From Niastella populi (GTDB lineage: Bacteria; Bacteroidota; Bacteroidia; Chitinophagales; Chitinophagaceae), in NCBI RefSeq assembly GCF_002078015.1, contig NZ_LWBP01000045.1:1-64000 (forward strand): a stretch of 64,000 bases of DNA, given 5' to 3'. Made by a program: the position numbers and the translations under genes. The notes under the pieces are model-generated. The model was not told where the DNA came from. It worked only from the letters and a program-made list of their open reading frames with translations, and made no database searches. Below are positions 1-64,000 of this stretch, piece after piece. How positions within the stretch are numbered: the first letter of the stretch is position 1; each line of letters opens with the position of its first letter.

Positions 1-25
1 ATAACCAACGATCTGTTTATAAAGC

Positions 26-56
26 AATAGGAACTATTGCATCAATAGTTCCTATT
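26..56 (-). terminator. Perfect 14-bp inverted repeat downstream of the DUF6520 gene
   Basis: The arms AATAGGAACTATTG (26-39) and CAATAGTTCCTATT (43-56) are perfect complements around a 3-nt loop. The hairpin lies about 30 bp past the stop of the leftward gene at 86-349, so it may end that transcript. The T-run after the stem is weak (GCTTTATAA on the minus strand), so it could instead be a stabilising 3' hairpin. Confidence 0.55.
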
Positions 57-85
57 ACAAAAGAATGCAAAATTAGAACAACCTT

Positions 86-349
86 CTAGTTAGCAGTTGT
101 ATAGGCAATTGTAGTAGTAGTACAACCTGTCACAGGAGCAACATAGTACATATTAGTTCCCTGGGCATTACATACAGTGGTCGCACTTCCCTGGTCCTGA
201 TCTTGGGTCGTAAATCCTAGTCTAAGAGCTTGGATTGGACAAGTACTGTCGCAATAAATACTTCCTACGTTTTTTGCTTTAAAAGCCAAGGCACCACCTA
301 CTACTGCAAAAACGGCAATGGCTGCTAACAAAACTTTTGCTTTTTTCAT
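86..349 (-). CDS. Small secreted four-cysteine protein, DUF6520 family
   Basis: The protein has 87 residues. Residues 1-23 form a signal peptide or N-terminal membrane segment (MKKAKVLLAAIAVFAVVGG, then ALAF). The mature part is about 64 residues with four cysteines, two in a CDSTC pair followed by two single ones, which would allow two disulfides. This architecture matches the DUF6520 family of Bacteroidota, whose function is unknown. It is the last gene of a leftward cluster but is separated from the thioredoxin-like gene by 161 bp, so it may have its own promoter; I saw no clear TAnnTTTG box there. Its neighbours (thioredoxin-fold lipoprotein, MauE-like membrane protein) suggest that its cysteines are oxidised or reduced by cluster partners; that is inference. 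Confidence 0.75.
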   Translation of the reverse strand: MKKAKVLLAAIAVFAVVGGALAFKAKNVGSIYCDSTCPIQALRLGFTTQDQDQGSATTVCNAQGTNMYYVAPVTGCTTTTIAYTTAN

Positions 350-510
350 AATTGAATTGCTTTTTAAATCAAAAAGCTAAACTTTAATTTAGATAATAGC
401 CTGCTCTTGTTTTTCCAACAATTAAGGCGGCAGGTAAAGCCTCAATTGTGGAATCCGGATTCCGTTTTCAGCATGTAAGTACACACTAATTAATAATTTT
501 ATATAAGCAT

Positions 511-1002
511 CTATTCTTCGATCGCAGACTTTATTTGTTTACTATATACCTGGCCAATAAAGGCCTGCTTTAATAGCTTGTTCTTATCATAAACCGCTAA
601 ATAAGGTACTCCTGGTACTTGATAATAATTACTAAAAACCAATTTGTAATCTATTCCCGCAGTGATGTTTGAGTATTTATTTAGTTGGTAATCGTCATAG
701 AATTTTTTCATGTCATGAAAAGGGTATGATGTAAAAACATAAAAGTGCACATCCTTTAACTCACTCATATTGTTAAGAATAATTTCCATTTGAGCTCTGG
801 AATATGGGCAATAAGGCCCATAAAAAAATAAAGCTATCGGATGGCCTGACGGAATAGTAGCTGTATTCAAATAAGTACTGCTATCAGGCAGAAGTAGGCT
901 AAATGAAGGAAGTGGCTTACCTTCCAATCCTGTTTTTAAAGGCTCCTTACTATAACACCCTAAAAGAAAAACTGATAGCAGAAATGAAAAGAGCAGTTTC
1001 AT
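511..1002 (-). CDS. Thioredoxin-fold lipoprotein (redoxin/TlpA-like)
   Basis: The 163-residue protein starts with a lipoprotein signal ending LLGC (C16), so it should be anchored in a membrane and face the periplasm. The central segment FFYGPYCPYSRAQM resembles the active-site strand and helix of TlpA/AhpC-type redoxins. Only one cysteine of the motif is present (CPYS instead of CxxC), so a peroxiredoxin-like or monothiol role is possible. The later V-P-Y-L segment fits the cis-proline loop of the fold. Its ATG overlaps the stop of the upstream membrane-protein gene by 4 bp (ATGA), indicating translational coupling. It probably acts with the MauE-like protein two genes upstream. Confidence 0.7.
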   Translation of the reverse strand: MKLLFSFLLSVFLLGCYSKEPLKTGLEGKPLPSFSLLLPDSSTYLNTATIPSGHPIALFFYGPYCPYSRAQMEIILNNMSELKDVHFYVFTSYPFHDMKKFYDDYQLNKYSNITAGIDYKLVFSNYYQVPGVPYLAVYDKNKLLKQAFIGQVYSKQIKSAIEE

Positions 1003-2552
1003 AAATTCTTTATTTTCAAGTTTTCTAATAAATTATTTTGCATGATTTCCTGTCTTAAGCTTTTAGATTCTTTCAACTTGCATTCTTCCACTATGAAACT
1101 AATAAGCAATAGGGTAAAACAAAATGTAAAAATGATTGGGAATATTTGATATCGCAATTCGATTGGTGCTGCAATCACGCTAAAAAACATATTGGTAAAC
1201 CATATGGTGATCGCTAATGCCAAAACTCGCTTGCTTAAAGAATTAATTTTATGAAAACCTAACAATAGAATAAAAGCCAGGTAACTGACAACAAAAACCA
1301 CATTGATAATCGGGCTAACTATCTGAAAGGGTTCAGCTATTTCAATTTTCTTTTCCTTATAAAATGTAGGGAGATATTTATTCTTCCATCCAAACCATCC
1401 GGCAGTTACTTGTTCCACACTATCCATTCCCATATTGTAAATGCCCATAAACTTTGGTGGAGGCGCATAATATTTTAAAAGGTTCGGCCACAAATAAAAT
1501 TGCATGAATTCACTTGGGTATTTTTTTATAAGATATCTACCATAGTCTGCATATAAAGGCGCGATCGAAGCCCATTGTCTAAAGTAATTGTTAGCACTAT
1601 CGTTTTGCTGTACCTTTTTGAGATATATTTTCAATGGAGATTTGAAATCCCATAAATAGTAAATAGCTACTTCATTGTCCGGTCTATAACGCAACTGATT
1701 TATAGAATCCATATGCCTGTTGACAATTGAATGGAGTGTTCTGAATCGAGCTGGAACAGTAGCAACGTTTTTTTGTTTAGCATGAGCATATCCATACAAG
1801 GCATTGGCAGCGATTTGCCAGCCCCCGAATGCTGAATACTGCGCTTGACCTGTCTGTTTATAATATTCATATTCGGTAGATCCTATAAATAAAGAGAGTG
1901 GTAGTATAATAAGTCCGATACTTTTAATTCTTGTTTTTATAGCAAGCTGAGAAATCGTAATAATTATGATGCTTAGAAACGGGTAATAAAGAGCATTATA
2001 ACGAACCATGAATGCAAAAAACAAAACCAAAGCATGCACGACCATCAAATATTTTGTCGGTTTATGTAAAATCCAAATCAATTGTGTAAACCAAACGATG
2101 CTTAATGCTGTAAATAAAGCATCACTAGAAACATAATTGCTGATATGAATTACTAAGGGGTTCAGAATATTTGCGAATAGTAAAACCACAAACACCCATT
2201 TAGGAGGTGATAGTAAGTAGCGAATAGTAAACACTAAATAAATCACACTTAATTGCAAAAAGATATATTGTAACAATACCAGGATAAAATGAGAGTTAGT
2301 GAAGCTGCTCACAAACCTCAAAAATTTAGAATAGCCAATTGCCCACATGTTGATTAACTGATTACTCCATGCAGCTTCCAAATAAGAATTTGAATCGGGC
2401 GGCATAAAATTGGGAAACGGATAAATGACTTTGAAAATAGACAATTGAATTGCTATTACAAGCCCAACCCACACAAGAAAGAGTCTGTTTTCTCTTTGAT
2501 GGAGGAGCCATTGATAAAATGGTAGTGTTGATATTTTTTGATTGAACATCAT
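999..2552 (-). CDS. Polytopic membrane protein, putative GT-C glycosyltransferase (copy 1)
   Basis: The 517-residue protein has about ten hydrophobic segments. An acidic motif (PPDSNSYLE, near residue 53) follows the first membrane segment, where GT-C (GT39/GT83-like) enzymes carry their catalytic Asp. It is a clear paralogue of the protein at 3065-4633: both share GYS-F-R, SSD, VRYNAL-YPF and the block LWPN--KYYAPP near residue 355. GT-C enzymes transfer sugars from polyprenyl-phosphate donors outside the membrane, which fits the GT2 at the head of the cluster. No characterised family is recognised with certainty. The gene overlaps the thioredoxin-like gene by 4 bp and begins 23 bp after the MauE-like gene. 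Confidence 0.65.
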   Translation of the reverse strand: MMFNQKISTLPFYQWLLHQRENRLFLVWVGLVIAIQLSIFKVIYPFPNFMPPDSNSYLEAAWSNQLINMWAIGYSKFLRFVSSFTNSHFILVLLQYIFLQLSVIYLVFTIRYLLSPPKWVFVVLLFANILNPLVIHISNYVSSDALFTALSIVWFTQLIWILHKPTKYLMVVHALVLFFAFMVRYNALYYPFLSIIIITISQLAIKTRIKSIGLIILPLSLFIGSTEYEYYKQTGQAQYSAFGGWQIAANALYGYAHAKQKNVATVPARFRTLHSIVNRHMDSINQLRYRPDNEVAIYYLWDFKSPLKIYLKKVQQNDSANNYFRQWASIAPLYADYGRYLIKKYPSEFMQFYLWPNLLKYYAPPPKFMGIYNMGMDSVEQVTAGWFGWKNKYLPTFYKEKKIEIAEPFQIVSPIINVVFVVSYLAFILLLGFHKINSLSKRVLALAITIWFTNMFFSVIAAPIELRYQIFPIIFTFCFTLLLISFIVEECKLKESKSLRQEIMQNNLLENLKIKNL

Positions 2553-2575
2553 TGTATTTGCTTAGAAAAAAATGT

Positions 2576-3043
2576 TTATGCTTGGATAGGAGCTTTTTGA
2601 TCGTTGATTGATGACAATTCTAATCGATGAGCTGATTTGAGTTGTTTTTCAAAAACAATACCTGTAATAGCTAATGCAATGAACGCTGTGTTAAGAGCAA
2701 TATGGCCTTGCCAGGAAAGTTCTCCAATCAGGCCACCGCAACTACATGGTATGTTTTCATTAATATTTAGTATTAGAATTGTATACATTGTGAACAAAAC
2801 CATTAATGAAAGTGATACAATAAATCCTTTAAAACGCCATCGAGGTATCACTAGTAGAACGGTTGCTAAAAACTCAATCCACGGCAAGGTAAAGGCTACA
2901 GGGGTGGCTATCGGAGCAAGTATAGGTGAGGTGGCAATTTGTTCTTTAAAAATGGAATACTCAATAATCTTGCTAATGCCTGTATAAAGAAAAAGTATGG
3001 TGAAAAGCATAACAATAGATTCTATAATCATTTTCTTTTTCAT
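2576..3043 (-). CDS. MauE/DoxX-family redox-associated membrane protein
   Basis: The 155-residue protein has four predicted membrane helices and a conserved CSCGG motif (about residues 101-105) between helices 3 and 4. This is the MauE-type arrangement. MauE proteins are DsbB/VKOR-like partners that shuttle electrons for thioredoxin-fold proteins in cofactor or disulfide maturation. The gene sits between two paralogous GT-C-like genes, with gaps of about 20 bp on each side, so it is surely co-transcribed. Its likely partner is the thioredoxin-fold lipoprotein at 511-1002, and the small four-cysteine protein at 86-349 is a plausible substrate; both links are inference. Confidence 0.8.
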   Translation of the reverse strand: MKKKMIIESIVMLFTILFLYTGISKIIEYSIFKEQIATSPILAPIATPVAFTLPWIEFLATVLLVIPRWRFKGFIVSLSLMVLFTMYTILILNINENIPCSCGGLIGELSWQGHIALNTAFIALAITGIVFEKQLKSAHRLELSSINDQKAPIQA

Positions 3044-3064
3044 GATATATGCATTTAGATAAAT

Positions 3065-4633
3065 TTATACAGGTGTTATTACATCCGTTATTGGACTTGT
3101 TTGGATCTTTCCTGCTTCTATTGGATTGACCACCTGTTTTTGACTTGCCATATTCCAAATCCAGTCAATCAATATTAAGGTGAAAGTGGTTGTAAGTAAT
3201 ATTGGAAATGATTGAAATCGTAAGGCAGCAGAAGATGCGAAAATGGTAAACCCTGCATTTATCAACCAAATTGATCCTCCTAAGAATATTGCCTGACGTA
3301 TTTGGTTGTTTTTTGAAAAACCATTCAAAACGTAAAACGATAATAACGCCATAATCATTACAACATTGATAACACCTGAAAGAATAGGATAAAAATCAAG
3401 GATGTGGATTTCATGATTATTTGCTTTGGTTCTTGTGCTTATCTTCAGAGATTTATATCCAAACCAATCTTTTGCAAGTGGCACTACACTATCGCGGCCC
3501 GAATTGAATGCTGCTAAAAATTCAACTGGTGGAGCATAGTACTTACTTGCATTTGGCCAAAGAAAATAGCGGACGAAATAGGAAGGATATTTACGAATGA
3601 TATATAACCCATAAGATTTAAAGTAAGGCCCCATGCTTGCCCACTTTTTCAATTCCCCTGCAGTAGTATCCTTTTTAAATATTTTTTCTCTGTATTTATA
3701 TAATGGCATTCCGAATGACCACATGTAGTAAGTACCGGCCAAAACAGCTTCGGTAGGATGTTTTTTGACATCCCTGGTGCTGTCGAAGTACTCCCTGATC
3801 ATATTATCCAATACTTGATATTTTTTGGCTACAGGTTTTCTTTCCGCACTATCAACATACCGGTAAGCATACATAGCATTGTTTGCAAACTGCCAGCCGC
3901 TAAAAGGGGAGTATTGCCAGTAGCCTGTAAGCTGTTTATATTTATACGACGTGTAAAAAACAAATAAGAAACATAGAATAGCGCCTGCACCAATGCCCAT
4001 TACTTTCTGCCGAACAGGCAATTTTGAGAGCCAGAATACAGCCGCAGAAATAAATGGATAGATTAATGCATTGTACCGAACGGTGAAAGCCAAAAACAAC
4101 ACAACAGCGTGCCAAACAATTACACGGGTGGATGGCCGGTTAATGAGCCACAATAAAAGAGCAAACCATACCAGGCTTAATGACGCAAAAAAACAATCAC
4201 TACTTATTAAATTTCCTAAATGCCAAAACAAGGGATTAAAAACCATAAAACATAGTAGCACAATTTGTATAACCCTGCTTAGTTTATAGAAATAAAACAG
4301 TGTGAACAACAAAAACAGGGCGCTCGATTGAATAAATAAGTATTGAAAGCTTACCAACGCGGTATCTGAACTGGTAAAAACACTAAACAACCTGATAAAT
4401 CGGGAGTAACCAACCATGTAGGTATTGATATCTAAGTTGAAGTGCGCAGTATTCAGGTACGAAAATGAATCACCATGAATATAGCTGGCATAGGGATAAA
4501 AATATTTGAAGATGCAAAACTGTAACACAATAGCTATTCCTGCAATCCACAATATTGCACGATTGCGTTTGTTCTTTAAAAGAAATTCCTTAAAAGACAT
4601 TTCATACGGAGATATGCTCATTCGTTCATTCAT
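3065..4633 (-). CDS. Polytopic membrane protein, putative GT-C glycosyltransferase (copy 2)
   Basis: The 522-residue protein is a paralogue of the one at 999-2552, with the same topology of about ten membrane segments. The acidic motif appears here as HGDSFSYLN. The shared blocks are SSD, TVRYNALIYPF, SGWQFANNA and LWPNASKYYAPP. The annotated start gives a short hydrophilic N-terminus before helix 1; M5 (4621) or M12 are alternatives. It follows the GT2 gene by 61 bp and precedes the MauE-like gene by 21 bp. By eye identity between the two copies is moderate, so the duplication is not recent and the copies may differ in acceptor or sugar. The assignment is by topology and motif only. Confidence 0.65.
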   Translation of the reverse strand: MNERMSISPYEMSFKEFLLKNKRNRAILWIAGIAIVLQFCIFKYFYPYASYIHGDSFSYLNTAHFNLDINTYMVGYSRFIRLFSVFTSSDTALVSFQYLFIQSSALFLLFTLFYFYKLSRVIQIVLLCFMVFNPLFWHLGNLISSDCFFASLSLVWFALLLWLINRPSTRVIVWHAVVLFLAFTVRYNALIYPFISAAVFWLSKLPVRQKVMGIGAGAILCFLFVFYTSYKYKQLTGYWQYSPFSGWQFANNAMYAYRYVDSAERKPVAKKYQVLDNMIREYFDSTRDVKKHPTEAVLAGTYYMWSFGMPLYKYREKIFKKDTTAGELKKWASMGPYFKSYGLYIIRKYPSYFVRYFLWPNASKYYAPPVEFLAAFNSGRDSVVPLAKDWFGYKSLKISTRTKANNHEIHILDFYPILSGVINVVMIMALLSFYVLNGFSKNNQIRQAIFLGGSIWLINAGFTIFASSAALRFQSFPILLTTTFTLILIDWIWNMASQKQVVNPIEAGKIQTSPITDVITPV

Positions 4634-4694
4634 AAAAACATAATTGAGTATGCAGGGTTTGGAATAATAGTTCCGCTATGGTTTACGTCAGCAA

Positions 4695-5582
4695 TTAACT
4701 TGCAGCTTGTTGAACAGGGGCCATTTTTTTGCTTTCTGCAATAAGCTTATTGTTGAACAAGCCAAATTTTAGAATGCAATAAATGGCTCTGAATCCATCC
4801 CTCCATCCAATCTTTTTTCCTTCGGCAAATGTTCTTCCATAATAGGAGATGCCTACTTCATATATTTTGATACCTGGCACCATTGAAATTTTTTGTGTTA
4901 CTTCCGGTTCAAAACCAAACCGCTTTTCGTGTAAATAAATGCGTTGAATAATAGCTGTACGGAACAACTTGTATCCGGTTTCCATGTCGGTTAAGTTCAA
5001 ATTGCTGAACATGTTACTTAAAAAGGTAAGCACCCGGTTGCCGATACTATGCCAGAAGAACAGGATGCGGTGTGGATTGCCGCCCATAAATCTTGAACCG
5101 TATACCACATCTGCCGACGCGAGCAAAATAGGTTTCAACAAAGTGTTGTATTCGCCCGGATCGTATTCCAGGTCGGCATCCTGTACCAACAGATAATCGC
5201 CGGTTGCCTGGGCTATACCCGTATGGATCGCCGCACCCTTTCCCTGGTTTACATCGTGCTTTATATATTTAAAGTAGTTTATCGTAAGGTTCGTATTGCA
5301 CGATATATAGTTTTGGATTACAGTCTCCGTATTATCCGTTGAACAGTCGTTTACAATGATCACTTCCTTCTCTATATTCCTGATCAACTTTACCTCGTTG
5401 ATGCGGTCAAGGATCAACGAAATCGTCTTTTCTTCATTATAGGCTGGTATGATGATCGATAAACGATTGATAGCTACATTGCCACCGGCTTGTGTATTCG
5501 CTGCTGGTATCTGTGTCTCTATGTTCTCCTCATTTATATGCAACGGTGTTTGCTGATACAACGGGTCTTTTATGGTTGACAT
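4695..5582 (-). CDS. GT2 family glycosyltransferase, polyprenyl-phosphate-sugar synthase-like
   Basis: The 295-residue soluble protein has an N-terminal extension of about 40 residues, then a GT-A fold: LSIIIPAYNEEKTI (nucleotide-binding strand), VIIVNDCSTDNT, and the metal-binding motif VQDADLEYDPGEY. The block MGGNPHRILFFWHSIGN and the MTGYK-type segment (DMETGYKLF) are typical of dolichol/polyprenyl-phosphate mannosyl- or glucosyltransferases. The C-terminus lacks clear membrane helices, as in DPM1-like enzymes. It is the first gene of the leftward cluster, and its product would supply the lipid-linked sugar to the two GT-C-like proteins. The sugar itself cannot be read from the sequence. 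Confidence 0.8.
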   Translation of the reverse strand: MSTIKDPLYQQTPLHINEENIETQIPAANTQAGGNVAINRLSIIIPAYNEEKTISLILDRINEVKLIRNIEKEVIIVNDCSTDNTETVIQNYISCNTNLTINYFKYIKHDVNQGKGAAIHTGIAQATGDYLLVQDADLEYDPGEYNTLLKPILLASADVVYGSRFMGGNPHRILFFWHSIGNRVLTFLSNMFSNLNLTDMETGYKLFRTAIIQRIYLHEKRFGFEPEVTQKISMVPGIKIYEVGISYYGRTFAEGKKIGWRDGFRAIYCILKFGLFNNKLIAESKKMAPVQQAAS

Positions 5583-6131
5583 AAATGGCGTTTTTTAAAT
5601 TAAATACTTCGTTTTTCGCATGCCGCTGTAGCCATCCCGATAGACATCGGGCCGGGAGTGCGGCAGTAAAACCTTTATATTAAAAGTTCGAAACCTTATT
5701 TCAAGGGCATAGTATGGTTCGTTACATGAATTGATACATGCAACAGCAGTTTACATTTGTTGACTGACAAAAATTACTTGTCCAATGTAATTAACAGTGG
5801 TGAGTTCGAGGGGCGAAATAAGTTTCTTCCCTATCAGGAATAACTTCGTCTTAGTTTATTGTTGAGTGATTTACCTGTTTTGTAATAGCCAGGCGAATTC
5901 ATGAAGGCAGTGTTCTTATGCATGGCGGATAGGTTTTAATTTAAATAAGATGCTGTGTAGTCGTAGCTGAAAGTAACCTGATGCAAATGGTTGGAGAAAC
6001 ATATCCTGCAACCATTTATTCTCTTTGTTTTTTAAGGGCGGATCCTGTTGTTTCGTTGATACTTGATGCAAGATACAGTACTAAAAGATCGAAAAAGTAG
6101 CGATTCGGTACAATTATGGAGCGATTCGGTA
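5583..6131. other. 549-bp intergenic leader upstream of the GT2 cluster
   Basis: There is no convincing gene. The part nearest the GT2 start holds a nested hairpin (5621-5665, listed separately). I found no perfect TAnnTTTG box on the minus strand, although this stretch must contain the promoter of the leftward cluster. The right part is the 3' flank of the AraC-type gene. Confidence 0.5.
5621..5665 (-). promoter_or_regulatory. Nested hairpin in the 5' leader of the GT2 cluster
   Basis: The outer arms TGCCGC (5621-5626) and GCGGCA (5660-5665) enclose an inner stem CCCGAT (5636-5641) and ATCGGG (5646-5651). The structure lies 38-83 nt before the GT2 start codon. It is not followed by a T-run on the minus strand, so it looks more like a leader structure or a short palindromic repeat than a terminator. 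Confidence 0.4.
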
Positions 6132-6557
6132 TTATTTTGAACGCTCGACATTTTTTGTCGTTTGCTTTTTTATTTTCTTTAACTGGTCAGACGATTCGTG
6201 GCTGTCATTTAAGTTACACTCCATAGTTAGATCCTTCCGCCATTGGGCAGGTGTTTTACCTTCGTGTTTCTTAAACTGTATATAGAAATTACTTCGATCA
6301 AGCCCTATTGCAGCAGATATATAGTCTATACTGAATTCTGTTTTTTGCAGTAACCTTTTTGCATGATCCATTTTCAGTTTGGTAAGATAGGAATGTATAT
6401 TATCATTGGTAACCGCTTTGAAGGCTGATTTAAGTTGGAACTTATTCAATCCGAATTTTTTGCATAAAAATTCATAGTCATAATTTTCAAAGAAATTCTT
6501 ATGAAGAAAATCGCGGATTTGGACCGCCTTTTCAATGTGACTTCTCTTCAGGTTCAT
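6132..6557 (-). CDS. AraC-family DNA-binding domain protein
   Basis: The 141-residue protein is almost entirely an AraC/XylS double helix-turn-helix. The first helix-turn-helix is around residues 25-50 (YEFLCKKFGLNKFQLKSAFK) and the second around 70-105 (SIDYISAAIGLDRSNFYIQF), followed by the typical KKHEGKTPAQWRKD tail. There is no N-terminal sensing domain. A basic C-terminal tail ends the protein. Its target is unknown. It is transcribed toward the GT2 cluster but is separated from it by 549 bp, and long gaps on both sides suggest it is monocistronic. Confidence 0.85.
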   Translation of the reverse strand: MNLKRSHIEKAVQIRDFLHKNFFENYDYEFLCKKFGLNKFQLKSAFKAVTNDNIHSYLTKLKMDHAKRLLQKTEFSIDYISAAIGLDRSNFYIQFKKHEGKTPAQWRKDLTMECNLNDSHESSDQLKKIKKQTTKNVERSK

Positions 6558-7203
6558 GATGGATAAGGTTGTGATGAAGAATTATATTGTCGATGCTTTA
6601 CCGGATTAAAGCTTTGTTGAATAATAACGATTGAAGGAGTACTTTCCGGCCAGGGTTATTGAGGAGACAATAAATGTAATAGCATATGTATAATAGATTT
6701 GTCAGTATTAGATATTTATTTTTTCCTAAATCCTAACCAGGTATTTATAGCCAGGTTAGCCAGGTTCTTTCTGAAAGTGTTTATTTTAAACACAATTGTT
6801 ATTGTGTCCTATCGGTGCCTTGACTTAATCTGATACTGTTTATAGAAGGTAGTTAGCGGTAAAGACGAAGGATAGGGTAATTAAACGCTGGTAATCCCCT
6901 TTACTTAAAACACCATTCGTATTGGTCACCTTTATCCGGTTTCAAAAAATATTTTTCACCCACGTAAAGGATTTTGCCAAAACGGTGTTCGTTGGCGTTT
7001 GACCTAATGGCGGTACATGAAATTCTTTATGTACTGCTATTGGGTTCGGTTTAGTAATTGGAAAAAGTTATGACAGTCCGCAGGTAAGTCTGTACCTTTG
7101 CTGCTCAATTCTTTTTCCTTTTTCTCATTGGTATGGTTTGATAAGTGTCCCCTTCCGGTATCCGCCGTCAATCATTATTAACCTTGTTAGTAAACTTTTA
7201 TCC
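6558..7203. other. 646-bp intergenic region, no gene recognised
   Basis: The stretch contains the divergent control regions of the AraC-type gene (leftward) and the sigma-like gene (rightward). A short direct repeat of a CCAGGTT word lies near 6740-6765. A candidate promoter box for the rightward gene is listed at 7093-7100. Nothing else was seen. Confidence 0.5.
7093..7100 (+). promoter_or_regulatory. Candidate Bacteroidota -7 promoter box (TACCTTTG)
   Basis: The octamer TACCTTTG fits the Bacteroidota sigma-ABfr -7 consensus TAnnTTTG exactly and is followed by C, as is common. No good TTTG -33 box lies 19 nt upstream. Transcription from here would give a leader of about 95 nt before the ATG at 7204. 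Confidence 0.4.
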
Positions 7204-7713
7204 ATGACACTTGCCATTGCCGACACAGATGTTACTCCCCTTACTATTCAAAAAGTACGATCAGGCGAACCGATCGATTTTCAGAAGCTTTACCAGAAGT
7301 TTTATGACTTTTTATTACAGGAGGCGAGGTTTTTAATACAAGAAGAAGATCAGGCAATAACGCTTGTGCAGCTCAGTTGTATCCAGAACTGGGTTCAGTG
7401 TGAGGCTATTACATCGGAAGCGTATTATTTTGGGTATGGCCGGAGCCGGATACTCCGTTATGCCCAGGTGTGGAGTCACCGGGAACCTCAGATCCAGCAC
7501 GAACTGAAGATCTTACAGGAATTGCTATCAGACCGATATGCGCTTAGCGAACAGCATATGGCCAGTCTTTACGGGCATTTAGCCCTTTCCCAAAAGGCAC
7601 TGGTGCTGCAGGTATTTAAGTCATATTTTCGGCCCGGGCCAGCGCATCCCCCGGTTGAAAAACATCCCTTATTAGATTACGCCTTTTACTCGCTTCATTA
7701 TATCCTGGGCTAA
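7204..7713 (+). CDS. Divergent sigma-factor-like protein
   Basis: The reading frame is open from a TTG at 7138, but the first ATG at 7204 gives a plausible 169-residue protein. The N-terminal half (residues about 15-55: VRSGEPIDFQKLYQKFYDFL, then LIQEEDQA and LVQLSCIQNW) follows the pattern of sigma-70 region 2 in ECF factors, where a similar segment ends in DIVQEVFLKLW. The promoter-melting residues are poorly conserved and I cannot identify a convincing region 4. It may be a degenerate ECF sigma factor or a protein that only borrows the fold. No anti-sigma gene lies beside it; the next gene is convergent. Confidence 0.45.
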   Translation: MTLAIADTDVTPLTIQKVRSGEPIDFQKLYQKFYDFLLQEARFLIQEEDQAITLVQLSCIQNWVQCEAITSEAYYFGYGRSRILRYAQVWSHREPQIQHELKILQELLSDRYALSEQHMASLYGHLALSQKALVLQVFKSYFRPGPAHPPVEKHPLLDYAFYSLHYILG

Positions 7714-7751
7714 AGCAGGTGTTTTTTGCCATCGTCCCGACCGGCGGCACA

Positions 7752-7785
7752 TAAAAGAAAAGGACCGCCCGAAGGCAATCCTTTC
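7752..7785 (-). terminator. Hairpin terminator between the sigma-like and SMP-30 genes
   Basis: The stem AAAGGA/TCCTTT (7759-7764 with 7779-7784) contains an inner GCC/GGC stem and a CGAA loop. On the minus strand it is followed by a T-rich run (CCTTTTCTTTT), so it ends the leftward SMP-30-like gene, and it may also act on the rightward transcript. Confidence 0.65.
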
Positions 7786-7815
7786 TCAGCCATGAACTGT
7801 AGGATCTACCATTTA

Positions 7816-8898
7816 TCAAAACTTTTCTACTCCCTTCACATTCATTTTTATCGCGGTGAATTTATCCACCGGTCCTGTAATGAATAATGTCTTATTATCA
7901 TGCCCGCCAAACACATTGTTGGTGGCGCCGCTTCCGGTGGGCACGTTAAATATTCTAGTACCCCTCGAACTGAACGCTGTTACTCCATACGCGTTGCTGA
8001 TATAAACATTTCCCCGGTCATCCATCGACATACCGTCGCCGCCCATATCAGCAAACTTGCGCATATTGGCAAGCGTTCCATTGGGTTTAATATCGAATAC
8101 CCAGGTGCCCGCCGTATTGATGTCGGGCGCCCATTTATTTACATACAGCTTTTTACCGTCAGGCGTTCCTACCACCCCGTTAGGCCATCCGTCTGCATCC
8201 CAGCCCATTGCTTCCGTGGTTACCCGCACCAGCCTGCGGCTGCCGGGGGCCAGGTAATACACGTAACCGCCTTTACCGGTGGCGGCCTGTTCCGAATGGG
8301 TTGGCGGCCAGCCCTGTTGGCGGGGATCGCCCTCATCCCAGTACCCTCTTGGAAAGATCGGGTCGGTAATGTACATGCCGCCGTTTTTGGGATTGATCCA
8401 TACATCGTTTGGTCCGTTCAGTAATTTACCATTGTAGTTATTTACCAGCACGGTATGTGTGCCGTTCGGCGCTATTTTCCATATTTCTCCATGCATATCG
8501 GCACAGGTGATCAAATTCCCGTCTCTATCGAACGCCATCCCATTCGACCGGCCCGTTCCCGTTAAAAAGGTAGTGATGGCTCCTGAGTGAACCGACCATT
8601 TGTAGATCTTATCATTTGGTTGATCGGTAAAAAATATATTTCCCCGCTTATCAACTGCAGGGCCTTCCGTGAAACTATACCCTTCGCCCAATGTTCTCAA
8701 TCGTGCGTTTGGCGCAAGCAAACAGGTGGGATCGAAATAAGTTGTATCGGCCGGGTTACATCTGCAGGCAGCGGCAAAGGTTTCAACCTGCACGTCCCGC
8801 CCATCCTTTGCCGGATCGGGCGCTTTGTTCTTTGAACAGGAATAAAATGTGAAGCAACATAGTACTCCCGGTAAAAGGAGTAATACTTTTTTTTCCAT
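7816..8898 (-). CDS. SMP-30/gluconolactonase/LRE-family lipoprotein
   Basis: The 360-residue protein has a lipoprotein signal ending FYSC (about C21). The rest is a six-bladed beta-propeller of the SMP-30 type: LGEGYSFTEGPAVD carries the metal-binding Glu, NGMAFDRDGNLITC the second blade, LLNGPNDVWI the conserved Asn, and GDGMSMDDRGNVYIS the conserved Asp. Members hydrolyse sugar lactones, so a periplasmic or surface aldonolactonase is likely. It lies just left of a PUL regulator pair, on the same strand, and could belong to the carbohydrate region. A GC-rich hairpin separates it from the response regulator gene, so it is probably transcribed alone. Confidence 0.85.
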   Translation of the reverse strand: MEKKVLLLLPGVLCCFTFYSCSKNKAPDPAKDGRDVQVETFAAACRCNPADTTYFDPTCLLAPNARLRTLGEGYSFTEGPAVDKRGNIFFTDQPNDKIYKWSVHSGAITTFLTGTGRSNGMAFDRDGNLITCADMHGEIWKIAPNGTHTVLVNNYNGKLLNGPNDVWINPKNGGMYITDPIFPRGYWDEGDPRQQGWPPTHSEQAATGKGGYVYYLAPGSRRLVRVTTEAMGWDADGWPNGVVGTPDGKKLYVNKWAPDINTAGTWVFDIKPNGTLANMRKFADMGGDGMSMDDRGNVYISNAYGVTAFSSRGTRIFNVPTGSGATNNVFGGHDNKTLFITGPVDKFTAIKMNVKGVEKF

Positions 8899-8924
8899 AG
8901 CAAGCAGTTTTAAGTTTGAACAAA

Positions 8925-8960
8925 TAAAATAAGGTCCCGGCAGGCAGCGGCCTGCCGGTA
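8925..8960 (-). terminator. GC-rich hairpin terminator after the response regulator gene
   Basis: The 9-bp arms CCGGCAGGC (8937-8945) and GCCTGCCGG (8950-8958) are perfect complements with a 4-nt loop. On the minus strand the stem is followed by a T-rich stretch (CCTTATTTTATTTG). It lies about 160 bp past the stop of the leftward regulator gene and about 40 bp before the next gene, so a leader role for that gene is also possible. Confidence 0.55.
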
Positions 8961-9121
8961 ACTAACAATTGCACCAAATGTTCTTTAATTAAATGGCAGA
9001 TATGAAATGTGGGTTGCACATTCCTGTACAAAGTAGGTTAACCGCCTAAAAATAACTTCCAATAAAAAACTATGAAGAATATTAAACAACACGCCCGGCA
9101 ACTCATATTAAAAATAGTTCC

Positions 9122-9886
9122 TTATTTCCTTGGCAGCGAATTGAAATACGCTGCCGGCGACATTTTAAAATACTTCTGAAAGTTGCGGCTGAAAAGACTT
9201 TGCGAACTATAACCCACCATTTTTGAGATCTCGTACAACGAAAACTCATTCTCGGCGATCAGGCTCGCTGCTTTTTTGAGGCGGGTTATATCTATGAGCT
9301 CTTTGGGCGATAAGGAAGACAGTGATTTTATCTTGCGGTAAAACGTGGTGCGGCTCATGAACATATGTTCGGCAAGCATATCTATATCTATGTTAGGGTC
9401 TTTAATGTTATCCCTTATATATTCATCGAGCTTTTTCAAGAAGGCTTCATCCGTTTTTGAATGGGCCATTACGCCCACATCGTCAAATGGCGAACTGGCA
9501 AAATGATCTTTTATCTTACGGCGGTTCTTCAGCAGGTTGGCGATCTGCACCTGCAGCAATTCTGAGGAAAAAGGCTTTTGTATGTAGGCATCTGCCCCCA
9601 CTTCCAATCCTTCTATATGCGCTGCATAAGTGTTCTTCGACGTTAACAAAATTATTGGAATATGACAGTATTCCACATTTGATTTTACCAGGCGGCACAA
9701 TTCAAACCCATCGATCCCCGGCATCATAATGTCAGAGATGATCAGGTTGATGACCTCATTATCTAAAATAGTCTGGGCAATTTCTCCGTTCAATGCAAGA
9801 TGCAGTTTATACATGTCGCCTAACACTACTGATAAAAACTCCAGCATATCTTCGTTATCATCAATAATAAGAATACTGTCTGTCAT
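9122..9886 (-). CDS. Response regulator with receiver and AraC-type DNA-binding domain
   Basis: The 254-residue protein has a receiver domain (residues 1-120) with the acidic pair DD at 9-10, the phospho-acceptor Asp at about 52 in IISDIMMPG, and the conserved Lys in YIQKPF. An AraC-type double helix-turn-helix fills residues about 150-250 and ends with the MVGYSSQSLFSRNFQKYF signature. Its ATG lies one base after the stop of the sensor kinase gene, so the pair is translated together. Together they make up what is one fused polypeptide in classical Bacteroidota hybrid two-component PUL regulators. Confidence 0.92.
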   Translation of the reverse strand: MTDSILIIDDNEDMLEFLSVVLGDMYKLHLALNGEIAQTILDNEVINLIISDIMMPGIDGFELCRLVKSNVEYCHIPIILLTSKNTYAAHIEGLEVGADAYIQKPFSSELLQVQIANLLKNRRKIKDHFASSPFDDVGVMAHSKTDEAFLKKLDEYIRDNIKDPNIDIDMLAEHMFMSRTTFYRKIKSLSSLSPKELIDITRLKKAASLIAENEFSLYEISKMVGYSSQSLFSRNFQKYFKMSPAAYFNSLPRK

Positions 9887-9887
9887 A

Positions 9888-12800
9888 TTATTCGATCTTT
9901 TTCCAGCTGCTTAATTGAAATTCAAATTTTTGGTGTACAGGCATCCGCAATTCAAAAATAATTAAATCGGGCGAGCCTGGAACCAATTGTAACGATCCGT
10001 TGTGCAGTTCTGCAAGCGATTTGGCAATCGACAGGCCTATGCCGGTTCCCTGTTTGCTGTTGCCGCGTACTCTTACAAAGGGTTCAAAGATCTTATGCCT
10101 GAACTCTTCGGGAATGGCCTTTCCATCATTGATAAAATGCAGCGTAAAATATTCATCCGCATTTTCCACAGCGGTTATCTTAACGGTGGCGTTGGTTGCC
10201 GCATATTTAATGGCATTCGACAGGAGGTTCGTACATATTTTAATAAATGCTTCCCTGTCAACAAAAGCCATAAAGCGGCTGGCCGGCAATTCTACATTCA
10301 GTTTAATTTTATTGGAAGCCGCCTGTTGTTTAAAACCGGTTACAATATCTGTTATGACTGCTACAATATCGGTTTTCACAAAGTTCAAACTAAACTGGCT
10401 TGCCTCGGTCTTTCTGAAATCGAGCAGCTGGCTTGTCAATTCCACCAGGCGCCTGGTATTTTTTTCGGCTATCGTGAGGCTTTTATTTATTTCAGGGTCC
10501 CTGCCGAATTTTTTTCGCAGCCACTCTATTGGCCCGGCAATCAGGGTTAGCGGGGTTTGGATCTCGTGGGTGATGTTGGTGAAGAACTCGATTTTTGCCT
10601 GGTATATTTCCTTTTCTTTTTCAAGTTCAAAAAGCTGCAGCTTGCGCAAATTTTTTCTTTCGAGGTATTGCCGGTACTTACGGGTAGCTATATATACTGC
10701 TGTAACCAGTAACAGTACGTACAGGATATACGCCACGTTACTTTTCCAGAAAGGCGGCATGATCCTGATCACCAGTTTACGCTCTTTTCCCACCCAGCTG
10801 CCGATATTGCTTTCGGCCTGTACAATGAATTCATAATTGCCGTGGGTAAGATCGGTAAAGTAGGCTTTGCGGTTGGTGCTGAGGTAGGTCCACGTTCTGT
10901 CGAGCCCCTTCATTAAATATTTGTACCGGGTTACTTCGGGCGAGGAAAAGTTCAGCGCGGCAAATTCAATACTGAAACTGCTTTGGTCATGGTCAAGCTC
11001 TATGGTATCGGTATACAGGATTGACCGTGTAAGCACACTGTTTGCCGAATCGGGGAACACTTCTTTATTGTTGATCTGGAAACCGGTGATATATGTGGGC
11101 GGGCTGGGTTCTTTCTGGTCGAATGAGGCAGGGTCGAAAGCGATCATGCCTTTAACCGAACCAAAATACATTTTGCCGTCGGTGTGCCTGTATGCCGAGT
11201 TATAATTGAACTGGTCGGTTATCAATCCGTTTGCCCTTGTATACACTTTTACTTCCCCGGTAGCGATCTTAAATCGTATAAGGCCTTTGAGCGAACTGAT
11301 CCACAAATGCCCTGAATCATCTTCGAGGATGCCATACAGCACATTTGTAGGCAGGCCGTTCTCCGTATTGTATCTTTTGATGGTTTTCCGGTCGGCGCTT
11401 AGTTTTATCAACCCGCCGCCCGTAGTGGCAAACCACAGCGCATGCTGGCTGTCTTCAAAAATATTATATACGGCAAATTCATTGGTGAATTTACCGTTTA
11501 CCGTATCGCCAAACCGGAAGTTGCCATGCCTGCCCGTTTGGGGGTTATAATAGAACGCGCCCTGGTTTACGCTTCCCGTCCAGATATTCCCTTTTGAATC
11601 TTCAAAAATATCAAACACGTAAGAGTTATAGGGAATCTGAGAAATGCGGGTAAATGTTTTGTTTTTTATGTCGTACTCAAATAAACCCGAGCCATGATAG
11701 GCGGTGCCAACCAGCAGGTGATCATCTCTTGTGCGGTAAATGGAAATCACAAAATCACTTAACTGGTCGTTCTTGCTGCCTACGAAATTGAATTTGTCGG
11801 TAATGGTTTCGGTGCGCAGGTCCATTATTTCCATGCCCTGGAAGAACGGGCCTATGAACAGCTGGTTGTTCCATGCCAGCAGGCCGTGAACGTTAGGGTA
11901 GGAGATAGCGCCTTTTTTCCCCGACGCCAGGTAGTTGGTGATCTCACCGGTTTTTAAATTCAGCTTGTTGATCCCCGCATCTTCGGTACCGATCCATAAA
12001 TTGTTGTCCTTGTCTGCCGAGATCTCCCGTACAGCCTCACCCGATATGGAGTTGATACCGGGTATGGGAAAGAATTTTTCAAAGCGCGCATTGTCTTTTG
12101 AGCAATAGTTTATCCCGCCAAAATAAGTGCCGGCCCACATGCCGCCGCGGTTGTCGCGGCAAAGGGTGTAAACCGCATTATCGGTGATGGCATAAGGGGA
12201 ACCGGGTTGTTTTACAAGGTTTTTGCTTACGTTGTGAACCGGGTCGTACACATAGATGCCCGATTCGGTAGCGATCCAGTACAACCCGTCATTGTCAACC
12301 TCGATGTCGCGCACGTAAATATCGCTTTTGTCGGTGCGCAGGGAAAGGGGCCTTACTTTACCGGTTTGCGTATTATAGCTTTTCAATCCCTGTTTAAAAC
12401 AACCTATGAGGAATTCGTTCCTGTTTACCGGGTATATTTTGCTTATCGACCGGGCGTTGTCGGGAAGGTTCTTCTCAACGATCCTGATCTTATTGCCATT
12501 TGTTTTTTTCGGGTCGTAAATGCTGATGTTGCCGTCATTATCGCCCATCCACAAATTCATGTCGGCGTCGAGGGCAATACAGGAAGCTGTTATTTTCAGG
12601 TTCTCGAACCTGTTTTCGGCGGTTATGTATTTGCATAATGTGAAGTTGACAAGGCACCACAGGTCGTTGTTCCTGTCTATAATGAGATTGCTGGTATATT
12701 CTTTGGGCGCCGGCGCCGGTTCAAAAAAAAGTTCTTTATAAGGGTCGTATTTGAAAAGGCCTTTACCCGTTCCGGCCCAGATCATTCCATTTTTATCTTC

Positions 12801-13070
12801 TGCAATGGAATTTATTACGTTATTTCCTATTCTGCCAAACTTGTTCTTTTTGTATTCGCAGGTTTTAAAAGTGTAGGCGTCGAAGCGGTTGATGCCATCG
12901 CGTGTTCCGATCCACATCAGTCCTTTGCTGTCCTGTATAATGGAAGTTACGGCGTTGTGAGCCAGTCCGTCATCTACCTGGTATTGTTTGAAGTAGTATT
13001 GACCAAATGATGTGGACGCGGCAAGCAGCAGCGTCAATACCGGTGTAATGATGTAATACAGCAATCGCAT
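9888..13070 (-). CDS. Propeller-type sensor histidine kinase of the PUL (not fused to its regulator)
   Basis: The reading frame is open from 13214, but the ATG at 13070 begins a signal peptide (MRLLYYIITPVLTLLLAA) and is preferred, giving 1060 residues. Fourteen or so two-component propeller repeats (SKGLMWIGTRDGINRFD and similar) fill the periplasmic part, followed by a Y_Y_Y domain and one membrane helix. The cytoplasmic HisKA domain has the phospho-acceptor His at about 835 in NITHEIQTP. The ATPase domain has LLSNAIKYA (N box) and GTGIGLSIAKS. The protein ends after the ATPase domain, and the receiver/AraC part is encoded by the next gene. It should sense oligosaccharides released from the PUL substrate. 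Confidence 0.92.
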   Translation of the reverse strand: MRLLYYIITPVLTLLLAASTSFGQYYFKQYQVDDGLAHNAVTSIIQDSKGLMWIGTRDGINRFDAYTFKTCEYKKNKFGRIGNNVINSIAEDKNGMIWAGTGKGLFKYDPYKELFFEPAPAPKEYTSNLIIDRNNDLWCLVNFTLCKYITAENRFENLKITASCIALDADMNLWMGDNDGNISIYDPKKTNGNKIRIVEKNLPDNARSISKIYPVNRNEFLIGCFKQGLKSYNTQTGKVRPLSLRTDKSDIYVRDIEVDNDGLYWIATESGIYVYDPVHNVSKNLVKQPGSPYAITDNAVYTLCRDNRGGMWAGTYFGGINYCSKDNARFEKFFPIPGINSISGEAVREISADKDNNLWIGTEDAGINKLNLKTGEITNYLASGKKGAISYPNVHGLLAWNNQLFIGPFFQGMEIMDLRTETITDKFNFVGSKNDQLSDFVISIYRTRDDHLLVGTAYHGSGLFEYDIKNKTFTRISQIPYNSYVFDIFEDSKGNIWTGSVNQGAFYYNPQTGRHGNFRFGDTVNGKFTNEFAVYNIFEDSQHALWFATTGGGLIKLSADRKTIKRYNTENGLPTNVLYGILEDDSGHLWISSLKGLIRFKIATGEVKVYTRANGLITDQFNYNSAYRHTDGKMYFGSVKGMIAFDPASFDQKEPSPPTYITGFQINNKEVFPDSANSVLTRSILYTDTIELDHDQSSFSIEFAALNFSSPEVTRYKYLMKGLDRTWTYLSTNRKAYFTDLTHGNYEFIVQAESNIGSWVGKERKLVIRIMPPFWKSNVAYILYVLLLVTAVYIATRKYRQYLERKNLRKLQLFELEKEKEIYQAKIEFFTNITHEIQTPLTLIAGPIEWLRKKFGRDPEINKSLTIAEKNTRRLVELTSQLLDFRKTEASQFSLNFVKTDIVAVITDIVTGFKQQAASNKIKLNVELPASRFMAFVDREAFIKICTNLLSNAIKYAATNATVKITAVENADEYFTLHFINDGKAIPEEFRHKIFEPFVRVRGNSKQGTGIGLSIAKSLAELHNGSLQLVPGSPDLIIFELRMPVHQKFEFQLSSWKKIE

Positions 13071-13082
13071 ATTTCCCACGGT

Positions 13083-13090
13083 CAAATATA
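13083..13090 (-). promoter_or_regulatory. Candidate -7 box for the PUL sensor kinase
   Basis: Read on the minus strand, the octamer is TATATTTG, an exact match to TAnnTTTG, 12 bp before the preferred kinase start. No good -33 TTTG box was found at the usual distance and the leader would be very short, so this is tentative. Confidence 0.3.
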
Positions 13091-13203
13091 TAAAAATGGC
13101 GCTTATCATAGTACCGCTTTGCAGCGCGAATTGAGCGGGTTTGGCACAATTCGGCAAAATATTGAACAAAGTATTTGGGGCCGGTGCATTTATTTTGACG
13201 GAT

Positions 13204-14757
13204 ATGCTGAGCAATATGATGCGATTGTTTTTGTCATTGACTTTATTGCTGTTTATTTTCAGCGGCCACTCCCAGCAGTTGGTACTACCCGGCGATCATC
13301 CCGATCCGTCGGTGGTGAAAATCGGGAATGAATACTGGGCCGTAGGTACTACCTCAAACTGGTTTCCCGCTTTTCCTATATACCGTTCCAGTGATCTTGT
13401 AAACTGGAAACCTGCCGGGCATGTGTTTACAAAGCTGCCCGGCTGGGCCGACTATTACCTGTGGGCGCCCGAAATAACGTACGATAATGGTAAGGTGTAC
13501 ATGTATTATACTGCTCATAAAAAAGGCGGAAACCTTTGTATTGCGGCAGCGGTGGCAGATAAGCCCGAGGGGCCGTATAAAGACCTTGGCCCGCTGATGT
13601 GCCAGGATCATGGTTCCATAGATGCTTTTCCCATGCGCGACGAGAATGGAAAGCTGTATATGATCTGGAAAGAAGATGGCAACAGCGTTGGTAAACCTAC
13701 CCCCATCTGGGCGGCGGAAATGAAAGAAGACAGAACCGCTTTAACGGGAGAGAAGAAAGAACTTTTTCGCGGCGATGCGGCCTGGGAAAAAGGCCTGGTG
13801 GAAGGCGTGTCGATAATAAGGCAAAACGAATACTTTTATGCGTTTTATGCGGCGGCCGCCTGTTGCGGTAAAAGTTGCAGCTACGGAACCGGTATTGCAA
13901 GAGCCAGGAACCTGTTAGGCCCCTGGGAAAAATATCCGGGCAATCCGGTGCTGGCGGCCAATATGGAATGGAAATGTCCGGGTCATGGCACTCCTGTTAA
14001 AAAGGATGGCAAACATTATTTTTTGTACCATGCTTACAGCACCAGTACCGGCGCCTACGGCGGGCGGCAGGGCCTGCTGAATGAATTTGAATTTACGCCC
14101 GATGGATGGCTGCGTTTTTTAAATGGTAACGACTACGGTAAAACAGTAAAGACCCAAAAAACCGTTGACCGGTTTTCAGATCAACAACTTTCCGGCAACT
14201 GGCACTGGAGCATTTTTCAGCATGTGCAATACAAGATCGCCAACAACACGTTAAAATTATCAGCCCTTCCTTCTGCTTCCGGCGCCTATGTTGGCCAGTC
14301 GGTGCTGGCCGGTAATTATTTTGCAGAAGTTACCGTGCAAAAGAACTCCACCTCGCAGGCGGGGCTTGCTTTGATAGGCGATGATAAGAATATTTTATAC
14401 GCGGTAGTCGACGGCAACGCTATACGTTTGATTCAGGTAAAGAAAAATGAAGCACAGGTTATCGCCGAAGAAAAGATCGGCCAACCTGCGAATGTAAAAG
14501 TAAGGGCGCAGGTAAAGAACAATACCGAAGTCACTTTTGCGTACAGTGAAGATGGCGTAAAGTTTCATGTGCTTAACAGTACAACAACCGATATCTCTTA
14601 CCTGCCACCGTGGGACAGGGCCGTGCGTGTAGGGCTGGTTTCGAAAGGCCCGGTTGAAAAAGCAGCCTTTTTCAAAGACTTTATACTGGTAAATGAGCCA
14701 ACAGGCAATGAGCAGTTTGCCATAGGCAACACGGCGCCTTCGCGGCCCTCGCGGTAG
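13204..14757 (+). CDS. Glycoside hydrolase family 43 protein with C-terminal beta-sandwich
   Basis: The frame is open from 13141, but the ATG at 13204 (or those at 13216/13219) begins a signal peptide, giving about 517 residues. The N-terminal part is a GH43 five-bladed propeller with all three acidic residues in expected contexts: PGDHPDPSVV (base Asp), DHGSIDAFPM (pKa-modulating Asp) and KGLVEGVSII (acid Glu). A CCGKSC cluster follows blade four. Residues after about 330 form a second beta-sandwich domain common in arabinan- and xylan-acting GH43 enzymes. It is the first gene of the rightward GH operon and diverges from the sensor kinase. Likely substrates are alpha-L-arabinofuranosides or beta-xylosides. 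Confidence 0.88.
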   Translation: MLSNMMRLFLSLTLLLFIFSGHSQQLVLPGDHPDPSVVKIGNEYWAVGTTSNWFPAFPIYRSSDLVNWKPAGHVFTKLPGWADYYLWAPEITYDNGKVYMYYTAHKKGGNLCIAAAVADKPEGPYKDLGPLMCQDHGSIDAFPMRDENGKLYMIWKEDGNSVGKPTPIWAAEMKEDRTALTGEKKELFRGDAAWEKGLVEGVSIIRQNEYFYAFYAAAACCGKSCSYGTGIARARNLLGPWEKYPGNPVLAANMEWKCPGHGTPVKKDGKHYFLYHAYSTSTGAYGGRQGLLNEFEFTPDGWLRFLNGNDYGKTVKTQKTVDRFSDQQLSGNWHWSIFQHVQYKIANNTLKLSALPSASGAYVGQSVLAGNYFAEVTVQKNSTSQAGLALIGDDKNILYAVVDGNAIRLIQVKKNEAQVIAEEKIGQPANVKVRAQVKNNTEVTFAYSEDGVKFHVLNSTTTDISYLPPWDRAVRVGLVSKGPVEKAAFFKDFILVNEPTGNEQFAIGNTAPSRPSR

Positions 14758-14816
14758 CGGTGCTGCGAACCTGTAAAATGCCTGTTGATTGGGAATGCAA
14801 CTAACAAAACCATTAT

Positions 14817-16328
14817 ATGAACCAGCTACTAACGATTGCAAGCCTTTTAGGATGTACTTTGCTGTTGAACGCCTGTAACAGGGTAGGATATCCTGATGAC
14901 CCGGTTGAACCGGCTGAAGATCTTTCAGGATTGATCACCGACAGTACATTTACCAATCCCGTTTTAACCGGTGGTCCCGATCCCTGGGTGCTGCAAAAGA
15001 ACGGCACCTACTATTACACCTATACGCAGGGCAGTAAACTGGTGATCCTTGAAACAAAGAATGTATCGGAGCTTGCCTCTTCGCGCCGCTATGAAGTGTA
15101 CACACCGCCTGCCGGCACTGCTTATTCAAAAAATGTATGGGCGCCCGAACTGCATGAGATAAACGGTAAATGGTATTTTTATTTTGCTGCCGATGACGGC
15201 TCAAATGCCAACCACCGCATGTATGTAGTTGAAAATTCTTCCCCAACACCCGTTGAAGGTACCTGGGAGTTCAAAGGGAAAGTGGCCGATGCCACTAACC
15301 AGTGGGCTATCGATGGCACGGTATTCAATCACAACGGTCAGCTATACATGTTATGGTCGGGCGGTAATGCCGGCGCACCACCGCAGCATATTTACATAGC
15401 CAAAATGAGTAACCCGTGGACCATTTCCAGTGAAAAGGTAATGATAGCCACACCTACCTATGACTGGGAGAAAAAGGGCAACCCCATCAACGAAGGACCG
15501 CAGGTCCTCGTGAATCCGCAGGGCCGGGTATATATCGTTTATTCGGGCAGCGGGTATTGGGTCGACGGCTATTGCCTCGGTTTGCTTACGCTTAAAGAAA
15601 ACGGCGATCCCATGAACCCTGCCGACTGGACGAAAAAGAATACCCCGGTTTTTTCGATGAAAGCAGAAAGCAGTGCGTACGGGCCGGGACATAACGGCTT
15701 TTTCAAATCGCCCGATGGCACGGAAGACTGGATCATTTATCATGCGCGCAATTTGCCCAATGGCGGCGATGGAAATGGCCGCAATCCGCGGATCCAGCGG
15801 TTTACATGGAATGCCGACGGCTCGCCCGGTTTCGGCGAACCGGTACCCATCAACCAGCCGCTTACACGTCCCTCGGGCGAACCGCACCGACTGATATATC
15901 CTAAAACCAAATGGAAGATCGCCGGTTTCAGTTCAGAGGAAACAAACAATAGCCGCCTCGCTATCCGGTTGATCGATGACGTATTGTCAACCTACTGGAT
16001 CACGCGTTATTCAACCGACCCCACCGACTATCCCAACCATTGGATTACGGTAGATATGGATACAACGGCTAAAGTGAATGGATTTATCATTTCGCAAAAA
16101 GCAGGCGATCGTAAAATAAAAGAACTGGAAGTTCATATCAGTAATGATAATATCAGCTGGGAGAACCTCGGCGTATTTTCTCTTAACAATATCGACCTGT
16201 TAAAACAGTATGTAACCCTGCCGGCACAGAAACAATGCAGGTACTTTAAACTGGTGCCCGTATCGGGGCACGACAGCCAGAAACAACCGGGGTTGGCAGA
16301 AGTATCGGCGTTCAGGTTTAAAAATTAA
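14817..16328 (+). CDS. GH43 lipoprotein with C-terminal F5/8 type C (discoidin-like) domain
   Basis: The 503-residue protein has a lipoprotein signal ending LLNAC (about C20). The GH43 propeller spans residues about 40-355, with GGPDPWVL (base Asp), QWAIDGTVF (second Asp) and NPINEGPQVL (acid Glu). Residues about 360-503 form a discoidin-like carbohydrate-binding domain (LIDDVLSTYWITRY, then WITVDMDTTAKVNGF, ending in CRYFKLVPVSG). It follows the first GH43 gene by 59 bp and precedes the GH105 gene by 33 bp, so the genes are co-transcribed. Surface exposure and an arabinofuranosidase-type activity are likely. Confidence 0.88.
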   Translation: MNQLLTIASLLGCTLLLNACNRVGYPDDPVEPAEDLSGLITDSTFTNPVLTGGPDPWVLQKNGTYYYTYTQGSKLVILETKNVSELASSRRYEVYTPPAGTAYSKNVWAPELHEINGKWYFYFAADDGSNANHRMYVVENSSPTPVEGTWEFKGKVADATNQWAIDGTVFNHNGQLYMLWSGGNAGAPPQHIYIAKMSNPWTISSEKVMIATPTYDWEKKGNPINEGPQVLVNPQGRVYIVYSGSGYWVDGYCLGLLTLKENGDPMNPADWTKKNTPVFSMKAESSAYGPGHNGFFKSPDGTEDWIIYHARNLPNGGDGNGRNPRIQRFTWNADGSPGFGEPVPINQPLTRPSGEPHRLIYPKTKWKIAGFSSEETNNSRLAIRLIDDVLSTYWITRYSTDPTDYPNHWITVDMDTTAKVNGFIISQKAGDRKIKELEVHISNDNISWENLGVFSLNNIDLLKQYVTLPAQKQCRYFKLVPVSGHDSQKQPGLAEVSAFRFKN

Positions 16329-16361
16329 CAGGAGTTCCCCGTTTAAAACAATTGAAATCTT

Positions 16362-17471
16362 ATGCGCATGAATAAAAGGGTATTTACATGTTTGTTGTTG
16401 CTTCCGTTTCAGTTTTTATTGGCCCAGAAGAACAGCCTCACGAAGTTTCCCAAAGGATATACGCCTGAAGAAGTTGGTAATTTGATAGCGCACCGGATGA
16501 TCGGTCAAAAACATGCACTGCATGCCGGTAAATGGATCAGTTATCCCGAAACATTTTACTGGAAGGGTTCGCTTACGTATGCCTCGATGACCAACGATAA
16601 AACATTGCTCGATTCGCTTGAGCAACGGTTCCAGCCGCTGTTCACCACGGAACAGGCGCTTCTGCCAATTAAAAACCATGTTGACCTGAACATGTTTGGC
16701 AGTTTGCCGCTGGAGTTGTACCAGGTAACTAAGGATAAAAAGTACCTCGAGCTGGGACTGCCATATGCCGATACCCAGTGGGAGGTGCCTGAAAACGGTA
16801 AGCCGGAAGAAAAGGCCTGGGCTGAAAAAGGGTATTCCTGGCAAACACGCCTTTGGATCGATGATATGTATATGATCACCATTGTACAATCGCAGGCGTA
16901 TAAAGTAACCGGCGATAAAAAATATATTGATCGTGCCGCTAAGGAGATGGTAATGTACCTCGATACGCTTCAACGCCCGAACGGCCTTTTTTATCATGCA
17001 CCCGATGTGCCGTTTTACTGGGGGCGCGGCAATGGCTGGATGGCGGCAGGCATGGCGGTATTGCTGCGCTATTTACCTGAAGATAACCAATACCGCCCGC
17101 GGATTATGCAGGGCTACCACACGATGATGAAAAGTTTGAAACAATATCAAACACCCGCCGGTATGTGGAACCAGTTGATCGATGAAAAAGACAGCTGGGC
17201 CGAAACATCGGGAACGGCCATGTTTACTTATGCATTGATCACAGGTGTAAAGCAAAAATGGCTGAACGAAAAAGAATATGCGCCTGTAGCCCGGAAGGCC
17301 TGGTTGGCGATGGTGCCGTACATCGATGAAAAAGGCGCTGTTAAAGAGGTATGCGTGGGCACCAATAAAAAGAACGACAAGCAATATTACTACGACCGGC
17401 CGCGCAGAACAGGCGATTATCATGGGCAGGCCCCTTACCTTTGGTGCGTTGGTGCACTTCTTGAAAAATAA
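16362..17471 (+). CDS. GH105 (GH88-like) unsaturated glycuronyl hydrolase
   Basis: The 369-residue protein has a signal peptide of about 21 residues; the ATG at 16368 is an alternative start. It shows the alpha6/alpha6-barrel pattern of YteR/YesR enzymes: RLWIDDMYM around residues 163-171 carries the catalytic Asp, and FYWGRGNGW (218-226) and the C-terminal WAETSGTAMF are conserved. These enzymes remove the unsaturated uronic acid left by polysaccharide lyases, chiefly from rhamnogalacturonan I oligosaccharides. This gives the best clue that the PUL targets a pectin. No polysaccharide lyase is present in the PUL itself; a pectate-lyase-like gene lies far downstream at 56479-57375. Confidence 0.88.
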   Translation: MRMNKRVFTCLLLLPFQFLLAQKNSLTKFPKGYTPEEVGNLIAHRMIGQKHALHAGKWISYPETFYWKGSLTYASMTNDKTLLDSLEQRFQPLFTTEQALLPIKNHVDLNMFGSLPLELYQVTKDKKYLELGLPYADTQWEVPENGKPEEKAWAEKGYSWQTRLWIDDMYMITIVQSQAYKVTGDKKYIDRAAKEMVMYLDTLQRPNGLFYHAPDVPFYWGRGNGWMAAGMAVLLRYLPEDNQYRPRIMQGYHTMMKSLKQYQTPAGMWNQLIDEKDSWAETSGTAMFTYALITGVKQKWLNEKEYAPVARKAWLAMVPYIDEKGAVKEVCVGTNKKNDKQYYYDRPRRTGDYHGQAPYLWCVGALLEK

Positions 17472-17490
17472 CGCATAAGAAAAACGAACA

Positions 17491-19464
17491 ATGCACAAGA
17501 TCTTCTTATTCCTCTTTTTTTGTTTCCTGCTTGGTAATGGATATGCCCAGGACACCGCGGCCTGGAGCAATCCGTTAAATGTTCAGTTCGGCGATCCCTA
17601 TATTTTGCGAACAGGCAGCGGTAAATATTATATGTACGGAACCGGCGCCGGCGCCGATAATGGCTTTGTGGCTTATTCATCGGATGATCTTATAAACTGG
17701 AAACGCGAAGGCCAGGTGTATTATGGAAATAATAAAAATGGCTGGGGTGAACATTCTTACTGGGCGCCCGAAGTATATGAACGGAACGGGAAGTATTACC
17801 TCTTCTACAGCGCACAGTGGAAAGAGAACCCCGGCAAAGAGCTCGAAAATTTTAAGATCGGCGTAGCAGTGGCCGATCAGCCAACCGGCCCATTCATCGA
17901 CCTGCAGAATAAACCCGTTTTTAATCCCGATTATCCTATCATCGATGCCAATGTGCTTTTTGCCGAAGACGGCAGAACCTATTTGTATTATTCAAGGTGT
18001 TGCTATAAACATTCGGTTGAAAGCGAAGTGGCGAGGTGGGCCAAAGACAAAGGCTGGTTCAATGAAATTGAAGAAAGCTGGGTGTATGGCGTTGAAATGA
18101 AACCCGACTTCAGCGGTGTAATCGGTGAGCCGGTGCTGTTATTGCGCCCTCCTGTAAAAATGAACGATCCCCAGGCCGGCTGGGAAAGCCGTTCGGTTAC
18201 CTCCAAAGAAGTGAACCGCCGCTGGACGGAAGGTTCCTTCATTTTCAAAAAAGGCGATACGTATTACATGATGTACTCGGCCAATTATTTTGGCGGACAA
18301 AACTATGCGGTCGGGTATGCTACGTCAAAAAGTCCGCTCGGCCCTTTTACAAAAGCGGCCAACAACCCGGTATTACAAAAGAATACCGCATCGGGTGGCA
18401 TTGTTACCGGCACCGGCCATAACAGCATTACCTATGCACCGGATGGAAAAACCATGTTGTGCGTATATCATGGCCGCACCAGTAAAACAGGCGATGAGCG
18501 GGTGGTGTTTATCGATAAAATGAAAGTGAAGGACGGTATATTGACCGTGGAAGGGCCAACTACCGGAAAACAACAACTGGCAACTACACAAAATCCGTTA
18601 CTGGCCGACCCTACTATCTTTTTTAACGATGGTAAATACTATTTGTACGGAACAGCAGGAAGGGGTATGGATAGTGGCTTCAAGGCATATAGTTCCGATG
18701 ATAAAATAAACTGGAAAGAGGAGGGGTTTGTATTGCGTAAAGGCGAAAGCTATGGCGACAAAGGTTTTTGGGCGCCGCAGGTCTTCAAACACCAGGGAAA
18801 ATTCTACATGGCATATACCGCCAATGAACATATTGCCATAGCCAGTGCCGATAGTCCGCTGGGGCCGTTTACGCAAAAGGAACAAAAGCCGTTGGAGGCG
18901 CCGGTAAGAATGATCGATCCTTTTGTTTATTTCGATCACTCGGGCAAAATTTATTTATACCATGTACGGTTGCAGGATGGCAATCGCATCTTTGTAGCGG
19001 AGCTTGATAAAACGCTTTCGAACATCGATGCAGCTACTGTAAAGGAATGTATCAATGCTTCGCTGCCCTGGGAAGATACGCAAAACGTGGAGTGGAAAGT
19101 GGCTGAAGGACCTACCGTTTTCCGGTGGAAGGGATGGTATTATATGATCTATTCAGCCAATGATTTTCGTAATCCCGATTATGCGATTGGTTATGCAATA
19201 GCTCCGGGCCCCACGGGGCCCTGGAAAAAAAGCGGCACCGGTCCTATTATTTCGCAGAAGAATATTGGCTTAAACGGAACCGGGCATGGCGATATATTGT
19301 GGAATACAGGCGGAAATCCCTTTTATGTGTTCCATGTGCATGCTTCCGATGCAAAGGTTTCGCCAAGAAGAACCGCCATTATTGAGCTTTCATTTATAAA
19401 AAACAAGGGTAAAGCAGATCCATTGTATGCGTTGCCCAAAACCTTCAGGCTGTTAAACGAATAA
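17491..19464 (+). CDS. Tandem double GH43 protein
   Basis: The 657-residue protein has a signal peptide (about 20 residues) and two complete GH43 propellers. Domain 1 (about 25-340) has FGDPYILRTG, YPIIDANVLF and RRWTEGSFIF. Domain 2 (about 365-650) has LADPTIFFND, VRMIDPFVYF and KVAEGPTVFR. All three acidic residues are therefore present in both halves, and repeated motifs such as KYYLYGTAG and YMIYSAN--F show that the halves are homologous. Both domains look catalytically competent, which would let one chain carry two specificities. It is the last gene of the rightward GH operon and ends in a bidirectional terminator. Confidence 0.9.
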   Translation: MHKIFLFLFFCFLLGNGYAQDTAAWSNPLNVQFGDPYILRTGSGKYYMYGTGAGADNGFVAYSSDDLINWKREGQVYYGNNKNGWGEHSYWAPEVYERNGKYYLFYSAQWKENPGKELENFKIGVAVADQPTGPFIDLQNKPVFNPDYPIIDANVLFAEDGRTYLYYSRCCYKHSVESEVARWAKDKGWFNEIEESWVYGVEMKPDFSGVIGEPVLLLRPPVKMNDPQAGWESRSVTSKEVNRRWTEGSFIFKKGDTYYMMYSANYFGGQNYAVGYATSKSPLGPFTKAANNPVLQKNTASGGIVTGTGHNSITYAPDGKTMLCVYHGRTSKTGDERVVFIDKMKVKDGILTVEGPTTGKQQLATTQNPLLADPTIFFNDGKYYLYGTAGRGMDSGFKAYSSDDKINWKEEGFVLRKGESYGDKGFWAPQVFKHQGKFYMAYTANEHIAIASADSPLGPFTQKEQKPLEAPVRMIDPFVYFDHSGKIYLYHVRLQDGNRIFVAELDKTLSNIDAATVKECINASLPWEDTQNVEWKVAEGPTVFRWKGWYYMIYSANDFRNPDYAIGYAIAPGPTGPWKKSGTGPIISQKNIGLNGTGHGDILWNTGGNPFYVFHVHASDAKVSPRRTAIIELSFIKNKGKADPLYALPKTFRLLNE

Positions 19465-19468
19465 AAAA

Positions 19469-19500
19469 AAGATCAAGGCTTAATTCAAAGCCCTGATCTT
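19469..19500. terminator. Bidirectional terminator overlapping the end of the DUF1080 gene
   Basis: The arms 19469-19481 and 19488-19500 form a 13-bp stem with one mismatch (AAGATCA-GGCTT against AAG-CCTGATCTT) and a 6-nt loop. A run of A precedes it on the plus strand, so it gives a good T-run for leftward transcripts, and it also ends the rightward GH operon. The stop codon of the leftward DUF1080 gene lies inside the hairpin. Confidence 0.75.
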
Positions 19501-20226
19501 AATATTTCTATAACTTACTTCATTGCCGTGGTCCTGTAACAGGATATGCCCTTTATCGGCTTCGCCAAAGTTTTCCCAGTTCCTGTACTTGCTTATTTTA
19601 ACCAGTTCACGATACGCAGGCGACTTTCGCTCATACTCCAGCACCTTCCTGCCATTCAGCCAGTGTTCAACATGATTATTGGGATATACGATCACCCTGC
19701 CGGTATTCCATTCGCCAATAGGGTGGGTAGCGCCGGCCTTATCGCATGTTTTCAGATCGTATAAAGAAGCCAGTGTGCGGTTGCCGTTGCGGCCCAGTTT
19801 GGCATCGGGGTGCACTTCATCGTCGAGGATCTGGTACTCGAGACCGATGGCAGAAGCACCGGTTTTTTCTTTACCGGTAACAAAATATTTTACACCGCTG
19901 TTGGCGCCCTTCGTTAGTTTGAAATCGAAGCTCAATTCGAAGGCGCTGTATTCACCGGTGGTAATAATATCCCCTGCATGCTGCGATTCGGAACCATCGG
20001 TTGCCTGAATGGTCATCAGTCCGTCTTTTACCACCCAACCGGGGCTGGCCGTGGGAAAGCCCTCGCTTTTGGCTCCCCGCCAGCCTTTTGTGGTGCTGCC
20101 ATCGAATAATAATTTCCAGCCTTCTTTCTTTTCCTTTTTTGTTAAGCTGTTTATTTTTTGGGCGGTTAACACATTACATGAAAACAAAAGCAATGAGAAA
20201 GCAAACGTTTTGCGGATCATATTCAT
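19480..20226 (-). CDS. DUF1080 (3-keto-disaccharide hydrolase family) secreted protein
   Basis: The 248-residue protein has a signal peptide of about 22 residues and the DUF1080 concanavalin-like fold: GWKLLFDGSTTKGWRG, WVVKDGLMTI, FELSFDFKLTKGANSGVKYF and the late HWLNGRKVLEYE are hallmark blocks. Family members cleave glycosides after oxidation of the sugar at C3. Its partner is encoded 17 bp upstream on the same strand (Gfo/Idh/MocA oxidoreductase), so the two form an oxidise-then-eliminate module. Co-location with GH43 and GH105 genes suggests that it attacks linkages the hydrolases leave behind; this is inference. Confidence 0.88.
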   Translation of the reverse strand: MNMIRKTFAFSLLLFSCNVLTAQKINSLTKKEKKEGWKLLFDGSTTKGWRGAKSEGFPTASPGWVVKDGLMTIQATDGSESQHAGDIITTGEYSAFELSFDFKLTKGANSGVKYFVTGKEKTGASAIGLEYQILDDEVHPDAKLGRNGNRTLASLYDLKTCDKAGATHPIGEWNTGRVIVYPNNHVEHWLNGRKVLEYERKSPAYRELVKISKYRNWENFGEADKGHILLQDHGNEVSYRNIKIRALN

Positions 20227-20243
20227 ACTGATGTATCTTTTTT

Positions 20244-21599
20244 TTAGTATTTGAAAACTTTTCCATTTACCATCACCTCCTGCGTTTTCTCATCAAACGT
20301 GGCTTTGGAGCCGGTATGCGAGGCGGCGGTGGTCATAATGTTGGCAATACTGTGGCTGTAACCGGCTTCAACCGGTGCATTGGGCTGTTTGCGGCTGCGC
20401 ACGCATTCCATCCAGTTGCGAACGTGGTTCGACGTGAGCACATCCCCGCCGGTATTGGCAGCCGCTACCACTCTTTCATTATTGGGTAAGCTCATTTTCG
20501 GCAGCAGGTTGGCTTTCATGTTCATGGCTCTGGCCATTTTCTCAGTAAGACCGCCCTGCGGCGAAATGGTATTGGTAATAAGATTGAGTTCGCCGCCATT
20601 GGAATAGTATATTTCAGCCGGGCGTTCTTCGCCGTTGTGCATCCGCGAACCAAAGGTTACCTGGAAGCCCTGCGAAAGATCGTTCAGCGGACCATAATCG
20701 AAAACCGCCATAATGGTATCCCAGTTGCGGCGCCCGTCTTTCCATTGGTAAATACCGCCATTGGCAGTTACGCTGCGGGGGTGGGTAAGACCGGTAAACC
20801 AATGCACGGTATCTATCTGGTGGCTCATCCACTGACCGGGCAACCCCGATGAATAGGGCCAGAAGAGGCGATACTCGAGGTAAATGCGGGGATCGAATTT
20901 TTCAAAAGGGCGGTTCATCAAAAAACGTTTCCAGTCGGTATCTTCTTCCTTCAATACTTTCAGCAGTTCAGGCCGGCGCCAGCGGCCGGGCTGGTTTACA
21001 TTCCAGGTTAATTCAACCATAGTGATGGGGCCGAACTTCCCTGAGCGGATGAATTCATTGGCGGCATGGTAATTGGCTCCGCTGCGGCGCTGGGAACCGA
21101 TCTGCACAATTTTTCCCGTTTCCTTTACGGCTTTCAATGCAGCGCGGTTGTCTTCCATCGTTTCGGCAAAAGGCTTTTCAACATACGCATCGCACCCCGC
21201 CTTTACCGCTTCTATGGTATGTAAGGCATGTTGAAAGTCAGCGGTGCCGATAAAAACGGCATCAACCATTTTGCTGTTATACATTTCTTCATTGTTGCGG
21301 AAAGCGGTTACATCGTTTTGCATTTTTTCTTTCCACCTGGCGGCGCCCTCTTCGCGGCGCACTTTCCACAGGTCGGAAACGGCCACCACCTCGAAATTAA
21401 GTTCCCTGCAATGGTTCATAAAACAAGGCATGTGAGAGAAACGATGACGGTCTGAGAAGCCTGCAACCCCAACCCGAACGCGGTCGTTTGAACCGATGAT
21501 GCGGCTATAGCTTTTAGCGCTGAAAACATTGTTTGAAAAGAAGAGGCCGGCTCCGGCAATAGACGCCTGCTTAATGAACTTACGGCGTGAGTTTTTCAT
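20244..21599 (-). CDS. Secreted Gfo/Idh/MocA-family oxidoreductase (Tat signal)
   Basis: The 451-residue protein starts with a twin-arginine signal (NSRRKFIKQASIAGAG), so it is exported folded with its NAD(P) cofactor. The Rossmann fold begins at RVRVGVAGFSDRHRF (about residue 40), followed by VAVSDLW and the conserved EKPF motif (YVEKPFAETMEDN, about residue 140). The C-terminal half is the usual beta-sheet substrate domain. Tat-exported members of this family paired with DUF1080 proteins oxidise glycosides to 3-keto sugars. It is the first gene of a leftward two-gene unit that diverges from susC. Confidence 0.88.
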   Translation of the reverse strand: MKNSRRKFIKQASIAGAGLFFSNNVFSAKSYSRIIGSNDRVRVGVAGFSDRHRFSHMPCFMNHCRELNFEVVAVSDLWKVRREEGAARWKEKMQNDVTAFRNNEEMYNSKMVDAVFIGTADFQHALHTIEAVKAGCDAYVEKPFAETMEDNRAALKAVKETGKIVQIGSQRRSGANYHAANEFIRSGKFGPITMVELTWNVNQPGRWRRPELLKVLKEEDTDWKRFLMNRPFEKFDPRIYLEYRLFWPYSSGLPGQWMSHQIDTVHWFTGLTHPRSVTANGGIYQWKDGRRNWDTIMAVFDYGPLNDLSQGFQVTFGSRMHNGEERPAEIYYSNGGELNLITNTISPQGGLTEKMARAMNMKANLLPKMSLPNNERVVAAANTGGDVLTSNHVRNWMECVRSRKQPNAPVEAGYSHSIANIMTTAASHTGSKATFDEKTQEVMVNGKVFKY

Positions 21600-21971
21600 C
21601 TGAAATGTTTGTGTGATGTATTTCGCTAAAATAAATAAACCTCATATGTGTGTAGCCCGGTGTAGATGGCCCAGGTAAAAAACTAAAAAGAATGATGCTA
21701 TTAATCAATTGGTTATCTCTCGCAGCTGGTAGTTTTTGAAACAATAAGACAAAAGAATGAATAACCCGGTTTCAGCGGAATATCAAACTTGGAATAAATC
21801 GACAAAACAATGAATAGAAGATGCAAGCGCTATTCATTTCTTTTACAACCGGAAAATGTACAGGTTTCAAACGATTGCATCTGATAGCCTTGAAAAAGTA
21901 TAAGCTGCTAATATAAACTGATCATTCCGTTTGCAACTACTCCTTTTTTAAATCCAAAACGATTGACCTTT
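21600..21971. other. 372-bp divergent control region between the oxidoreductase and susC
   Basis: No gene is seen. It must hold the divergent promoters of the leftward oxidoreductase/DUF1080 unit and the rightward susCD unit, and probably operators for the AraC-type PUL regulator. I found no exact TAnnTTTG box on either strand. Confidence 0.5.
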
Positions 21972-24900
21972 ATGACGAAAAGAACGTTTCCCCAAACATT
22001 TACTTTTCTGTTTTTCCTGCTGTTCTCATTTAGTGCCTGGGCGCAGGAGACGGTAAGGGGTAAGATCACCGACTCCCTTGGATCAGGGGTGCCCGATGTT
22101 ACCGTTGCCGTTAAGGGTACTGCCATCAGTGCCAAAACAAATGCACAGGGTGTATTCAGTATACCCGCGGCCAAAGGCGCCGTTTTAAGGGTAACACATA
22201 TAAGCTACGTCACCAAAGATGTTGTAGTAGCAGGCGACGAAGTAGCCATCATTATTGAACCGGCAGCTACCAGTTTTGAAGATGTGGTAGTGGTAGGTTA
22301 TGGTACCATGAAGAAAAAAGACCTTACCGGGTCTATTGTTCAGGTACGTCCCGACCGTATCGCCAATGAAAACCCGAAGACGGTTCAGGATATCCTGCGC
22401 GGTACACCGGGATTGCGTGTCGGCTATGATGCTTCTGCCAAAGGTGGCGGTAACCTCGAAATACGTGGCCGCCGTTCCGTTTACAATGAAGGCGGGCACA
22501 ACAACCCGTTGATCGTATTGGACGGGATGCTTTTTTATGGAGAACTTTCCGAGATCAATCCCGACGATATAGAACAGATCGACATCCTGAAAGATGCCTC
22601 CGCCGCAGCGGTGTATGGATCTAAGGCGGCAAGCGGTGTGATCCTTATTCAAACAAAAAAAGGCAAACAGGGCAAACCGGTTATTACTTCCACCATGAAT
22701 GTGGGTGCAACAACGGTAGGCAAGTACAGGAAGAGATTTTCTCCTGAAGCTTACATGCAGCACCGCCAGGACTGGTTTGCAAAAAATACATATGGTGTAA
22801 ATGCCGGTACCGGTAATTATGAAGCATACCAGTCCGGTACGTTTGCCAACAGGCCCGAATATTTTACGCGGCCCGATCAGTTGGGTGATAAGGTGGCGCT
22901 CGATACATGGCGCGGCTATACCACCAATACCGCAGATGAATCTGATGAAAGCATCTGGGCCAAACGTTTAGGGTTTACCGGCAATGCATTACAGAATTTC
23001 CTCGATGGCAAAACGGTAGACTGGGCCGATCACACCTTCAGGACCGGTATCAATTCCGACTTCAATGTAAGCATAAGCGGGGCCGGCGATAAGGTCAACT
23101 ACTATTTGTCGATGGGTTATCTGAAGAACGAAGGTGCGGTAAAAAGCGATAACTACCGGGCTGTTCGTTCCAACCTGAAACTGGATGCAAAGGTCACCAA
23201 CTGGTTTGAAGTGGGCGCCAACATTAATTTCCAGGACAGGTCTGATGGTAACCTCGACCTGGATATGGACCAAACGTTGCGGAATAGCCCGTATGCAGAT
23301 CATGATATAGCTGGCGAGCCCATTCAGTTCCCGTTGAGCTCTGAATACAGCCAGCGCGGTTATAATTATGATTTTCAGAAAAAATACCTCGAGCTTGAAA
23401 AAGGGTTTACGGTACTGAATACGATTTTGAATGCCAAAATAAAGCTGCCTTTCAACATCACTTACACTTTCAATGCTTCGCCACGTTATCAGTTCTTTTA
23501 CGACCGTTATTTTATGTCGGCAGAACTGCCGGGTTCAGATCCTAAAACGCGTGGCGCAAACCGCGAACAGGAGAAACGCTTCGACTGGTCGCTCAATAAC
23601 ACCATTACCTGGGACCAGCGGTTCCTTCAGGATCATCGCGTAGTGGTTACCCTTGTACAGGAAGCGGAGGACCGCAGGTCGTGGACAGATCGCATCGAGG
23701 CACGTAATATTCTGCCTTCCGATGCATTGGGATTCCATAATACAAAGAACGGTAGTAAAGAGAACAGTACTTACTCGAGCTCCGACGGCCACCAGTCGGC
23801 AGATGCGCTGCTGGCGCGCCTGTTCTATTCTTACGACAACCGGTATATGATCACCACTTCAATCCGCCGCGACGGTTACTCGGCGTTTGGTACATCCAAC
23901 CCGTATGCAACTTTTCCCTCGCTGGCGCTGGCCTGGACGTTCACAAACGAAAAGTTCTTCAAATGGGGCGATATAATGAGTACCGGTAAACTGCGTGCTT
24001 CCTACGGAAAAAATGGGAACCGCTCGCTTGCCAATCCTTACGTTGGGCTTTCCAACCTTTCTGAAGGCGCGGGCAGAATGCAGGGGTATCTTAACGCCGC
24101 CGGTCAGCTGCAGTTATTCCGTTACCTGTATGCCGACAGGTTAGCCAACCCGAATCTGCAATGGGAAAAAACCACTTCCTATAACTTCGGGCTCGACTTC
24201 GGTTTCCTCAACGATCGTATCACGGGCTCATTGGAATATTACACCATGCAAACGCACGATATGATCATGGAGCAACGGTTGCCCAGCTTTACCGGGTTTA
24301 GTTTTATTACAACCAACCTGGGCCAGGTTGACAACAAAGGGGTTGAGTTCTCATTGAACACGACCAACATCCGCAACAAAAATTTCCAATGGAATACCAC
24401 TTTCGGTTTGTCGTACAATAAAAACACGATAACACATCTTTACTACGAACGCGAGACGCTCGTAGATGGCAACGGAAATATAATCGGTTCAAAAGAAAGA
24501 GACGATATAACAAACAGCTGGTTTATTGGAAAACCCATCGGCGCCATCTGGAATTACCGGGTAACCGGTATCTGGCAGGCGAACGAAGTGCAGGAAGCGA
24601 AATTATACGGCCAGGCGCCCGGCGATCCCAAAGTAGCGAACAACTACACGGCCGACGATGTGAAGAATACCAACGGCACGGTTACACCTACCTATAACGA
24701 CAAAGACAAAGAATTTTTAGGCCAGACCCTGGCCCCCTGGCATTGGTCGATGCGCAATGAGTTTGTTTTATGGAACAACCTGAATGTTTCATTCAACGTT
24801 TACTCGTACATGGGGCATAAAAGTTTATCTGACGAATATCTGAATAACGATGACCTGGGCGGGCGCATGGCTTACGCTTTACAGAATGTTCCTGCAAAGG

Positions 24901-25199
24901 AATACTGGACGCCCGATAACCCAACCAACCAGTTCGGCCGTATCGAGGCCAAAGGACCCACAGGTGCGGCTGGTGCGGCCATGTTGTACAACCGCTCCTT
25001 TATCCGCTTCGACAACTTTGCAGTAGGCTATACATTGCCGAAACAATGGACCTCGAGGTATTCCCTGAACCGGGTGAAAATTTACGGTACTGTTCGCAAT
25101 ATTTCCGTTTGGAATAACCGGAACTGGACCTACGGTGATCCTGAAACAGGCGGCTGGGCATCGAGGGTGTATAACCTGGGACTTAATTTAATTTTCTAA
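21972..25199 (+). CDS. SusC/RagA-family TonB-dependent outer membrane transporter
   Basis: The frame opens at a TTG (21963), but the ATG at 21972 begins a normal signal peptide, giving 1075 residues. Order: signal peptide; CarboxypepD_reg-like domain (VRGKITDSLGSGVPDVTV); the SusC signature around the TonB box and plug start (VVVVGYGTMKKKDLTGS); plug with LIVLDGM and ILKDASAAAVYGSKAASGVI; then the beta-barrel ending in an aromatic-rich C-terminus with final F. It imports oligosaccharides bound by the SusD protein encoded 18 bp downstream. It has no STN domain, so signalling through an anti-sigma factor is unlikely, consistent with control by the nearby sensor kinase. Confidence 0.95.
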   Translation: MTKRTFPQTFTFLFFLLFSFSAWAQETVRGKITDSLGSGVPDVTVAVKGTAISAKTNAQGVFSIPAAKGAVLRVTHISYVTKDVVVAGDEVAIIIEPAATSFEDVVVVGYGTMKKKDLTGSIVQVRPDRIANENPKTVQDILRGTPGLRVGYDASAKGGGNLEIRGRRSVYNEGGHNNPLIVLDGMLFYGELSEINPDDIEQIDILKDASAAAVYGSKAASGVILIQTKKGKQGKPVITSTMNVGATTVGKYRKRFSPEAYMQHRQDWFAKNTYGVNAGTGNYEAYQSGTFANRPEYFTRPDQLGDKVALDTWRGYTTNTADESDESIWAKRLGFTGNALQNFLDGKTVDWADHTFRTGINSDFNVSISGAGDKVNYYLSMGYLKNEGAVKSDNYRAVRSNLKLDAKVTNWFEVGANINFQDRSDGNLDLDMDQTLRNSPYADHDIAGEPIQFPLSSEYSQRGYNYDFQKKYLELEKGFTVLNTILNAKIKLPFNITYTFNASPRYQFFYDRYFMSAELPGSDPKTRGANREQEKRFDWSLNNTITWDQRFLQDHRVVVTLVQEAEDRRSWTDRIEARNILPSDALGFHNTKNGSKENSTYSSSDGHQSADALLARLFYSYDNRYMITTSIRRDGYSAFGTSNPYATFPSLALAWTFTNEKFFKWGDIMSTGKLRASYGKNGNRSLANPYVGLSNLSEGAGRMQGYLNAAGQLQLFRYLYADRLANPNLQWEKTTSYNFGLDFGFLNDRITGSLEYYTMQTHDMIMEQRLPSFTGFSFITTNLGQVDNKGVEFSLNTTNIRNKNFQWNTTFGLSYNKNTITHLYYERETLVDGNGNIIGSKERDDITNSWFIGKPIGAIWNYRVTGIWQANEVQEAKLYGQAPGDPKVANNYTADDVKNTNGTVTPTYNDKDKEFLGQTLAPWHWSMRNEFVLWNNLNVSFNVYSYMGHKSLSDEYLNNDDLGGRMAYALQNVPAKEYWTPDNPTNQFGRIEAKGPTGAAGAAMLYNRSFIRFDNFAVGYTLPKQWTSRYSLNRVKIYGTVRNISVWNNRNWTYGDPETGGWASRVYNLGLNLIF

Positions 25200-25217
25200 T
25201 CCGTTATTGTGAAAGAT

Positions 25218-27227
25218 ATGCAACAGATAAATAAAAGACTTAGCCATATACTTAAAAGTGTTACCTTATTTATTGGTGGTTCAATATTATTGAATAGTTG
25301 TTCAAAGAGTTTTTTAAAACCTGACCCGCTGTCGTTTTACGAACCTACTACAACCTTCAGCACCGAGGCAGGACTGATGTCGTCGATGGCTTTATGCGAC
25401 CGTCACCTCAAAGCATACTGGGCTACCGACCATAATGAAATGCTTACGCTGGGAACGGAATACATTTTTAGTGAACTGATGGTTGCCAGTGCTACGGATA
25501 AACGTAACATGTTATGCGACATAGCCAATATGCTTACGCCTACCAGTGAAACCAGTTATCAGAATATTGAAAGAACCAATAGCATCTGGTATTTGTGGGA
25601 GGAAACCTATAAGGCCATCATGTATGCCAACACCATTTTACACTACATCGATGGGGTGGAAGGCCTGAATGAAACGACGAAAAATATGTATAAAGGCCGG
25701 GCTTATTTTCATCGTGCCTTTCGCTATATGGCGCTGGTTTTCGAGTTTGGCGATATTCCGCTGGTAACGAAGATCCTTGAAGTGCCCAAGCAGAACTACC
25801 GCAGCACGAAGCGCGATGCTATCCTGAAAATGATCACCCGCGATATGGAGCTGGCTGTGCAATGGGTGCCCGATCAAAAAGATATGGCCCTCACGGGAAT
25901 GATAAACAAAGGCGCCTGCCGGATGTTGCTTGCCAAGTGCTACCTGGCAACAGGTGAGTATGCCAAAGCAAAAGAGCAAACCGATATCCTCATCAATCAG
26001 TCGGGTTACTCGCTAATGCAAAATACTTTCGGCACATTCAACGATGGCGGCGAACCGCTGACCTGGCCTATTACGCGCAATGTGATCTGGGACCTGCACC
26101 GTCCTGAAAATAAACTCATCGCTGCCAACCGCGAGGTTATCCTGGGTATGCCAAACAGGGGGGCAAATACGGAGGCGTTCATACAGATGCTTACCATGCG
26201 CATCCTGTATCCTTTTGTTTTCGACAACAGGATCCAGACAAAGGACGGTAAACAGGCATTGATGAATATCAGGCGCGATAATGCGAATTACAATCCGAAG
26301 TATGATTATATGCGGGCTTTCGGCCGCGGCATTGCCACGTTCAGGCCCACTAATTTTTCAACCAATGCGCTTTGGAGCGTAAATGGTGCTATGGATGCGG
26401 GCGACCTGCGTCACAGTTCTGCAACGGGCAACTGGATCCGCATGGAAGATTACCGGGTTAACAACAAGGCTTCCGCCGAATTCGGCAATCCCATTTCTCT
26501 GTACAATAATAATGGCGCCCTGTTATGCAGCGATACCATTCGCCGCTGGTTCGATGTGCCGCATTATAAGTTCTACCTCGATGATCCGGTAAATGAAGCC
26601 AACATAACAGGTTCAGATGGTTACAGGGGCGCTACTAACGGCGGCATAGCCGACTGGTATCTGTATCGGTTGGCAGAAGCGTACCTGCTGCGGGCCGAAG
26701 CGAAATATTATCTGAACCCGGGCGATGGAACCATTAAAGACGATCTGAATGCGGTACGGCAAAGAGCCCAGTGTACCGAATTATACCAGGGCGCTGTTAC
26801 CATCGGCGATATTATGAACGAGCGCGCGCGTGAATTGTATTGGGAAGAATGGCGGAATGTGGAATTGAAGCGCGTATCGCTGTGCCTTGCCCGCAGCGGC
26901 CGGCCCGATGAGTGGGGCAATACGTACAGCCTCGATAATTTCGATAAACAAAACGGCACCGATGCTGCCGGCGGAAGCTACTGGTACCAGCGTATTGTTC
27001 ATTACAGCCTGTATAATAAAGGCCCTATCCAGATCAATGCCACGGGTAACAGCAATCCCAATTATACCATGGATAAAAAGAATATGTACTGGCCGATTCC
27101 TTATTCTGCCATTACCGCCAATAACAAAGGGCAACTGAGTCAGAATTTTGGTTACGACGGGTATGAGCCCAACACGCCTAAATGGGAGAATTGGGAAGAG
27201 GCAGTAGCAGATGAGAGTACAAAATAA
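25218..27227 (+). CDS. SusD/RagB-family substrate-binding lipoprotein
   Basis: The protein of about 669 residues has a lipoprotein signal ending LLNSC. A GTG at 25209 is an alternative start three codons earlier. The RagB/SusD fold is shown by the N-terminal helices (TNSIWYLWEETYKAIMYANTI), the block GRAYFHRAFRYMALVFEFG, and the C-terminal WYLYRLAEAYLLRAEAKYYL and RARELYWEEWR segments. It is larger than average for the family (about 500-600). It acts as the surface lid and glycan-binding partner of the SusC transporter encoded 18 bp upstream. A strong terminator follows at 27258-27300. Confidence 0.94.
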   Translation: MQQINKRLSHILKSVTLFIGGSILLNSCSKSFLKPDPLSFYEPTTTFSTEAGLMSSMALCDRHLKAYWATDHNEMLTLGTEYIFSELMVASATDKRNMLCDIANMLTPTSETSYQNIERTNSIWYLWEETYKAIMYANTILHYIDGVEGLNETTKNMYKGRAYFHRAFRYMALVFEFGDIPLVTKILEVPKQNYRSTKRDAILKMITRDMELAVQWVPDQKDMALTGMINKGACRMLLAKCYLATGEYAKAKEQTDILINQSGYSLMQNTFGTFNDGGEPLTWPITRNVIWDLHRPENKLIAANREVILGMPNRGANTEAFIQMLTMRILYPFVFDNRIQTKDGKQALMNIRRDNANYNPKYDYMRAFGRGIATFRPTNFSTNALWSVNGAMDAGDLRHSSATGNWIRMEDYRVNNKASAEFGNPISLYNNNGALLCSDTIRRWFDVPHYKFYLDDPVNEANITGSDGYRGATNGGIADWYLYRLAEAYLLRAEAKYYLNPGDGTIKDDLNAVRQRAQCTELYQGAVTIGDIMNERARELYWEEWRNVELKRVSLCLARSGRPDEWGNTYSLDNFDKQNGTDAAGGSYWYQRIVHYSLYNKGPIQINATGNSNPNYTMDKKNMYWPIPYSAITANNKGQLSQNFGYDGYEPNTPKWENWEEAVADESTK

Positions 27228-27257
27228 GAGCAGCAGTTTTAGGTTTAATACGCAATC

Positions 27258-27300
27258 AAAAAGCCCGTCCCGGTTTCCCGGGATGGGCTTGTTCTTTATT
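27258..27300. terminator. Strong hairpin terminator at the end of the susCD unit
   Basis: Arms 27261-27273 and 27278-27290 form a 13-bp stem (one G-T pair) with loop TTTC: AAGCCCGTCCCGG against CCGGGATGGGCTT. It is followed by GTTCTTTATTT rightward and by a T-run leftward, so it can serve both susD and the convergent AraC-type gene. Confidence 0.85.
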
Positions 27301-27314
27301 TGCCGTATTTGGTG

Positions 27315-28232
27315 CTAATTGAATGATGCCCTGAATTGCAATGGTGAAAGATTGGTCTTTGAACGGAAGAATTTGCTGAACGATTGTGAATGTTCAAAAC
27401 CCAGCTCATAGGCAATTTCACTGATGGAAAGGTTGGTGGCGGACAGCTTTTCTTTGGCCTTTTCAATCAGTTTGTTGTGTATGTGTTGTTGTGTGTTTTG
27501 CCCGGTTAACGTTTTAAGCATGCTGCGCAAATAGGTGGCAGAAACATTCAATGACTCTGAAATATATTGAACGGTTGGTAATCCTTTTGCAACCAGGTCA
27601 TCGCTGTTGAAATAATCGGAAAGCAGTTGCTCTAACCGGTCGAGGATCCGGTGATTCGATATTTTTCTTGTGATGAACTGGCGTTGATAAAACCGTTCTG
27701 AATAATTGAGCAGCGTTTCAAGATGCGAAATAATGATATCCTGGCTGAATTTATCGATGTTTGACTGATACTCCGCTTTTATGTTGTTTACGATCCCATT
27801 GATGATGGTTTCTTCCTTATCTGATAAAAACAGCGCTTCGTTTACGGCATAGCTAAAGAACCCGTATTTTTTGATTGTTGTTGCCAGCGATGTTCCCCAT
27901 AGAAAGTCAGGATGAATAAGCAGCACCCAGCCCGACAGGTCATCTTCAGGGGAGGGGCCAGCACCCCTGAGTAGCTGATTGGGCGCAATGAAATACATCA
28001 TTCCTTCATCGAAATCATACGTTTGCTGCCCATAGAACAGTTTATTGCTGAAACCTCTTTTCATAGAGATATAATAAAAATCAAGCATCACGCTTAATTC
28101 CGTTGTATCGGGGGGTAATTGCAGATCTGTATAATTCAGTACGCTGATCAGCGGATGTGCCGGACTGGGCAGCCCCATCATCCGGTGCCCTTCGGTAATT
28201 GATTTTATTCTTATTGGTTTGGAGGCGGCCAT
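27315..28232 (-). CDS. AraC-family transcriptional regulator
   Basis: The 305-residue protein has an N-terminal cupin-like sensing region (about 1-190) and a C-terminal AraC double helix-turn-helix (about 205-305), with ISESLNVSATYLRSMLKTLTG as the first motif and ISEIAYELGFEHSQSFSKFF as the second. It lies 9 bp after the DoxX-like gene on the same strand, so the two are probably co-transcribed, perhaps with the TonB receptor gene further upstream. Its ligand is unknown. Confidence 0.88.
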   Translation of the reverse strand: MAASKPIRIKSITEGHRMMGLPSPAHPLISVLNYTDLQLPPDTTELSVMLDFYYISMKRGFSNKLFYGQQTYDFDEGMMYFIAPNQLLRGAGPSPEDDLSGWVLLIHPDFLWGTSLATTIKKYGFFSYAVNEALFLSDKEETIINGIVNNIKAEYQSNIDKFSQDIIISHLETLLNYSERFYQRQFITRKISNHRILDRLEQLLSDYFNSDDLVAKGLPTVQYISESLNVSATYLRSMLKTLTGQNTQQHIHNKLIEKAKEKLSATNLSISEIAYELGFEHSQSFSKFFRSKTNLSPLQFRASFN

Positions 28233-28241
28233 ACTGCAAAA

Positions 28242-28595
28242 TTATTTTATAAATGGATATTTAAGCCAGATCATTACTAATGGCATTATCAGAAAAGGAA
28301 TTTCAATTAAAGCGATCCTTATCTGCCCGGCATGTAAAGCCAATCCCATTATTGTCAGGATCGACATGGCTGTCAACAAATTGCTAAGGACAAATGTTTT
28401 CGGGAAAAGAAGCAACAGCCCAACGAGTATGGTAAAAGCCCCCATAAACGGAACCAGGGTTTTGTTGATGCCAAGCGCTTCTATCATTTTTGATCGTTCG
28501 GGATCATTGTCAAAGTTCAGTGAGGTGTAGCCGTGCCTGAACGAAATAAATACGGAAACGATCAGTAATACCAGGGATATTATATTTTTTATCAT
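28242..28595 (-). CDS. Small DoxX-like four-helix membrane protein
   Basis: The frame is open from 28652, but the ATG at 28595 starts a membrane helix directly and is preferred (117 residues). Four hydrophobic helices with short loops and the segment LVPFMGAFTILVGLLLLFP resemble the DoxX/DUF4267-like group. No catalytic residue is obvious. It is placed between a TonB receptor gene (99-bp gap) and an AraC-type regulator gene (9-bp gap), all leftward. Its function is unknown. Confidence 0.6.
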   Translation of the reverse strand: MIKNIISLVLLIVSVFISFRHGYTSLNFDNDPERSKMIEALGINKTLVPFMGAFTILVGLLLLFPKTFVLSNLLTAMSILTIMGLALHAGQIRIALIEIPFLIMPLVMIWLKYPFIK

Positions 28596-28694
28596 TGTTA
28601 TGGTTGTTGTTTTAATGCTATGAATGCAGGTAAAAGCGTATTGCAGTTGCATTATGTATACTTTGAAATATGTACAATAGAAATTTACAGATGG

Positions 28695-31103
28695 CTATAG
28701 TTCAAAGCGTACGCCGAATGTCGGGAATACGCCGAGCCCTAAATTGAACGGCCTTCCGGTATTGGGAAGAAAGACCTCGGCATTTACATTGAACCTGTTT
28801 GTGATGTTCACTATGTCGATAAAGGCGGAGAATGTGCCGCGTTTCATTTGAACGTTGTAGTCGGCCCTTAGGTCAAGACTGTAATAATCGGGCAGTCTTT
28901 TGCCATTCATAGCAGTAATTTCCTGCGAATACCGCAGCATGTCAGGGTCGTTCAGCACATTGGCGTGAACCACATAGTCATCGGTTGGGCGGCCGGTACT
29001 ATAGCGGAATTTGCCAGAGAAAACCCATTTGTTATTGGGTTTGTAGCTTGCCAGTAAACTAACAGTGTGCGGTGTGCTGAAAATATAATCATAACTGCCG
29101 AGGTTGTTATTGTCATCACGTTTGCTTTGCATATAGGAGTAACTGATCTGTCCATAGTATTTGCGGGAAAGTCTTTTTATCAGGCTGAGATCCGCACCAT
29201 AGGCGTAACCGGTACCGTTATTGGTTAAATAACTTTGTATCCGGTTGGGCTGAACAATTACATCATCGAATTGCTTATGCCAGCCCTCAGCCACCAGTTT
29301 CAGATCGCTTGAGAATTGTATTTTATAACCCAGGATCGATTGAATGCTGCGTTCGTTCTTAAGTTTGTTGCCGGCAGACTGGCCTGCCACGTCGGAGTAG
29401 GCGGCATCCTGATAATAGATACCGGTGGCAAAATTGATACTGTGTTTATCGTTGAGCGAAACACTGCCGCTCAAACGCGGTGAAATGGTGTGCTGGCCGG
29501 CAAATTCCGTATAATCATAACGTAAACCGGGGTTGAGGATAAAGCTTTTGGTGATCTGCCACGATAAACTGATGTATCCCGATCCGTTAAAGGCGCTGTT
29601 ACTGTATTTTGAATTAAAAAGTGCCGGGTTTAAGATCTGGTAATGTTGTGCAGGGGAGGGTCTGAGGTCTGTAGTTCTATAGGTAAAAACCGTATCGGTA
29701 CGCTTTATATACCTTTCAAAATCGAGGTTGAGCAGGATAGCGTCTATACCGGCGGTAAGCGTTAGCGTTTTATAACGTTTTGTAAAGATGGAACGATAGC
29801 CGAGCTCCTGCTGATCATTCCTGATATACCTCAGGTCGTCTTCATATCTCCCCGATTTAGGATCAAGTATGACACCCGTTGAGTCCAGTGCAGGCGTAAA
29901 GCTCCCGAAATAATTGTCAACGGCCGATGTGCGATAGTACAGGACGTTTTTCCAGTAACTGCTTGCATTGATCAATGTGCGTAAATTAAGACCGGCCATC
30001 GCCTTACTTCCCCGGTGATCAAAAAGTATAACTCCTGCGCTGTTATCGTCATGGACATTTGTGCCTGAACTGATATGGTCTATGGTCCGGTAAGGTCGTT
30101 CGGGGCTGTATAGCGCTACAAAAGAAAGTTTGTTCCTGGCATTGATATGGGTGGTGGTTTTTAAAACATAATCGCCAAACGTTACTGAGCCGGCATTTTT
30201 AAGGTCAAGCAGGTTGACCAGCGAAGCAAAATTGTGATACCGTGCAGATGCGAACAGGCTGGTTTTTTTAGTCAGCGGGCCGTCGACATTTATAATGCCA
30301 CCCAGCAGATCGAACTGACCGCTAAATGACCAGGTGCCTTTATTACCTTCTTTGATGCCAAGGCTTAAGTAAGAAGATGATTTTCTCCCATTGACAGCGT
30401 CAAAACCGCCATTCTGGAATTGAACATTATCGATAACCCTTGGGGCGAAGATGCTAAACCTGCCGCCGTTAGGGTCGTTGAAACCGGAAACAAACCCTTC
30501 GGCTTCGAGGTGCGACAGATTGAACATCGGGATGTCGTCGACCATATACACATTGTCCTGAGTGCCCTGCCCTCTTGCTGCAATGGCGGAAAACTGGGCG
30601 CCGCTGCTTACGACACCCGGTAAAATGGAAAGGGCCCGCATAATATCGCCCTGGGCACCGGGGTTTCTGAAAATTTCTTCTCTTGAATAGGAAAATGTTG
30701 AAACGGGTGTCAATGGATTATTTTCACCTTTGAATGTCGTAGCGGTAACGGTAACCTCATTCATCCGGGCAACTTCTTCCAGCAGTTCTATTTCTGAATA
30801 GTAGGTCTTGTTTGCGGCGATCGTTATTTCGCTGATGTTCTTTGTCTGGAAACCTATGTACGAAATAGTTACGGAATAAGTGCCCACGGGGATATTGGTG
30901 ATGGCAAAGGTGCCTGTGGGGCCGGTGGCAACGCCCAGTTGTATTTTGTCAATGATCACACTGGCGCCTGTAATAGGTTGTTTGGTGGCGTGTTCTATTA
31001 TTTTTCCTTTGAAGCTGCCTGTAGTTTGTGCAACCGAAAGTATACTGATCATACCTGCGGTCAGCGTCATCATAAGGAACTTCAGATTGTTTTTTATATC
31101 CAT
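28695..31103 (-). CDS. TonB-dependent receptor with carboxypeptidase-regulatory-like domain
   Basis: The frame extends upstream to 31142, but the ATG at 31103 precedes a typical signal peptide, giving 802 residues. A CarboxypepD_reg-like domain (GSFKGKIIEHATKQPITGASV) is followed by the plug (ILPGVVSSGAQFSAIAARGQGTQ shortened: LPGVVSSGAQ and YMVDDIPMF) and a beta-barrel ending in FGVRFEL. Unlike SusC it is shorter, lacks the SusC signature, and has no SusD partner. It therefore probably takes up a siderophore, metal complex or small ligand. The genes downstream encode a DoxX-like protein and an AraC-type regulator, which may sense the same compound. Confidence 0.88.
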   Translation of the reverse strand: MDIKNNLKFLMMTLTAGMISILSVAQTTGSFKGKIIEHATKQPITGASVIIDKIQLGVATGPTGTFAITNIPVGTYSVTISYIGFQTKNISEITIAANKTYYSEIELLEEVARMNEVTVTATTFKGENNPLTPVSTFSYSREEIFRNPGAQGDIMRALSILPGVVSSGAQFSAIAARGQGTQDNVYMVDDIPMFNLSHLEAEGFVSGFNDPNGGRFSIFAPRVIDNVQFQNGGFDAVNGRKSSSYLSLGIKEGNKGTWSFSGQFDLLGGIINVDGPLTKKTSLFASARYHNFASLVNLLDLKNAGSVTFGDYVLKTTTHINARNKLSFVALYSPERPYRTIDHISSGTNVHDDNSAGVILFDHRGSKAMAGLNLRTLINASSYWKNVLYYRTSAVDNYFGSFTPALDSTGVILDPKSGRYEDDLRYIRNDQQELGYRSIFTKRYKTLTLTAGIDAILLNLDFERYIKRTDTVFTYRTTDLRPSPAQHYQILNPALFNSKYSNSAFNGSGYISLSWQITKSFILNPGLRYDYTEFAGQHTISPRLSGSVSLNDKHSINFATGIYYQDAAYSDVAGQSAGNKLKNERSIQSILGYKIQFSSDLKLVAEGWHKQFDDVIVQPNRIQSYLTNNGTGYAYGADLSLIKRLSRKYYGQISYSYMQSKRDDNNNLGSYDYIFSTPHTVSLLASYKPNNKWVFSGKFRYSTGRPTDDYVVHANVLNDPDMLRYSQEITAMNGKRLPDYYSLDLRADYNVQMKRGTFSAFIDIVNITNRFNVNAEVFLPNTGRPFNLGLGVFPTFGVRFEL

Positions 31104-31203
31104 TGTTGGGCTTTTGTTTGTACAAAAGTTCAACAACTTCAAAGGATTGATTTATCCAAAACGCCTTTTGTTGTAGCCGAAAAAATGGGCGGGCAGCAAA
31201 AAA

Positions 31204-31236
31204 CAAAAAGGCTTCCGCATTTGCGGGAGCCTTTCA
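31204..31236 (-). terminator. Hairpin terminator after the carbonic anhydrase gene
   Basis: Arms AAAGGCTTCCGCA (31207-31219) and TGCGGGAGCCTTT (31222-31234) pair over 13 bp with one G-T pair. On the minus strand a T-run (CCTTTTTGTTT) follows. It separates the leftward carbonic anhydrase gene from the downstream TonB receptor gene. Confidence 0.85.
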
Positions 31237-31280
31237 TTTTAGCGCCTGTATTGCATGCTCTGATTATGCAATAACTTCTT

Positions 31281-31904
31281 TTATTCGTTCCAGGTAACCA
31301 CGCCGGTTTCTACATCGTACATGGCGCCCATGATCGTGATCTTACCTTCTTTCTCCAGCTCTACTATTACCGGGCTTTCTTTTCTGATGCGGTCGATAGT
31401 AAGCTGTACGTTCAGGGTAGTTACATTTTTCACAAATGCAGGGTTGGTACCGGTACGGTTATCCCTGGTGCTTGTTTCGTGGTCGATGGCCGGTTGAATT
31501 TTGCTCAACAGCGTGGTGAGGTTACCCAACTCAACATGGTTACATGCGCCAACAATGGCTCCGCATTTGGTATGGCCCAGCACAACAATGATCTTGGTAC
31601 CGGCGATCTTGGTGGCAAATTCCATACTGCCGAGGATATCCTCATTCAGAATATTACCGGCTACGCGAATGCTGAAAACATCACCCAGCCCCTGGTCGAA
31701 AATCAGTTCGGCCGAGGTTCTGCTGTCGATGCAGCTTAATATGGTAGCAAAAGGAAACTGGCCGGTAGAAGTTTCATTCACCTGCTGTAACAGGTTACGG
31801 TTTGCTTTTAAATTATTAATAAACCGCTGGTTGCCCTCTTTCAGAATGGTCAGCGCTTTTTCGGGTGTTAAACTACTTTGAGTTTCTTTGGTTTGTGTAC
31901 GCAT
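31281..31904 (-). CDS. Beta-class carbonic anhydrase
   Basis: The 207-residue protein carries the full beta-carbonic anhydrase active site: CIDSR (C58, D60, R62) and GHTKCGA (H111, C114), which bind zinc and activate the water. It has the usual family length and no signal peptide, so it interconverts CO2 and bicarbonate in the cytoplasm. It diverges from a TetR-family gene, which may regulate it. A candidate -7 box lies upstream at 31967-31974 and a strong terminator follows. Confidence 0.94.
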   Translation of the reverse strand: MRTQTKETQSSLTPEKALTILKEGNQRFINNLKANRNLLQQVNETSTGQFPFATILSCIDSRTSAELIFDQGLGDVFSIRVAGNILNEDILGSMEFATKIAGTKIIVVLGHTKCGAIVGACNHVELGNLTTLLSKIQPAIDHETSTRDNRTGTNPAFVKNVTTLNVQLTIDRIRKESPVIVELEKEGKITIMGAMYDVETGVVTWNE

Positions 31905-31966
31905 GCTGTATAGGTTTTATTTGCAGGCGGAACTGGTCGGTTCCTGTGGTGGTTTAAAATTTCCGG

Positions 31967-31974
31967 CAAACATA
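31967..31974 (-). promoter_or_regulatory. Candidate -7 box for the carbonic anhydrase gene
   Basis: On the minus strand the octamer reads TATGTTTG, an exact TAnnTTTG match, 62 bp before the start codon. The -33 element is not clear. The position between divergent genes supports a promoter here. Confidence 0.4.
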
Positions 31975-32066
31975 TAATTACTTTACCGAATAATAGTAAT
32001 ACTATTGTTAAAAATAGGATTAATTTTACTGATAGAAATATGAATATCTTTACAGAAATTTAATGA

Positions 32067-32738
32067 ATGGACTTTCTGGTGAATTTTAAAGTAAACGGGA
32101 AGATCTTTTTAAAAGACCCCGAAAGCAGTGCGATCGGTAAGGAGATCGTAAAAAAGTCTATTGACCTCATTTACAAACTCGGCTTTGAACAATTCACCAT
32201 AAAAAAGCTGGCGATAGAGATCGACACTACCGAAGCCACCATTTACCGCTATTTTGAAAGCAAACACCGCATCCTGCTCTATATTCTCAACTGGTACTGG
32301 AGCTATATGGAATTCCTGCTGATGTTCAAGCTGCAGAATGTACGAACAGCAAAGGAAAAATTGAAGATCATCGTTGAATTACTTACCAGCGAACTGCCCG
32401 ATCACTCGGGTTTATACGATTATAATAAAAGCTCATTGAACCAGATCGTAATAGCCGAAAGCAGCAAAGTATATTTGATAAAGGAAGTGGCGGAAATAAA
32501 TAAAGACGAGGTTTTTAAGCCCTATAAGGACCTCTGCACCCGCATTTCGGAAGTCATAAAGGAGTACAATCCCGGTTATAAATACCCCAAGTCGTTAAGC
32601 TCTACCTTAATTGAAGCCTCTCACCAGCAACAATTCTTCAGCATCAATCTGCCGCGGTTAACCGATAACAGCAGTAAGAACAAGGCAGAGTTCACCAGCC
32701 ACTTTATCCAGGATATGCTGTTCCGCGTTTTGGGATAG
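32067..32738 (+). CDS. TetR-family transcriptional regulator
   Basis: The 223-residue protein has an N-terminal helix-turn-helix (residues about 25-70: GFEQFTIKKLAIEIDTTEAT followed by IYRYFESKHRILLYIL), the classical TetR pattern, and an all-helical ligand or dimer domain. A second ATG 4 bp upstream is out of frame. It diverges from the beta-carbonic anhydrase gene across 162 bp, so it may repress that gene or itself. Its ligand is unknown. Confidence 0.88.
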   Translation: MDFLVNFKVNGKIFLKDPESSAIGKEIVKKSIDLIYKLGFEQFTIKKLAIEIDTTEATIYRYFESKHRILLYILNWYWSYMEFLLMFKLQNVRTAKEKLKIIVELLTSELPDHSGLYDYNKSSLNQIVIAESSKVYLIKEVAEINKDEVFKPYKDLCTRISEVIKEYNPGYKYPKSLSSTLIEASHQQQFFSINLPRLTDNSSKNKAEFTSHFIQDMLFRVLG

Positions 32739-32749
32739 GCAACGCACTG

Positions 32750-33829
32750 TTATTTATACTGTCCCCGGGTAAACTTATGATCGGCATCGAGTGAGAGTGT
32801 GTTTTCCCTGAACCACTCCATGAAGTTCCTGAATTTGTCCTGGTTGGCGCCGGCCCATTGTTTAAACGCATCCATATCCGCGCCGGCAAGGATGTAATGG
32901 TTATAGGCCTCCATATGCCCGGCCGCGCGAACCTTTTCCTGGTAATCAAACAACACATTGGGATAGGTTTGATTGTGTTTGAACTGGTGCCAGGCAGAAA
33001 TGAAATTTGTTCTTATGGTATTCAATGAATGGATATCAACCGTTTTTGTGCCTGTTAGCGCCAATGAAAATGTTTGTCCAAAGGGCATGCAGAAGGGGAA
33101 TTTGATATTGTTTTTATCTGTGAGGCTCGCTGCGTCGATAACAATTTCGCAGAAGTCGATCTTCATTGAATCGCCGTTTATTTTGATCCCTTCTTTGTAC
33201 GTATTGAACAGTAATTTGCTCACTTCGAAAAATCTTTTGGAACCGTGTTCCAGGTTCAGGAACAATTCACCGTAAAGCAAACCCCACATGGGTTCTTTTG
33301 AATTGCAGTAAAGTAATGCCAGCCGGTAATAGTTCGAAGGGAAAGTGGGGTCAACTTCAATGCCTTTTTCGTACAGCGGCACCGCCTTATTATACTCTTT
33401 TTTAATTAGATATATGTTTGCTTTCTCGAGGTACAGCTTGCCTGAGTTGGGAAAGATGCTAAGACCGGCATCATATGCGTCAATTGCTTTTTCCGGTTTC
33501 CCAAGGTAATCGTAGTTATTGCCGATCATTTGATATACCTGGTCGGTAACGTCTTTATGACCGAGGTTTTTTTCAAGGATCTTTATTGCCTCTTTATAAT
33601 TACGTTTCAGGGTATGGGCAAACGCCATTTCATAGTCGTAATCGAGATTCTCAGGGTCGAGTTTTTTCGCCTCCTTCAATATTTTCAAACTTTCATCAAT
33701 CTGGCCATTGTCCATTAATTTGATGGCCTCGTTCTTCATTTCCTTTGCTTTTTCCCTGTCGGTCTGGCTATAAGCGGTGGAGGCTGTAAATAACAGGAAG
33801 AGCAGGGCGTATTTGATGTGCTTTATCAT
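32750..33829 (-). CDS. Secreted TPR-repeat protein
   Basis: The 359-residue protein has a signal peptide ending AYSQ (about residue 22). Residues about 25-190 contain four to five tetratricopeptide repeats (for example AIKLMDNGQIDESLKILKEA and YNKAVPLYEKGIEVDPTFP), which usually mediate protein contacts. The C-terminal half (about 200-359) is a globular domain I do not recognise, with conserved-looking aromatic residues and a late HYILAGAD segment. It converges on the TetR gene with only 11 bp between them. The role is unknown; it is probably periplasmic. Confidence 0.75.
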   Translation of the reverse strand: MIKHIKYALLFLLFTASTAYSQTDREKAKEMKNEAIKLMDNGQIDESLKILKEAKKLDPENLDYDYEMAFAHTLKRNYKEAIKILEKNLGHKDVTDQVYQMIGNNYDYLGKPEKAIDAYDAGLSIFPNSGKLYLEKANIYLIKKEYNKAVPLYEKGIEVDPTFPSNYYRLALLYCNSKEPMWGLLYGELFLNLEHGSKRFFEVSKLLFNTYKEGIKINGDSMKIDFCEIVIDAASLTDKNNIKFPFCMPFGQTFSLALTGTKTVDIHSLNTIRTNFISAWHQFKHNQTYPNVLFDYQEKVRAAGHMEAYNHYILAGADMDAFKQWAGANQDKFRNFMEWFRENTLSLDADHKFTRGQYK

Positions 33830-33970
33830 GGCCAGGTATTGGGGTTATTAACAATGAGGCAGAAAAATAGTAAAAGAATTGTTCATATGCAATGATGCCC
33901 CTGCCATTTAAAACGGCAGGTGCATTAGTACAGATGCGCCGGTGTGGGTATTTACATAAGTGCAGCGAAA

Positions 33971-34897
33971 TTATTTACCCGGTTGGCGCTGTTTTTCTTT
34001 GCGGAGCCTGTTCACTTCATGCATCCCTTTCTCATCGTTGAGGGCGGTATAATATTTTTCCAGGTCGTCGATTACTTCTTCGGTGATATACTGAAGATGT
34101 TTCTTTCTCACTTTTCTGAAGTCGAAGCTGCAGATGTACCGGCCGAGACCGCTTTTGAGTTTATCGTTTTTGTCGGAACCGGCGTATACTTCCAGGATAT
34201 ATTTGGCGTGATAGTTATTTAGTATTTCCTGCGGTATTCCTTCATAAGATGGGTAACCCGACCACGGGTTTTTCGATTGACCGAATAACTGCAACAGGGC
34301 AATAATTTGGGCGGTTTTGTCGGGAATTTCTTCATCGAGTGCTTCAACCAGCGCCTGAGGGTAATGGCCATCCATGCGAAATTCATCCCAATAGGTGGAA
34401 AAACTTTTCGGAGCCGCAGCCAGCCATTCGCTGTCGGCCTGTTGATATTCTTCCTGTCTTCGTTGGGTTTCAAGATAATCTTCCTGGGGTTTTGTAAATC
34501 CCAGTTGGGCAAGGAATGATATTAATCCCCGGGTGTTGGCAATGCCGGCATCGCTGCTCCAGCCATTGTACCTGATGGAAACTTCATGATGATAACTGAT
34601 GATCGCCTGTTGCTGCCCGTTCGCATGTAGCTCTATGTTGTAGGTGCCGGCGCACATACAGTGGAACCCAACCTGGGTTTCATCTATTTCAATCAGTGTT
34701 GCGAACTGTTTAATTACATCGGGTTGTGTTATTTCAAACAGCACCGGGTTGGGATCTTCATAAAATTCTGATAAACGGGCGGGTTTTATTATAATATGAT
34801 CTACCCCGGCAAACAGGTTGCGTAAGTGTTCATTGGTAGGTTGTGGCAGTTTAGCCATTTCTTCCCAATTGATTCCGGTAAAGTCAATAACAGGCAT
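33971..34897 (-). CDS. Uncharacterised cytoplasmic protein
   Basis: The 308-residue protein has no signal peptide and no membrane segment. The N-terminal half has a mixed pattern with a GFHCMCAG motif near residue 98; the C-terminal half is rich in charge and helix-forming residues and ends in a basic tail. I recognise no family. A weak hairpin (CCTGCC/GGCAGG near 33911-33930) lies just past its stop and may end its transcript. It is followed upstream by the acetyltransferase gene with a 51-bp gap, so the two could be co-transcribed. Confidence 0.6.
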   Translation of the reverse strand: MPVIDFTGINWEEMAKLPQPTNEHLRNLFAGVDHIIIKPARLSEFYEDPNPVLFEITQPDVIKQFATLIEIDETQVGFHCMCAGTYNIELHANGQQQAIISYHHEVSIRYNGWSSDAGIANTRGLISFLAQLGFTKPQEDYLETQRRQEEYQQADSEWLAAAPKSFSTYWDEFRMDGHYPQALVEALDEEIPDKTAQIIALLQLFGQSKNPWSGYPSYEGIPQEILNNYHAKYILEVYAGSDKNDKLKSGLGRYICSFDFRKVRKKHLQYITEEVIDDLEKYYTALNDEKGMHEVNRLRKEKQRQPGK

Positions 34898-34948
34898 GAG
34901 ATGTAATTGTTGCTTTCAAATATAAGCAACCGAAGGCATATGCCGGTT

Positions 34949-35575
34949 TTACTCCCCATTCATCAACTCCTGGAATTTATTTACAAAAAGCCCCACATGA
35001 TACCCGTCGGCCAGCGCATGATGTACGTGAACGCTAACCGGCATGCTGCGCTTTCCGTTGGCTTCGGTCATTTTTCCGAAGGAGATCTTCGGACAACTAT
35101 CGGGAAACGTAAAACTCCGGGCATGTGAAACGGAGGTGAAGTTTACCCAGGGCACCGCCGAAAAATGGATCACATTCTCGCCTGATACGGCCACTACCAG
35201 TCCCATTGCATGTTTTGTTTCTTCAATTACCTTTTTGGCATTGGTGTAAAACAGTTCTTCATTTTCGTTATAGTCCATATACGAAAAACCAAACGTGCCA
35301 TCGGGCCGGTGCACGGTAGGAGAGGCGTTGATGACATCGAACAAATACACTTTTTTATCAACGATGCGGAAACGAAAGTTCTCGATGGAGTTGGCTGCTT
35401 TCAACGCCTGGTAAAGATAATACAGGAAGAACGACAGGTTGTGCTTTTTAGCATGTGTATACGCGTTGGTACAATCTATGGTAAAGGTCATTCCAAAAAA
35501 AGGTTCTTCAAATTGCGAGAAGAAATTATAATGATCTTTCCTGTTCCAGGTGGCTATATCTATCGGTGTTTTCAT
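34949..35575 (-). CDS. Chloramphenicol acetyltransferase-family (type A CAT) protein
   Basis: The 208-residue protein matches the CAT trimer fold in length and motifs. The catalytic motif HHALADGYH contains the general-base His at about 186 and the structural Asp at about 190. FTIDCTNAY, SFFLYYLYQALKAAN and FSYMDYNE correspond to conserved CAT blocks. Family members acetylate chloramphenicol with acetyl-CoA, but chromosomal Bacteroidota homologues often have unknown acceptors, so resistance should not be assumed. A truncated HAD gene lies directly upstream on the same strand, suggesting local rearrangement. Confidence 0.85.
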   Translation of the reverse strand: MKTPIDIATWNRKDHYNFFSQFEEPFFGMTFTIDCTNAYTHAKKHNLSFFLYYLYQALKAANSIENFRFRIVDKKVYLFDVINASPTVHRPDGTFGFSYMDYNENEELFYTNAKKVIEETKHAMGLVVAVSGENVIHFSAVPWVNFTSVSHARSFTFPDSCPKISFGKMTEANGKRSMPVSVHVHHALADGYHVGLFVNKFQELMNGE

Positions 35576-35612
35576 GATCAGAGGAGGCGATGAAGGATGT
35601 TTGAAATAGTTT

Positions 35613-35717
35613 TTAACTCAAAGAAATTAGGATGCGTTCTTCTTCCTGGAAATACGTTTCATTTACCCACAGGGTGTCATCTGAATCGAATGCAATGGTT
35701 TTTATTTTGTTCCTCAT
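35613..35717 (-). pseudogene. Truncated N-terminal remnant of a HAD-superfamily hydrolase
   Basis: A 34-residue reading frame begins MRNKIKTIAFDSDDTLWVNE and includes HAD motif I (DSDDT, the nucleophile Asp) followed by TYFQEEE. This is the typical start of YjjG-like HAD phosphatases of about 230 residues. It runs into a stop after ILISLS, and neither of the other frames before the acetyltransferase gene continues the family. The rest of the gene has therefore been lost. It diverges from the Crp/Fnr gene. Confidence 0.7.
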
Positions 35718-35803
35718 GGTTTCGTGGTTAGTTTTGTACAACCGGTATGCAAAATTGAAACGATTGTTCAGAAATAAAAAGGACATTTGTCCCGCCACTT
35801 CTT

Positions 35804-36376
35804 ATGCTTCGCACCAATAATGCTTTTCTGGCTTATGTTGAACAGCTGTATGCATTGCAGCCACGTAAAGAGGAGATCTTGATAAAGGAGTTTTCCGAAG
35901 GACAATTGTTATTACAGCAGGGTCAGAAAGCTTCCAAAGTATACCTGATAAAAGAAGGCATCACCAAATGCTTTTTCGACGAAGGCGACGATAAAGGATT
36001 TATTGTTGAGTTTTTAGGCAAAGGTGAAGTGTTGGGCGATATCGAGGTTATCAGGAATATAACCTGTTTATGTAATATCCAGGCGTTGACGGCGGTGCAG
36101 GTGTATGCGCTTTCCATCCCCTATGTAAGATCGTTGTTGGAGAAAGACCTCTCATTTAATAAATTATTACTGGAAGCATATGCCGAACGCATCATCAATA
36201 CCTCTACCCGCGCTTCTTTTCAGCAACTGCATACGGTAGAAGATACATTGGGTAAATTACTCGAAATACAAAAAGCGCAGGGCCTCGCTATTTCCAAGGA
36301 AGATATGGCGGCTTACCTCGGTATTACCATCCGCAGCCTGAACCGGGCATTGAAGAAGCTGAAGGCTGAAGGCTGA
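35804..36376 (+). CDS. Crp/Fnr-family transcriptional regulator
   Basis: The 190-residue protein has a cyclic-nucleotide-binding beta-roll (residues about 25-115: FSEGQLLLQQGQKASKVYLI, then FLGKGEVLGDIEV) and a short C-terminal helix-turn-helix (about 155-185: ISKEDMAAYLGITIRSLNRA). It has no iron-sulfur cysteine set of the FNR type. It lies divergently beside the truncated HAD remnant, suggesting that it once controlled that gene. The coding end is followed by low-complexity repeats. Confidence 0.88.
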   Translation: MLRTNNAFLAYVEQLYALQPRKEEILIKEFSEGQLLLQQGQKASKVYLIKEGITKCFFDEGDDKGFIVEFLGKGEVLGDIEVIRNITCLCNIQALTAVQVYALSIPYVRSLLEKDLSFNKLLLEAYAERIINTSTRASFQQLHTVEDTLGKLLEIQKAQGLAISKEDMAAYLGITIRSLNRALKKLKAEG

Positions 36377-36456
36377 ATACAAGAGGTTAGTGTAACAAAA
36401 GACATGACAATCGCGAGCTGGCGTTAAGCCTTAAGCGTTGAGCGTTATGGCGTCCC

Positions 36457-36476
36457 TTACGCAAACGTTAGCGTAA
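36457..36476. repeat. Short palindrome TTACGC-N8-GCGTAA
   Basis: Perfect 6-bp arms (36457-36462 and 36471-36476) lie between a run of GCGTTAAGC-type words and the 44-bp tandem repeat. It may be part of the repeat landscape or a small operator; nothing decides between these. Confidence 0.35.
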
Positions 36477-36515
36477 TCGGTTTTCACCATGCGTGTGGTA
36501 TATATGTATATATAC

Positions 36516-36760
36516 AAAATACAGCTGCAAGCGAATACAGAATACAGCTGCAAGCTACAAGCTGTAAGCTGCAAGCGAATACAGAATACAGCTGCAAGCT
36601 ACAAGCTGTAAGCTGTAAGCGAATACAAAATACAGCTGCAAGCTGTAAGCTGTAAGCTGCAAGCGAATACAGAATACAGCTGCAAGCTACAAGCTGTAAG
36701 CTGCAAGCGAATACAGAATACAGCTGCAAGCTGCAAGCTGTAAGGGAATACAAAATACAG
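36516..36760. repeat. 44-bp tandem repeat array (CTGCAAGCTACAAGCTGTAAG words)
   Basis: A unit beginning GAATACAGAATACAGCTG recurs at 36533, 36577, 36621, 36665 and 36709, exactly 44 bp apart, then at 36746 after a shorter 37-bp copy; a partial unit precedes the first. Within each unit the word CTGCAAG/CTGTAAG recurs every 7 bp or so. Units differ by single bases. There are no unique spacers, so it is not a CRISPR array, and the long open frame across it is a by-product of periodicity. Confidence 0.9.
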
Positions 36761-36770
36761 CCTAAAGCCT

Positions 36771-36835
36771 GTAAACTAAGAACTAAGAACTATGAACTAT
36801 GAACTGTGAACTGCGAACAGTGAACAGTGAACTGT
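36771..36835. repeat. Short word repeat (GTGAACTGTGAACTG type)
   Basis: Degenerate words of 7-9 bp (AACTAAGAAC, TATGAAC, TGTGAAC, AGTGAAC) run directly after the 44-bp array. No coding capacity is seen. It belongs to the same class of low-complexity intergenic filler as the other word repeats in this window. Confidence 0.7.
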
Positions 36836-36987
36836 TTTTCGATCTTTTTCCTTCATGGTAGTCAATCGAAAATGATAGAAAATAGTCGCGGAGATGTACT
36901 TTGCTGTAAATCAATAGTGTAAGTTTGAATGCCGCCTGCCAACCCTATAACCCCGGCCTGTCTTTTTCTTTCTTTTCTTTTGTTTCT

Positions 36988-37020
36988 TTTGTTATATTTT
37001 CGATTGTTTTCTTATTTTTG
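36988..37020 (+). promoter_or_regulatory. Candidate promoter of the DeoR gene and sugar operon
   Basis: A perfect -7 box TATTTTTG (37013-37020) follows a TTTG -33 box (36988-36991) with a 21-bp spacer, slightly longer than the usual 19. The surrounding sequence is strongly T-rich. The leader to the ATG at 37111 would be about 85 nt. Confidence 0.45.
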
Positions 37021-37110
37021 GTCAGAAACCCTGGTTTTCAAGGTCTGTTCGTAAATAATTTTCCTTTACAACCGGAAACGCCTAAAATTCGCACCACAAA
37101 ACAAAACTCA

Positions 37111-37878
37111 ATGTTACCTAATCAAAGGAGAGAGAAAATACTGGAAATGCTCCGCGAGGATGGTTCGGCAAAAGTGGGCGACCTGGCGCGGATCTTTAAA
37201 GTGACCGAAGTAACCATCAGGCAGGACCTTGAAAAACTTGAAAAAGAAGAAATGGTGATCCGCGAACATGGCGGCGCCTATCTTAAAAATATCGAAGACC
37301 AGGTGAAAGGTTTTTACGTGGCGCACCAGGAATTACATACGATGCAGAAAGAAAAGATCGCCACCAAATGCCTCGAGTTCATTGAAAGCGGCGATACCAT
37401 CATTCTCGATTCGGGTTCTACCGTAACCGAGATCGCCCGGAAATTAAAAGGTTTTCGAAACCTCACGGTGATCACCAACGCCCTGAACATTGCCATGATG
37501 CTGGGCACCGAACCCGGTATTGAAGTGGTGATGACCGGCGGCGAATTCAAACCGCCTACCTTATCGCTGACCGGACAAAAAGCTGCCGATTTCTTTAAAG
37601 GCATCAATGTATCGAAACTCTTTCTGGCAACCGCCGGCATTTCACTAAAATCGGGATTGACCTATCCCAGCCTTAGCGATATCATAGTAAAAAAAGCCAT
37701 GATAGAAGCGGCCGAAACGACCTACCTGGTAGCCGATTCTTCCAAAATAGGAAAGAACGCCTTTGCCAGTCTGGGCGCTTTGTCACTCATTAATTACATT
37801 ATTACCGACGACGGTATTGAAGATAAAGACAGGAAATTGTTTGAAGAGCACGAAGTAGAACTGATCATTGCCACATAA
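37111..37878 (+). CDS. DeoR-family transcriptional regulator
   Basis: The frame extends upstream to 36925 but the added 62 residues are T-rich low-complexity translation; the ATG at 37111 gives a normal 255-residue protein. An N-terminal DeoR winged helix (RREKILEMLREDGSAKVGDL, then VTIRQDLEKLEKE) is followed by the DeoRC sugar-phosphate sensor domain (DSGSTVTEIARKL, TGGEF, and the late ADSSKIGK). DeoR proteins usually repress the adjacent sugar operon and respond to a phosphorylated intermediate. It is the first gene of the sugar catabolic cluster and is separated from the isomerase gene by 93 bp holding a palindrome. Confidence 0.92.
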   Translation: MLPNQRREKILEMLREDGSAKVGDLARIFKVTEVTIRQDLEKLEKEEMVIREHGGAYLKNIEDQVKGFYVAHQELHTMQKEKIATKCLEFIESGDTIILDSGSTVTEIARKLKGFRNLTVITNALNIAMMLGTEPGIEVVMTGGEFKPPTLSLTGQKAADFFKGINVSKLFLATAGISLKSGLTYPSLSDIIVKKAMIEAAETTYLVADSSKIGKNAFASLGALSLINYIITDDGIEDKDRKLFEEHEVELIIAT

Positions 37879-37892
37879 CAAGAAAGTATGGC

Positions 37893-37907
37893 CCACCTTC
37901 AAGGTGG
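37893..37907. repeat. Palindrome CCACCTT-C-AAGGTGG after the DeoR gene
   Basis: Perfect 7-bp arms around one base lie 15 bp past the DeoR stop, followed by ACCACACTTTGG and a T-run (ACTTTTTG). It may be a weak terminator or attenuator between the regulator and the catabolic genes. Its wording resembles the palindrome at 41345-41377. Confidence 0.45.
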
Positions 37908-37971
37908 ACCACACTTTGGAACTTTTTGAACAGCACACATTATTACCACATTACGGAAAACAAGCACTAGG

Positions 37972-39387
37972 ATGAAATCGAATATTAAAACAACGCTCGG
38001 TGTTATCATTGGAAACAGGGATTTTTTTCCTGATAAATTAGTTGCCGAAGCGCGCACAGAGATTGTTGCCCTTTTTGAAAAGCTCAACATTACCCCCATC
38101 CTGCTCACCGATGCCGATACCAAACTCGGCGGAGTAGAAACATTTAAAGAAGCGCAACGCTGTGCCGATCTGTTTAAAAAACATGCCGACAGTATCCAGG
38201 GCATATTGGTGGTGCTGCCCAACTTCGGTGATGAAAAAGGCGTTGCCGAAACCATAAAACTCGCTAACCTCAATGTGCCTGTACTGGTGCAGGGTTATCC
38301 CGACGACCTGAATAAAATGGATGTGGTGAACAGAAGAGACGCCTGGTGCGGCAAGATCTCCGTTTGCAACAACCTGTATCAATTCGGAATAAAATATTCG
38401 CTTACTACTAAACATGTGGTAAGTCCGTCAGATGAATCGTTCATCACCGACCTGAAAAACTTTATTGCCGTTTGCCGTGTGGTAAAGGGCATGCGTAATG
38501 TGCGTATAGGCGCGGTAGGGGCCCGGCCCGGCGCGTTCAATACCGTTCGCTACAGTGAAAAGATCCTGCAACGGAACGGCATTTCGGTAACCACGGTCGA
38601 CCTGTCTGAAATATTAGGCAATGCCAACAAACTAACGGCCGACCATGCCCGCGTAAAGGAAAAACTCGATGGCATTAAAGCATATACCTCAACCGGCAAA
38701 ACGCCCAATGAGAAGCTGGTACAAATTGCGAAACTCGATGTGGTGCTGGCCGATTTCATGGCCGAGAACGCCCTCGACGCTACCGCCATTCAATGCTGGA
38801 CCTCCCTGCAACAGAACTATGGCTGCAACGTGTGCACCAGCATGAGTATGATGAGTGAGAACATGCTGCCCAGCGCCTGCGAGGTAGATGTTACCGGAAC
38901 GCTGAGCATGTATGCCATGCAGCTGGCTTCGGGCACACCGAGCGCGCTGGTTGACTGGAATAACAACTATGCCAATGACGATAGCAAGTGCGTATTGTTC
39001 CATTGCGGTAACTGGGCGAAATCTTTTTTACCCGATATCCAGATCAGCACCGCGCCGATCCTCGGAACATCTGTAGGCGTTGAAAATACCTATGGTGCGT
39101 TAGAAGGCCGTACCCCCGCGTCGCCGCTTACCTATGGCAGAATAAGCACTGATGACAGTCTGGGTATTATAAAAGCATACGTTGGCGAAGGCGAGTTGAC
39201 GAACGATGCGCTGAACACATTCGGCAACCGCGCGGTAGCGCAGATCAACAACCTGCAGGGACTGATGCAGTATGTATGCCGCAATGGCTTCGAACACCAT
39301 GTGGTAATGAACGCCAGCAAAACGGCGGGCATCCTTACCGAAGCCTTTGATAATTACCTGGGCTGGAAGGTGTATCAGCATGGTTAG
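37972..39387 (+). CDS. L-fucose/L-arabinose isomerase-family protein
   Basis: The 471-residue protein has the three-domain pattern of the L-fucose/L-arabinose isomerase superfamily: the N-terminal GVIIGNRDFFPD, the LPNFGDEKG segment, a middle domain with IGAVGARPGAFNTVRYSE, then AIQCWTSLQQNYG, MSMMSENMLPSACEVDVTG (metal-binding acidic region) and VLFHCGNW. These enzymes interconvert aldoses and ketoses using a divalent metal. The exact sugar cannot be read. In this operon it should make the ketose that the FGGY kinase phosphorylates before the split transketolase acts, which would fit D-apiose to D-apulose; that is inference. Confidence 0.82.
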   Translation: MKSNIKTTLGVIIGNRDFFPDKLVAEARTEIVALFEKLNITPILLTDADTKLGGVETFKEAQRCADLFKKHADSIQGILVVLPNFGDEKGVAETIKLANLNVPVLVQGYPDDLNKMDVVNRRDAWCGKISVCNNLYQFGIKYSLTTKHVVSPSDESFITDLKNFIAVCRVVKGMRNVRIGAVGARPGAFNTVRYSEKILQRNGISVTTVDLSEILGNANKLTADHARVKEKLDGIKAYTSTGKTPNEKLVQIAKLDVVLADFMAENALDATAIQCWTSLQQNYGCNVCTSMSMMSENMLPSACEVDVTGTLSMYAMQLASGTPSALVDWNNNYANDDSKCVLFHCGNWAKSFLPDIQISTAPILGTSVGVENTYGALEGRTPASPLTYGRISTDDSLGIIKAYVGEGELTNDALNTFGNRAVAQINNLQGLMQYVCRNGFEHHVVMNASKTAGILTEAFDNYLGWKVYQHG

Positions 39388-39395
39388 TTGATAAG

Positions 39396-39486
39396 GCATA
39401 AAGGCACAGAGGCATAGAGGCATAAAGGAAGGAAGCGAGGCCGGAAGTTGAAGAACTACAAACCATAAACTACAAACCATAAACGG
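39396..39486. repeat. Word repeats (AGGCATAAAGGCA and ACTACAAACCATAA types)
   Basis: Positions 39396-39441 repeat the words AGGCATA/AAGGCA; positions 39448-39486 repeat ACTACAAACCATAA twice. They fill the gap between the isomerase and transketolase genes. The first family recurs in reverse orientation at 56371-56424. Confidence 0.7.
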
Positions 39487-39491
39487 TTTCT

Positions 39492-40322
39492 ATGGAAAGG
39501 ATTGATCTTTTAAAACGATCTGTCGAATACAGAAAAAAGATACTTAAGTACATCGTTGGCGCTAAAGCCGGCCATACCGGCGGCAGCCTGAGCTGTATCG
39601 ACATCCTGAATGTATTGTACAATCATGTGTTGAATGTATCGCCGCAGAATTTTTCCTCGCCCAACCGCGACCGGTATATTCAAAGCAAGGGCCACTGTGT
39701 GGAAGCATTGTTTGTGGTGCTGGCCGATAAAGGTTTCTTTCCCGAAGAACACCTGGAAACGCTTTGCCAGTATAAATCGCACTACATTGGCCACCCAACG
39801 CGTAAGGTAAAAGGAGTGGAACAGAATACCGGCGCCTTAGGCCATGGCCTGCCCATTGCAGTTGGCAATGCCATCGCCGCGAAACTCGATAAAAAAGATT
39901 ACAAAGTATACACGCTGATGGGCGATGGCGAACTGCCCGAAGGCTCCAACTGGGAAGCTGCGTTGACGGCTGCACACTACAAACTCGACAACCTGTGTGC
40001 GATCGTAGATAAAAATACCTTACAGATCACCGCGCCAACAACTGAAGTATGTAATACCGACCCGCTCGATGAAAAGTGGAAAGCATTTGGCTGGGCCGTT
40101 AAGGAAGTAGACGGGCACGACCTGGAGGCGCTGAAAAAAGCATTCGACAGCCTGCCCTTTGAGCCCGGCAAACCCAGCGTTATCATTGCCCATACCGTGA
40201 AGGGCAAGGGCGTGAGCTTTATGGAAAATAATCTCAAGTGGCACCACGGGGTACCGGATAAGGAAGAATATGCTTTAGCATTGAATGAATTGGAGAATAG
40301 TATCCGGAAGGCAGCGGTGTAA
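39492..40322 (+). CDS. Transketolase N-terminal subunit (thiamine-diphosphate binding)
   Basis: The 276-residue protein corresponds to the N-terminal third of transketolase: GHTGGSLSCIDIL near the start, KGHCVEALFVVLADKG, GALGHGLPIAVGNAIA, and the diphosphate/metal motif MGDGELPEGSNWEAA ending in VDKN. It stops where a one-chain transketolase would continue into the pyrimidine-binding domain, which is encoded by the next gene. Split transketolases are typical of dedicated catabolic pathways such as apulose-4-phosphate or sulfoquinovose breakdown, beside housekeeping one-chain enzymes. It would transfer a two-carbon ketol unit from the kinase product to an aldose phosphate. Confidence 0.9.
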   Translation: MERIDLLKRSVEYRKKILKYIVGAKAGHTGGSLSCIDILNVLYNHVLNVSPQNFSSPNRDRYIQSKGHCVEALFVVLADKGFFPEEHLETLCQYKSHYIGHPTRKVKGVEQNTGALGHGLPIAVGNAIAAKLDKKDYKVYTLMGDGELPEGSNWEAALTAAHYKLDNLCAIVDKNTLQITAPTTEVCNTDPLDEKWKAFGWAVKEVDGHDLEALKKAFDSLPFEPGKPSVIIAHTVKGKGVSFMENNLKWHHGVPDKEEYALALNELENSIRKAAV

Positions 40323-40343
40323 AGAAGTAAGAAGGCCGCGCAT

Positions 40344-40379
40344 TGAAACTATAAACGATAAACCAGAAACGAGAAACTG
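40344..40379. repeat. Word repeat (GAAAC/TAAAC type) between the transketolase genes
   Basis: The words GAAAC, TAAAC and GAAAC recur every 7-8 bp through the 60-bp gap between the two transketolase subunit genes. There is no coding content. Confidence 0.6.
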
Positions 40380-40382
40380 AGT

Positions 40383-41342
40383 ATGGCGCATATAGAAACA
40401 ACAGATCCGAACGGATACAAACCGAACCAGGAGATCTTCTCAGAAGTGCTACAGTCGCTGGCCGCCGGCGATCGCGATATCATTGCCGTTACCAGCGATT
40501 CGCGTGGCTCGGGCAAACTGGTGCCTTTCGGTAAAAAGTTCCCTGAGCAAATTGTAGAAGTAGGCATAGCCGAACAAAACCTGGTAGGTGTAGCCGCCGG
40601 TTTGGCTGCTGCGGGAAAAAAAGTATTTGCGGTTTCTCCGGCCTGCTTTTTAACGGCAAGGGCGCTGGAGCAGATAAAAAACGATGTGGCGTATAGCGAC
40701 AATCCCGTAACGGTAGTAGGCATCAGCGCCGGCGTAAGTTATGGCGCGCTCGGTTCTACCCATCATAGCCTGCACGACTTCGCCGCACTGAGGGCGATCA
40801 ATAATATTACGGTAGTAGTGCCCGCCGATAATTTCGAAACGGCCCGGGCAACGGAACTGGCGGCTACAACAAACAGCCCGGTGTATCTTCGGTTTGGGAA
40901 AAAGGTGATGAACAGCCTGAAAGAAGTGAACGACGATACCTTTGTTTTTGGCAAAGGCCGCGTCATCACCGAAGGCAACGACGCCGCCATCATCGCCTGC
41001 GGCGAAACCGTTTTCCCTGCCGTACAGGCGGCAAAACTGCTGGCGGCGCAGGGCATTGATGTTACGGTGGTAAGCATGCATACCATTAAACCGCTGGATA
41101 CTGACCTGCTGGCAAAACTGGCGCAGCAATGTAAAGCCATCGTTACGGTGGAAGAACACAGCGTGTATGGCGGACTGGGTGAGGCCTGCGCTTCCTACCT
41201 GATGCAGCATGGTTTGCACAAACCGTTCCGGATAGTGGGCATACCCGATGAATATACCGTTACCGGTTCACAACAGGATATCTTCAATCATTATCATATA
41301 ACGAAAGAAGGAATTGCCGATGTGGTGAAGAAGTTGTTGTAA
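40383..41342 (+). CDS. Transketolase C-terminal subunit (pyrimidine-binding and C-terminal domains)
   Basis: The 319-residue protein matches the second part of transketolase: AVTSDSRGSGKL, FPEQIVEVGIAEQNLVGVAAGLAAAGK (catalytic Glu within VGIAEQN), GSTHHSLHDFAALR, then the C-terminal domain with VVSMHTIKPLD and TVEEHSVYGGLGEA. Together with the preceding gene it makes one complete enzyme. A large palindrome begins 2 bp after its stop, before the ABC transporter genes. Confidence 0.9.
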   Translation: MAHIETTDPNGYKPNQEIFSEVLQSLAAGDRDIIAVTSDSRGSGKLVPFGKKFPEQIVEVGIAEQNLVGVAAGLAAAGKKVFAVSPACFLTARALEQIKNDVAYSDNPVTVVGISAGVSYGALGSTHHSLHDFAALRAINNITVVVPADNFETARATELAATTNSPVYLRFGKKVMNSLKEVNDDTFVFGKGRVITEGNDAAIIACGETVFPAVQAAKLLAAQGIDVTVVSMHTIKPLDTDLLAKLAQQCKAIVTVEEHSVYGGLGEACASYLMQHGLHKPFRIVGIPDEYTVTGSQQDIFNHYHITKEGIADVVKKLL

Positions 41343-41344
41343 AC

Positions 41345-41377
41345 AGGTGTGCCACACTTTTAAAGTGTGGCACACCT
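41345..41377. repeat. Near-perfect 33-bp palindrome between transketolase and ABC importer genes
   Basis: Arms AGGTGTGCCACACTTT (41345-41360) and AAAGTGTGGCACACCT (41362-41377) are exact complements around a single T. As RNA it would form a long hairpin directly after the transketolase stop. It has no T-run after it, so it may protect or punctuate the mRNA rather than end it, or it may be a REP-like repeat. Similar words (CCACACTTT) occur after the palindrome at 37893. Confidence 0.75.
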
Positions 41378-41404
41378 AAGCCGATTAAACATTAATTATT
41401 TCAA

Positions 41405-42364
41405 ATGAAACGAAGCTTGCCGCTATATATAAAAATATCATTGCTTAGCCTGCTGGTAGTACTGTTTGCCCAGTGTAAACAACAGCAGAAAGCTGAGAAC
41501 GGGAAGAAAAAGATCGCCGTTGTAGTATCAACACTCAACAATCCCTGGTTTGTATTCCTGGCAGAGACCGCCGCAGCCAAAGCTACGGCATTGGGGTACG
41601 ATGCCAAAGTATTCGACTCGCAGAACAACACCGCTACGGAAGGCGATCATTTTGAAAATATAATCGTAGCCGGTTTCGACGCCATCCTCTTTAATTCAAC
41701 CGATGCCAATGGCTCCGTGGCCAATGTAATGAAGGCGAAAAAAGCAGGCATCCCGGTTTTTTGTATGGACCGCGAAATAAATGCCACCAATGCCGCTACC
41801 TCGCAGATCCTGAGCGACAGCTATTCCGGTGCAGTTGCCATCGGCGTAAGCTTTACCCAACAATTGAAAAAGAAAGGCCGCTATGTTGAACTGCTTGGCC
41901 TGGTAGGTGACAATAATACCTGGGCGCGCTCGAAAGGTTTTCATAGCGTAACGGATAATTATCCCGGTTTACAGATGGTGGCCCGGCAAAGCGCCGACTT
42001 CGATCGCAACAAGGCGATGGAAGTAATGGAAAGCATTTTGCAGGCGCACCCTGATATAGATGCCGTGTTCTGCGGCAATGATGGTATGGCCATGGGCGCC
42101 TACCAGGCATTGGTTGCGGCCGGTAAAGCCACTAAAGTAAAAGTGTTCGGGTTCGATGGCGCCGAAGATGTGATCACCGCCATAAAAGAAAATAAGGTAT
42201 ACGGCACCGGTATGCAGTTTCCCAAAGTAATGGCCGAAACCGCGGCGCAGTTTGCCGATGAATACATTAAGGGCAGAAGGGATTTCCCGCAAAAGATACC
42301 GGTAGCTGTAGAACTGGTAACACCCAAAAACATCAACGATTACATTGCCTACGGAAAAAAATAA
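41405..42364 (+). CDS. Sugar ABC transporter substrate-binding lipoprotein (ribose type)
   Basis: The 319-residue protein has a lipoprotein signal ending FAQC (about C24) and a periplasmic-binding-protein type 1 fold: [86 protein letters not shown], and [14 protein letters not shown]. These are the canonical RbsB-like ligand contacts, so it binds a free pentose-like sugar. ABC sugar importers are uncommon in Bacteroidota, which usually use TonB systems and permeases. It leads a tight four-gene transporter block. Confidence 0.92.
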
Positions 42365-42367
42365 AGC

Positions 42368-43003
42368 ATGGCCAGGAAAATAATAAAATACCTGTTGCTG
42401 ACGGCTGTTATAGGATTGCTTGCCTATAAATCTGTCTTCATCATAAAACTCAGCGAGCTGCAAGTAATAGAACCGAAGGCCTTCGATGCCCCGGCTTTTA
42501 CCCAACAGCTCTGGGATACAAAATTACCCGCGAAGCTCGACAGTGCGCTTACGCTCGATGCCCTGCAGGCCGAATTGAAAGCTAACCCGGGCCGGGCTTT
42601 TGAAACGTATTTCAACTCCATGAGTATCGGTAACGTGCAGTACACCCTGGTAAAGGTAACCGGTAAGGTGCTTTCGGTAAATGAAGATGATGTGGTATTA
42701 CTTACCGGCGCCAGGGATGCGCAACGCACTGTAAAAATAGCCACCGAATATGTTTATGGCAATGCTATCCGCGATGCATCGCGGTTGGTGAAAATCAAAG
42801 ATTTTGTGAACACCACCGATCTGAATAAAATTTCGGAAGAGCTGAATAAGCGGGTGCGCACAAAAGTGTTGCCTGCCTTTAAGGGTACCGTACAAAAAGG
42901 CGATAGTGTCGATTGTACCGGCGCCATCGGGCTTAACCAGGCGCACTATTCGTTAGACGGCCTGGAAATTTTACCTGTTCAATGTAAAATCATTCAGCAA
43001 TAA
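42368..43003 (+). CDS. DUF2291-family inner-membrane-anchored protein
   Basis: The 211-residue protein has one N-terminal membrane anchor (residues about 7-25) followed by a beta-rich domain: FDAPAFTQQLWDTKL, the middle GKVLSVNEDDVVLLTG, and GSYVDC-like QKGDSVDCTGAIG near the C-terminus. The pattern matches DUF2291 proteins, which occur inside ribose-type sugar ABC operons and may be accessory lipid- or periplasm-facing factors. It starts 3 bp after the binding-protein stop and ends immediately before the ATPase start, so it is translationally coupled to both. Confidence 0.8.
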   Translation: MARKIIKYLLLTAVIGLLAYKSVFIIKLSELQVIEPKAFDAPAFTQQLWDTKLPAKLDSALTLDALQAELKANPGRAFETYFNSMSIGNVQYTLVKVTGKVLSVNEDDVVLLTGARDAQRTVKIATEYVYGNAIRDASRLVKIKDFVNTTDLNKISEELNKRVRTKVLPAFKGTVQKGDSVDCTGAIGLNQAHYSLDGLEILPVQCKIIQQ

Positions 43004-44518
43004 ATGTTGATTGCACAAAACATAACGAAAAAGTTTGCCGGGGTTACCGCACTCAACAATGTGCACCTCGAACTGCATCCCGGAATGGTGAATGCCATTA
43101 TCGGGGAGAACGGTGCGGGCAAGTCGACCCTCATGAAAATACTTTCAGGAGTGCATACCGATTACGAGGGGAGTATAATTTACAACAACGAAACGCTGAA
43201 ACTTGCCGGTACCAAAGATGCAGAAGCCAAAGGCATTGTGATCATCCACCAGGAACTGAACCTGGTACCCGGGTTGAGCATCACCGAAAATATCTTTCTT
43301 GGCCGCGAGTTATGCAACGCCATAGGCATTCTCGACAAACGCGAAATGACGCGGGCGGCAAAGAAATTGATGGAGAAGGTAAAGCTGGATGTTGATGCCG
43401 GTACGTTGGTGGGTGACCTGAAAGTAGGTCAGCAGCAGTTGGTTGAAATTGCCAAAGCGCTGCACACAAAAGCCAGCGTTATCATAATGGATGAACCCAC
43501 TTCAGCCATCAGCGATAAGGAAGTGGATAACCTGTTTGTGATCGTCAACGAACTGCGCAATGAAGGCAAAACCATCGTTTATATTTCACATAAACTGAAA
43601 GAACTGTTCACCATTGCCGACCGGTTTGTGGTGATGCGCGACGGCTGTTCAATAGAAAGCGGGCTTATGTCGGAAATGACGCAGGACGGCCTCATTCGGA
43701 AAATGACGGGCCGTGCCGTGAGCGGAACAAGAGAGAACAGCAGCCAGGTGTTTACAGAACCGGTATTGCGTGTTCACAATGTCAACTTGAAAAATACCTC
43801 ACGCCATGCTTCAAACGTACTGACCGATATTTCCTTCACCCTGCACAAAGGGGAGATAGCAGGTTTGTACGGACTGATGGGCGCGGGAAGGACCGAACTG
43901 ATGGAGACCCTGTTCGGGCTGCATCCTAAACGGGCAACCGGTGATATGTATGTGAACGAACAACCGGTGCAGATACAATCGCCCATTCATGCCATCAAAC
44001 ACGGCATAGCGCTGGTGCCCGAGGATAGAAAAGCGCATGGACTAATTCTCGATCAAAAAATAAAAAGCAATATCAGCATAACTGTTTTGAACCAGTTGGA
44101 GAAATGGGGCATAGTGCTGCACAACAGGAAGGAAACCAATCTTTCGAAAGCGTATATACAACAACTGGGCATCAAAACCCATTCTGAAAATAACATTGCC
44201 GGCAACCTCAGCGGCGGTAATCAGCAAAAGATCGTGCTGGCCAAATGGCTCGCCACCAACCCACGCATCCTGTTGCTCGATGAGCCAACGCGCGGCATCG
44301 ATATCAATGCCCGTTTTGAGATCTACAACCTGATGAAAAAACTGGCCGGTGAGGGGATGGCCATTCTGCTGGTGTCGTCGGAACTGCCTGAAATACTTAC
44401 GGCATCGGACCGCGTGCTGGTAATGGCCGAAGGAAGACTGACCGCCGATATGCCGGTTGCGGAAGCCACGGAAAGCAATGTGCTCAAATATGCCATACAA
44501 CATAATATTACTGCCTGA
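43004..44518 (+). CDS. Sugar ABC transporter ATP-binding protein (RbsA type)
   Basis: The 504-residue protein has two ABC domains in one chain. Domain 1 has Walker A GENGAGKST (about residues 34-42), LKVGQQQLVEIAKAL and Walker B VIIMDEPTSAI. Domain 2 has the usual degenerate Walker A GLMGAGRTELMETLFG, the signature LSGGNQQKIVLAKWL and ILLLDEPTRGIDINAR. This is the standard arrangement for ribose/galactose-type importers. The ATG abuts the preceding stop, and its own stop overlaps the permease ATG by one base. Confidence 0.95.
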   Translation: MLIAQNITKKFAGVTALNNVHLELHPGMVNAIIGENGAGKSTLMKILSGVHTDYEGSIIYNNETLKLAGTKDAEAKGIVIIHQELNLVPGLSITENIFLGRELCNAIGILDKREMTRAAKKLMEKVKLDVDAGTLVGDLKVGQQQLVEIAKALHTKASVIIMDEPTSAISDKEVDNLFVIVNELRNEGKTIVYISHKLKELFTIADRFVVMRDGCSIESGLMSEMTQDGLIRKMTGRAVSGTRENSSQVFTEPVLRVHNVNLKNTSRHASNVLTDISFTLHKGEIAGLYGLMGAGRTELMETLFGLHPKRATGDMYVNEQPVQIQSPIHAIKHGIALVPEDRKAHGLILDQKIKSNISITVLNQLEKWGIVLHNRKETNLSKAYIQQLGIKTHSENNIAGNLSGGNQQKIVLAKWLATNPRILLLDEPTRGIDINARFEIYNLMKKLAGEGMAILLVSSELPEILTASDRVLVMAEGRLTADMPVAEATESNVLKYAIQHNITA

Positions 44519-45495
44519 TGATCGCTATTCAAAAAAATAATGCCTTAAACCTTGCCCGGCTGCAATCGCTGATCGCGATGGTAGTGCTCTGTATCATTAT
44601 TGCCATCATGAGCGATAAGTTCCTCACCATGGATAATGGCTGGAACGTGTTGCGGCAGATCTCTGTGAACATCTGCATCTCCGTAGGGATGACGCTCATT
44701 GTTCTTACCGCTGGTATAGATCTGTCGGTTGGGTCGGTTTTGGCGTTATGCGGCGCAATTACCGCCGGGTTGCTGAAGAATGGCATCAAACTGCCCACCC
44801 TCGATCTCTTTATTGGGTTTACCCTGCTGGGTTCACTGCTCGCCGGGATAATAGCCGGTGGTGCGCTTGGCCTCTTCAATGGGTTTGTTATTACAAAATT
44901 CAAAGTGCCGCCCTTTGTAAGCACATTGGCTATGTTGACCATTGCCCGCGGTTTAACCATGTTATGGACGCAGGGACATCCGATCAGTAATCTCGGTCCG
45001 GCCTTTTCAACCATCGGTACGGGTTGGATGCTGGGTATACCGGTACCCGTATGGATTGCCGGTGTGGTGGTGTTGCTGGCGATCTTCATTACCCGGCAAA
45101 CAAGACTGGGCCGCTATATCTATGCCATTGGCGGAAATGAAAATGCCGCCATCCTTTCAGGCATCAGTATCAATAAAGTTAAACTCATTGTATACGGAAT
45201 AGCCGGCGCACTGGCCGCGGTAGGCGGTATTATGGTTACCTCGCGGCTCGATTCGGCACAACCCAATGCCGGCACCGGTTATGAGCTCGATGCCATTGCC
45301 GCCGTGGTGATCGGTGGTACTTCTTTATCGGGCGGTAAAGGCAGTATCGGCGGTACCGTTATGGGCGCGGTGATCATCGGCGTGCTGAATAACGGGTTGG
45401 TATTATTGAACGTGTCGCCCTTCTGGCAACAGGTAGTAAAAGGCGCGGTTATTCTCATAGCCGTGATCATCGATAAAGGCGGTAAAAAGAAATAG
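44518..45495 (+). CDS. Sugar ABC transporter permease (RbsC type)
   Basis: The 325-residue protein has eight to ten membrane helices and the RbsC-family blocks TAGIDLSVGSVLALCGAI, FNGFVITKFKVPPFVSTLAM, GRYIYAIGGNENAAILSGIS and AVVIGGTSLSGGKGSIGGT. Its start codon overlaps the ATPase stop (TGATG), so translation is coupled. One permease gene implies a homodimeric channel, as for ribose. The next gene is the FGGY kinase after a 132-bp gap filled by word repeats. Confidence 0.95.
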   Translation: MIAIQKNNALNLARLQSLIAMVVLCIIIAIMSDKFLTMDNGWNVLRQISVNICISVGMTLIVLTAGIDLSVGSVLALCGAITAGLLKNGIKLPTLDLFIGFTLLGSLLAGIIAGGALGLFNGFVITKFKVPPFVSTLAMLTIARGLTMLWTQGHPISNLGPAFSTIGTGWMLGIPVPVWIAGVVVLLAIFITRQTRLGRYIYAIGGNENAAILSGISINKVKLIVYGIAGALAAVGGIMVTSRLDSAQPNAGTGYELDAIAAVVIGGTSLSGGKGSIGGTVMGAVIIGVLNNGLVLLNVSPFWQQVVKGAVILIAVIIDKGGKKK

Positions 45496-45503
45496 CCAAT
45501 TGC

Positions 45504-45602
45504 TGATTTTGAGATGTAGAGATTTTGTGATTTTCTCATGCGCAAGCTTTGTAACAGATCTCAAGATCCCTAAATCTAAAAATCTCTAAATCCAGAAATC
45601 CG
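45504..45602. repeat. Palindromic word-repeat element (GATTTAGAGATTT type)
   Basis: Left words (GAGATGTAGAGATTTTGTGA, 45511-45530) and right words (CTAAATCTAAAAATCTCTAA, 45570-45589) are partly complementary, so the element can fold as an imperfect hairpin around a core containing an AAGCTT site. The layout, word-repeat arms around a non-repetitive core, matches the element at 47119-47250, but the words differ. Confidence 0.6.
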
Positions 45603-45627
45603 GAAATTGTATTATACAGCTATCAGC

Positions 45628-47118
45628 ATGAACAAAAAGCAACAATATATATTGGCCATTGACCAGGGAACAAGCAGTACCAAAACAATTATTTTCAACG
45701 AACAGGGGAAAGTGATCGCGCGCGGCCATGAGGCGTTGCAAACGCAATACCTCGCCGATGGTTATGTAGAGCAGGACCCCGAAGGTATTGTGAAGAACGT
45801 GCTCGCATCGGTTCAGCAGTGCCTTGAAGAGTTCAGGCGGCAGGACAGGGATATTCGTGCCATAAAAGCCATTGGCATTTCGAACCAGCGCGAAACATTT
45901 GTGGTGTGGGATAAAAACGGCAGGCCATTATACAATGCCGTGGTATGGCAATGCAAACGTTCGGTTGAAATTTGCGAGCGGTTGAAATCATTGCCGGTTG
46001 CCGGCGACATCCGCACAAAGACCGGGTTACTGGTTGATCCTTATTTCAGCGGTACCAAGCTCATGTGGTTGTATGAAAATGTGGCCGCCGTAAAACAGGC
46101 GATCGATAAGGGCGAAGCGTATTTCGGCACTATCGATAGCTGGTTGTTGTATACGTTCACCAACGGAAAAAGTTATTATACCGATCATACAAATGCAAGC
46201 CGTACCCTGTTCTTCAATATTGCCACGCTCGACTGGGATGCGGAATTGCTGCAGTCGTTCAACCTGGGCAAACTGAACCTGCCCCGATGCGTGCCTTCTT
46301 CCTGGTTGTTTGGCGAAACCAATCTGTTGGGTTTATTGAAAGCGCCCATACCCATTACCGGCATGATCGGCGATTCGCATGCCGCGGCGTTCGGACAAGC
46401 CTGTCTTGAGCCCGGTTCTGCCAAAGCAACGCTGGGAACCGGTTGTTCGGTAATGATGAATATCGGCAATAAACCAAAAGCCTCTGCCACCGGAATGGTA
46501 ACTACCATTTGCTGGAGCACGGAGCAACAGGTATGTTATGCCCTGGAAGGCGTTATTGTTACCTGCGGCGCAACCATTGAATGGTTGAAACAATCGTGGG
46601 AGCTGTTTTATGACAGCCGGCAAACCGAAGAAATGGCAACGGCCGTGGAAGATAACCAGGGCGTTTACCTGATCCCAGCATTCAGCGGGTTGGGCGCGCC
46701 CTATTGGGAAATGAACCGCAAGGCAAGCATTCATGGGTTAACGTTCGCCACCACCAAAAATCATCTGGTGCGCGCTGCGCTGGAAAGTATTCCTTACCAG
46801 ATAAAAGATGTGATAGCCGCCATGGAAACGGATGCCGGTCTGCTGTTGAACCAACTGATGGTTGACGGTGGAATAACCGGTAACCGGTTTGTGGTGCAGT
46901 TCCTGTCGAACCAGTTGAATCGAAAAGTAGTGATCAGCGGTTTTCCCGAAGTATCGGCATTGGGTGCAGCCTACATGGCGGGACTGAAGGCCGGTGTTTA
47001 TACCGGGCTGAATCAATTGCAGGAATTAAAACTTGTAAAAGATACTGTACTTCCCACCGATATTGAGCAGCATAAGAAATGGTATGAGGGATGGAAGCGG
47101 GCGATTGGGTTGGTTTAA
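45628..47118 (+). CDS. FGGY-family carbohydrate kinase, glycerol-kinase-like
   Basis: A TTG at 45607 is in frame, but the ATG at 45628 gives a normal 496-residue protein. FGGY hallmarks are present: AIDQGTSSTKTIIF (phosphate loop), ISNQRETFVVWD, LVDPYFSGTKLMWL, the nucleotide-fold motif LGTGCSVMMN, and the C-terminal GGITGNRFVVQFLSNQL. It resembles glycerol kinase most, but its context (isomerase, split transketolase, sugar importer) argues for a ketose substrate; apulose kinases are also FGGY members. It is separated from the permease gene by 132 bp but lies on the same strand and is likely part of the operon. Confidence 0.87.
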   Translation: MNKKQQYILAIDQGTSSTKTIIFNEQGKVIARGHEALQTQYLADGYVEQDPEGIVKNVLASVQQCLEEFRRQDRDIRAIKAIGISNQRETFVVWDKNGRPLYNAVVWQCKRSVEICERLKSLPVAGDIRTKTGLLVDPYFSGTKLMWLYENVAAVKQAIDKGEAYFGTIDSWLLYTFTNGKSYYTDHTNASRTLFFNIATLDWDAELLQSFNLGKLNLPRCVPSSWLFGETNLLGLLKAPIPITGMIGDSHAAAFGQACLEPGSAKATLGTGCSVMMNIGNKPKASATGMVTTICWSTEQQVCYALEGVIVTCGATIEWLKQSWELFYDSRQTEEMATAVEDNQGVYLIPAFSGLGAPYWEMNRKASIHGLTFATTKNHLVRAALESIPYQIKDVIAAMETDAGLLLNQLMVDGGITGNRFVVQFLSNQLNRKVVISGFPEVSALGAAYMAGLKAGVYTGLNQLQELKLVKDTVLPTDIEQHKKWYEGWKRAIGLV

Positions 47119-47250
47119 CATGTTGATTTGTTGACAGGGTTGATAAAGGTGATAAAGTTGATAAAGGGCTACATTCAATGCCGCGCGACAAATCGCAGGT
47201 TTGGGTTTTTCCTCTATCAACTTTATCAACCTTATTAACTTTTCAACTTA
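47119..47250. repeat. Dispersed word-repeat element, copy 1 (GTTGATAAAG arms, GCGACAAATCGC core)
   Basis: The left arm repeats GTTGATAAAG-like words (47122-47168), the right arm repeats their complement (CTTTATCAACC, about 47212-47248), and the core holds the mini-hairpin GCGACAAATCGC (47185-47196: GCGA, loop CAAA, TCGC) with a CAATGCCG-type flank. The same core and flanks recur reversed at 54321-54541. It lies between the kinase gene and a convergent lipoprotein gene. Confidence 0.85.
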
Positions 47251-47261
47251 CTTCAAATTTG

Positions 47262-48104
47262 TTACGGATGTACCATCTCCCCATACGTATTCCCATCAAC
47301 ATTCAACCATTCATATCTGTCAGTACCCAGCACCATAATATCTGATGTAAAGGTGCCGATGGGGTTGCTAACCTGAACCTGGGTCTGGTTGTTCAGGAAC
47401 GTCCAGGTACCATAAAACACCGTTCCGTTTTGATCGATCTCCATATAAGTGCCGTTGGTTTCATATTTAACCCAGTTCTGCGCAAGGTTGAGCGGACTAT
47501 TGGGTTTATCGGTTTTCCAGATGAGTGAAGGCAGTGACTGGCTGAAATTGCTGAAGTATTCAGTGTATACCCAGGGTTGTGCCGTCAGCAGTTGCAGCTT
47601 CCCGCCTGTAGTATCGATCACCTGGTTCTGCGGCACCATAATGCCATAATTGCCGGTGCTGTTCTGCAACCATTCATACCTGTTTGTAGTAAGCGTTTGA
47701 ATAGTTGAGGTAAAAGTGCCAATTGGGTTGTTGACCTGAACCTCTGTTTCGTTGTTCAGGAACGTCCAGGTGCCATTATAAACCGTACCGTTCTGATCGG
47801 TCTCGGTATAAGTTCCATTGGGGTAGAATTGCACCTGGTTAAGGGCGAGGTTCAATGCGTTGCTGCTTCTGTTGGTTTTCCACACCAGGTTGGTTGGGTT
47901 GGTATTGAAGTCAGTAAAATATTCATAATACACCCATGTTTGGCTGGTGAGCAGGTCGGTCTTGCTGCTTGTGCTAAGCCTGCCGTTTCTGGTGTTTGTT
48001 GATTCGGTTGATGTCGAAGATGCCTGCGGCTCGTTTAAAGATTTGGAGCAGGAGGCAATTACGATCACGGAGCAGAATAAGGTAAATGATAATAGTTTTT
48101 TCAT
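47262..48104 (-). CDS. Lipoprotein with two tandem lipocalin-like repeats
   Basis: The 280-residue protein has a lipoprotein signal ending VIASC (C19) and a Ser/Thr-rich linker. Two homologous units follow (about 50-160 and 165-280), each with W-VY-EYF--F, WKT---S-LNLA, NGTY-E-DQNGTV, GTWTFLNN-T-VQV-NPIGTFTS and DRYEWL. The pattern is that of small beta-barrel lipocalin-like domains of Bacteroidota lipoproteins. The close similarity of the units indicates a recent internal duplication. It probably sits in the outer membrane; its ligand is unknown. Confidence 0.75.
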   Translation of the reverse strand: MKKLLSFTLFCSVIVIASCSKSLNEPQASSTSTESTNTRNGRLSTSSKTDLLTSQTWVYYEYFTDFNTNPTNLVWKTNRSSNALNLALNQVQFYPNGTYTETDQNGTVYNGTWTFLNNETEVQVNNPIGTFTSTIQTLTTNRYEWLQNSTGNYGIMVPQNQVIDTTGGKLQLLTAQPWVYTEYFSNFSQSLPSLIWKTDKPNSPLNLAQNWVKYETNGTYMEIDQNGTVFYGTWTFLNNQTQVQVSNPIGTFTSDIMVLGTDRYEWLNVDGNTYGEMVHP

Positions 48105-48225
48105 TTTATTAAAGTTTACGCCAAACTACAACTGATCGGCGCAACTGCTTACAAGAAGTAACGGTCGCGTCATTTGGCCAATAACCGCGTAGCCTGTGGC
48201 AATAGGCGCGCAGGAATATTTTGCA

Positions 48226-51162
48226 TTAAAAGCTTTCTTCCCGGAACAGGGGCAGCGTTATAACAACGCTGGTGCCTGATGGGGTATTGGTGTGGTCGAC
48301 AAGATCTGAAACTTCAATGGTGGCAGCTCCTTTATAAAGCGTATTTATAATATCGAGGCGGTCTTTGGTAAGTGCCATTCCTTTTGATGAGTACTCTTTG
48401 ATATTTCCTTTCAATCCCGTTTTCTTCCCTGCAGCCGCAGCTTTCCTGCCTATGCCGTTGTCACTGACCGTTATTATTAATTTTTCTCCCTGCTGCAGCA
48501 TGCGTATGCTGATAAAACCTTTACTGCCGGCCCTGGGCGCAAGCCCATGCTGCAACGCGTTTTCTACAAAGGGCTGTATCAGCATTGGCGGAATGAGTAC
48601 TGTTGAAGGATTGGCAATATTGTCCATAACCAGTTCATAGTCGATCTTATCTTCAAAACGCATTTTTTCGAGCGACAGGTAGGAGGAAAGATAATCCGAT
48701 TCATCGGCCAGCGAAACAAACGACCGCGAGGAATTATTCAATGTCATTCGTATGAGTTTGCCAAGGCCGGCTATGTATTTGTTGGAGGCGGTGATATCGC
48801 CATTGAAAATAAAGAGCTGAATTGAATTAAGGCAATTGAATATAAAATGCGGGTTCATTTGGGAAGTGAGGGCGGTATTTTCCAACTCAGCCATCTTCTG
48901 CATGAGCCTTTCTTTTTCCTGCTGTTTATGTCGAATGCGGGCAATGCGCCTGGCGCCCAGCCACCACAACATAGCAAGTGACAATGCCCATACGCTGATC
49001 ACAAACCAGGTTTTTTTCCAGAACTGAAGCGTAACGGTTATTGGCACACTGATTATGCGGCTCGCGTTACCGAATTTGTTTATGGCCATCACCTCCAGAT
49101 CATAATTACCTGAAGGAAGTTCGGGAAATTCGAGATAGGGGTCTTTTGTTTCCCGCCAGGTGGTATCTATACCGGTCATGCGGTACCGGTAAATGATCTT
49201 ACCGGCAGAGCGGTAAGAAATACCGGCAAATTCAACATGCAGCCGTTTGTTGGTATACGGTATTACCAGACCGGTAGAATCAGCTATGCGTTCGCGGTCG
49301 GAATTGACCAGTGACAAAAGGTAAATACGGCATGGCTCTGTTGGTGCATCGTTTTGCTCGTCAAAAAAACTTAGTCCGGCCGATGTGCCCACATAAAGGC
49401 GCGAGTTGTCGGCAAACAAAGTATTCACCATATCGCTCGCGAGCCCGTCCTTTGAAGTATACTGAGTAATAGGGTAACCGGCTTTTTTAAGGTCAATTTT
49501 GTTCAACCCCTTGTCGGTTCCCACCCATAAAACATTGTTGTGCACCAGTAAGGTTCTGCAGATATCGCTGCTCAAGCCCTGCTGCCGGGTAAAGGCAATT
49601 ACCTGTTTGTTGTTTTTATAGCCTATTACGCCGGCATCGTCATAGGAAGCGATCCATAATGTTCCATCGGCGGATTCTGCAATTGCAGAAATTCTTTTCT
49701 GGAGAAATGGCGTTTCTTTTCCGAGGAAAACAAGCGGTTGTCCCTTCATCCAACGGTAAAGACCATTAAGCGTGCCGATATAAAAGGTATCTTTCTTATT
49801 GTATGCCACCGTGGCCCGTTCATGCCATAAAGTATCGGTGATCCTGAAATCAAAAACATCTAAAATGAATGCGCCTGATTTACTGGCCAGCAATCTTTTG
49901 CGGGTATCGATACGCGACATTGATTTTACGACGAGGTTCAATTCCCTGATAAATTTAAAATCACGGGTGCCTTCTATGTAACCCTGGTTGCCCGCCGATA
50001 TTATTCTATGTCTGTCTATTGTATCGAAACACAGAATAGCGTTTTTCATATAATAGAAAAAAGGCCGGCTGTGTGTAAGGGTAAGATCGGGCAGTGTATA
50101 CCGGGAGATATAATTGTGGTTGTCGCCAATCCATAGTTCGTTACCGATCTTGCCGACGGCCGTTACCATCGAATTTTCATCACCTGCTTTGGGCCGGATG
50201 GTTTTCCATTCTGATGAGTTCAGGCGAAATATTCCTTCACCCATGGTCGTGAACCAAAGATCTCCTGCCTGGTCGCGGAAGACCCTCGATACCGGTATGC
50301 CGGGCAGGTACCTTCTTGTTTGCCCGGTTTTGATATTATATTCCAGGCTGCCGGAGGATTCATTTATATAGGCGAGGCTGTCGTCCATAAGCCCCACGGT
50401 GATCAATTTGTAATGATACCTGTCTATCGGCAACTGAACCCGGTTATTATTTGAGAATGGCCAGATCTTATACCCCAGCACAGAGTCTGTCAGGATGATC
50501 CCATAAGCGTTCATTGTTTTATCAACGGGAACGCGGTTATGGATACGCGCCGGTAAGGGAAATGGTTTTGAATGACATGCCGTGCGCGAGAATTCGATAT
50601 TTTTTTTATGCGTTTGTGCAAGAAAGTAGCCCGAAGCGCTCAGGCTTATCATCAGGCAGCCGCTTACGGGTTCATGGTCGAGCGAGTCGATTGCCGTTAC
50701 CGTTCCGTCTGTTGCCAGCAAATGCAATACATTGCTTTCCTTCAATAGAATATTCCCTTCCCTGTCTTCGACGAAATTTTCGATATTCCCTTTTAATTGA
50801 ATACGGCTTAGCAGGGAATCATTTTGCTGGTTGTGTATTTTTCCCTGGTAATAATAACAAACCGATTTGCGGAACGGGGCCATCCATACCCGGCCTTTGG
50901 AGTCGGAAAAGATAGATAAGATCTCGAGGTCGGGCAGCCCATCTTTTGTTGTAAAGTTTTTAAATCGGGTGCCATCAAAACGGCTGACGCCGGTTTCAGT
51001 TCCGGTCCAGATAAAGCCATCTTTATCCTGGGTAATACAATATACCGTTGCGCCTGCCAGTCCATCGTTTATGCCATAGTGCAGATAGCTATATTCCTGT
51101 GCAGTGGCCACACCGCGAAATAAAAGCATACATAGCGCGGCCAGCCATAGTTTGGTTCGCAT
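48226..51162 (-). CDS. Propeller sensor histidine kinase, LytS-type catalytic domain
   Basis: The 978-residue protein has a signal peptide, periplasmic two-component propeller repeats (GFIWTGTETGVSRFDGT and similar), a Y_Y_Y domain, a membrane helix (about 730-750), a coiled linker and a His_kinase/HATPase module. The phospho-acceptor His is at about 772 in SQMNPHFIFNCLNS; PFVENALQHGL and SDNGIGRKAA are the ATP-binding boxes. It follows the LytTR regulator gene by 5 bp on the same strand. Unlike the PUL kinase at 9888-13070, its phosphorylation domain is of the LytS/YehU class, so the pair may respond to a different carbohydrate or envelope signal. Confidence 0.92.
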   Translation of the reverse strand: MRTKLWLAALCMLLFRGVATAQEYSYLHYGINDGLAGATVYCITQDKDGFIWTGTETGVSRFDGTRFKNFTTKDGLPDLEILSIFSDSKGRVWMAPFRKSVCYYYQGKIHNQQNDSLLSRIQLKGNIENFVEDREGNILLKESNVLHLLATDGTVTAIDSLDHEPVSGCLMISLSASGYFLAQTHKKNIEFSRTACHSKPFPLPARIHNRVPVDKTMNAYGIILTDSVLGYKIWPFSNNNRVQLPIDRYHYKLITVGLMDDSLAYINESSGSLEYNIKTGQTRRYLPGIPVSRVFRDQAGDLWFTTMGEGIFRLNSSEWKTIRPKAGDENSMVTAVGKIGNELWIGDNHNYISRYTLPDLTLTHSRPFFYYMKNAILCFDTIDRHRIISAGNQGYIEGTRDFKFIRELNLVVKSMSRIDTRKRLLASKSGAFILDVFDFRITDTLWHERATVAYNKKDTFYIGTLNGLYRWMKGQPLVFLGKETPFLQKRISAIAESADGTLWIASYDDAGVIGYKNNKQVIAFTRQQGLSSDICRTLLVHNNVLWVGTDKGLNKIDLKKAGYPITQYTSKDGLASDMVNTLFADNSRLYVGTSAGLSFFDEQNDAPTEPCRIYLLSLVNSDRERIADSTGLVIPYTNKRLHVEFAGISYRSAGKIIYRYRMTGIDTTWRETKDPYLEFPELPSGNYDLEVMAINKFGNASRIISVPITVTLQFWKKTWFVISVWALSLAMLWWLGARRIARIRHKQQEKERLMQKMAELENTALTSQMNPHFIFNCLNSIQLFIFNGDITASNKYIAGLGKLIRMTLNNSSRSFVSLADESDYLSSYLSLEKMRFEDKIDYELVMDNIANPSTVLIPPMLIQPFVENALQHGLAPRAGSKGFISIRMLQQGEKLIITVSDNGIGRKAAAAGKKTGLKGNIKEYSSKGMALTKDRLDIINTLYKGAATIEVSDLVDHTNTPSGTSVVITLPLFREESF

Positions 51163-51167
51163 AAGCT

Positions 51168-51914
51168 TTACTTGATGAGCCGCTTTAAAAAATCTTCCCT
51201 GCGCCGGAAAGCTACTTCGATAGTGGCGCCGTCATCCATCCGGACATAACCGCCTCTTCCTTTATGGTAATGCTGCACTTTGTTGAGGTTAATGATGTGG
51301 GCATTGTGCACCCGGTAAAAAATAGTTGACGGCAGCAGGTCTTCGTATTCTTTTATTATACGGGTTGTTGTGAGTTGTTCACCATTGCTGAGGTATATTC
51401 TGGTACAGTTGCCGTTCGCTTCCAGTCGCATGATATCGTTCATTGACACAAAGGAGAGGCCGCTCATGGTAGGGACTGCTATTTTTTGCGCTGCGCTATT
51501 CAATGCCTGCATGTTTTCCTGCAGGGCTTTAAGGCTCATTAATATTTCCTTTTCATGCGATGTCTTTGCTACTTTTCCAATAGCTTTTTGCAGGTCGGTG
51601 GCGTCTACTGGTTTCAGCAGGTAATCAACCGCACTGTATTTGAATGCCTGCACGGCATGGTTATCCCAGGCGGTTATGAATATGGTTTGAAAATCGATGC
51701 TGTGAAAACTGTTCAGCAGGTCGAAAGCGGTTTGATCATTGATCGCTATATCGAGAAGCACCAGGTCGGGCACGCAGGCTGGAATGAGGGTAGAAGCTGC
51801 AGGTACATTATCGGCTTCCCCAACGACTGTCACCTGGGGACAGTACGCGGATAACAGGTTTTTTAAAACATGAATGCTGGCAATCTCGTCATCTACCAAT
51901 ACGGTTCGAAGCAT
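51168..51914 (-). CDS. LytTR-family response regulator
   Basis: The 248-residue protein has a receiver domain (1-120) with the acidic pair DD at 8-9, phospho-Asp at about 55 in LVLLDIAIND, and the Lys in YLLKPVDA. A LytTR DNA-binding domain fills residues about 150-245 (VSMNDIMRLEANGNCTRIYL, then FYRVHNAHIINLNKV). It is encoded just upstream of its partner kinase, an arrangement common in Bacteroidota. Likely targets are among the neighbouring secreted proteins, but no LytTR direct repeats were identified. Confidence 0.92.
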   Translation of the reverse strand: MLRTVLVDDEIASIHVLKNLLSAYCPQVTVVGEADNVPAASTLIPACVPDLVLLDIAINDQTAFDLLNSFHSIDFQTIFITAWDNHAVQAFKYSAVDYLLKPVDATDLQKAIGKVAKTSHEKEILMSLKALQENMQALNSAAQKIAVPTMSGLSFVSMNDIMRLEANGNCTRIYLSNGEQLTTTRIIKEYEDLLPSTIFYRVHNAHIINLNKVQHYHKGRGGYVRMDDGATIEVAFRRREDFLKRLIK

Positions 51915-52067
51915 ATATTACAGGATCACTTTTGCTACGCACAAGATAGTAAAATTATACATAACCGGTAGAGGATCAAAAAGGGGAACCAGTGGTTCCT
52001 GAACTTATTAATGTTAAAATAAATGTAAGCGCAGGATCACCGGGTCCCTGTAAATCAATATTCATAG

Positions 52068-53987
52068 TTAATTAGCAAAATAATTCCGCAACTGCCCGCT
52101 GTTCTCGCCGTAATTCCAGCGAATTTGATCAGCCTTTCCGTCTCCATTGATATCATTGAAACAGAAGAACGTGTTCTCGCTTTGCGAAGTACCGCGTAAC
52201 GTGTGTATAGGACCGTTAAAGGCGCCGGCCTCTGAGTAGTATACTTTCAGGAAGCCGGTGTAGTTGTCGGGGTTCCAGTATACTTTATCGGCTTTGCCAT
52301 CGCCGTTCATATCGGCAAAATAGAAACGCGTATTGCTTAAACCGCTGGTAGCTGAATTGCTGAACGAGGTGTTGGCGGTAAAGGTGCCATCGCCATCGGA
52401 AAGGTAAACCATTGTTTTTCCTGAATTGAGACCCGGGTGCCACAAGATCTTGTCGGCCCGGCCATCGCCATTTACATCGGCGTACCAGAACTGCGTGCCG
52501 GCCGTTGTGCTGGCGCCTTCTGCTCCTGAAACTACAGAACCGCTGAAGCTGCCGCCGGAAGTGGCGAGGTATACGCGGGTATGACCGTTATCAAAGGTAG
52601 CGTTCCAGTAGATCTTATCGGCTTTTCCATCGCCGTTCACATCGGCAAAATTATACAGCGTGGTAGTGCCTGCGCTGGTGCCTTCGGGATTGTCGATAGC
52701 GGTGCCGCTGAAATTGCCGCCGGAGGTTGCCAGGTAAACAAGTGTATGCCCCGCGTTAAGCGTAGGGTTCCAGCGGATAAGATCGGCTTTTCCATCGCCA
52801 TTGATATCGGCATAATAATACCGGGTAGTGGAAGATGCAGACGCGCTTGCGGTATGCGTAACCGCCGTAGCGGCAAATGTGCCATTGCCATTCGACAGGA
52901 ATACGCGGGGTTTGCCGCTGTCGAAGGTATAGTTCCAGTATATTTTATCGGCATCGCCATCGCCGTCAACATCGGCAAAACTGTACCTGGTAGCGGAACT
53001 GGCGCTGATGCCATTGGCATCGGTATGTGCGCCCCCGAAGATATCAGGTATAAAGGATGCCATAATGGGGTAGTGGTCCGATGGCCATAACGTTTGCCCG
53101 TTTACGGTATAGCTTTTGGTGATCACGCTGCTGGTGGTAAAGGCGAGGTTGCGGGTGCTCAGGATATAATCGATCTTGGAATCGCCGGTGGCATCCCAGC
53201 CATGGAAGGTGGGGGCGCCATCCGAGTCAAAAAGCGCATCCACCATATTGAACCCGCCTGCATTTTTGATGATCGACATTTCGGGCGTGCCGGGTTTGGC
53301 GTTAAAGTCGCCAAAACAAATGACGGGCAGGTTGGCGGTATTGTTATTCTGGATGTTCAGCAGTACCGTATCGGCATCGAGCTGGCGCTCGGCTGAGCTT
53401 ACGGTGGTCCAGTGACTATTCACCACAAAATAACTGTTGGCCGTATTCAGTTTATCCTGCAATACCACCCATTTGCCGGTGCGGAAATCGGGCGTTCTCA
53501 TGGTGAACCAGCCCGCATTGGTTCGGGTGAAGCGCGCATTTTTGTAATAGATCGTTTTGGGCGAACCGTTAGATGTGCCGCTTTTGTAATAGCCATAACC
53601 GGCTGCCGCAAGTTGGGTATTGAACCATTCTTCAATATCGGTAACGGCAATTTCCTGCAGGCCCACAATATCAACATTGTTCTCGAGAATGATCTGCAGG
53701 CAGTAATCTTTTCGGGTGTACTGGGAGAACGGATCTCCGGCGACGTCATTTCTGACGTTGAACGACATCACCTTAATAGGGTTCATGTCTGAGATGATTG
53801 ATTCGGTGCTGGCAGTACGGGTGTTCGTTCCAATGCCGGGTTCCGGTTGCGCATTGTTGAACTGCGCTTTTTTACAGGCTGCGAAACTGAGGGCTAACAC
53901 GAGGCCCGAGGCAATGCCTTTGATTAGCTGGCAACCGGGCATGCGGAAGATGGCCGCCCCCTGGCGGCTTAAATTTGCTTTTTTCAT
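52068..53987 (-). CDS. Lipoprotein with endonuclease/exonuclease/phosphatase domain and FG-GAP/VCBS repeats
   Basis: The 639-residue protein has a lipoprotein signal ending FAAC (about C38). Residues about 70-325 are an endonuclease/exonuclease/phosphatase domain: VMSFNVRN (Asn), IVGLQEIA (metal-binding Glu), ICFGDFNAKPGTPE (Asp, Asn) and PSDHYPI (Asp-His). Five complete and one partial VCBS/FG-GAP repeats of about 53 residues follow, each with the calcium-type motif D-NGDGKAD-I-WN. The protein could be a surface nuclease or phosphodiesterase. The repeats probably form a propeller used for binding or display. Confidence 0.85.
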   Translation of the reverse strand: MKKANLSRQGAAIFRMPGCQLIKGIASGLVLALSFAACKKAQFNNAQPEPGIGTNTRTASTESIISDMNPIKVMSFNVRNDVAGDPFSQYTRKDYCLQIILENNVDIVGLQEIAVTDIEEWFNTQLAAAGYGYYKSGTSNGSPKTIYYKNARFTRTNAGWFTMRTPDFRTGKWVVLQDKLNTANSYFVVNSHWTTVSSAERQLDADTVLLNIQNNNTANLPVICFGDFNAKPGTPEMSIIKNAGGFNMVDALFDSDGAPTFHGWDATGDSKIDYILSTRNLAFTTSSVITKSYTVNGQTLWPSDHYPIMASFIPDIFGGAHTDANGISASSATRYSFADVDGDGDADKIYWNYTFDSGKPRVFLSNGNGTFAATAVTHTASASASSTTRYYYADINGDGKADLIRWNPTLNAGHTLVYLATSGGNFSGTAIDNPEGTSAGTTTLYNFADVNGDGKADKIYWNATFDNGHTRVYLATSGGSFSGSVVSGAEGASTTAGTQFWYADVNGDGRADKILWHPGLNSGKTMVYLSDGDGTFTANTSFSNSATSGLSNTRFYFADMNGDGKADKVYWNPDNYTGFLKVYYSEAGAFNGPIHTLRGTSQSENTFFCFNDINGDGKADQIRWNYGENSGQLRNYFAN

Positions 53988-54320
53988 GCTGACAAAGTTT
54001 TAGTTGATGGTAATTGGTGAATCAGATTTTCAGGTTATGGAAATAGGTAACTCATTATTGTTTGACAATAATTGAATTATAAGGGGATGAATTAAATGGG
54101 CGGTCCCGCGCACCCAGGGAACCGGGATGTTTTTCAGGCTATTTGTTTAGAGGAACGTTCATCTAACGGGAGTCAAAGTAACTGTAATTTAAGTTTAATA
54201 AACTTAATTATCTTAAATAGTTAATAAAAATAAAGTTCCGTAAACAAAGAAATAAAGATTATTTAACTGGGGAAGGGTCGGGCTTCATCTTTTTTAATGA
54301 AGCAAAGGGGTTAAAAGGAG
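53988..54320. other. Intergenic leader of the nuclease lipoprotein gene
   Basis: About 330 bp lie between the nuclease start and the word-repeat element. No gene is recognised. The part near the start codon should hold the promoter of the leftward gene; no exact TAnnTTTG match was seen. Confidence 0.45.
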
Positions 54321-54541
54321 GAGTTGAAAAGGTGATAGAGTTGATGGAGGTGATAGGGGGAGTTTAAAAGTTGATAAAGCTGATTGAGTTGATAAAGGGC
54401 AGGGAAAGTTGGTGCAAATTGACGAGTTATTTAAGTTGAAGAGTTGATATAGGTGCTTTTTCCTTAACCTGCGATTTGTCGCGAGGCAATGAAATTAGGT
54501 CCTCTATCAACTCTGTCAACTTTATCAACCCTATCAACTTA
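54321..54541. repeat. Dispersed word-repeat element, copy 2 (inverted relative to copy 1)
   Basis: GTTGATAAAG-like words fill 54321-54400 and their complement (CTATCAAC, CTTTATCAACC) fills 54502-54540. The core holds GCGATTTGTCGC (54471-54482), the exact reverse complement of the copy 1 core, with matching GGCAATGAA and AACCTGCGA flanks. The right edge abuts the stop codon of the OsmC-like gene, so the element lies between gene ends. Confidence 0.85.
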
Positions 54542-55222
54542 TAAACCAGCACCACCAGTAGCCGGAAGTTCAGTTGTAGAAGAACTATCATTCTTAAAAT
54601 AGGAAAGGGCGCCGGTAGGACACATATCAACCTGGGCCTTAATGGTTTCCGAATCGGCGCCGGTGATGGTTACCCAGGGTTTTGTTTTTAAGTTGAACAC
54701 CCCGGGCAGTTGCGTTACGCAGCGGCCGGAATGTTTGCACAATTCGGGTTTCCATACAACGGTGATATCGCCATTGGTATACTTCAGTTTTTTGTCTACA
54801 TCTTCATCGTGATATACATAACTTCTCACTTTCACCTTGCCTTCCAGCATTTTCGAAATGGGGCAATGTTCCGCGATCTCCAGCAACCTGTTCAGTTTTT
54901 CCGGTTCCAGTCCGGGCGGGAAAACGATATCGCGATCGATGAAGGTGGTTAAGGCATCTTCATTTTTTGTCTGGAAGAGGTTGGCATTGACTTTAATTTC
55001 AGGAATGTCCCAGCCTTTTCTTTCGATATACATCCGCAAGGTGATCAACGTGCAGGAGGCCAGCGATGATAATAACAATGTGAAGGGGTCGGGGCCAAGA
55101 TCCTTACCGCCGCTTTTCACCGGTTCGTCGGCAATGAATTCACCATTGCGCCATTCAATAACACATTTGTATTTTTCGGTACCAATGGAACCATGCACGG
55201 GTTCCTTTAATTTATATTGCAT
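54539..55222 (-). CDS. OsmC-family protein fused to a ferredoxin-like (Fer4_19) domain
   Basis: The 227-residue protein has an OsmC domain (residues about 1-140) with its two thiol cysteines in SLASCTLITL and IAEHCPISKM, expected to reduce organic hydroperoxides. The C-terminal part (about 145-210) matches the divergent 4Fe-4S mono-cluster domain of the YjdI/Fer4_19 type: WKPELCKHSGRC and VDMCPTGALSYF give the four cysteines. The fusion suggests electron delivery or redox sensing next to a peroxidase site. It diverges from the ankyrin gene across 163 bp. Confidence 0.85.
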   Translation of the reverse strand: MQYKLKEPVHGSIGTEKYKCVIEWRNGEFIADEPVKSGGKDLGPDPFTLLLSSLASCTLITLRMYIERKGWDIPEIKVNANLFQTKNEDALTTFIDRDIVFPPGLEPEKLNRLLEIAEHCPISKMLEGKVKVRSYVYHDEDVDKKLKYTNGDITVVWKPELCKHSGRCVTQLPGVFNLKTKPWVTITGADSETIKAQVDMCPTGALSYFKNDSSSTTELPATGGAGL

Positions 55223-55385
55223 GTGGTTACTTTTAGAGGTTTTCTAACCACTGCAAAGTCGTTAATTTTTATAAATACGAATAACAATTATTATCCCTTC
55301 ATACAAAATTCCCCGATCCGCGGGCATTCCCGATTGTTCAGGTCCCAATTGTTTTGTAGATTACTATACCAATTGTGTAACGTAA

Positions 55386-56219
55386 ATGAAACAGGCCCGG
55401 GTCATACTGGTTTACCTTTGTTTTCTGCTGCCGGCAGGTTGCGATCATTTCGATAGTGACGTTTTTGACGCAATTGCCAAAAACGATATCGGGAGCGTTG
55501 ATCATTTGCTGAGGAAGGGCATCGATATCAATCAAAAAGATGCGGAAGGCCGTACGCCGTTGTTCCTCGCCTCATCGCTGGGTGAAAAAGATATCGTGCA
55601 CCTGCTGGTCACGAACGGCGCTCATACCGAAGATAAGAACAGGTTTGGCGAAACGCCTTTGTCGATCGTTGCTACAAAAGGGTACAATGAAGTGGCCGAT
55701 ATCCTTATAGCAAACAAAGCCAATGTAAATGCAGTAAATATAGATAGCGTTACCCCCCTGATGTACGGCGCTACTTACGGTTTTGAGCATATTGTTTCCA
55801 TGTTGCTGAAACACAAGGCAACGGTAAATGCGCTTAGTAAGGAAAAGCTGAACCCGCTTGTTTATGCCTGTTTAAATAATCGTATCGAAGTGGCGCGGGC
55901 ATTGATCGCTCATAAGGCCGATGTGAATTTCAATATGCAGGATAATGAAACCATTCTGATGATGCTTAGTACCAAGGGGTTCGCTGAGCTGGCCAAACTC
56001 CTGATTGATAACGGTGCTTTTGTAAATGCCAAAACAACTTACCAGACTACCGCGTTAATGGCTGCCTGCCGCAACCGCCATACCAATGTGGTGAAAGTTT
56101 TGCTGGCTTCCAATGCCGACCCCGCCATTAAAGATGAGAATGGCGAAACAGCGCTCGATCATGCGAAACGGGCAGGAGCGGAGGAGATTGTTAAGTTATT
56201 GGAAGACGCAGGGAAATGA
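55386..56219 (+). CDS. Ankyrin-repeat lipoprotein
   Basis: The 277-residue protein has a lipoprotein signal ending LPAGC (about C19). About seven ankyrin repeats fill the remainder, for example DAEGRTPLFLASSLGEKDIV, RFGETPLSIVATKGYNEVAD and ENGETALDHAKRAGAEEIV. Ankyrin repeats mediate protein contacts; bacterial periplasmic members are often tied to catalase or stress defence. It diverges from the OsmC-ferredoxin gene, so an oxidative-stress link is possible but unproven. Confidence 0.85.
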   Translation: MKQARVILVYLCFLLPAGCDHFDSDVFDAIAKNDIGSVDHLLRKGIDINQKDAEGRTPLFLASSLGEKDIVHLLVTNGAHTEDKNRFGETPLSIVATKGYNEVADILIANKANVNAVNIDSVTPLMYGATYGFEHIVSMLLKHKATVNALSKEKLNPLVYACLNNRIEVARALIAHKADVNFNMQDNETILMMLSTKGFAELAKLLIDNGAFVNAKTTYQTTALMAACRNRHTNVVKVLLASNADPAIKDENGETALDHAKRAGAEEIVKLLEDAGK

Positions 56220-56236
56220 GAAAGGAAATACATGGG

Positions 56237-56424
56237 GAGTTGACTTGTTTACAAGTTGACAGGTTGACAAAGGTGATAGAGCTGATAGAGGGAAGGGAGA
56301 AAAACAACAGAATATTGAATATCGAATTTCCAGTGTCGAAGTGGAATATAAGCAGTGAACAAAACCTCGCTGCCTTTATGCCTCGTTGCCTTTATACCTT
56401 GTTGCCTCGTTGCCCTTTACTAAG
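56237..56424. repeat. Word repeats after the ankyrin gene
   Basis: Positions 56237-56293 repeat GTTGACA/GGTGATAGAG words like the arm of the 47119 element but without its core. Positions 56310-56340 carry AATATTGAATATCGAA words. Positions 56371-56424 repeat GCCTCGTTGCCTTTAT, the reverse complement of the family at 39396-39441. The frame that crosses the region has no gene-like features. Confidence 0.7.
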
Positions 56425-56478
56425 AAACCCCAAACCACAAGGGCCTGGGGTAATGATCCTGACTTCAATTTTTACCAA

Positions 56479-57375
56479 TTAATAGATCCGCGTAAACGAT
56501 CCTTTTCCGTTTCCAGAGGCGGTGCTTCCGGTGATCGTAATATGACCGGTATTTCCATTGCCATCATAACCCCAGGCTTTATTGTTGTTCGCTACGCAAT
56601 TCGTAACGGTATGCGGCACATTCTGGCCTGCGCTTCCCAGTTTAAATCCATTGCCATCGCCATTGCTTCCATATCCATGGTTGGTAGCGGTGCATTTGGT
56701 AATGGTAACTGAATATGGTTGTCCGTACAGGTCCCAGCCATCATCGGAATTATGATTGGCGGTGCAGCTTTCGAATTTGTTGCTGGCGCCGCCCGATAAT
56801 TTGCAGGCAAAACCATCGGCATTTTCACCGCCGTTGGCCGCATCGTAGTTTTCATTGCTTTTGCACGAAAGCACATAATTGTGGTGCGAACTGTTGTAGA
56901 TCTGAATACCGGAATCATCGTTACCGGTGGTAGTTACGTTATAAATATAGTTGTAACCGCCATGCTGTAAAACGAGGCCGCAATCAGGTGCATTCCTGAT
57001 GGTCATGTTGGTGATGTTCCAGTAGCTGCCATTGCATTTAACGCCCCAGCCCGAAGAAATGCCCGAGCAGTCGAGCGTACCGCCGGTAAAATTGATCTTT
57101 GAACCGGAAGTGCCGCTGTTCAGCAGTTGCAGGGTGCTGGTGAGCCTGATGGTACCACTGATGGTAATTATATCGCCGGCCTTTGCATTGGCGATAGCGG
57201 TTTTCAGTGCCGACTCGGTAGTAACAGTGGTGTTAACGGCATTGACAGTGGTTTGTGTGTTGGCTGACCTGGTAGGATCTCCTGTAGCGGAATCGGTGGG
57301 AGCTTGTTCGGTAACCTTTAAGCAACTGGCAAAAAGGATCACTAGCGCCGCCAGGGCGCTGATTTGTTTCTTCAT
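56479..57375 (-). CDS. Pectate-lyase-like right-handed beta-helix lipoprotein (PL9 type)
   Basis: The 298-residue protein has a lipoprotein signal ending LFASC (about C18) and a parallel beta-helix. The segment NADGFACKLSGG and the following NHNSDDGWDLYG match the PL9 pectate lyase core, where a Lys acts as the base and Asp residues hold calcium; the Lys and the Asp pair are present. PL9 enzymes cleave polygalacturonate and rhamnogalacturonan by beta-elimination. It could supply substrate to the GH105 of the PUL, though it lies 30 kb away. The protein is shorter than characterised PL9 enzymes. Confidence 0.78.
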   Translation of the reverse strand: MKKQISALAALVILFASCLKVTEQAPTDSATGDPTRSANTQTTVNAVNTTVTTESALKTAIANAKAGDIITISGTIRLTSTLQLLNSGTSGSKINFTGGTLDCSGISSGWGVKCNGSYWNITNMTIRNAPDCGLVLQHGGYNYIYNVTTTGNDDSGIQIYNSSHHNYVLSCKSNENYDAANGGENADGFACKLSGGASNKFESCTANHNSDDGWDLYGQPYSVTITKCTATNHGYGSNGDGNGFKLGSAGQNVPHTVTNCVANNNKAWGYDGNGNTGHITITGSTASGNGKGSFTRIY

Positions 57376-57420
57376 ACTTTAAGGCAATTTAATCGTTAAA
57401 AAAAAGGTTCTTACTAAATG

Positions 57421-57434
57421 TAGCACTTGTGCTA
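57421..57434. promoter_or_regulatory. Perfect palindrome TAGCAC-TT-GTGCTA upstream of the pectate lyase
   Basis: The 6-bp arms are exact complements. It lies 46 bp before the start of the leftward pectate-lyase-like gene, close to a near-match to the -7 box (TACATTTA on the minus strand), so it could be an operator. There is no other copy in the window that I noticed. Confidence 0.4.
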
Positions 57435-57554
57435 ATTAGTTAGAATCGTGTTTTAACAATAATTTGTGCAATCGATACCGGTAACGATTGCACACGAGGC
57501 GGGTGGCTGGTTGTAAATATTCCCCACCCGCCATTCGCTACTTTCCACTCGCCT

Positions 57555-58088
57555 TCAGAATTCCTTGCCATCGATATTGTATAAGTTATAGTCGGTCATG
57601 GGAGCATCGGTGAAACCCAGGCTTCGGCCAATGGTTATAACCTGGCCGCGGTGATAGGTGCTATGGTTGGCAAAATGCATGATGTATTCGAAGTTGCTGA
57701 AGTCGCACAGGAACCAGGGGCTTTCGATCATTGTTTTTTCCACCACCCGTTCATGGGTCATGGCATTTACAAAGCCGGCCAGTTCGCCGGAGGTTTTCAG
57801 CAATTCTTTAAAAACATCCTGCACCGTTCCGTTGAATTCATTATAGGTATTGGGTTCCTGTTTCCTGATGATGGAAAGCCAGTACCGCTCGGTTTGCCAA
57901 ATGTGCTGCAGGGTAAGTTTGATGCCCGGAAAGCTGCTGGGCACTTCCTTTTCAAACAGGGCGGCGGGTTTTGTTTTGAGCCAGTTTACCAGCGTGGTAT
58001 TGGCCCACAGATTATAATTCGCATAATTCTTCATTAAACCGGCAAGCGCGGTTTCTTTGTTGCCGGAAGTGATTGGTTGTGTTGTCAT
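57555..58088 (-). CDS. DinB-family protein
   Basis: The 177-residue protein has the four-helix DinB/YfiT fold: LMKNYANYNLWANTTLVNWL, LTLQHIWQTERYWLSII, and the metal motif HFANHSTYHRGQ, in which three histidines (one in LQHIW, two in the NHSTYH segment) bind a divalent metal. DinB-family proteins are metal-dependent thiol transferases or damage-inducible proteins of varied function. No signal peptide is present. It is probably monocistronic, with word repeats upstream. Confidence 0.87.
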   Translation of the reverse strand: MTTQPITSGNKETALAGLMKNYANYNLWANTTLVNWLKTKPAALFEKEVPSSFPGIKLTLQHIWQTERYWLSIIRKQEPNTYNEFNGTVQDVFKELLKTSGELAGFVNAMTHERVVEKTMIESPWFLCDFSNFEYIMHFANHSTYHRGQVITIGRSLGFTDAPMTDYNLYNIDGKEF

Positions 58089-58144
58089 GGTAGTTGTATA
58101 TATGATACAAAGAAAACTGGGGTTGGTGACAACGTTATGTCAGT

Positions 58145-58270
58145 AGATAATGTGATAATTTGATAATGTGATAATGGGATAATGGAATACACTTTAATTA
58201 GGGCAATGAGTAAGGGCCGGCAGCCTGAACCGGTAACTGGCAGCCGGTAACCGGAAACTGTTATCCGGTT
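58145..58270. repeat. Two word-repeat blocks before a secreted-protein gene
   Basis: Positions 58145-58187 repeat GTGATAAT/TTGATAAT words; positions 58216-58270 repeat CCGGTAACTGGCAG-type words. They fill the gap between divergent genes. No coding content is seen. Confidence 0.65.
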
Positions 58271-58324
58271 CCTTTTATAATCGAAAAATGTCCTTTATCT
58301 TGAGGGCTATTTATCCAGGTATCT

Positions 58325-59050
58325 ATGAGATCCATTTTATTATTACTGTTCGCCTTTTTTTGTTCTATTGGGAAAGGATTTTGTCAGGCCGGAGAAGGGC
58401 AGGCATTTGGGGAAGATATAAAGGAGTGGTTGAAGCCGGGTGAGCATAAGGTTGAGCTGATGGGCATCAAATCAACGACAAACCCCCGCGAAATGGAGCT
58501 TACCTCCAAAATAATGAAAGCCGCACAAAAGAATGCGGCCTGGATCCGCGATTCAATGGAAAAGGTTTCCGATTCTGCCATCATCTATGAAAAGTTCGGA
58601 TTAACCCGGGCCGAGTATTACGAGTATATAAACATGGATGATACGCAAAAAAAACAGGAGCTGGTTAAAACCGGCGATGAAAAGCTGGTAATAAAACGGA
58701 AAAAAAATACCCTCACATTCAAAGGCACCGGCCGCCTGAAAGCGCTTGATTCACTAAAGTTCAATGTGGTTTTAAATGAGCCCATTTACAATGGGAAAGA
58801 ACTTGAGTTCAGCAACAGGTCGGGCGCTGAAGACGATAAGAATCCTTTTAAAAGTCCCTGGACGGGCTATCATTATACCTACGAAGCGCTGGATGATATA
58901 GAGGCCGATATGGAACATTACTCAGCGACAACAATTACGTTTGATATCGGCAGGTTAAAAAGCGGCAAAAGCGTCATTATGTTCATGCTCATGAAAGTGA
59001 AAGATGGCAAACCGGTGCAAAGCGCCACGGCCATCTGCCTTTTTGAATAA
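58325..59050 (+). CDS. Uncharacterised secreted protein
   Basis: The 241-residue protein has a signal peptide of about 20 residues ending GFCQ. The mature part starts with a helical segment (residues about 50-110) with many charged residues, followed by a beta-rich half with the block LTFKGTGRLKALDSLKFNVVL and a C-terminal DIGRLKSGKSVIMFMLMKVKDG. I recognise no family. It is followed by 527 bp before the mannose-1-phosphate guanylyltransferase gene, so it is likely separate from the capsule operon. Confidence 0.65.
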   Translation: MRSILLLLFAFFCSIGKGFCQAGEGQAFGEDIKEWLKPGEHKVELMGIKSTTNPREMELTSKIMKAAQKNAAWIRDSMEKVSDSAIIYEKFGLTRAEYYEYINMDDTQKKQELVKTGDEKLVIKRKKNTLTFKGTGRLKALDSLKFNVVLNEPIYNGKELEFSNRSGAEDDKNPFKSPWTGYHYTYEALDDIEADMEHYSATTITFDIGRLKSGKSVIMFMLMKVKDGKPVQSATAICLFE

Positions 59051-59577
59051 GCCGTTAACAGAAACATAACAAACAAAAATAATATTCGGTACGCGTTCCT
59101 TCCACAACTAATTTGAAAGCAGTTTCCGGAAAATAATCAGTGTTTGAGTATTTATTTACCCAAACTAATGGGTGTTCGTTTAAGGAAATCGACATTTCTG
59201 CGGAAACTTCTTATTTAATATACTCCCCGGTTTTGTTGAAAACTTCTCTTGTATCCCTTGTCTGGCCCCGCCAAACATAGTGTGGTATTGTGTAAGGCGC
59301 AATATATGGCGTCAACTGCCTGCACCATATAAATTGTGGAAATTGGGTAATGGGCTTATGATTTGCATTAGCGCATGGGGTTCCATGCAAAAAATCCATT
59401 AGATCATGTAACAATTATAGGTTGGGGGATTATACTAAATGCAGTTTGAATAATAATTGTTGGCACGATCAGCTACAAGGTATTTAGAATTCCAATTAAT
59501 TAACGCATTGCTACTAACATTTCACAGGCATCAATAGTGTTTGTTAGGGTGCTTATTGCTGAAACAAAACAAAACGT
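59051..59577. other. 527-bp leader region of the exopolysaccharide operon
   Basis: No gene is recognised; a 67-codon frame on the minus strand has no gene-like features. The stretch is AT-rich and should hold the promoter of the guanylyltransferase gene. I found no exact TAnnTTTG box or strong hairpin. Confidence 0.45.
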
Positions 59578-60696
59578 ATGCAAAGATCAACTTATGTGGT
59601 AATTATGGCCGGGGGCATCGGTTCTCGCTTCTGGCCGGTGAGCAGAACAGATTATCCCAAACAATTCCTCGATATTTTGGGAACCGGGGAAACACTGATC
59701 CAGCAAACGTTCCGGCGTTTTGAAAAGTTAGCGCCATTGGAGAATATTTTTGTGGTTACTTCTACAGAGTATGTGGGAATAGTTGAAAAGCAATTGCCCA
59801 TGTTGCCGAAAGATAATATTTTAAGTGAACCTGAAAGAAGAAATACCGCGCCCTGTATAGCATATGCCTCATTCAAAATATTTCAGCAGGACGCCAATGC
59901 ATCTGTGATCGTTGCTCCTGCCGATCATCTCATACTCGATCAGGCTGAGTTTGAAAATGTGTGCACACAGGCGCTACAGTTCATAGATACCCGTGAAGCG
60001 TTGATTACATTGGGTATTAAACCTTCTTATGCAAATACCGGATACGGATACATTCAATTCAGTAAGGAAGCTACGGAGCCCGGCGTGCACAAGGTGACCA
60101 TGTTCACCGAGAAACCAGATGCAGAGCGGGCTGCAGCGTTCGTGAGTAGTGGGGAATATCTGTGGAATTCGGGAATTTTTGTGTGGAAGGCGCGATCGAT
60201 CATAAGTTCAATTGAAAAATTTAACCCGGGTCTGTATCAATTATTTAAAGAAAAAAATAGCTGGCTTGGAACAAGTTTTGAGAGATTAATGATCGCAGAT
60301 ATCTATGCCGTGTGTGAAAATGTATCGATCGATATTGCAGTTATGGAAAAGGCCGATAATGTATATATAATTCCTGCATCGTTCAGGTGGAGTGATCTGG
60401 GAACCTGGAACAGCGTCTGGGAGAACATGGGGAAAGACACGCTTAACAATGCGGTAGCAGGAAATGGAGTAGTAGTGATAGATACAACGCAATGTGTTGT
60501 GCATGCTTCAGATGAAAAGCTGGTGGTTTTACAGGGGTTACAGAATTATATTGTGGTTGACACAAGTGATGTACTGCTGATATGTCAGAAGGAAAAGGAA
60601 CAGGATATAAAAACCTATGTGAGTGAAGTGAAAAAATTAAAAGGCGAACGGTACTTATATTCTGTTAACAACTCCTTAAAGCGGAATACCGCATAG
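59578..60696 (+). CDS. manC: Mannose-1-phosphate guanylyltransferase
   Basis: The 372-residue protein begins with the nucleotidyltransferase signature MAGGIGSRFWPVSRTDYPKQ (residues 10-29). Further family blocks are LSEPERRNTAPCIAYASF, VIVAPADHLI, TLGIKPSYANTGYGYIQF, FTEKPDAE and YLWNSGIFVWKA, with ASFRWSDLGTWNS near the C-terminus. It lacks the C-terminal isomerase domain of bifunctional ManC/AlgA proteins, so it only makes GDP-mannose from mannose-1-phosphate and GTP. GDP-mannose feeds exopolysaccharide synthesis. It stands at the head of the export genes. Confidence 0.93.
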   Translation: MQRSTYVVIMAGGIGSRFWPVSRTDYPKQFLDILGTGETLIQQTFRRFEKLAPLENIFVVTSTEYVGIVEKQLPMLPKDNILSEPERRNTAPCIAYASFKIFQQDANASVIVAPADHLILDQAEFENVCTQALQFIDTREALITLGIKPSYANTGYGYIQFSKEATEPGVHKVTMFTEKPDAERAAAFVSSGEYLWNSGIFVWKARSIISSIEKFNPGLYQLFKEKNSWLGTSFERLMIADIYAVCENVSIDIAVMEKADNVYIIPASFRWSDLGTWNSVWENMGKDTLNNAVAGNGVVVIDTTQCVVHASDEKLVVLQGLQNYIVVDTSDVLLICQKEKEQDIKTYVSEVKKLKGERYLYSVNNSLKRNTA

Positions 60697-60954
60697 GTTA
60701 AAAATGATTGTTAGGTAATATATGTTTTGTTACTGAGAATCATTGAACAACAAAGAAGTAAGCGGACTTGTAACAGAAAAATAATTTTATGATCTGGCAT
60801 TTAGTGCAAGCTTTTTGATAATAGAACCCCAAACCTTAACGATCCTGTGCTTGCTTATTAAAAACACCTCATTACCCCTGGTTACACCTGATTGAACGGA
60901 TATGGTTATATCCTGTAGCGTAAAACTGCCAGCAGGCAAAAAATAATATCAAAT

Positions 60955-61770
60955 ATGGGTTATAGGAAATCTATGGCGCGTCACCAATGGGGGCAGTCAA
61001 TAAAATACTTTATTGTTCTGATTGTACTGTTCTCATGCGTGTCGTGTGTGAATACAAAAAAGGCTACATATTTCTCAGATCAGCGAAACGGCTCTTTTGA
61101 GGCGCCCGCTGTTCCCAAATTGCTTATTCAAACAAATGATCTGCTCAGCATTTCAGTGAGCAGTCTGAACCCCGAAGCATCTGCGGTATTCAATCAGGCC
61201 AATAATAATAACAGCGCTTCTGCCAACAATACCACTTCAACCACCACGACAGCCTCAGGCTTTCTGGTAGATGGGGATGGTAATATACAATATCCCTTCC
61301 TCGGAAAGGTAAAAGCGGCAGGGTTAACAAAAGAGGAATTGAAAGACAACCTTACCAAAGCGCTGGTAGATAAAAAATTACTGGTTGATCCCATTCTTAC
61401 GGTTCGTTACCTCAATTTTAAAGTAACCGTGTTGGGCGAAGTGGCGCATCCTACGGTGGTCACAGTTCCCAGTGAACGAATATCCCTGCTGGAGGCGATT
61501 GGGCTGGCGGGAGATCTTACCATTTATGCCCAACGTGATAACGTACTGGTGATCCGTGATGAAGACGGCAAGAAGGTAACACAACGGTTAAATCTCAATT
61601 CAACGGAACTTTTTACGTCTCCATATTTCTATTTAAAGTCGAACGACGTAGTATATGTGGAACCAAATAAATCGAAGGTGGCCAGCACGGGTCGTTCCCA
61701 AACGTGGCTGCCGATTTTATTCAGTGCATTATCGCTCGGCGTAATTGTAGCAGATCGTTTAACAAGATAA
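60955..61770 (+). CDS. Polysaccharide export lipoprotein (Wza type)
   Basis: The 271-residue protein has a lipoprotein signal ending SCVSC (about C31); an ATG at 60973 is an alternative start. It has the Poly_export domain (LIQTNDLLSISVSSLNPEAS, then GFLVDGDGNIQYPFLGKVKA) and a SLBB domain (VTVLGEVAHPTVVTVPSERI, then LLEAIGLAGDL). A C-terminal hydrophobic helix (LPILFSALSLGVIVAD) is typical of Bacteroidota Wza-like proteins. A Ser/Asn/Thr-rich stretch near residues 80-100 is unusual. It forms the outer-membrane export channel that works with the Wzc-type protein encoded 11 bp downstream. Confidence 0.9.
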   Translation: MGYRKSMARHQWGQSIKYFIVLIVLFSCVSCVNTKKATYFSDQRNGSFEAPAVPKLLIQTNDLLSISVSSLNPEASAVFNQANNNNSASANNTTSTTTTASGFLVDGDGNIQYPFLGKVKAAGLTKEELKDNLTKALVDKKLLVDPILTVRYLNFKVTVLGEVAHPTVVTVPSERISLLEAIGLAGDLTIYAQRDNVLVIRDEDGKKVTQRLNLNSTELFTSPYFYLKSNDVVYVEPNKSKVASTGRSQTWLPILFSALSLGVIVADRLTR

Positions 61771-61780
61771 AAAATATTTT

Positions 61781-64000
61781 ATGCAAGTGACGCACAAAAA
61801 TGGATTGGAAATGGAGAGCAGGGAAACCAGTTTGAACCAGTTATGGAACCGATACGCTTCTTACTGGCCCTGGTTCGTATTTCTGTTGTTGCTGGCAGTG
61901 GGAGCAGGCTTCATGTATATGCGGTATGCCATTCCAAAGTATGAATCAACAGCACGGCTTTTGATCAAGGATGAGAAGAAAGGGGTAGAGGATTCCAAAG
62001 GGCTTGAATCGCTCAACCTGATCTCGACCAAAAAGATCCTTGAAAATGAAATGGAAGTATTGCAGTCGCGCACGCTGATAAAAGAAGTGGTGAACAACCT
62101 GCAGCTTTACGCGCCTGTTTACGAAGATCGGAATATCAATTCGTGGATGGGATCGAATAAATTGTTGACAAAGGTTGGCGGCTGGTTTACGAAAAAGAAC
62201 ATGTCGCCCGGCGGTTTGCCGGCTTACACCACGTCACCGGTGGTAGTTAAGGCAAAAAGCCCCGACAGCCTGCAGGAAACGAAAAAGGTGTTTTTCACTT
62301 TTGACAGGCAGGAGCAGAAAGTGATCATTGGCGCCGACAGTTTCCCCATGAAAGAGTGGGTTGAAACGCCCTATGGTACGCTGCAGTTCCTGCCCAATAC
62401 AAGAATAACTGACACAGCGTATGCACCCGCCGGAAACTTCTATTTTGCCTTGCAGAAACCTAAAAAGGCCATTTCAGATATCCAGAACCGGTTGGTGATC
62501 GCTTCGGCCAGTAAATTGTCTTCCATCTTAAATCTTACCATTCGCGATGAAGTGCCTGAACGCGGCGAGGATATCTTAAATGAATTGCTGTCGGCCTACA
62601 ACATTGCGATGCTGAAAGATAAAAATACCCTTGCGGCCAATACCCTGCGGTTTGTGGAAGACAGGTTGAACCACGTATCACGCGATCTCAGCAGTATAGA
62701 ATCAAGGATTGAAAAATACAAAGCATCGCAGGAAGCGGTCAATGTTAGCGAACAGGGTAAACTGTTTCTCGAAAACGTAAGCGCCAATGACCAGAAGCTG
62801 AGTGAGATCGATATGAAACTGGCGGTATTGGACCAGGTAGAAGGTTATGTAAAGCAAAAAGATAACAGTAGTGGCATTGTACCCTCAACATTGGGAGTAA
62901 CCGATCCCGTGTTATCAAACCTGTTAGATAAATTATCGGAACTGGAACTGGAGTACGAGAAAAAGAAAACAACTACGGGCGAAGGCAATCCTTTGCTGTC
63001 GTCGGTAGCTGACCAGATCAATAAAATTAAACCGGGCATCCTGGAGAATATCCAGAGCCAGCGGCGCGGGTTGATAGCCAGTAAATCGAACCTGGCCAGC
63101 ACAAACAGTTCGTATACTAACGTTCTGCAAACCATTCCCAAAAAAGAACGTGACCTGATAGAGATCAGCCGCCAGCAAAGCACCATGCAAAGCATTTATG
63201 GCTTCCTGTTGCAAAAGAAAGAAGAAACAGCGCTGAGCTATGCCGCCAATGTTTCGGATAGCCGTGTGGTTGACCGCGCTTCTACAACGGTAGCGCCGGT
63301 TAGTCCGAAAATGCCGATCGTTTTTGCGGTTGCCATTATCGTTGCGATGGCAGCAGGGGTGGTATGGGTAACACTGAAAGAATTATTCAACCGCAGGATC
63401 ATGTACCGCCAGGATATAGAACGGCTTACCAGTCATCCTGTGATCGCAGAGATCTCCAATGATAAATCGAAGAACCCGATCGTTATCGGCGGAGTGAACA
63501 GCCGCTCCTTTGTTGCGGAACAATTCCGCAAACTGCGGATGTCGCTCAACTACCTTGGCGTTAACACTACCAATAAAAAAGTACTGATTACTTCAGGGAT
63601 CTCGGGCGAGGGTAAAAGTTTTATTGCCACCAACCTCGCATTGAGCATGGCCCTTACCGGTAAAAAAGTGGTGTTGCTCGAAATGGATCTGCATAGTCCG
63701 GCCATCAGCGAGCAGCTGAAAATAGCATCAGATGTGGGTATCTCCAGTTATTTGCTGGGCACCAGGGAACCGGAAGAGATCATCAGGCGCAGCGAAGTAA
63801 ACGACAACCTGTGGTTTATTCCTGCAGGTCCGCTGTCGGCCAACCCAACGGAATTATTGACCACCAGCCGGTTACAGGAGCTGCTTAACTACCTCGATGG
63901 CATCTTTGATTATATAATCATCGACACCGCGCCGGTAGGTCCGGTTACTGATGCATACATTATTTCGCCTTATTGCGATGCCACCTTATATGTGATCAGG
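61781..64000 (+). CDS. Wzc-type polysaccharide co-polymerase / tyrosine autokinase (partial, 3' end cut)
   Basis: From the ATG at 61781 the frame stays open to the window end (740 codons), so the gene is cut. Order: membrane helix 1 (about residues 28-48), Wzz domain (ESTARLLIKDEKKGV), long periplasmic coiled coil (about 270-470), GNVR-like segment, membrane helix 2 (about 508-530), then the cytoplasmic BY-kinase domain with Walker A SGEGKS (608-613), a Walker A'-type LEMDLHSP and Walker B YIIIDTAP. It should regulate chain length and export through the Wza-type protein. The C-terminal tyrosine cluster would lie beyond the window. Confidence 0.92.
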   Translation, partial: MQVTHKNGLEMESRETSLNQLWNRYASYWPWFVFLLLLAVGAGFMYMRYAIPKYESTARLLIKDEKKGVEDSKGLESLNLISTKKILENEMEVLQSRTLIKEVVNNLQLYAPVYEDRNINSWMGSNKLLTKVGGWFTKKNMSPGGLPAYTTSPVVVKAKSPDSLQETKKVFFTFDRQEQKVIIGADSFPMKEWVETPYGTLQFLPNTRITDTAYAPAGNFYFALQKPKKAISDIQNRLVIASASKLSSILNLTIRDEVPERGEDILNELLSAYNIAMLKDKNTLAANTLRFVEDRLNHVSRDLSSIESRIEKYKASQEAVNVSEQGKLFLENVSANDQKLSEIDMKLAVLDQVEGYVKQKDNSSGIVPSTLGVTDPVLSNLLDKLSELELEYEKKKTTTGEGNPLLSSVADQINKIKPGILENIQSQRRGLIASKSNLASTNSSYTNVLQTIPKKERDLIEISRQQSTMQSIYGFLLQKKEETALSYAANVSDSRVVDRASTTVAPVSPKMPIVFAVAIIVAMAAGVVWVTLKELFNRRIMYRQDIERLTSHPVIAEISNDKSKNPIVIGGVNSRSFVAEQFRKLRMSLNYLGVNTTNKKVLITSGISGEGKSFIATNLALSMALTGKKVVLLEMDLHSPAISEQLKIASDVGISSYLLGTREPEEIIRRSEVNDNLWFIPAGPLSANPTELLTTSRLQELLNYLDGIFDYIIIDTAPVGPVTDAYIISPYCDATLYVIR

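Follow-up and report, generated by a model that had tools for sequence, protein, structure and literature searches.

In the maturation of methylamine dehydrogenase, MauD is the thioredoxin-fold partner of MauE. The locus described here likewise carries a MauE-family membrane protein and a thioredoxin-fold partner, but its proposed substrate is a small hypervariable peptide. For the glycocins (sublancin, glycocin F and thermoglycocin), the available portion of PMC12457901 describes a cluster in which a small Cys-rich peptide is encoded together with a glycosyltransferase, thioredoxin-like thiol proteins and a protease-transporter, the transferase using UDP-GlcNAc. The present locus resembles the glycocin clusters so described in grouping a small Cys-rich peptide with a glycosyltransferase and thiol proteins, and differs from them in having membrane GT-C candidates, a lipid-sugar synthase and a leader of Sec type; the secreted S9 peptidase of related loci is a further difference. 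In place of the S- or O-transferase of glycocins it has GT2/GT-C proteins, and open reading frames and Pfam revealed no transporter gene, peptidase-containing or otherwise, in the cluster. According to the available text of PMC7794033, decRiPPter candidate RiPP families of Streptomyces contain homologues of mauE and, once, of mauD; a mauE homologue accompanies candidate RiPP peptides there as here, but the phylum is another one and a GT-C or S9 partner is unmentioned in that text. A general O-glycosylation of exported Bacteroidetes proteins at D(S/T)(A/I/L/V/M/T) is described in the accessible part of PMC8729774, and the putative glycosylation considered here would also concern exported proteins of this phylum.

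The locus lies at the start of a 64,000-nucleotide stretch of Niastella populi (NZ_LWBP01000045.1), hereafter the window. The reading favoured here, with a probability just above even, is that the cluster matures a small secreted precursor peptide through MauE/redoxin disulfides and a GT-C-transferred sugar, in a RiPP-like, glycocin-like pathway.

Gene set and recurrence of the cluster

Six genes, all leftward (minus strand), occupy positions 86-5582 by open reading frame coordinates. They encode a GT2 protein like dolichol/polyprenyl-phosphate sugar synthases (4695..5582, 295 aa), putative GT-C-type membrane glycosyltransferase 1 (3065..4633, 522 aa), a MauE-family membrane thiol protein with CSCGG (2576..3043, 155 aa), putative GT-C-type glycosyltransferase 2 (999..2552, 517 aa), a redoxin-fold lipoprotein with a CPYS motif and lipobox-type Cys16 (511..1002, 163 aa) and a small secreted precursor peptide with a Thr-rich part holding four Cys (86..349, 87 aa). 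From the GT2 gene to the peptide gene, the gaps are 61, 21, 23, −4 and 161 bases, the negative value being a 4-bp overlap of the GT-C 2 and redoxin genes. The gene order, 4-bp coupling, both motifs and four peptide cysteines reported in the initial annotation are all confirmed by the open reading frames and Pfam. Upstream, Pfam identifies a small AraC-type HTH gene (6132..6557, minus strand); some related clusters have small HTH-like genes nearby as well, but the window gene does not group with them, and its link to the cluster is a guess. On the peptide side, the contig stops at the first base of the window, where the S9 peptidase gene of relatives would be outside view.

Besides the window cluster, the same genome holds two others, one with the same gene order and one containing six GT-C genes. 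These 3 loci and 78 named loci, mostly of Chitinophagaceae, form a comparison set of 81 GT-C loci; the 78 are the best-scoring of 216 relatives and lean to close kin of the window GT-C. In a tally without peptides above 125 aa and without leader matches of E ≥0.01, the GT-C gene is accompanied by a peptide in 72, a redoxin in 70, an S9 peptidase in 57, MauE in 35 and GT2 in 23 loci; since the redoxin, S9, LanKC, FAD and MauE models were built from the compared loci themselves, absences may be undercounted. In all 70 loci with a redoxin, a GT-C gene is no farther than 1 kb from it (66 on the same strand); the nearest peptide is equally close to the redoxin in 50 of 64 loci. Such recurrence rules out a chance association; the window cluster is one copy of a recurrent gene cluster, for which the literature searched gave no description. 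The earlier proposal of a conserved unit with the peptide as its likely substrate is supported by these loci of N. populi and its relatives. Across a Bacteroidota sample, the GT-C profile was found in 3 of 395 genomes, N. populi included.

It is rather doubtful, yet deserves weight, that MauE and redoxin oxidise the peptide while GT2 and GT-C glycosylate lipid A, surface polysaccharide or other proteins, their co-travel reflecting envelope assembly of one export product. In a family sample (L044-L086, overlapping the named set, e.g. L059 = L153, L060 = L155, L048 = L094), 24 of 43 GT-C loci are without a leader peptide within 6 kb, several of them beside a UGM-like gene, suggesting that GT-C also serves elsewhere; moreover, DUF6520/MauE loci are mostly without GT-C (0/57, with L060 as the exception). 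Against a non-peptide target, the close GT-C clade has a leader peptide in 72/81 loci, at a median gap of 730 bases to the nearest GT-C gene and on the same strand in 65/72, and the mature peptide parts are extremely Thr-rich.

Precursor peptides and their cysteines

The leader of the window peptide is conserved and ends in GALAFKAK; by eye, it contains an A-L-A site resembling those of signal peptidase. The small peptides of the 72 loci share such a signal-like leader, followed by a hypervariable Thr-rich mature part. Pairwise identity is 0.45 for leaders and 0.25 for mature parts, as compared to 0.20 and 0.225 after shuffling (3000 sampled pairs of 139 peptides), the leader value being inflated by leader-based selection. 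By pairwise identity, the family thus combines a conserved leader with a variable core, as in RiPPs. Threonine makes up 18.9% of mature parts against 5.8% of proteins longer than 300 aa, and one locus (L047) carries tandem copies with 8 leader matches. The structure model of the peptide was poor (pLDDT 54.6) and was set aside.

The initial annotation had named the peptide a DUF6520 protein; its score of 17.7 bits, over residues 1-40 only, falls below the 25.4 cut-off of PF20130, and membership is rejected. The expected neighbourhood of DUF6520 held for MauE and failed for GT-C: peptides above the cut-off have MauE within 1.5 kb in 48 of 59 loci, namely 29/39 in the family of the window (37 scanned together, with L034 and L060 added) and 19/20 elsewhere in the phylum (20 of 30 places taken, most from one family), and GT-C lies near one, L060, whose MauE is at about 2.8 kb. 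The main companion of GT-C is a sister family of peptides with a leader of the DUF6520 type. Among the peptides listed in DUF6520/MauE loci, 5 of 22 have five Cys.

SusC-, SusD- and FecR-like genes, as judged by size and opening sequence, flank many of these MauE/DUF6520 loci. This would suit a patch of genes for general redox and glycan functions of the envelope, whose small proteins are unprocessed structural surface proteins, as would the finding that no immunity or transporter gene appears among the Pfam matches made, which were not a systematic search. That explanation is nevertheless unlikely, as the conserved leader with near-random mature parts, the tandem copies and the nearby S9 gene fit processed, variable peptides.

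Cysteine parity speaks for the favoured maturation reading. Of 116 peptides dereplicated at 70%, 112 have an even number of mature Cys, while for each of nine other residues 50 to 68 of the 116 have an odd count. Among 67 loci that have a peptide with at least 2 Cys, MauE and/or redoxin occurs in 66, as compared to 3 of 5 in which all peptides are Cys-free (Fisher p 0.011 over 72 peptide loci, kinship ignored); with kinship counted on the tree, 3 independent pairs remain, too few, and the link is not significant. Cys-free peptides occur despite redoxin or MauE in L108, L110, L156 and L057, and 2-Cys peptides without either in L116, L064 and L071. The window MauE scores 102.6 bits against Pfam MauE (PF07291, cut-off 27) and is a member with its C-x-C, of which C100/C102 are kept in 96% of 68 relatives. 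The redoxin scores 29.2 bits against Thioredoxin_2 (cut-off 27); Cys65 and Pro133, the latter presumably the thioredoxin-fold cis-Pro, are present in 100% of 71 relatives. Its second active-site Cys, found in 86% of these relatives, is replaced by Ser (CPYS), a point against the favoured reading. Even Cys numbers and the MauE/redoxin linkage fit the disulfide formation proposed earlier, and that the peptide is probably disulfide-bonded by MauE/redoxin is well supported at the level of sequence.

Putative sugar transfer and alternative modules

The two GT-C copies of the window are 39% and 37% identical to each other in two comparisons. These proteins of about 520 aa have no Pfam or NCBIfam assignment and no sequence match in PDB. 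The AlphaFold model of GT-C 1 (pLDDT 92.8) retrieved by Foldseek, among its first 17 matches, 13 whose titles name GT-C enzymes or oligosaccharyltransferases, and the other 4 (8b6l_I, 8imx_U, 9n9j_I, 6ftg_5) are chains of complexes holding a GT-C-fold subunit, where the identity of the chain is presumed; no E value is better than 0.015 (none reaches 0.001), TM is at most 0.45, and unrelated membrane proteins are mixed in from rank 18. Asp55, after the first membrane helix, and Asp146, further on, are kept in 96% and 100% of 47 relatives, so that the model and the conserved Asp agree with a multi-helix GT-C fold bearing an acidic residue in the first outer loop, the loop side being a prediction. 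Model and Foldseek thus back the initial GT-C label, and it is plausible that these are GT-C transferases using a lipid-phosphate sugar donor. They resemble Pmt, ArnT, AftB and EmbB in predicted fold, conserved Asp and an adjoining lipid-phosphate sugar synthase, and differ from them in sequence and in having a peptide family as partner. The GT2 itself scores 109.8 bits against Glycos_transf_2 and is DPM1-like, its best PDB match being dolichol monophosphate mannose synthase (E 4.4e-13); it is below the cut-off of every NCBIfam model among the 25 matches listed.

The motif [FYLI]CT is enriched in the peptides (54 vs 14.6 expected). In contrast to exported proteins served by general Bacteroidetes O-glycosylation, as described in the accessible part of its source, they are depleted in its motif (5 vs 26.5 expected), and that system was set aside on this count as the only route. 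Since Q[ST][AILVMT] and the pairs E[ST] and N[ST] are likewise depleted, the deficit may partly reflect a general tendency to avoid polar residues ahead of Ser/Thr. Glycosylation of the peptide by GT-C from a lipid-linked sugar is plausible on these sequence grounds.

In 36 of the 81 loci, GT-C is fused to a UDP-galactopyranose-mutase-like (UGM-like) domain. GT2 and a UGM-like protein occur together in only 2 of 81 loci (Fisher 8e-7, kinship ignored); on the tree, only about 3.5 informative independent pairs remain and the sign test is not significant.

A class III lanthipeptide-synthetase-like (LanKC) gene occurs in 9 of the 81 loci, each time on the same strand as a GT-C gene and no more than 1 kb from it; Pfam detects RamC_N, kinase and LanC-like domains in L044, L088 and L157, and kinase and LanC-like domains in L064. 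These genes recall the class III synthetases (RamC/LanKC), from which the window cluster differs in leader, partners and the lack of any LanKC, and it is not classed as a class III lanthipeptide cluster. The 2-Cys peptides of L064 and L071 have LanKC and no MauE/redoxin, which speaks for a class III lanthipeptide-like precursor with LanKC thioethers as the central step and tailoring by GT-C, MauE and S9; the window copy would have lost LanKC or would use one elsewhere. This seems unlikely, as 72 of 81 loci and the window cluster are without LanKC, and the leaders resemble Sec signals, at odds with the cytoplasmic site of action expected of LanKC. An anti-phage defence role was also rejected, PADLOC giving no match for five window proteins (GT2 not among them); PADLOC matches to the LanKC of L088 fall in its kinase stretch.

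Proposed maturation pathway and its significance

In the favoured pathway, the peptide (86-349) would be exported via its Sec-type leader, and outside the inner membrane MauE and the lipoprotein redoxin would join its four Cys oxidatively into two disulfides. In the cytoplasm, GT2 would make a polyprenyl-phosphate sugar, which the two GT-C proteins, acting on the outer face, would attach to the peptide, with Thr as the likeliest acceptor; a secreted S9 peptidase, encoded near the peptides in relatives, may trim the product. We infer the disulfides, sugar, acceptor and order of steps, as well as the final role as a bacteriocin, signal or surface peptide. A broader proposal, tentative and of a probability well below even, is a new RiPP-like class made outside the Bacteroidota inner membrane, in which a shared Sec-type leader would bring hypervariable Thr-rich peptides to interchangeable modules. 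There, dedicated GT-C enzymes would glycosylate Thr beside Cys, the Cys would be handled by MauE/redoxin (disulfides) or LanKC (thioethers), and the donor would come from the DPM-like GT2 or the GT-C-fused UGM-like flavoprotein (furanosyl).

A GT-C/lipid-linked-sugar route for small peptides was not found in the literature searched. If the favoured reading is true, Chitinophagaceae and their relatives would secrete a large set of undescribed peptides, disulfide-bonded and glycosylated by membrane enzymes using lipid-linked sugars. DUF6520 and its sister family would gain a role as MauE substrates, extending MauE function beyond methylamine dehydrogenase, and the clusters would become a new source both of glycosylated peptides and of GT-C enzymes that act on peptides.

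Gene order and recurrence of the cluster

The region 86-5582 comprises six leftward genes coding for a small peptide, a redoxin lipoprotein, a GT-C protein (a predicted membrane glycosyltransferase), a MauE protein, a further GT-C protein and a GT2 (a putative polyprenyl-phosphate sugar synthase). The intergenic gaps from peptide to GT2 are 161, −4, 23, 21 and 61 bases, which bears out the leftward order and 4-bp overlap of the initial annotation. As the window starts at contig base 1, it lacks whatever lies downstream of the peptide gene. Pfam assigns three of the encoded proteins (MauE, GT2 and the thioredoxin-fold protein) and matches neither of the ∼520-residue proteins; the peptide, earlier labelled DUF6520, scores under the Pfam cut-off for that family.

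Relatives of the first GT-C protein were detected at E 1e-10 in 26 of 195 genomes of the window's family (taken to be Chitinophagaceae). Scanning named genomes yielded 216 relatives, from which 78 loci were kept, making 81 with the three of the window's own genome. The named loci belong mostly to Niastella, Chitinophaga and Longitalea, besides Puia, Paraflavitalea, Deminuibacter, Flavitalea and several MAGs, Olivibacter, Pedobacter and a Mucilaginibacter MAG contributing one locus each. The peptide, located by a leader-only profile, is present in 72 of the 81 loci, a redoxin in 70, an S9 peptidase in 57, MauE in 35, GT2 in 23 and a class III lanthipeptide-synthetase-like (LanKC) protein in 9. 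In a frequent arrangement, the donor gene is followed by GT-C, MauE, redoxin, at least one peptide and S9. The S9 gene nearest to the peptide lies on the opposite strand in 46 of 56 loci, and in 50 of them the distance is no more than 1 kb. Among 74 distinct S9 proteins longer than 700 residues, GxSxGG occurs in 58, and a simple pattern detects a hydrophobic N-terminus in 63. The cluster together with its substrate peptide is well supported.

Further genes near GT-C include LanKC-like ones in L088, L102, L128, L143, L155, L157, L160, L161 and L163 of the named Bacteroidota loci, and in L044, L060, L063, L064, L067, L071 and L074 of the family sample (Pfam domains checked in L044, L064, L088 and L157 only). 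Genes of ∼800-900 codons, glycoside hydrolase family 2-like by their opening sequence, lie near GT-C in L112, L114, L116-L118, L121, L128, L133, L134, L137, L141, L147, L150, L153, L159 and L161, a Pfam GH2 match being seen solely for L054:1516-3903.

In the window's genome, relatives of the first GT-C protein occur at three places, the window and contigs C12 and C1. Contig C12 repeats the window's order (GT2, cut by the contig end, GT-C, MauE, GT-C, redoxin, peptide), with an S9 gene on the opposite strand, and contig C1 bears six genes for GT-C and two for GT2, besides MauE, redoxin, S9 and peptide. In L032, the six-GT-C cluster of this genome, the GT-C genes occupy one stretch (8153-18120), five of them consecutively. 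An outer-membrane beta-barrel gene (OMP_b-brl_3 by Pfam) lies at L032:791-3481, and genes of 870-910 codons resembling it, in opening sequence only, occur in L115, L126-L128, L130-L132, L137 and L143; these proteins could possibly serve as exit or receptor.

Peptide cysteines and redox partners

In 3000 pairs sampled from 139 distinct peptides, the 26-residue leader has a mean identity of 0.45 as compared to 0.25 for the rest, the latter being close to the shuffled value of 0.225. Threonine forms 18.9% of the mature part, as against 5.8% in proteins longer than 300 residues. After 70% dereplication, 0, 2, 3, 4 and 6 mature cysteines are found in 7, 56, 4, 39 and 10 peptides, respectively; the number is even in 112 of 116 peptides (133 of 139 before dereplication), while nine other residues are odd in 50 to 68 of the 116. 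Furthermore, [FYLI]CT is enriched (54 occurrences against 14.6 expected from shuffles) and D(S/T)(A/I/L/V/M/T) is depleted (5 against 26.5).

Loci with a peptide of at least two cysteines contain MauE and/or redoxin in 66 of 67 cases, the exception being L116, and those whose peptides are all cysteine-free contain either in 3 of 5 (L108, L110, L156); in L108 and L110, the redoxin gene precedes a GT-C gene and is on the opposite strand. Some loci of the family sample are shared with the named set. Within that sample, L064 and L071 combine two-cysteine peptides and LanKC without MauE or redoxin, L044, L059 and L062 have cysteine-free peptides and neither protein, and L057 has a cysteine-free peptide with a redoxin. 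Disulfide formation is likely. The active site of the window redoxin (511-1002) reads CPYS, lacking the second cysteine present in 86% of 71 relatives; hence our guess is that MauE acts as the main oxidant in the window, or the redoxin as a one-thiol isomerase. CPYS is also seen in L088, L092, L097, L101, L107, L133, L143, L149 and L151. A lipobox-type Cys16 occurs in 90% of the redoxin alignment, where no more than 42 of 71 sequences conform to a simple lipobox pattern.

Sugar genes

The first 17 Foldseek matches to the GT-C model (mean pLDDT 92.8) include oligosaccharyltransferase, ALG3, ArnT, Pmt4, EmbB, AftB and PglB chains, and the remaining four (8b6l_I, 8imx_U, 9n9j_I, 6ftg_5; chain identity presumed) belong to complexes that have a subunit of GT-C fold. 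Their E values are 0.015 to 0.18 with TM-scores of at most 0.45, and unrelated membrane proteins are mixed in below rank 17; a profile search of PDB sequences gave no match for GT-C. Asp55 and Asp146 are conserved in 96 and 100% of 47 proteins, respectively. GT2 is nearest to dolichol-phosphate-mannose synthase.

A UDP-galactopyranose-mutase-like (UGM-like) flavoprotein is encoded in 42 of the 81 loci and fused to GT-C in 36; one of these flavoproteins, that of L056, was compared with known families and matched UDP-galactopyranose mutase. The pairing suggests a furanosyl lipid donor. The 36 fusions are among the 78 named loci, fusions being seen also in L047, L054, L055, L056, L059, L060 and L062, and most measure about 1030-1110 residues in all. 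GT2 and the UGM-like protein occur together in only 2 of 81 loci (Fisher 8e-7), a comparison that, with kinship counted, comprises ∼3.5 informative pairs, all opposite, and is not significant. Their mostly separate occurrence suggests that the sugar donor can be made in two ways, one possibly yielding furanose. Glycosylation of the peptide is slightly favoured.

DUF6520 beyond the GT-C loci

No description of this gene set, nor any mention of DUF6520, was found in the open-licence literature searched. Nearest to it come the Streptomyces RiPP candidates that carry MauE (PMC7794033), glycocins (PMC12457901), lanthipeptides as reviewed (PMC8358304) and the Bacteroidetes O-glycosylation motif of the phylum (PMC8729774).

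DUF6520 exceeds the cut-off in 39 loci of the family sample. Among the 37 tested for neighbours, MauE lies within 1.5 kb in 28, and neither GT-C nor S9 within 6 kb in any. In the other two, MauE is at 0.8 kb (L034) and about 2.8 kb (L060), and in L060 LanKC and a UGM-GT-C fusion adjoin the DUF6520 gene. Elsewhere in the phylum, 20 loci examined of 30 places found have MauE within 1.5 kb in 19, S9 within 6 kb in 14 and GT-C in none. The proposed association of DUF6520 therefore holds for MauE and fails for GT-C, bar the fusion of L060. MauE has 495 to 513 residues in 14 of these 20 loci, with a C-terminal extension of ∼370 residues, for which Pfam gave nothing in either of two proteins tested; the extended forms (L204-L216, L219) each adjoin a DUF6520 gene and an S9 gene. 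Five of the 22 peptides listed from DUF6520/MauE loci contain five cysteines and look alike, so cysteine parity is not universal there.

The window's own 8.6-Mb genome has 10 MauE matches, nine over the cut-off, and three MauE genes outside the GT-C clusters (contigs C228, C123 and C207) adjoin small cysteine-containing secreted proteins, with no GT-C within the fetched flanks. Since MauE is frequent and GT-C rare beside DUF6520, the broader system is MauE with a peptide, often accompanied by S9 outside the family, with GT-C added to it in the relatives of the window.
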